Shown here piece after piece: positions 1 through 23,221 of a stretch of 23,221 nucleotides of DNA. The stretch is from NCBI GenBank assembly GCA_009602725.1, contig WELB01000024.1, forward strand, positions 513,454-536,674, read 5' to 3'. The notes under the pieces are model-generated. The model saw only the letters and a program-made list of their open reading frames with translations, had not been told where the DNA came from and ran no database searches. Both the position numbers and the translations under genes were made by a program. This DNA comes from Spirogloea muscicola (lineage: Eukaryota; Streptophyta; Zygnematophyceae; Spirogloeales; Spirogloeaceae). The first letter of the stretch is position 1, and every line of letters starts with the position of its first letter.

Positions 1-108
1 GCCTCGCCGAGCGGCCAGTCGTCGCCAGCGGTCTCGGCCCCACCGGCGGCGAGCTCGCCGGGCGCTGCCGCAGGCGCCGGGGGCCGTCGCGCCGAGCCGC
101 CAGGAGCC

Positions 109-2391
109 ATGGCACAGCCCGACGGTGTCGAGAGGCCGGCGTGTCGGGCCTTGATGGAGAATCCGGCCACTCCGTCATTGAACGGCGGCCTGGTCGGGCT
201 GCCGTTGGCGAGCCCCTCGGTCGGGCCAGTCGACCGCGCCGCCTCGCCGCCTCCTTCTGGCGCGCTCGTGACCCGTCCACAGTTGGCGCCGCTGCCGTCG
301 GGCCTCCATTGTGCAGGCGGCAGCTCGGGGCCGTCGGAGGCAGTCGGCCTGCCCAACAACCTCAGTGGGGCGGCGGTGGAGGAGAAACGGGTGTCAGTAG
401 TGCCACACCCATTGCGGTTTCTGCACCTTGCAGTGGCGGCGGTTGCGGCGGTGCCGTGCCTGACGGAGCTCACCCAGCTTGGCTTCACGACGTCCCACAC
501 CGTGCTCCTCAAGGTCTGGGCGGTTGCCAGGCTGCGCTGGCCTGTCACTGCTTGGCTGTTGGTGCTGGTGCCCCAGTGGTTGCCCCAGGCATCGTGGGCC
601 TGCCAGCCGAGCGAACTGCAGAGGCAGTGGCCAGCGCTGTGCAAGCGGGTCGGGCTGGAGCCGTCCATGGAGGCGGCGCTGGCGGCGAGGACATACCGCC
701 TGGCCGACGCTGCCCTCCTGGTTGTGAAGCTCGCAGACATCACCAAGTGGCACGTGGACCGGCACACCGATGCCATCGTGAGCCACCCCCTTTCATGCTC
801 GCCAAGTCACTGCTGGCTTTGTCGGCTCTCTCACCAAGGCTGCTGCCACTTCCGTGCAAGCGTCCGCTGACGCGCAGCTGCTGCTGTTGCATGTGCCATG
901 GCTGCCACCACTGCCTCTGCCTTCTTGTGAAGGAACTCTGAAGCCTGACGGTGTTTGTTCCCATCCAATAATGTTGTGATGCTTATGATGAGGTCTGTGC
1001 AGGTCAATGCTGCCAACCAGCGCATGCTGGGCGGTGGCGGCGTGGATGGAGGTAATTTGCCCCAGCGCTCAGCATGCAGCACGAGCAAGGAGGACGACAA
1101 GCGCCTCCTGTTGTCAATCAAGTCAGAGCGCTGATCGCCCTCTGACAATCTTCGCACACGGGGCGGACGCCTCTGGCAGCCATACACCGTGCTGCCGGCA
1201 GCGAGCTCCTCAACCATTGTAGGGGCGTTCCGGAGGTCAGCCCAGGCATTCGCTGCCCCACTGGCCAGGCAGTCATCACTCCGTGAGCACGGCTGGCCCA
1301 CATGGTTGCGCTGCACGGCATCGCGGCCTTCCATGACTGCCGGCCACTTTTGCCGACCTACATTTCTCCACATGCATCGTTCCTTCTGGGCTGGCCTCTC
1401 TCAGGCATCGCCTTGCTGTGAAAGAGATATCTCTTGTCCACTTTGCCGAGTTGGTCAGACAGCCAGGTCAAGTGGATGCAGCTCTCAGGCACTTCAAGCT
1501 CATGCACAAGCTCAGCTTACTCTAAGCTGGGTAGACTTGCATCCCTTCGTCCATCTGCAGCGCCTTCAACCTGCCGGTGAAGAACGTCATCCACACAGTC
1601 GGTCCCATTTATGCGAGCCGCTGTGAGTCGGAGCCGCTGCTCTACCAGTCCTACAGGTACGAGCACCAGTGCCCAGACCCCTTCCAGAGTGGAAGCTGAT
1701 GGTATGACAATATCTAATTTTAGATTTTGTCACAGGGTGCAAAGTCCGTGAAAGACTAGGACTTCACTGCATGAGCCTGACAGTTCTAAGCTCTCTCAAA
1801 ATTGTGTCTGTGTCCACCCTTCAGGAGCTGCTTGGCAGTGGCCAAGAAGAACGGCTTGAGGCATGTCGCATTTCCAGCCATATCTTGCGGAGTCTATGGG
1901 TATGCACTACAATGCTTATTCTGAATGCAGAGCATGCCACGTGACCTGGGGTCCAAAAGGCTGCCTGCCAGTCTGAGACTGATGACTTTGGTTGACGCAT
2001 TTCACCTCTTCTGATTGTAAGACAGGTATCCATACGATGAAGCTGCTGAAATAGCACTGCAAGCTGTGAGAGACCACTCAAAGGATGGCCCTCTAAATGT
2101 GAGTTGCGCACTGATGCTAGTATTCCTTATGACATATATATGAGCTGTGCTTTCCATGTAGTCGTTCTTGTATCTTAGCGTCACTCTGCTGATTTGTACC
2201 ACTCCTATGTCTAGCACAGACGTGCTTGACGCCCTTGCTTGAGATGGTTGTCTGCTTTTTCCCCATGTTGCGATGAAAGTACTAAAGCAACTACAATTGT
2301 TTGGCAGGTCTACTTTTGCCTCTTTGACAAGCCGGCTTTGGCCGCGTGGATACAAGCAGCTGATAGCCAGTTGTCAAGAGTGGATCTGTGA
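109..2391 (+). CDS. Macrodomain (MacroD/Appr-1''-p processing type) protein, seven exons, N-terminus uncertain
   Basis: Exons: 109-777, 1003-1051, 1180-1282, 1561-1656, 1825-1899, 2026-2098 and 2308-2391. All junctions are GT-AG and the phases agree, giving 382 residues from the ATG at 109. The C-terminal ~180 residues form a macrodomain. They carry VNAAN at 224-228, the glycine-rich GGGGVDGAIHRAAG at 233-246, VIHTVGPIY at 283-291 and AISCGVYGYP at 324-333, ending in a strand with YFCLFD. Family members bind ADP-ribose, and MacroD-type proteins remove ADP-ribose from proteins or deacetylate O-acetyl-ADP-ribose; the substrate here is inferred. The first ~190 residues are Ala/Pro/Gly-rich and unrecognised. 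The frame has no stop from base 1 to 109, so the true start may lie left of the window, and an unseen intron within 370-590 is possible. The macrodomain call is firm; the N-terminus is not. Confidence 0.85.
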
Positions 2392-2460
2392 CCTTTTATA
2401 TACATGGCAAAGGGTGTTTGATAGGAGTGAGCGTGCACGTATATGTGCATAACAATTTGC

Positions 2461-2465
2461 TGTAA
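2461..2465 (+). terminator. Putative polyadenylation signal TGTAA (macrodomain gene)
   Basis: TGTAA lies 70 nt after the stop of the macrodomain gene. TGTAA is the usual poly(A) signal of chlorophyte nuclear genes, so the transcript probably ends about 10-20 nt further on. Confidence 0.5.
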
Positions 2466-3630
2466 TTGGATCTGTTGGCTAGTGAGTAGTTGTGCTCTGA
2501 AGTTGTCACGCTTTGTGATCACGAAACTGCCCTGACTCTGGACTATGAGTGAAACGTCTGGACCGTTTTTGATCAGCAACTCACCATTGAAATAGCATAC
2601 ATACACATGTATTTGTCAGCACCACTTTGCTGCCGTAGTCAGCAAGCAAGCAAACTTCTACATCTGTGGACTGTATGTCATTTTGTCTTTTCGTGTTGTT
2701 GTAGACAAAAGTTTGCAGGCCTTTATGCAGCCCAAACCGAAGTTGGGGCTTCTCATCAGTGTTCAACAAACTCATCTTGCCTCTCCTGTTGCCACAAACC
2801 TGAAAATTGGTATTGCAAGCAAAGAATCTACACAGTGAGGGTGTCTTGCAGCAGGAAGCTTGGCTGGGAAACATACCCATTTTCCAGCTTTATGGTGTGA
2901 AAGAAAAACAGCCAGATACTTACATGCCTTCTTAATGCGACATCTAAAGGTTGCTTTAGATGTCGCAAGCCACATCCACTGCGAAGTGTTGACTGGAAAG
3001 ATGTGGAGCACGTTGTCAAGTGGGCTGCGTCATGTTTCGGTTATTTGTGTGCCCTAGCTTACTCTCTAAACCCTTCGGAGTGTATTCATTCATTTTCTAG
3101 GTTGGCCAGTCACGGCCACTGCCCATGCCTGGAAGCGTCTACTTTTCTAGGGTGACTGGATTTGCTTAATTTCAACGTGTAGAATACTTCTCAATTTTTG
3201 TAGATTGAACTGGCTGGGCCGGCTACTCTTATCACATGCTGTGGATCATGTTGAAGCTGACAAACCATGCAAATTGCTTACTCAGGGCTTATGGTCACTT
3301 GAGGAAATAAATTAACCGTTCTTACAACACAGATTTATCAGTAGTTAAGTAGTTAGTTAACGGCCCACTTTGTTCTGGCTTACATTTTCGATGCTTATGT
3401 CAGCCAAATGTGCTGGGGGCCGAACTGAACGATGTTGCGATCGTATTTTTATCAACATGGAAGTAGAGATTGCTCTAATGGTGTTAACAGTATCGTCACA
3501 GTTACTAGAGTTATTGGGATGTTTTATGATCTTGCTGTGTTTAGGAGGAGAGTTTTCAACTATTCTCATTTTGCGTGACAAGCAAAAGCAAAACACAATT
3601 TTGCCAACTTGCTCTTTAGTAACTTTTGAG

Positions 3631-3739
3631 TCTAGTTTGGCTCAGGATGGTTGTTAAGAATGCTTGAGATGTTTACAGAACATGTGAATTAAAGGAGATA
3701 CCAGCTTTGCACACTTTGATATCTAGTTTGGCTCAGGAT
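3631..3739. repeat. Pair of 18-nt direct repeats, 91 nt apart
   Basis: TCTAGTTTGGCTCAGGAT occurs exactly at 3631-3648 and again at 3722-3739. The sequence between the copies is not repeated. It could be a remnant target-site duplication or a short local duplication. Confidence 0.75.
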
Positions 3740-3840
3740 AGTAAGCAAGTTTGCAACGGTCAAAATGTTTCGATTGGATATAGAGTGGTACAGGAGATGT
3801 GGGCACTTCGCACAGATGCAAACATCTCATAGCAATATTG

Positions 3841-4206
3841 TTATTTGCTATCAGAATGGTTATGTGATATGCAGACTAAATCTCCTACGTTTTTCATGCT
3901 CCCATGTGTTGTACCAATCATATCACATATCTCTTTGGCCATATCAATGCAGCTCATATTACTGTTGGGTCCAATCACAAGAACTCCCCTTTTCTGTGGT
4001 CCCTTCTCTTCGGTCATATAAGCCCAGAAAGCCACATTTGTGTTGTTTTCCATGTAGTTTAAGACACCAACACTGGATATCTCGTCTAGCATGTTACTGA
4101 GCAACATTTGCTTAAGTAAAGCATTCGCCATTCTCACAGTTGGCTCTCGTAACTTGCGATTTTGTCTCAAAGCAAGATGTAAAGAATTTACCACCTCCTG
4201 CGTTAG
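3841..4206 (-). CDS. Hypothetical ORF or exon in AT-rich stretch (doubtful)
   Basis: A continuous minus-strand frame of about 120 codons runs from 4206 to a stop at 3841. It has no ATG at its 5' end. A CAG at 4200-4198, just upstream of the GAGGTGGTA context, could be a splice acceptor, making this an internal or terminal exon. The predicted peptide is hydrophilic: it starts with a Leu/Arg/Lys-rich, probably helical part and goes on to a segment with WAYMTEEKGPQKRG and GVLVIGPNSN. I do not recognise it. The composition reads more like protein than the GC-rich shadow ORFs elsewhere, but the evidence is weak and it may be chance. Confidence 0.2.
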   Translation of the reverse strand, partial: LTQEVVNSLHLALRQNRKLREPTVRMANALLKQMLLSNMLDEISSVGVLNYMENNTNVAFWAYMTEEKGPQKRGVLVIGPNSNMSCIDMAKEICDMIGTTHGSMKNVGDLVCISHNHSDSK

Positions 4207-4303
4207 TTACGCACAAATCGAGATATCAGATTTTTTTGCAGAATGTTAAACAGCACACAATTGCATGCGGAAGTCTGAAGCTTGGAGTAAGTCAGAAATG
4301 GTT

Positions 4304-4308
4304 TTACA
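4304..4308 (-). terminator. Putative polyadenylation signal TGTAA (minus-strand LEA gene)
   Basis: TTACA on the plus strand reads TGTAA on the minus strand, about 157 nt after the stop codon of the LEA gene at 4465-5165. Confidence 0.35.
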
Positions 4309-4464
4309 TCAGGTGATTTAAATAGATGGAATAATCAAGTATGTGGTTACTAGTACGAAAACGAAGGTCTTCAGTACCGTACCAAAGGAGTTGAGTTTCT
4401 AATCACTACTTGATGGCTGGAAATGATAACGCCAAGAGGAAAAAGTGTGGGGTGGTAAAGAAAT

Positions 4465-5165
4465 CTAAACCTTCTTGTTACTGTCACCAACAACCGCCTC
4501 CTTCACGTTCTGGGCAGCCTGGCTGACTTTGTCGCCAGCTTGCTGGAGCACACTGCCGGTCTGGTCATAAGTGGCCTTGGCAGCATCGGCAGTGGCATCC
4601 TTAGCCTGAGTGGCTTTGTCAGACGCCCACTGAGCAGTGCTCTGGGCGCTCTCCTTAGTCTGCTGGGCCGTGTCACCGGCGGCGTCCTGAGCTTGGCCGG
4701 CCTTGTCCGAAGCCCACTGGCCAGTACTGTGGGCAGTCTCCTTCGCCTGCTGGCCCGTCTCTCCAGCCTTGTCAGAAGCCCACTGGCCGGTGCTGTGGGC
4801 ACTATCCTTGGCCTGCTGCGCTGTTGAGCCGGCTGAGTCCTTGGCCTGTCCGGCCTTGTCCTGTGCCCAGTTGCTGGTGTCGTGAGCGGCACCCTGCAGA
4901 TGCACGCATCAAGACGCCATCAGAATTCACTTGTGAGCTTCAGCAACAGGGGTTCAACAGCGGTCAACAGATGGAGGAAGCTCAACATCGCCACCCCTTG
5001 CTTCATTACAGCACGGTTTTAGTAAGCTAGCAGCACCACACCTTCTGCTGGCGTGACAGCAAAGGAAGAGGGGAGGGAGAGGGGAGGAGGAGAGGTGCTC
5101 ATGCTCACCTGGGCCTTGTCGCCGGTCCTGTTGACCTGGTCCTGGGCCTTGTCGGCGGTCGACAT
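4465..5165 (-). CDS. Group-3 LEA (LEA_4/HIC-like) stress protein with Trp-containing repeats
   Basis: Two exons, 5165-5109 and 4893-4465, joined in phase 0 (CAG|GTGAGC donor, CTGCAG acceptor), give 161 residues. The protein is almost wholly hydrophilic, rich in Ala, Gln, Lys, Asp, Ser and Thr, with no Cys. It is built from 11-residue-like units such as STGQWASDKAG, TAQQAKDSAH and DTAQQTKESAQ, typical of group-3 LEA proteins that fold into amphipathic helices on drying and protect membranes or enzymes. The closest comparison I can name is the hardening-induced HIC proteins of Chlorella. Trp recurs at residues 28, 57, 79 and 108, which is unusual for LEA proteins. No signal peptide is evident, so the product is probably cytosolic; this is inference. 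The gene is divergent from the LEA-like gene starting at 5919. Confidence 0.88.
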
Positions 5166-5287
5166 GGTGCTTGTGAAGGTGCTGGAGGCAAGGTCGCAAG
5201 GGAAGCTGACGGCTTTGCGGCGTGAAGTGGAAACGGGAGAGGAAGGACAGAATGTGCGAGGTGAAAGTGTCGTATGGGTGGAGCTGG

Positions 5288-5293
5288 CTTATA
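5288..5293 (-). promoter_or_regulatory. TATA-like box for the minus-strand LEA gene
   Basis: TATAAG on the minus strand lies about 123 nt upstream of the ATG at 5165. If transcription starts about 30 nt downstream, the 5' UTR would be around 95 nt. The neighbouring 5318-5338 is a (GGC)n run. Confidence 0.45.
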
Positions 5294-5355
5294 AGGGCGG
5301 GGGGGTTGCCTCAGGGGGGCGGCGGCGGCGGCGGCGGCAGCCGAGGCACAGGGTG

Positions 5356-5801
5356 TGACGTGGCAGATTGCTGCTACGTGGCGCGCTCACAGCGCGTCCG
5401 CAGCACCTGGACCCCACTGGAAGCGCCCCCAGCGTCGACACGTGGTGGCTCAGCGTCGCGCGCTGACGTGGCGAGCAGGCCCTCCCCGTCGATGCCCATT
5501 GGACGGCTCCTGATCCTTCCTACGTGGCAGGGGGGCCGAGCGCTGAGGCGTCGCCACGTGCCGCTTTACTGAACTGCCGCGTGGCAATGGGGGGCAGGTC
5601 GCCAGGCAAGTGCTGGGTGCGAGCGGCGACGATGCGGCGACGGAGGGGCGATCGGACGTCTTCGTCCGCGTCGCTTGGCGTCGATATCGTCGCCCAACGT
5701 CGGCCCGCATCCTCTCGAACGTGCCTCACTTGGATAGTCGTCCTACTGGCAAATCAGCTGAACCGTCGCCCCTACGTCGGCCCCACATTCACTCTAACGT
5801 G
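5356..5801 (+). promoter_or_regulatory. Array of eight ACGTG (ABRE/G-box) cores between two LEA genes
   Basis: ACGTG occurs on the plus strand at 5358, 5376, 5440, 5466, 5522, 5556, 5719 and 5797. Five of these are ACGTGG followed by C or T, as in plant ABREs. CACGTG palindromes (G-boxes) lie at 5439-5444 and 5555-5560, and a related GCGTGGCA is at 5578. Such elements bind bZIP factors in plants under drought, cold or ABA. Their place between two divergent LEA-type genes suggests a shared stress-responsive control region; function in this organism is inferred. Confidence 0.6.
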
Positions 5802-5837
5802 CTTCACTTGGATAGTCCTGTTGGCAATCTCAGCTAA
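5688..5837 (+). repeat. 76-nt imperfect tandem duplication in the shared LEA promoter
   Basis: Unit 1 (5688-5763) and unit 2 (5764-5837) both start with CGTCGCCC and contain ACGTCGGCCC, an AACGTGC site, CACTTGGATAGTC and a TTGGCAA/CTGGCAA block before CAGCT(G)AAC. The duplication carries two of the ACGTG cores and lies 80-230 nt upstream of the ATG at 5919. Confidence 0.85.
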
Positions 5838-5867
5838 CGCCGCCGCCGCCCGCCGACGCTACTCAGG

Positions 5868-5892
5868 GCCGCCGCCGCCGCCGCCGCCGCCC
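5868..5892 (+). repeat. (GCC)n trinucleotide run in 5' leader
   Basis: About eight GCC units lie just upstream of the ATG at 5919, probably in the 5' UTR of the plus-strand LEA-like gene. Confidence 0.8.
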
Positions 5893-5918
5893 AGCTGCCG
5901 CCGCCTTCGCTGGCGGGC

Positions 5919-6970
5919 ATGGACGCCAGCGGAGACATCAACAGCAGCCACGCGCCCGCGGGGCTGCATGTAGGCGCCGCTGGCACGCCAGCTCCGCTGA
6001 CGGCGGGTGTCCCAAGCGCCACCAGTCCCGGCATTGGAGCCCCCGGTGTCAGGACTCTGGCGGACGCTAAGGTTAAGATGACGGCTTCTTGCGAACTTGC
6101 CCTTCTCGGCTCTGTGCTCTCCTGTGTGCTCTCTCTGGAGCTGCGGGGCTCTTGAGTCGACATCTTTACAAATTTTCTTGTTGGTAGAAGGGAGGATAGC
6201 AAAGGCTTAGAAGGTGGTTTATCGAGGAGGTTGCTGCTTGCACACGAGGAGTATTTGTCAAGCTGCCTTGATAGCTGCCTTGAGGTGCTGGTGGCTTTGC
6301 CAAGCGTCAGGTGGGGGCGTGGCCTGATACAAGTGGTTGTGCATGCCTGAGATGCAGGCTGACTTGATCGGTCAGCAGCAGGCGGCTGAAGGAACACTAG
6401 GTGCAGGAGATGCTGACGAGAATGCGCACAAGGCAGCGGCAAAGGATCACGCTCAGGTCAGCCAACTAAGACCTTGCAGCTTCATGTCATGGGGTAATTA
6501 CGGCTCTTCACTCAAGCACACCGTTTGGTCACACTTGACAATGATAATCCCACCACTCTTTTTGATAGTGCTGTTCCACAACTTCGTGTGCGAATGCGTA
6601 TCTACGTGCCTGTCATGGATGACTGTCTCCGACTGCTAAGTGGCTACGAAGGTTTTGCTGCAGTATAGTCATTCTGATAGACCACATTGCACTCCTGCAG
6701 GACGTCAAGAGTCATACTAAGGAAACAGCTTCCCAGGGCGTCGCGGCTGCCAAGGAGGGCGCCGCAAACACAGCTGGCAAGGCAGGAGCTGCAGTGAAGG
6801 GCATGGGCGCAAAGATTACCCACATGGCTGAGCAAGTAAAGGCTAAGGTCACTGGCCATCACCCGGATAGCACAGGCACGGGCACGGCCACGGGCGCAGG
6901 CACAGGCACGGGCACAGGCACGGGCACGGGCACGGGCACAGCATCTGCAAATACAGGAACCAACCTTTAG
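5919..6970 (+). CDS. LEA/hydrophilin-like protein with Gly-Thr tail (paralogue of 10204-11020)
   Basis: Three phase-0 exons, 5919-6071, 6358-6456 and 6701-6970, encode 173 residues. Exon 1 is Ala/Gly/Pro-rich and low complexity. Exon 2 is acidic and Gln/Ala-rich. Exon 3 holds an Ala/Lys-rich amphipathic part (KETASQGVAAAKEGAANTAG) and then KITHMAEQVKAKVTGHH at 122-138, which is nearly repeated in the protein at 10204-11020. The C-terminus is a Gly-Thr alternating tail encoded by a GGCACG/GGCACA repeat. There is no Cys or Trp, no membrane segment and no signal peptide. Composition and the Ala-Lys helix match LEA-like desiccation proteins; the exact group is unclear. It shares its upstream region with the LEA gene at 4465-5165, which supports a stress role. 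The start follows a GC-rich leader, and the frame continues cleanly across both introns. Confidence 0.8.
6871..6940 (+). repeat. Coding hexanucleotide repeat (GGCACR)n
   Basis: Units of GGCACG or GGCACA run in frame and encode alternating Gly-Thr with occasional Ala. Hexanucleotide slippage here changes tail length without shifting the frame. Confidence 0.9.
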
Positions 6971-8060
6971 AAAACGAAGGGCTGAGCCAGGGATCTACTT
7001 TGTTGCAGAAGCATTACAGATATGTACAGCCGTTGATATGACTTTCCGTTCAGCAATCATGCTGCATTTGACAAGTGTTGAGCTGCTGAAACGACATCAC
7101 CAACAACCACCTCAAATTTTGGGACATGCTATATATTGATGTACTCTTGTGCAGAGAAAGTATGCAAGACAAGGAGTCCCACTTCTTGTGAGCCGCAAGC
7201 AACATCCCTCCATGTGATTGCTATTGACGTCCCTTTGCATGTGCATTGGCTCCGCTTGGCCTCCTCTTTAGATCTCTTAAGTGCGCTGCACATGTCTGCC
7301 TGCATGCATATCGGCAGGTCCGAATTGGATTCTGCTTGTGCATCACTTAGATGGCTGCCTGATTATCTGCATAGTCTCATCATTCCTGCAGACCTATTGA
7401 TAACATTGAGTGAGCTTAGATGGCTGCACGTCATGACCACTGTTTGGTTTCCCTTCTACAAAATTACACGCAGCATCTTGTAGTTCAGAATAGTGGCCAT
7501 AGCACTTGCAATCACCAAACTCTTGGAGGGCTCTCTTGTTGTCAGTGGATGTCAAGCAAGCTGACATTTGAAGGAGATCATGTCTCTGCAAGCCCTCTGG
7601 ATTTGCCATATTCTACAATGTGAGGTCAAGTACGCAAACGTGATCTAAGAGAACACGAAGACTAGGATTACGAGCTTGGTGATGAGAGTACGGGGTCTTC
7701 GACATGCTGTCGCATAATATTCTTGCTTTGCTATTTGCCCACTATTTTCTCTGAGAGGTTCTAGAAGGGTTGTCCGCTTAGATGCACTGCACTCGTCTGC
7801 ACAAACTACATGTGCAGGCCTGCACTCGGGTGCAGGATCATAGACAGAACCCTACGAGATAAGTAGATAGACCCATACTGCTGAGGCAATGGATATGAGA
7901 GGGATTGGAGCCTTGTAGGTGATCTATGTTTGACATATAGAATGTGCTGTATATTGGGTGTCTACAGCTGCCACCTTGCACTTGGCCAATTCACAACGTG
8001 GACAACTTGCAGGCATGGTACTGCTGCCCTACTGCTGCCCTACTGCTAGGTCTTCGGTTT
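6971..8060. other. Intergenic stretch without a recognised gene
   Basis: ORFs here are short and match nothing I know. The only regular structure is a short tandem repeat of TACTGCTGCCC (8019-8029, 8030-8040, partial at 8041). No TGTAA signal is seen soon after the stop at 6970. Confidence 0.5.
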
Positions 8061-8093
8061 GCGGACTAAGGCGTCATTGAACAGCCCGAGTAG

Positions 8094-8140
8094 CACTTGC
8101 TTTGCTGAGAAGCCTTTCGCAGTTACCACTTGCTTTGCTG
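8094..8140 (+). repeat. 14-nt direct repeat, 33-nt period
   Basis: CACTTGCTTTGCTG occurs at 8094-8107 and 8127-8140, at the left border of the first repeat cluster. Confidence 0.75.
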
Positions 8141-8159
8141 GGTTGTTCGCACTTTCCAG

Positions 8160-8205
8160 TCCCCTTGGACTTCGGTCTGGCCGTTTACAGCCACAGCGCC
8201 CTTAC
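8160..8205 (+). repeat. Hairpin repeat element, diverged copy
   Basis: The core GGTCTGGCCGTTTACAGCC lies at 8174-8192, preceded by TTGGACTTCG and followed by a GCGCCC block. This matches the layout of the copy at 17641-17690. Confidence 0.45.
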
Positions 8206-8319
8206 AGTAGAAATTTGTTTTTCAGACACGGCAGCCAAATTTCAGATAGACTGGGGATCGAGATGAGAAAAAGCTCTTCCGAAGGGGCATTGGCGGAATT
8301 GAGCTAGAGGGGCCTCTCA

Positions 8320-8404
8320 AATGAAGAAAGGGCTCGCCTATTGAGGATAGGGGCTGGAAAAGCCAGCCCCAAAAGAAATGAACAAAGTACGAGAAGGGGG
8401 CCAG
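8320..8404 (-). repeat. Hairpin repeat element
   Basis: The perfect hairpin GGGGCTGG-AAAAG-CCAGCCCC spans 8350-8370. It is flanked by GCTCGCCTATTGAGGATAG on one side and GAACAAAGTACGAGAAGG on the other. In minus orientation it follows the stop codon of the retroelement remnant, as the copy at 18878-18950 does for the second remnant. Confidence 0.75.
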
Positions 8405-8516
8405 GGGAAGCGCTAAGGGAAACAAGCACAAGAAGAAACAAAGCAGCTACGAACTATTCAGTAACCCCTGCTAAGCAGCCGCAGGTCAGAGAAGCTAGGC
8501 TCCTGGAAGTGGGTCC

Positions 8517-8605
8517 CCTGGGTCCTCCTCGTACTTTGTGTGTTCTTTTTTGAGCTGACTTTTCCAGCCTCTATCCTCGATGAGCGAGCGCTTTCCTCTT
8601 CCTGG
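8517..8605 (+). repeat. Hairpin repeat element inserted in the retroelement remnant, with CCTGG duplication
   Basis: The element spans 8522-8600. CCTGG flanks it at 8517-8521 and 8601-8605. The empty site in the other remnant (complement of 18761-18774) has CCTGG once. The core is GAGCTGACTTTTCCAGCCTC, and the flanks match the consensus (CTCGTACTTTGT before, GAGCGAGCGCTTTC after). Confidence 0.75.
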
Positions 8606-8748
8606 CCAGAGCCAGAGGCAGCAGCGAGGGCTCTGCCGGCACGCAGGTGCAGCGCGCGGGCCATAGACCTCTGCAGCGAGACGGGCAAGCGCATACGGTA
8701 CACCTGTGCTAGCGACCCGGCTGCAGGAAAGGCCACCGGCTCCCTATG

Positions 8749-8810
8749 GATGTCCTTTCTTTTTGGGCTGGCTTTGCCAGCCTCTCTTCTCTATGGGCGA
8801 GCACTTTCTC
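8749..8810 (+). repeat. Hairpin repeat element inserted in the retroelement remnant (second insertion)
   Basis: The core GGCTGGC-TTT-GCCAGCC lies at 8766-8782, preceded by CTTTCTTTTTG and followed by CTATGGGCGAGCACTTTCTC. The second remnant lacks about 65 nt at the equivalent place (near 18620). No clean target duplication is visible. Confidence 0.7.
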
Positions 8811-9329
8811 ATGCAAGCGGCGGACGATGGCGTGGCGGGCGAGCTGGTTGAGCAGCTCGAGCCACCGAGCGCCCAACGCCCCATGCCTGTCGATAGCCAG
8901 CGGGAAGAATTCGTCTTCCCGCAGATGATCGGCATACTTGAGCTCTTTAGCCCGAGCGGCGCAGGCGACCGCATACCCGGCCTTGATGGCACATTGGGCT
9001 GGGTGTGAGCGGTCGTATGGGTCAGTGGAATGAGCCAGATTGACTGGTGGCTGAAAATGGGTCCGACAGACTCGCGCCTTACTTCGAGGAGGCCATGTTT
9101 TGGTCGGCATTGTGGAAGCAAGTAGCTCTCCTTGCTGTTCTAGGGCTGTGAACAGATCGCGAATACCCCGCCCGAGAAGAATTGTGGAAGCTCTCTGAGA
9201 TGGAATATCTCTCGCTCCCACCAACCCGCAGATGGGAAAATAGATGAAAGAGAAGAAATAGGAGCAATCTCATCTACACTAGTCTGTATTCGTATACGCG
9301 AAAGACTTAACAAATTGTATATATATTGG

Positions 9330-9380
9330 CCTTGATCATTCTTTGGTGGGCTGGCTATTCACAGCCCACGCCCTTTTGGA
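9330..9380 (+). repeat. Hairpin repeat element
   Basis: The arms GTGGGCTG (9346-9353) and CAGCCCAC (9362-9369) pair perfectly. ATCATTCTTT lies upstream, and CGCCCTTTTGGAGGAGC lies downstream as in other family members. Confidence 0.65.
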
Positions 9381-9864
9381 GGAGCTGTTCTTTTTTTTGA
9401 AGTTGAAGCATTGCGGTGCGTGTGGAAATAATGGGAGGCCAAGCCTAGCCAGTACAACGCTGTGGTAAGAACAGCAGAAATTTTTGAATAGGGGCAAAGG
9501 CAACAGAATGGAAAGCACAACTGAAGGAAGTTTTTCGCGTATTTGAAACAAACGAAGGCCAAATGGCCAATTTCAAGGGCAAGCACATCTGAGAACCTAC
9601 ATAACCTACAGCAGATTGACCCGCTCAGCAATCACGGGTCACAACATAGAGGTCGCTAATCGAAGCCTGAATCCTAGATGGCAGATACGAAGCCCTTCTG
9701 CCACCAGCTAGAGCTCGCCCAGCTCCGGTGCAAAGCATCAGCCTGAGCAGAGAAAGGGCGCCCATTGAGGGGCCCAGATGGTGGCTCAAATGGAGGCCCA
9801 GAAGCTGACAGCCCTGCCTCGCCGGTGGCGCTCCGGCTCTCCAGGTCTGTCAAATCTGTATGTG

Positions 9865-10020
9865 CTCACACGTGGGTGCTACTGTCACCCTGTTTCCTTA
9901 GCCACCTTAGCATAGGGCTTCGTGTCATACAGTCCCTAACTTTGCACTAGCTTTTGCCTAAACAATGTATTGGCTTGCATTGGCCACGTTTTCATTTCAT
10001 GCGCACCGCGGGCGTCTTCC
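9865..10020 (+). repeat. Interspersed repeat family 2, copy A
   Basis: About 150 nt are related to 17165-17310. Shared blocks are GGGTGCTACTGTCACC, TTAGCCACCTTAG, a GTGTCATACAGTCCC-like block, GCCTAAACAATGTATTGGC and CATTTCATGCGCACCGCG. A shorter relative lies at 19795-19865. All three run in the same orientation. There is no coding evidence. Confidence 0.65.
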
Positions 10021-10203
10021 GAAAGAAAGTGCCTTTCAGAAGGAAGTTTCCCTCCATCAGCCGCAATCGGCTGGGCTGGCCCATATGGGCGCCCACATGG
10101 GCGGCCCCCCAATCAACGCTCCTCCGCCCCCCCCTTCACCTGTAAGTCGTTCTCACACTAGTGCAAGGAGCTCTCACAGCCCCTTCGCGAGCCAAGCGCC
10201 GCC

Positions 10204-11020
10204 ATGAACGCCGGCATGGAGCCCGCGCGCGCGCACGAGAGCGGCACCCACAAGCTCTCCGACCTGCTGAGCTCCAAGACGGGTCCCGACGGCTTCAGCG
10301 TGCCCCACGAGGGTACTGCGCCCGTCTACACGGCCTCGCCCGGCGCCGACCAGTCCGGCATGGTGGAGGCACTCAACGCTCCCCGCCACAAGCAGGTGCT
10401 GTGACCAACCTGCTCACTGGAACGAACGTCGCAGCCGTGGTGTGCGAGCGACCTGCAAAGGAAGGCGAGCTGCTGCTCTTAGGCAGCGGAAGCGGCTGGC
10501 AAGACCCACTTCGCCAGTGACGCCGTCCGCTCCTCGCCGGTGGCTCCTTGGTCCAGAGCATGGCGGAGCATGAGGCGCTCGGCCTCACCAGCGCCGGCTC
10601 GGACGGCGTCGGCGGCGACCTTGACGACAACACTCCGGTGAGGTGGTCCACAGGCATCACCGATTGTCTTCCTCGCCGCCTGATCGGAGCCGCGCATGCA
10701 AGCAGCATTGCTCCAAGTCAGGCACTTTCAGTGACTTGGTCAGCACTCCTGGGATGTCGTCCTCTGACTGTGCCCATGTTTCTGCCACAGACATCGCCGC
10801 GGCGACGATCGCATTGACGTCCTTCTACCTTCTCTGTGTCCAGGGTGTGGCAGGCGATCGTGAAGCGAGAGCTGCCCATGCTGCTGGCGGAGTGGGCGCC
10901 GCTGTGCACAGCGTGGGCGAGAAGATCACACACCTGGCGCAGGACTTGAAAGCCAAGGTCACTGGCCACCATGGCCAAGCTCACGCCCAGGACTCCCACA
11001 CTGCGGCAGCCAGCAAGTGA
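10204..11020 (+). CDS. LEA/hydrophilin-like protein (paralogue of 5919-6970)
   Basis: Three phase-0 exons, 10204-10395, 10557-10637 and 10844-11020, encode 149 residues. Exon 1 is polar, with HKLSDLLSSKTGPDG. Exon 2 is acidic and Gly/Ala-rich. Exon 3 holds GVAGDREARAAHAAGGVGAAV followed by KITHLAQDLKAKVTGHH at 118-134 and a short His/Gln/Ala tail. Exon number, intron phases, intron positions and the KITH...KAKVTGHH motif match the gene at 5919-6970, so the two are paralogues; their exon 1 sequences hardly align and the Gly-Thr tail is absent here. The protein lacks Trp and has no membrane segment. A desiccation or cold-protective role is inferred from composition and from its relative beside a LEA gene. 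The ATG at 10204 sits in a GCCGCCATGAA context, a good eukaryotic start. Confidence 0.78.
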
Positions 11021-11039
11021 GCTCTGCCACAAATGTGGT

Positions 11040-11510
11040 CCACGAGTACCGGAGGCCGACTTGCAGAAATTGCAGGTTCTGCTTTATCATGTCACATCAA
11101 CCTGGGAGTGTTGTAGCCGAGGCACTAGTCTCAAGTTTGTCATAATATTGGACGCCCTTCTCTTGTCTTCTCTTCTCTTTAGTATCTTTGGTATCTTCGG
11201 TACACAATCAGCTTTCATCACGAGAGTCTTTTGTGACAAATTTCTTACTGCTGTCGAAGAAAGAGCCCATTGTACTGTCAGGGCGGCAACTTTTTCGCAC
11301 CGCAATACATAGGCTGCCATGTCTCCAGGTTATGTGATCAATGCTTGCGAGCCTGCCCAAGAGCCTATTACCGGCATCTTAAGGGCGTCATCTGCAAATT
11401 ATGCAGCAGTAAGCGCTGCAAGAATTAAATGTTGATGCCTGGGCAAAAGCTATGGTGCGTCTCCCAGAAGCCGGGCCATTGCTCCCAATGTCGAGTTGAC
11501 TTGGGCATAT
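11040..11510. other. Intergenic stretch between convergent genes
   Basis: This region separates the plus-strand LEA-like gene from the minus-strand membrane-protein gene. It holds only short ORFs that match nothing and is probably 3' UTR on both sides. Confidence 0.5.
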
Positions 11511-11520
11511 CTATTTGTAT

Positions 11521-11525
11521 TTACA
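11521..11525 (-). terminator. Putative polyadenylation signal TGTAA (membrane-protein gene)
   Basis: TTACA on the plus strand reads TGTAA on the minus strand, 65 nt after the stop codon at 11590. That is a normal distance for chlorophyte genes. Confidence 0.5.
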
Positions 11526-11589
11526 ATCTTCACGCGCACGCCCAACAAGCGATGGGTACCATGGCAACAACGGTCATCAAATAGAGCTC

Positions 11590-13573
11590 TCATTGCCCAA
11601 TTTCAAAAACTTGTCGGTCATCATCATCTTCGGTCCACATCATTGGCGGCGCCTCCTTCTCGCGCATGAGCTTCCAGAGAGAGTAACCATGGGCTGCTAT
11701 GAGCATGGGCACCGCATACAAGGAGAGCAATGACACAGTAAAGTAAAAGTAGCTTGTTGGCAGTCTCTGAACCTTCTGGCTCTGCAGATATGGACCCAGG
11801 ATGCGGTCGTTGAGGATGTTGGCCAGCAGAAAGAATGTCAGGCCGGTGATGTTCCACACAAGGCCCATCTGGCGAGCAAATCTGCAGCATATGCCATCGG
11901 CTCCAGCCCCACATCAGCTAGTCAAATTTAGCAGCTGTACCAAGATGGATCCAGAGATTCTACCACATGCTTTTGCCTTGCTACAGTAGCCGCAAGCACG
12001 GCCATCGAAGAGTGAAATTGGAGGTTCCCAAGTCAGTACGATGACCAGGGCACAGCCACATAGTTCCACTAACTTCTCACCTGTCCTTGGTTGCAAAAGC
12101 ATTCGCCACCACAGGCGCCAGGATTGCTATCAGAACGTCGCCGTAACCAACTAGCGCGAGCCACACAACAACCAGGAGGTAAGGGCCACAGCAACTGGCA
12201 CAATGCCAATCATAGCTTGACATTCTGTCTGACTGCTGGTCTTCGTCTTGCACATTTGCGGGCGGCCACACCTGCAACAAGTGCTAGTCTTGCTGCCTTT
12301 TCACAACGTGCAGACTGTGGAAATGCGCAAGATGCTCCAACCAGTCAAGCGCCTGAGAGATCAGATTGACTCAAGCCAACCCTGCTGCAACTCAAGAAAC
12401 TGCTGCCTTCTGCACAACCGCCAAGGAGCAATGTTGCACACCTATAACGGCGAAGCTTGCTGGCAGAAGTCGCATATCGCGCAAGGCAAGGTACAGGAAA
12501 CCGTAGATGCGGATGACGTGCAGGCCAATAAGCCACGTCTGGGGCGTGGAGCGCAGCACGTCCCGGAAAATGGGGAAGAGCACAGGAGGTGCCACGGCAG
12601 CCGCACCTACGACGAGGTATGTCAAGGCATGACCCACGAAGCCACCCACGAGGCCCGCTGGCGCAAAGATGTGAATGAAGGTGAACCAGCCAAAGAGGCC
12701 AACGAGAACGTAGCTCGTTGGAGGGTCCTGCAGCAGCAGTGACCCAATACAAGTGACCCAATACAAGTTCATATGATAGGTCCATATAGAGTCTGAGCTC
12801 ATACTTGGACTCAAAGACTAGGTGGTGATGGCAAAGCTACATTCCCGAAAGCAACACCCTGGAGCTCGTCGTGCACTGAAGTAACTGACCTCAGAGTCAG
12901 AAGAGACCAGCTATTGAGACTGATGCATTGATACTGGAGCTCAGTAACGCCTCATAACTCGAGTCAGAGTGCCAGGGTCTCACTTCTCAAGCTTATGTAC
13001 GTGCACTCCATTTCCTGGCTGCTATCAACCACATTGATAGGGTAAGTCCTGGGTGCGAAGCTGCTCATCAAACCTGGAGGAGGGGCGATATGTTGGGGAT
13101 GCTGTCCATGCCCGCTCTGGTCCAGGCATACACGCAAAGCGGTGCTGGTCAGCGGCACCCATGAAGGGCCTGGGACTCGCATCCGCAGTGTGGCAGTGGA
13201 CCATAGCACAAGCGGGCGACCGGCTGCAGGCTTCATTGGGGCCGTATATAATAGGCTCCAAAGAGATCACCCCCCACTGATATGCTGGGCCTTGCCGGTG
13301 CAGAGACGGCAAGACGGACCAGCGCTGCATGTGGTGCGAGGCGCAAGTGCTGAAAGAGTGGAGCTGGCCCGAAGTCCCTCACCTCAGCGCCAGGAAGACG
13401 AGGAGCGTGATGGCGAAGTCGACGATGTAGACTGCAAGACCGGGCGGCGGACGACCAAGGTGACCAGCAGTCAGAGTGCGTAGCAGAAACTCGGGTGCAG
13501 AGCTGGAGCACCCAAGCTTCTGCGGCCGGCGCAGTCGGTCGTGCCATTGGGCGAGTGGGGGACCGGTGGCCAT
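11590..13573 (-). CDS. Polytopic membrane protein of unknown function, bacterial-like family; one section unresolved
   Basis: Well-supported exons are 12727-12442, 12150-12081 and 11881-11590, with matching phases and GT-AG ends. A likely first exon is 13573-13383, with VYIVDFAITLLVFLAL near its end. It finishes in phase 2 while the next supported exon starts in phase 0, so at least one exon in 13382-12728 is missing; a segment from 13349 containing AYQWGVISLEPIIYG is a candidate. About seven hydrophobic helices are visible. The layout LPASFAVIVGYGDVLIAILA, then GLVWNITGLTFFLL and an LPTS...SLLSLYAVP stretch before an acidic tail, resembles an uncharacterised bacterial membrane family (FALPAGxGDVLVG...WNxxGLLD...PT); this resemblance is from memory. 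No substrate can be assigned. The gene is divergent from the LHC gene at 14136. Confidence 0.65.
12739..12766. repeat. 14-nt perfect tandem duplication beside a splice acceptor
   Basis: AGTGACCCAATACA occurs twice head to tail (12739-12752, 12753-12766). It lies just upstream, on the minus strand, of the acceptor for the exon starting at 12727. Confidence 0.85.
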
Positions 13574-13655
13574 GCCGTCGGCCTCGGCTGTGCCTCCCGC
13601 AGGGCACGACGTGAGAGCCGACCGAGCTGGGCGCGCAGCGCACTGGCGGGCGCGA

Positions 13656-13690
13656 GGGTTAGGGTCTGCGGTTTAGGGTTAGGGTTCAGG
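13656..13690 (+). repeat. Interstitial telomere-like repeat
   Basis: Three or four degenerate units of (T)TTAGGG lie here, including GGTTTAGGGTTAGGGTT. TTTAGGG is the plant-type telomere unit. It sits in the divergent region between the membrane-protein and LHC genes. Confidence 0.6.
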
Positions 13691-13772
13691 AGGCTCCTCC
13701 GCACCTGCGAGCGCGGTGTGCACTGGGAACGGCGTGGGGCTCGCCTCTGCCTCCATGACGGCCACGTCTTGC

Positions 13773-13774
<2 letters not shown>

Positions 13775-13813
<39 letters not shown>
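13775..13813 (+). repeat. (GCC)13 trinucleotide run
   Basis: Thirteen GCC units lie in a very GC-rich stretch of the 562-bp divergent intergenic region. Long ORFs through it on both strands are compositional artefacts. Confidence 0.9.
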
Positions 13814-13815
<2 letters not shown>

Positions 13816-14047
13816 GCCGGCCTAGGCGCGCGCGGCGGAGGCGAGCCTCGCCGCCAGGCGCGGCGGGGCCTTGCCGGCGCCGCTTTGGAGGAGCACTCGA
13901 GAGAGAGCGGCTGCTGCTGTGAGATGAGCGGCTGACCAAGCCAGCCAGCCAGGTGCATACAGACGGTGCTCATGACTACATAGCAAGTCGCTCTCCCACT
14001 AAACTTCAGCGGAGCCACAGGCGGGGGATGCTCGAGGCGCCTTTCCG

Positions 14048-14085
14048 GTGGGGCAGGGTTTAAGCCGTGGGGCAGGGCTTAAGCT
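14048..14085 (+). repeat. 19-nt tandem duplication upstream of the LHC gene
   Basis: GTGGGGCAGGGTTTAAGCC (14048-14066) is followed directly by a copy with two differences (14067-14085), 50 nt before the ATG. It is probably in the 5' leader or core promoter; a regulatory role is unproven. Confidence 0.8.
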
Positions 14086-14135
14086 GGCCAGGGATTGAGC
14101 CTCTCCCCCACCCCTTCCCCGGAGGACTGCCCGCC

Positions 14136-16122
14136 ATGGCCGCCGCTGCCATTGCCGCCGCGGGCGTCGCCGCCGGCTGCGGCTTCGCCGCGAGTCGTCG
14201 AAGCCACGTGGACGGCGCCGTCGCGTCGGTGGCCGCTCCAGGGCGCCCGGTGAGCCTGGGGCCAGCCCCCTTGCCCTCGACTTTGCTGGGGACTTCTCGG
14301 TCTTCCTTGCGGAAGCGGCGGGCTGCAGCTTGCAGGCCGGGTCATGGCGCTCAGCTGGAATGCCTTGCTCGTAATTTTTCCAGCAGCAGCGGCTGTCGAC
14401 GACGGCGCGCCCGGCGTACGTGGAGGACGACGGCCCCACAGACGAGGACATGGCGAACGTCGGCCTCGACGACGTCTTCAGCCTCATCGAGAAGGTGGTT
14501 ACTACCGCCGCCTTAGGGTTTCCACCCAGATATCAAAATGTGGGAAACCCAGAGGCTGGTCCTGTACTCTTGACCGTGACTGTGGCGACTGCAGAGCTGT
14601 AGCCACCTGGAGTAGCCCCAAGCAAGGTGGCTTCGCCTCAGCATCCAGCGACTGGTGCACCTGGAAGCAGAGGGGCATGATTCCGGGACTTCCTAACGCT
14701 CTTGGCAAACAGTTGCTCATACCTCTGGGCGCTTCTGTTCCAACAGGCCACAGCGGCGGACCCTGAGCCAGCCATCGGTACGCCCAGGTCCGGCGGCGGC
14801 TCGTCAGCCATCGCCCGCTGGTATAAGGTGAGGCCCCCGGCTCCCGTTCCGGCGACCCAGTACGCACCAGCAGCAAGAAGAGCAGGACTCTGGCTGGCGC
14901 TGAGTCGCTGGCAGCCGTGCTCGCTCGGGCAGGCTTTTTGTTGATGTCACTCAGGAAGACAGTGGTGAGTCATGCGCTCATAGCTTGCAAAGCCCTCTCT
15001 TTGCACCCCCAGGCGTACTGGCTCTCGGTCCCGCCAGGCGTAGACGTCTGGAGGGCGTACTACGGCCCGAGCCGCCCGCTGTACAAGGGCTCCAATACAA
15101 CGCCCCAAGACATTCCCACATATCTGAAGGTGGGCACTGTAGGCGCCACCATGTGCGGTGAGCTGAGCTGCTGACGTTGGCCAGTCTCCGCAGGCGACAT
15201 GCCCCATGCAACCTGTATGCGGAGTGTTGAAGACCTGACGCCCTGCAAGGGCAACGATGTAGGGCGAGTACCCTGGCGACTATGGATGCGACCTCTTGAG
15301 ACTGTGCGGCGAAAAGGACAGATACGCCACCCTCCGGGCTCAGGAGCTCCTCAATGGGCGGTGGGCCATGCTGGGCGTCACCGGCTGCCTTTACCCCGAG
15401 CTCAGTGGGATCCGTGGTGACGGATTCGAGCCAGTGTGGTTTAAGACCGGCGCTCAGATCTTCAAATCGGAAGGCATCGACTACTTGGGCAACCCAAATC
15501 TCATCAACGCCCAGAGGTGCGCATGTAAGGGTCTTCAAAGGCTCTCCTGCCCCTCTCACTTCTCTCCCCGCAAGTTCTCAATACGAATTCGTATGCCTCT
15601 GCTCTTCTCCTTTCTATCACCCCTACTTTGTTCAACTTAAGAAGGTGGCCGTTATGTCAATGATTTCTCAGAGAGGAGATCTGTTGTGACTGCCCTGCTT
15701 TCCTTCAACTTACACCAAAGTTCGTCCCCTACTACAATGTCGTTTTGGGGTTATGCAGCCTGCTGGCGGTAATAGCAGTGCAAGTTCTGCTCATGGGAGC
15801 TGCCGAGTGGCTGCGGGCTAAGCGTGGAGCAGAGGGCACAGATCCACTGTATCCGGGTGGCCTGTTTGATCCCCTCGGTTTCGCCAAGGATGAGGAGGTG
15901 CTCGCGGACCTGAAAGTGAAGGAGGTCAAGAATGGCCGCTTGGCGATGGTTGCCATGGCAGGTGAGTAGAAAGACCTGCATTGTACACTTTGCTGTCATA
16001 ATCTCATCTATCAGATGGCCGCAACTAACATAGCTGAGTGTGTGTGCTTAGGACTCTTTGCCCAAGGAGCTGTCACTGGCGTGGGACCAATTGATAACCT
16101 GACAACCGTTCTACACTTGTGA
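14136..16122 (+). CDS. Divergent chlorophyll a/b-binding (LHCB-like) protein precursor
   Basis: Seven exons, 14136-14249, 14384-14494, 14747-14827, 15013-15129, 15263-15516, 15759-15961 and 16052-16122, join in frame to 316 residues. Residues 1-38 look like an Ala/Ser/Arg transit peptide, so the product should be a thylakoid antenna protein. An acidic, low-complexity N-terminal extension follows to about 102. The LHC body has YYGPSR (118-123), GEYPGDYG (142-149), helix B with E169, N172 and R174, WFKTGAQIF...IDYLGNPNL, helix C with Q234, E242 and R245, DPLYPGG..DPLGFA, and helix A with E281, N284, R286 and Q298. These spacings match LHCII exactly. Differences from LHCII: Asn replaces the His at the Chl 603 position, WYGPDR is YYGPSR, YGWD is YGCD, and the chain stops just after the position of His212. 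It binds chlorophyll by family; the assignment to a particular LHCB is open. Confidence 0.92.
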
Positions 16123-16129
16123 AGCAAGT

Positions 16130-16790
16130 CAGACGTCTACTTTGCTTGCCACTTATTGTAGATCGCGGAGTTCCTTCCGCCCTAAGGTGACCTAGGCTTG
16201 CATATAGGCGCCCATCAGCACCTTTGCTGCAAATTGCAGTCAATCAAGCACCAGGTATCAGGACTTTACCGCAAGGTAGTCCTGCAGGTAGAGTCACAAT
16301 TGACATGGGGCTTACATCTCTGGTGTGCAACAAACAGGCGTAGTAGATCAAAGTTCAGGTGTCGAATGTCATAAGGTGCTGGTCCGTCTTTATTGATATG
16401 TTGTTGAAGCGCGCATCTGATACTGTGCTTCAAGCACAAGCGTTTAGGTCTTGCAGGCTTCCTGGTCTGAGAAGCATCAACCCTCTGAGGGAAATAGTCC
16501 GAGACACAGAGTACCTGCAATGGCTGCATACCTGCATAGAGAAAAGTATTGGCACTGCATAGCTCACGATGCTCTCCACACATAATTGCAGTCCACTACA
16601 GCTTTCCGGGCTGGGCTTGGCGATTTCAGCCATCTTGCTGCTACAAGGTTAACCAACAACTGTCTGCGCTGCACACAAAAGGTGGGGCTTGTTCAGCCCT
16701 TAGCGATGGACGGAGTGCAAAGGGCCATTTTGGTGCCTGAGCTTGACGCATGCTCTAAGCCAACAACGAGGACCTAGAGCTGGCCATTGG
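16130..16790. other. Intergenic stretch without a recognised gene
   Basis: Only short ORFs are present and none is recognised. No TGTAA signal lies close behind the LHC stop. Part of it will be the LHC 3' UTR. Confidence 0.45.
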
Positions 16791-16835
16791 CAGGCGCCTT
16801 GAAGGTCTTTCTAACAAAGGGCCTCTTCCAAGACG

Positions 16836-16870
16836 AGGCTATAATTGTGAGAGGGCAGCCCAGAAAGACT
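16836..16870 (-). repeat. Hairpin repeat element, weak copy
   Basis: GGCTATAATTGTGAGAGG and GCAGCCC form a loose version of the core, followed by AGAAAGA as in better copies on this strand. Confidence 0.3.
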
Positions 16871-16969
16871 GGAGGTGCATCCAGTGGAAGGGCAGCTCTT
16901 TCAAAGCCTTCAGAAGGAGAAGAAGCTCTTTGAAAGGGGGCAATGTCTATCAAAGAATTAAAGTGCTTA

Positions 16970-17050
16970 CCTGAAAGGGGCGATGTCTGTGGAAGGCCAG
17001 CCCAAACAAGCTCGGACGAGGCCGGAGGGGGCCGGGAAGCAGTGAAGCAC
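16970..17050 (-). repeat. Hairpin repeat element with downstream block
   Basis: GGGGCGATGTCTGTGGAAGG is followed by CCAGCCCA and AACAAG. Next comes CCGGAGGGGGCCGGGAAGC, a block also seen as CCGAAGGGGCCAGAAAAGC at 18263 and AAGGGGCCGGAATGCGC at 19124. Confidence 0.55.
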
Positions 17051-17164
17051 ACAGCTCCGCAGTTATACTACACTGGGTGCGCAATGACCCCCAGACAGCA
17101 ACAGCATGGCAGCCGCAAGTCAGCATAGCGTTCACCAGCCACCAGTCAATCTGGCCGCGTTTTC

Positions 17165-17310
17165 GCTTCACCCGAGGGTACTGATGTCACCTTAGGCACC
17201 TTGGTTTCGGTTTGCGTGTTATGTAGCCCAATGTGGTTTGCCCTAGACTCTGCCTGAACAATGTGTCGGCTTGAATTGGCCTCCATTTCATTTCATGCGC
17301 CCCGCGCGCC
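17165..17310 (+). repeat. Interspersed repeat family 2, copy B
   Basis: This copy is related to 9865-10020. Shared blocks are GGGTACTGATGTCACC, TTAGGCACCTTGG, GCCTGAACAATGTGTCGGC and CATTTCATTTCATGCGCCCC. The orientation is the same as copy A. Confidence 0.65.
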
Positions 17311-17360
17311 TTCTCTCTTCACCGGGAAGCTCGACACCAAGAAGAAGGTCATGTAGAAGA

Positions 17361-17430
17361 AAGAAAGAAAGAGCTCTTCCAATGGTAAGCAGTGGCCGTG
17401 GGAGGTCAGCCCACAAAGAACGAACAAGAA
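17361..17430 (-). repeat. Hairpin repeat element (first of a tandem pair)
   Basis: The core GTGGCCGTGGGAGGTCAGCC lies at 17392-17411, preceded by AAAGAGCTCTTCCAATGG and followed by ACAAAGAACGAACAAG. Confidence 0.55.
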
Positions 17431-17490
17431 GAAAGACTCCTCCAGTAGAGGGCGATGGCTGCAATGGGCCAGCCCAGCACAAGAATGAAC
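17431..17490 (-). repeat. Hairpin repeat element (second of a tandem pair)
   Basis: AGTAGAGGGCGATGGCTG is followed by the opposite arm CCAGCCCA and AAGAATGAACAAGG. It is nearly the same as the copy at 18209-18255. Confidence 0.65.
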
Positions 17491-17629
17491 AAGGAAATTA
17501 AGGAAGGCGATGGGGCTTCTCTGAGGCATCTGCAAAAGCTGCCGTTTCAAGCCAGCCATGGCTGCGTCGGCTGTCCAGCCGCTATAGACAGTCTCTTAGT
17601 CTCTTGCATAGCTGTGCGCTTTTCTTTGC

Positions 17630-17692
17630 ACCTTTCCGCCCTTTGGACCTTGTCTTTTCTTTCTGGGCTGGCCATCTACAGCCCCCGCCCCG
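17630..17692 (+). repeat. Hairpin repeat element
   Basis: The arms GGGCTG (17665-17670) and CAGCCC (17679-17684) flank an 8-nt loop. CTTTTCTTTCT lies upstream and CCGCCCCG downstream. Confidence 0.65.
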
Positions 17693-17699
17693 TTAATCG

Positions 17700-18200
17700 C
17701 GCAGACCTGGCTTCAATGCTGCCGGCTCCCAAGCCCAGGTACTTCGCATGAGGCTGGCGGTCTCGTTCCAGCGCTCTCTGGCTTACGCAGTCACACAGGC
17801 CGCGCTATGGCTGCTGCCTCAGGGTCTCGGCTGAATGTTTCTTTCCCAGCTTCGAGTTCTTCTGGCTTGCTGTTGCTCACCCGTGGATACTGAGCTTCCA
17901 TTTGCATCACTTCGTTTCCCGTTGTGTAGTTTGCAAGCGGCAGAAGGCCTCCAACGAGTCGGGACGGGGTGCAGCACTGCGGAGCACCTGGTAGCAGAGA
18001 TCCGCCTGGGCCCACAGAGGCTTCAGATAGGACAAAGAGGGGAGTAGCAACAGAGATCCTCCTGACTGCCCGACAAGGCGATACCTTGGCGGCCATGTGC
18101 CAGGTGCAGCGGCACGTGTCCGGCAAGGCTGCACCTGCGGATGGCGCCTTGGATTCTCCTGACGTCAATTGATGTCCAGTGGAGCTAACACAGAGAAAAA
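17700..18200. other. Spacer inside repeat cluster, no recognised gene
   Basis: Overlapping ORFs occur on both strands (the longest about 125 codons, minus) but resemble nothing I know. No hairpin copy is seen in this part. Confidence 0.4.
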
Positions 18201-18208
18201 GGACTTAC

Positions 18209-18285
18209 CAAGTAGAGGGCGATGGCTGTGATTGACCAGCCCAGAAAAGCATGAACACAGTCCGAAGGGGCCAGAAAAGCGGTAA
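18209..18285 (-). repeat. Hairpin repeat element with downstream block
   Basis: AGTAGAGGGCGATGGCTGTG, then ATTGACCAGCCCA, then CATGAACACAGTCCGAAGG. The block GGGGCCAGAAAAGCGG follows. Its full layout makes it a good model for the longer form of the element. Confidence 0.65.
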
Positions 18286-18451
18286 AGCATTCAGTGACTC
18301 AAGTGGCCCCTGGAAGCTCAATATCCCCTTAATTATACAAGGTACGGTAGCGGGCGTCGTGAAAGCTCAGTCTGTGGGTTTGATTGGGTGACTACGGCCT
18401 CCACGGAAGAAAGTGACGATTATCCTAAGGGGCCCGAGGGCTGTGAAAAAC

Positions 18452-18828
18452 GGCTGGGTATGCGGTCGCCTGCGCTGCTCGGGCCAAAGAGCTGAAGTAC
18501 GCGGATCATCCGCGGGAAGACGAGTTCTTCCCGTTGGCCATCGACACACAATGGGGCGCTGGGCGCTCGGTGGCTCGAGCTGCTCACCCAGCTCGCCCGC
18601 CACACCATCGCCCGGCGCTTCTATGGAGAGCCTGCAGACTTCCCTGCAGCCGGGTCGCTGGCGCAAGTGTATCGAATGCGCCTGGCCGTCTCGCTGCAGA
18701 GGTCCATGGCCCGGGCGCTGCACCTTCGTGCCGGCAGAGCCCTCGCTGCTGCCTCTGGCTCTGGCCAGGGGACCCACTTCCAGGAGCCCAGCATCTCTGA
18801 TCTGCGGCTGCTTAGCAGGGGTTACTGA
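18452..18828 (+). mobile_element. Non-LTR retrotransposon C-terminal remnant, copy 2 (uninterrupted but frameshifted)
   Basis: This is the inverted relative of 8461-9010. Read on the plus strand it begins YAVACAARAKELKYADHPRE and DEFFPLAIDTQWGA. A one-base insertion near 18549-18556, relative to copy 1, throws the frame. In the restored register it ends with RMRLAVSLQRSMARALHLRA and LRLLSRGY-stop at 18826-18828. It lacks both hairpin insertions found in copy 1 and so serves as the empty-site reference. Both copies keep only this C-terminal part, as expected of 5'-truncated LINE copies, and both are followed by a hairpin element. The family identification is from memory; the homology of the two copies is seen directly. 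Confidence 0.55.
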
Positions 18829-18877
18829 GTGTCTCGTAGCTGCTTTGTTTCTGTTTCTTAGCGCTTCCCCTGGCCCC

Positions 18878-18950
18878 CTTCTCGTACTCTGTTCATTCTT
18901 TTTCGGGCTGGTTGTTCCAGCCCCTATTCTCAATGGGCGAGCACTTTCTT
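18878..18950 (+). repeat. Hairpin repeat element
   Basis: The arms GGGCTGG (18905-18911) and CCAGCCC (18917-18923) pair perfectly. The flanks are CTTCTCGTACTCTGTTCATT upstream and CAATGGGCGAGCACTTTCTT downstream, the clearest match to the copies at 8320, 8522 and 8749. Confidence 0.75.
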
Positions 18951-18969
18951 CTGTGCAAAAGGCAGAGTG

Positions 18970-19027
18970 TTAGGGTTTCGGATTTTAGATTTAAAGTTCA
19001 GGGTTCAATCTAGGGTGTAGGGTTTGG
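18970..19027 (+). repeat. Degenerate telomere-like tract
   Basis: GTTAGGGTTTCGG, then GTTCAGGGTTCAATCTAGGG and TGTAGGGTTTGG, resemble worn-down TTTAGGG units. The tract starts about 20 nt after the hairpin element behind retroelement copy 2. Confidence 0.4.
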
Positions 19028-19042
19028 TCCGCAAGCAATTTA

Positions 19043-19150
19043 CAAGGTCCGAAGGGGCCAAAATGCGCCGTGGAAAATGCAGGCACATCCTAAGAGGGGC
19101 GAATGCTGTGAAAAGCTAGGACAAAGGGGCCGGAATGCGCTGTGGAAGCT
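19043..19150 (+). repeat. Two diverged units of the GGGGCC block
   Basis: GGTCCGAAGGGGCCAAAATG, ending GCGCCGTGGAAAA, and later GGACAAAGGGGCCGGAATGC, ending GCTGTGGAAGCTC, are about 75-80 nt apart. A GAGGGGCGAATGCTGTGAAA half-hairpin lies between them. They match the block downstream of the hairpins at 16970 and 18209. Confidence 0.5.
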
Positions 19151-19189
19151 CATTCGGGGTGGTGAACCCTCGTGCTATCTTTGCCCAGC

Positions 19190-19235
19190 TTTGTTCGGTT
19201 TATTCCCTGGGCTGGCCGATCACAGCCTCTAGAAA
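19190..19235 (+). repeat. Hairpin repeat element
   Basis: CTTTGTTCGGTTTATTCC precedes GGGCTGG (19209-19215) and ACAGCC; this is the family core with a CCGATC loop. Confidence 0.6.
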
Positions 19236-19299
19236 GGCCCACCCGTAGTAGCTACTTCCTTTGTCGAGTGATATTCGATTTTTGGCTCCTCCGAAGACA

Positions 19300-19350
19300 G
19301 TCCAAATCCTCTGGGCTGGCCTTTCCACAGGATCTGTTTCATGCAAGAGC
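19300..19350 (+). repeat. Hairpin repeat element, partial
   Basis: GGGCTGGCCTTTCCACAG lies at 19313-19330. The CAGCC arm is cut short (CAGGATC), so the copy is diverged or truncated. Confidence 0.45.
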
Positions 19351-19359
19351 ATCTCCTTC

Positions 19360-19405
19360 TCCGGAGAGGCCAGATTGCTGTGACGGCCAGCCCAGAGCAA
19401 CGAAG
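19360..19405 (-). repeat. Hairpin repeat element
   Basis: GCTGTGACGGCCAGCCCAGA lies at 19377-19396 and is followed by GCAACGAAGG. It is in opposite orientation to the partial copy at 19300. Confidence 0.6.
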
Positions 19406-19524
19406 GGAAAGTGGTGGGGCAGGACGATGACCCCGGAGAAGGCCGGCTTAGCACAGCTCAAGCAGACGACCTTGCCGGCCAACTTCCAAAACTAGAGCGG
19501 CAGCTCCAGGAAAGAAGAAGAAGT

Positions 19525-19585
19525 GGCACTCCCAATGGGGACAAGGGCTGCCAAAAGGCAGCCCAAAACGAATTGACTAAGGCGG
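19525..19585 (-). repeat. Hairpin repeat element with perfect 8-bp stem
   Basis: GGGCTGCC-AAAA-GGCAGCCC lies at 19545-19564. CAATGGGGACAA precedes it and AAACGAATTGACTAAGG follows. Both arms differ from the usual GGGCTGGC at the same paired position, which suggests pairing is conserved. Confidence 0.65.
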
Positions 19586-19689
19586 AGGGACTTACAAGCT
19601 CCAGGAAAGAGAAATGCTGAGGGGCAAGTTGGGTCAGGTACATAGCCGTCAGCCACCTTACCTCATTTGCCAGCACAGGAGGATGCTTC

Positions 19690-19730
19690 TAGTGCAGGAC
19701 GGTAGCTGTGAGAGCCAGCCCAGGAGCAGC
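19690..19730 (-). repeat. Hairpin repeat element
   Basis: GGTAGCTGTGAGAGCCAGCC lies at 19701-19720 and is followed by CAGGAGC. It is the last copy at the right end of the second cluster. Confidence 0.5.
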
Positions 19731-19794
19731 ACCAGCTCTCTCGCTCCTCCCTGGCTGGGCCCCTCAACACCTGTTACAAACCTCTCACTTCCTC

Positions 19795-19865
19795 TTAGCC
19801 TAGGCTTGCTTTGTGTAGCCCCATTATTTGCACAAGTTTGGGCCTGAACGGTGGACGTGGTCGGC
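19795..19865 (+). repeat. Interspersed repeat family 2, copy C (short)
   Basis: CTTAGCCTAGGCTTGC, TGTGTAGCCCCATTATTTGC, GGGCCTGAACGGTGG and GGCTCGGCCTCC follow the same order as blocks in copies A and B. Confidence 0.45.
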
Positions 19866-19879
19866 TCGGCCTCCTTCCA

Positions 19880-20890
19880 ATGCAAGCGCGCCGCACAACT
19901 CCTCACACGGTCCCAACGATGCCCGCCTCGTCCTTAAGTTTCTGCAGCACTGCGGCGCTTTCGCGAGGGCGTCCGGCCATCCAGCGCCTCCTGAAGCAGA
20001 TTCAGAGAGGGCTAGAAGGAAGGCATGTGTCTTATTCTGGGGCTGCTACTTCGAGGAAGTACAGTGGCCAGTCCATGATAGAAATGTAGGTGGGGCAAGC
20101 AAGGCATGAGCACAAAGCTTAGTTGCTGCAAGCTGCTCCATGTACTTGCCTCTAGCTTTTTCCTGCAAGATTGCATGGTAGAAGCCATCATCGGCCCACT
20201 GCATTTAGACTATGATAATGTCTGTGATGCAAGGGGCCTTCAAGGCAGTGCTCAATGGTCGCAAGCATGACCAGCCCCCTATCGATCTGCATCACAACTC
20301 GTGGACCTTGTCGGACATACTTCCACCTAATTGATGCAGCTTGACAAAACGCAGGCCCTAAAGGAGAGCAAGCCTACTGATTGAGACAACAGATGACACC
20401 CACTTGTCAAAGATGGAATCGATTATCTACCCAATGGAGTCGCAAGTCATAGTGGCCCTACAACACCCTTGGCTGCTTGACTGTCAGCCACCCGGATTGA
20501 GTTGTGCAGATTGGCGAGCTGCACACAAAGCCCTGGCACAGTGGTGAAGAGGGACTATTGCTGCAAGCCAGTGGTGACATGCTACTCCCAAGGTGATTCA
20601 TGATGACAAATGACAACATGGACAAAATTTGAAATCTTTGACAACTTCCCATTCGTCTTGCCATGCAGGGGGTAGATCTCATGTCAGGGAGATTCCCTTG
20701 CAGCTCCACACAGCCTGGACCTTTGCCTTCTGCCTTGTGGCAGATATCCAAAAACGACGCCTATTACGTCGCTGGCCTCATCTTGAGGGGCGCACGAGGA
20801 ACAAGAGCAGGTCATGTGCGGCCCTCCTCAAATGTGCTATATCGTAGACCTTGCTGTACTGAGAGAAAGGGGCTGAAGTATAGGGAGGGG
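19880..20890. other. Intergenic stretch without a recognised gene
   Basis: Short ORFs occur on both strands, none longer than about 100 codons and none recognised. No hairpin elements are seen. I cannot exclude exons of an unfamiliar gene. Confidence 0.4.
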
Positions 20891-20896
20891 TGGTAA

Positions 20897-20901
20897 TTAC
20901 A
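20897..20901 (-). terminator. Putative polyadenylation signal TGTAA (kinase gene)
   Basis: TTACA on the plus strand reads TGTAA on the minus strand, about 230 nt after the proposed kinase stop at 21130. Confidence 0.35.
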
Positions 20902-21129
20902 ACGGGCTCAGCTGAACCAGGGCTAAATTGCGAACACTTTCCCCACGCAGGGATAGCTTGTTCACAGCTCAGCCGCCGCAGTCACTTGAGAGCGCGGACA
21001 GGTCCAGAGGGTGGCGTTCTCTCGCGTCCCTTGAAAGCCTGAGGCTGTTGTTGGTTGGGCTGTCGTGCAGCTGCCGCCAGGCACAAAGCCGGGGTGTCTG
21101 TCGATGTCGGCGTCAGCATCGTCCCAGGA

Positions 21130-23195
21130 CTACCTGCTAGGGCAAGGTGACCAGGTAAAGTCGGCAGCGTGTCCCCCTCCTTCCCGACCAGGCAGGTGCT
21201 TCCAGCCTATCCGCTTCTCAGACCGGTCGTGGACCACTAGAAACCGGCCCTTCACTGAATCTGTAAAGCAACGACGCATCTGAGATGAGTACTGTGCCCG
21301 TCAGGTGTTACAGTGAGGAAAGGAAAACTTATAGTCACTATACTTGGCAATGCTCGGCGAGACAAGCAGCATGACAGAGGGTCGCCACTGAGCGAGGGTT
21401 CTCACCGACAATGATCGTCTCGCGCAGGGGCGTGGTGCTGACAACAGTGCATGTGCACTCGTCCTGCGTCTCGACGCGAACCTTCCCAATCGTGCCCACC
21501 CCTGCACTTGAGCCAGCATGGCCGAGCCGTGAAATGACGCTGCCCAGGAACTCGCCAAAGGTCGGGTCCGAAACCTGGTCAAAGGACGTCCAGCGGTCAA
21601 ACTCCTCGCTGTTCGGGCTCGAGTTGTTCGACGACGATGTGGACGTCGGCCGCGAGAGCTGCTCCGTGGCGGCTGCCGCTCCCAGCGGCGGCTTGCCCCC
21701 AGCGCTCCTCGGGCTCTTGTCAAGAGGACCGATGCCACCGTTGCCAGTCTTCTCAGCGATGCTGTCCTGGGGCCATGGCGTAGGGGGCGCGCTCCGCGGT
21801 GAGTAGGTGTCATCCGAGTTGAACGACGGTGCGGTGCTCATGCTGCTGGCAGAGCCCATTGTGGCGAGCTCCTGCTTCAGGGCCCCCTCGGAGGAGCAAG
21901 ACGAGAACTGTGCTGACCCCCCCGCATGGTTGAGGGGCTGAAAATACGAGGGAAGAGGTGGCGGTGCCGTCGGCAGCACCATGCCAGCACCGTCGGTCTG
22001 CTTCACAATCCAAGGATGCGCTGCACGCAACAAGCGGGAGCAAGGAAGGCAAGCACCAACGTCAGTGACACTGAGCAGCGCTAGCTGGCAGATACCACTT
22101 GTTACGCTCATGCCAGACCTTGGGTCAGGAGTGCTGCGAGCACCTGCCGGGACACTCAGAGGAGAGGAGAGGGGAGGTGGAGGCGTACCGAGAATCTCAG
22201 CACAGGTGATACGGCGCGCGGGGTCCCTGGTCAGCATGCGCAGCACGAGGTCCTTGGCATCGGACGACACGGTGGCCCAGCGGCCCGTCGTGACGTCCAC
22301 GGCGCCGCGCTTAATGGCGTCGAAGATGCCCTCCTCGCGCTCGTGCCAGAAGGGCGGCACGCCGCACAGCAGGATGTAGAGGATCACGCCCGTGCTCCAC
22401 ACGTCGGCGGCGTAGCCGTAGCACCCGGCGAGCACCTCCGGCGCGATGTAGTAAGCGCTGCCGGCCATGCCACGCAGCCTGTCGCCGGGCGCGGCAAAGA
22501 GGGCAAGGCCATAGTCGGCGACCTTGACATCCACGTCGCTCTCTTGCGTGCACAGCAGCACGTTCTCGGGCTTGAGGTCGCGGTGGATGACGCCGCGGCC
22601 GTGGCAGTGCGCAACGACGGCGACGAGCGTGCGCGCGACCGTCGCCGCCTCCCGCTCCCCGTATCGCCGGTTCTTGATGATGCGGTCGAAGAGCTCGCCG
22701 CCCTCGCAGAGCTCCATGATCAGGTGAACCCTGCAAGCGATGGCCATGGCCAGTTGCCTTCAGCTAAGGATGTCTGCAGCAGCCACTCACTAGGGCCAGC
22801 ACCCAATGGCACGGGGCTGCCAAGAAGCTGCCGAGCAAGCCATGGCAGCCAGAGGAGGAGGTCGAGGGGCTCACGAGTCGCGGTCCTCGAAGGTGGAGTG
22901 GAGGCCGACAACGGCGGGGTGGCCGGCGACGGCGCCCATGACCTGCACCTCGCGCTGCACGTCGGCGACGTCCTGCGGGCACGCCAGCTTGGCCTTGGCG
23001 ATGGACTTGCAGGCCCAGCGGGCGCCCGTCGCGCGGCAGGTCGCCAGGCGGATGACGCCGAACTGGCCGCGCCCAAGCTCGCGGCCCAGTGCGTAGCGCG
23101 CCAGCACGTCCTCGTACCCCTGCTGCAGCACGTGGCTCGTGTCGCACGGCGGCGGCGGCGGCGCCGGCGCCCGCGCCCGCCGCCTCGACGGGTCC
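21130..23195 (-). CDS. CDPK/PEPRK-like Ser/Thr protein kinase without EF-hands, N-terminus cut by window edge
   Basis: Four exons, 23195(or beyond)-22875, 22730-22189, 22020-21406 and 21260-21130, join in frame. After a Pro/Ala/Arg-rich start comes a complete kinase domain. It has the glycine loop GRGQFGVI, the lysine in WACKSI, the helix-C glutamate in QREVQV, the catalytic loop HRDLKPENVLL, a DYG in place of DFG, GSAYYIAPEVL and DVWSTGVILYILLCGVPPFW. The domain closes with EILAHPWI across an intron. Sequence style is that of the plant CDPK/PEPRK branch. The roughly 240 residues after it have no EF-hands: they are Ser/Pro-rich, with SPRSAPPTPWP, and then FDRWTSFDQVSDPTFGEFLG. The last exon adds DSVKGRFLVVHDRSEKRIGW and stops at 21132-21130. 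Calcium would therefore not act directly. No ATG is visible; the frame is open into the poly(T) run. Confidence 0.88.
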
Positions 23196-23221
23196 TTTTT
23201 TTTTTTTTTTTTTTTTTTTTT
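23196..23221. repeat. Poly(T) run at the window end
   Basis: At least 26 consecutive T residues reach the end of the window. On the minus strand they lie in the open frame upstream of the kinase and would encode poly-Lys, which is implausible as protein. They may be an intronic or promoter homopolymer or an assembly edge. Confidence 0.85.

What the first reader, a model, noticed from the sequence alone, without database searches (positions are those of the whole stretch)
8160..19730. Dense family of short hairpin repeats in two clusters, possibly an undescribed mini-transposon
About 16 copies share a core GGGCTGGC, a 3-9 nt loop and CAGCC. Better copies have TTGTTCATTCTTT before it and either CTATTCTCAATGGGCGAGC or ATCGCCCTCTACT after it. 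They lie on both strands, only at 8.1-9.4 kb and 16.9-19.75 kb, and not inside the genes recognised here. Some copies extend into a CCGAAGGGGCC block. One copy (19545-19564) changes both stem arms together and still pairs, which hints that the hairpin matters. I know no named family with this core.
Basis: seen in the sequence. Interest (0 to 1): 0.75.

Follow-up and report, generated by a model that had tools for sequence, protein, structure and literature searches.

The report
Retrotransposon tail fragments with shared hairpin
The dense little hairpin repeats are the chopped-off tail ends of several related "copy-and-paste" jumping genes (R2-like LINEs) that have spread through this probably algal genome, not a separate mini-transposon; these families carry nearly the same short hairpin at the end where copying starts.

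Summary
The strict motif occurs 10 times in the window against 0.11 expected, and a covariance model finds 18 places. It is spread over the 153-Mb genome: one exact 34-nt tail occurs 1,168 times.

The interpretation changes. The hairpin lies in the 3' UTR of at least four families (A-D) of single-ORF non-LTR retrotransposons, about 50-100 nt after the stop codon. The ORF carries weak C2H2 zinc fingers, a reverse transcriptase and a restriction-like endonuclease motif. The closest solved proteins are R2.

Copies share the 3' end, not the 5' end. Lengths run from 35 nt to the fetch limit (384) in 40 family-A copies and from 39 nt to the limit (332) in 20 family-C copies. Target duplications of 7 nt or more flank 13 of 32 and 9 of 19 usable copies, against 1.2 and 0.3 expected. 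Exact markers fall from 1,168 to 333, 86 and 28 towards the 5' end.

So these are 5'-truncated LINE tails made by target-primed reverse transcription. The hairpin is probably the enzyme's 3' recognition signal (inferred); covariation was tested and not found.

The parts
18447..18951 (+). Copy A: 5'-truncated family-A LINE (end of ORF with endonuclease motif, stop 18826-18828, 3' UTR, common 3' end ...CTTTCTTC at 18951)
   Evidence: tblastn of L010 ORF 18447-18825; 3' end compared with L001-L008
18905..18923 (+). Hairpin GGGCTGGTTGTTCCAGCCC of copy A
8323..9029 (-). Copy B: older 5'-truncated family-A LINE, inverted relative to copy A, interrupted by two mini copies; 3' end at 8323
8351..8369 (-). 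Hairpin of copy B
8522..8600 (+). 79-nt mini copy (family A tail) inserted in copy B; 5-bp duplication CCTGG at 8517-8521 and 8601-8605; copy A has the empty site
   Evidence: alignment, read by eye (E 2.7e-14)
8749..8809 (+). 61-nt mini copy (family A tail) inserted in copy B; possible imperfect 4-bp duplication TATG/CATG; copy A has the empty site
   Evidence: alignment, read by eye (E 1.1e-12)
19516..19596 (-). 81-nt family-B tail with 8-bp stem GGGCTGCC/GGCAGCCC, flanked by a perfect 14-bp duplication TCTTTCCTGGAGCT (19502-19515, 19597-19610)
18188..18278 (-). Tail copy with ATCGCCCTCTACT 3' segment (class F; source LINE not identified)
   Evidence: E 1.1e-17
17421..17512 (-). Tail copy, class F
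   Evidence: E 5e-14
16949..17039 (-). Tail copy, older, class F-like
   Evidence: E 1.1e-10
9312..9402 (+). Tail copy, older
   Evidence: E 1.5e-12
17630..17719 (+). Tail copy, older, ending next to a LINE ORF remnant
   Evidence: (E 2.1e-12)
17712..17890 (+). C-terminal ORF remnant of another related LINE family
   Evidence: tblastn E 5e-5
19171..19268 (+). Tail copy, degraded
   Evidence: E 4e-9
19278..19366 (+). Weak tail copy
   Evidence: E 0.0012
19339..19425 (-). Weak tail copy
   Evidence: E 0.0042
19669..19722 (-). Weak tail copy
   Evidence: E 0.0036
19008..19065 (-). Weak tail copy without the hairpin (GGCCCCTTCGGACCTTGT block only)
   Evidence: (E 0.0014)
8152..8228 (+). Weak tail copy
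   Evidence: E 0.017
1357..1441 (+).
   Evidence: E 1.8e-4
3062..3153 (+).
   Evidence: E 7.2e-4

Best explanation
The hairpin repeats are the 3' tails of several related non-LTR retrotransposon (LINE) families with one ORF (weak C2H2 zinc fingers, reverse transcriptase, restriction-like endonuclease motif). SHOWN: in families A-D the hairpin sits in the 3' UTR, about 50-100 nt after the stop; copies of families A and C share the 3' end (...CTTTCTTC, ...CTTGCTTC), are cut at variable 5' points and are often flanked by short duplications (7-21 bp); copy number falls steeply towards the 5' end in family A; two mini copies in the window occupy sites that are empty in a sister copy. INFERRED: the enzyme binds the 3' tail RNA, with the conserved GGGCUGG...CAGCC hairpin as part of the recognised signal; it nicks the target and primes on the freed end, often with C or CTTC microhomology; it often falls off after a few tens to hundreds of bases, so many insertions are tiny and consist of little but the hairpin tail. 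Repeated insertion, often into other LINE copies on either strand, gives the dense two-strand clusters.
For: empty sites; in 8 of 8 loci the likeness stops right behind the query's 3' end; ORF, RT, R2 as best match; KX2KY motif in the 3 ORFs aligned, two of them 97% identical; hairpin behind LINE stop codons in families A, B, C, D; 1,168 and 218 exact tails, reversed controls 0; 5' ends from 35 and 39 nt upward; duplications against swapped-flank control; marker gradient 333, 86, 28; 14-bp duplication at 19516-19596; 57-nt copy in L075 with a 21-bp duplication, read by eye.
Against: 19 of 32 family-A and 10 of 19 family-C copies show no duplication of 7 nt or more. Truncation and duplications were measured for families A and C only. 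Class F tails in the window were not traced to an ORF, and at least two related ORF remnants (L023 near 3813, L024 near 604) show no sense copy of the motif in the 200 or so nt behind them. The 5' end of the full element was not found. There is no covariation for the hairpin or for an outer stem, and of 8 tails folded only 2 fold clearly better than shuffles (z -4.4 and -3.0; the other six -1.8 to +0.8). Recognition of the hairpin thus rests on position, sequence conservation across families and analogy. No RNA or activity data. The endonuclease has motif support only, without a Pfam or PDB hit to that domain.
Confidence: 0.92

Rival explanations
1. An independent mini-transposon or SINE of about 60-90 nt that borrows the LINE tail and is mobilised in trans from its own transcript.
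For: Many copies are 48-100 nt long (16 of 40 in family A; 10 of 20 in family C), and LINE-tailed SINEs are known from the green alga Chlamydomonas (PMC3747384, passages read).
Against: No preferred 5' end is seen: the lengths in families A and C form a continuum. One of 40 and three of 20 copies are cut inside the hairpin. The copies measured are collinear with the LINE 3' end up to their break. Families B, D and F were not measured.
Confidence: 0.05
2. DNA transposon or MITE, or fold-back element, with the hairpin as terminal inverted repeat.
For: Inverted pairs of tails occur in the clusters.
Against: Single tails are flanked by duplications of varying length. No shared 5' terminus. Longer copies carry a reverse-transcriptase ORF.
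Confidence: 0.01
3. Local duplication or satellite spread within this region only.
For: The two clusters share a ~650-bp inverted repeat.
Against: Copies genome-wide; 49 model matches at E<=0.01, in 11 of 17 sampled 10-kb pieces (17 of the 49 are model seeds); flanks differ.
Confidence: 0.01
4. A host RNA element (small RNA, riboswitch, terminator) with conserved hairpin.
For: Strongly conserved stem sequence (the seeds of the alignment were picked by that motif).
Against: No Rfam match at gathering threshold in the window. Mobile-element boundaries and duplications. No covariation.
Confidence: 0.01

Closest known systems
R2 and R2-like non-LTR retrotransposons, including non-site-specific R2-like elements of Blattella germanica (PMC7650587, passages read)
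   Same: N-terminal zinc finger, RT, C-terminal endonuclease motif in one ORF; 5'-truncated copies; the cockroach R2-like elements are randomly located too; solved R2 proteins are the best PDB matches.
   Different: Probably algal host; several families with one near-invariant 3' hairpin; zinc-knuckle spacing C-X1-C-X12-H-X3-C here against CX2-3CX7-8HX4C in PMC5678591; clade not placed by a tree.
Stringent-type LINEs with a 3' stem-loop (ZfL2-1/ZfL2-2; PMC4176376, abstract read; UnaL2 seen only as named in PMC3747384 passages)
   Same: A short stem-loop near the 3' end, expected to be bound by the LINE protein.
   Different: Each of those two zebrafish proteins recognises its own tail strictly; here restriction-like-endonuclease type LINEs with a stem sequence nearly invariant among families; binding untested.
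Utopia / NeSL / HERO restriction-like-endonuclease LINEs (PMC4640811, passages read)
   Same: Domain layout: zinc finger(s), RT, zinc finger, RLE. HERO is said to contain many non-specific families.
   Different: Utopia and NeSL are mostly target-specific; the flanks of the 60 tail copies fetched here look unlike each other by eye (not tested against gene models).
Green-algal LINEs L1, RandI/Dualen, RTEX and their SINEs (PMC3747384, passages and table text read)
   Same: LINEs of green algae; LINE-tailed short elements known.
   Different: In its table all 8 RandI and 6 RTEX families and 10 of 15 L1 families of green algae end in 3' repeats (5 L1 families in none); the elements here end without a simple repeat by eye and the ORF has no APE domain hit.

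Membership tests
Non-LTR retrotransposon (LINE) | Reverse transcriptase ORF | tested here: met
   RVT_1 E 8.5e-16
Non-LTR retrotransposon (LINE) | Common 3' end with variable 5' truncation | tested here: met
   marker gradient
Non-LTR retrotransposon (LINE) | Variable-length target-site duplications | tested here: met
   13 of 32 and 9 of 19 at >=7 nt against 1.2 and 0.33 expected
Restriction-like-endonuclease LINE | KX2KY catalytic motif behind a zinc knuckle | tested here: met
   KELKY and KLHKY in the 3 ORFs aligned (two are 97% identical); motif definition PMC5678591
Restriction-like-endonuclease LINE | Knuckle spacing CX2-3CX7-8HX4C | tested here: not met
   CX1CX12HX3C in the 3 ORFs aligned; definition PMC5678591
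Restriction-like-endonuclease LINE | Restriction-endonuclease fold of the C-terminal domain | not tested
   No PDB sequence match to the domain; no structure prediction run
Restriction-like-endonuclease LINE | No APE endonuclease domain | tested here: met
   No APE family at E<=1 in the 1335-aa ORF
R2 clade proper | Insertion in 28S rDNA at one site | tested here: not met
   Flanks differ from copy to copy in the loci read
R2 clade proper | Placement in RT phylogeny | not tested
   No reference set of RT sequences on hand; only PDB comparison
Stringent-type LINE (3' stem-loop recognition) | Stem-loop in the 3' tail, kept between families | tested here: met
   Families A-D
Stringent-type LINE (3' stem-loop recognition) | Compensatory changes in the stem | tested here: not met
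   1 of 259 cells, 91 of 500 shuffles reach it; covariation score reached by 36 of 500
Stringent-type LINE (3' stem-loop recognition) | Tail required for retrotransposition or bound by the protein | not testable with these tools
   Needs an assay
SINE / mini-transposon | Shared 5' end | tested here: not met
   (families A and C)

The most novel reading that the evidence does not exclude
Several LINE families that have diverged to about 46-67% protein identity keep one nearly invariant 3' hairpin. The tail may act as a shared entry signal, so that any of the enzymes can copy any tail, and low processivity turns many events into hairpin-sized insertions: a genome-wide seeding of one RNA signal (roughly tens of thousands of copies) by restriction-like-endonuclease LINEs in a photosynthetic eukaryote.
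Probability: 0.25. Interest if true: 0.6.

Novelty: new member of a known kind. Interest (0 to 1): 0.4.

Why it matters
It turns an apparently new mini-transposon into a clear case of LINE 5' truncation. It adds dispersed, probably restriction-like-endonuclease LINE families from a probable green alga, a group whose LINEs listed in the 2013 review read here (PMC3747384) were L1, RandI and RTEX. The many short, identical tails and the shared hairpin offer a natural data set for what an R2-like enzyme needs at the 3' end and how it picks targets.

Tried and rejected
Rfam scan of the window: no family. Pfam on window fragments and on L004 fragments: nothing useful for the C-terminal domain; PDB sequence search with that domain: no hit. 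Outer stem around the hairpin: family A folds with one (L010, z -4.4), but pairing upstream and downstream segments across nine tails showed no excess for matching pairs; rejected as a conserved feature. Hairpin covariation: not found. A mini-transposon or SINE with fixed 5' end: rejected for families A and C. Naming the organism: the one paper search for the assembly failed on a term that was too short and was not repeated; 'green alga' is inferred from a chlorophyll a/b-binding protein exon and is not proven. Papers: the searches that ran were 58, 63, 64, 75, 76 and 77; among the titles they listed I saw none on this element, which says little beyond those terms, the listed rows and that library. 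AlphaFold was not run: the tool's list of allowed sources does not name loci taken with the fetch from genomes. The genome search DNA searches score only 40 candidates, so their match counts are lower bounds.
Full report
The window belongs to a eukaryote. It holds exons of a protein kinase (22871-23221) and a chlorophyll a/b-binding protein (15296-15640), and a LEA-like ORF that scores below Pfam's cut-off, and it is part of a 153.1-Mb assembly in 471 contigs. A green alga is likely but not proven.

The repeats are real. The strict motif is found 10 times (8 places) in the window against 0.11 expected. The R1 covariance model was built from 25 copies chosen by a motif search, 8 of them from the window and 17 from the sample described below. 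It finds 18 places in the window at E<=0.02, 11 of them at E<1e-8. Because the seeds were chosen by motif, the model favours copies with an intact core, and the seeds match by construction.

The two clusters are partly one sequence: stretches within 8323-8982 and 18452-18951 are inverted repeats of each other, 85-91% alike in five pieces. Aligned, copy B (minus strand) contains two extra blocks, at about 8522-8600 and 8749-8809, each a short hairpin tail in the opposite orientation, where copy A has none. The first is flanked by CCTGG on both sides. Thus two mini copies are insertions with an empty site in the sister copy.

A 106-nt query ending at the last base of the tail matched 43 places in the genome; there were 779 candidates, of which 40 were scored. 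In the 8 loci cut out, all complete matches to the query, likeness stops right behind it, after ...GCGAGCACTTTCTTC. Upstream, two of the eight (L002, L003) break off within 60 nt and the other six continue into the LINE (by eye). Going upstream in longer copies gave L010, with an open ORF of 1335 aa, and L012, with 1320 aa; the two share 3,927 bp at 99.6%. The L010 ORF matches RVT_1 (E 8.5e-16) and, far below the cut-offs, C2H2 zinc fingers. Its best PDB matches are R2 retrotransposon proteins (E 7e-7; with a profile of three ORFs 1.2e-14, against 2e-4 or worse for the non-R2 RTs listed).

One of 17 hand-placed 10-kb pieces contained another open ORF, L022 1616-5701, 1361 aa, 46% identical to the first. 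The three aligned ORFs keep a C-X1-C-X12-H-X3-C knuckle, RRVDL...DVV and a K-X2-K-Y motif. In PMC5678591 (passages read) the first K of KX2KY is the catalytic lysine of the restriction-like endonuclease of LINEs; the knuckle spacing given there differs. I therefore call these R2-like LINEs with a probable restriction-like endonuclease. No tree was made.

The other hairpin classes belong to further LINE families. From stop codon to hairpin I count 76 nt in family A (L010; the window copy A gives the same), 97 nt in class B with CTTGCCCCCATTGGGAG (L020, L071), about 65 nt in class C with CCAGTTAATCTGG (L072; that copy itself reads TTCAGTTAATCTGG) and 53 nt in a variant D behind the L022 ORF, whose stem lacks the first G. 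The ORF pieces beside B and C are about 64-67% identical to that of family A. The class with ATCGCCCTCTACT (F) was not traced to an ORF. Two related ORF remnants (L023 near 3813, L024 near 604) show no sense copy of the motif in the roughly 200 nt shown behind them.

Truncation was tested on copies chosen by exact tail only. Family A: 1,168 exact tails in the genome, reversed control 0. The listing is capped at the first 100, all on contigs C1-C10; I fetched 40, the odd-numbered ones up to number 79. Their lengths run 35, 48, 48, 52, 55, 55, 57, 63 and so on; four reach the fetch limit and two run into N; the median is 138.5 nt. Family C: 218 exact tails, reversed control 0; of the 100 listed I fetched every fifth, 20. 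Lengths run from 39 to 272 nt, and one copy reaches the fetch limit of 332. One of 40 and three of 20 copies begin inside the hairpin, so its left arm is not a boundary.

Flanking duplications were compared with swapped flanks. In family A, 32 of 40 copies were used (dropped: four at the fetch limit, two at N runs, two longer than 350 nt); 13 have 7 nt or more, 1.2 expected. In family C, 19 of 20 were used; 9 have 7 nt or more, 0.33 expected. The longest in this test is 18 bp (L061). A 57-nt copy in L075 has 21 bp (read by eye). In the window, the copy at 19516-19596 has 14 bp; for the other 17 window copies the same script found nothing or direct repeats of 7 to 9 nt, which were not tested against chance. 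Many duplications begin with C or CTTC, letters shared with the element's end, and the base after the family-A end is T in 32 of 40: microhomology or a target preference.

Copy number falls towards the 5' end, as in LINEs: 1,168 exact tails at the 3' end, and exact 28-mers starting 403, 1,029 and 3,637 nt from it occur 333, 86 and 28 times. Divergence within the ORF lowers the later counts to an unknown degree.

Abundance: the 17 pieces hold 128,220 non-N bases (one piece is all N). A slightly looser motif (GGGCTG[GA]-N2-9-CAGCC) hits 29 times there, palindromes counted twice, against 0-3 in five random sequences of similar dinucleotide make-up. The model has 49 matches at E<=0.01, in 11 of 17 pieces, 17 of them seeds. 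If this density and the non-N share hold for the genome, that is roughly 44,000 tail copies; the pieces were placed by hand and the copies are clustered, so this is an order of magnitude only.

Does the hairpin matter? It lies at the place where LINE enzymes are known to bind their RNA, and its sequence is kept while the rest of the 3' UTR differs between families. But across 55 aligned copies only 1 of 259 cells is a double change, and 91 of 500 shuffles do as well; the covariation score is reached by 36 of 500. An outer stem seen in family A is not kept between families. Of 8 tails folded, 2 fold clearly better than shuffles. The copies are mostly dead (inferred), so covariation is hardly expected among them; few source families are known. 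Recognition of the hairpin by the LINE protein is thus inferred by analogy with stringent-type LINEs (PMC4176376, abstract; PMC3747384, passages).

Conclusion: ordinary in mechanism (5'-truncated LINE tails by target-primed reverse transcription), of moderate interest because of the host, the dispersed R2-like families, the shared invariant hairpin and the many very short copies.

Noticed in passing
window 9941-10013 and 17237-17309: 73-nt direct repeat, 82% identical; by eye it resembles the sequence behind LINE ORF ends in L023 and L024, perhaps the tail of yet another LINE family without the GGGCTGG hairpin.
   Followed up: partly
L002, L003, window 17630-17719 and 8749-8809: Several tails sit at nearly the same place in the coding sequence of other LINEs (around CTTCAATGCTGCCGG or its equivalent, by eye); a possible preferred target, not tested for significance.
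   Followed up: no
family A copies, L030-L069: Half of 40 copies are 135 nt or shorter, yet copies of about 4 kb exist; a single fall-off rate hardly explains both.
   Followed up: no
window 22871-23221 (-), 15296-15640 (+), 4468-4905 (-): Protein kinase exon, chlorophyll a/b-binding protein exon and a LEA-like repeat ORF (LEA_4 below Pfam's cut-off): host genes around the repeat clusters.
   Followed up: partly
window 6870-6939: Short tandem array of the hexamer GCACGG, 11.7 copies.
   Followed up: no
L013-L029: About a quarter of the sampled bases read N (128,220 of 170,000 are letters).
   Followed up: no
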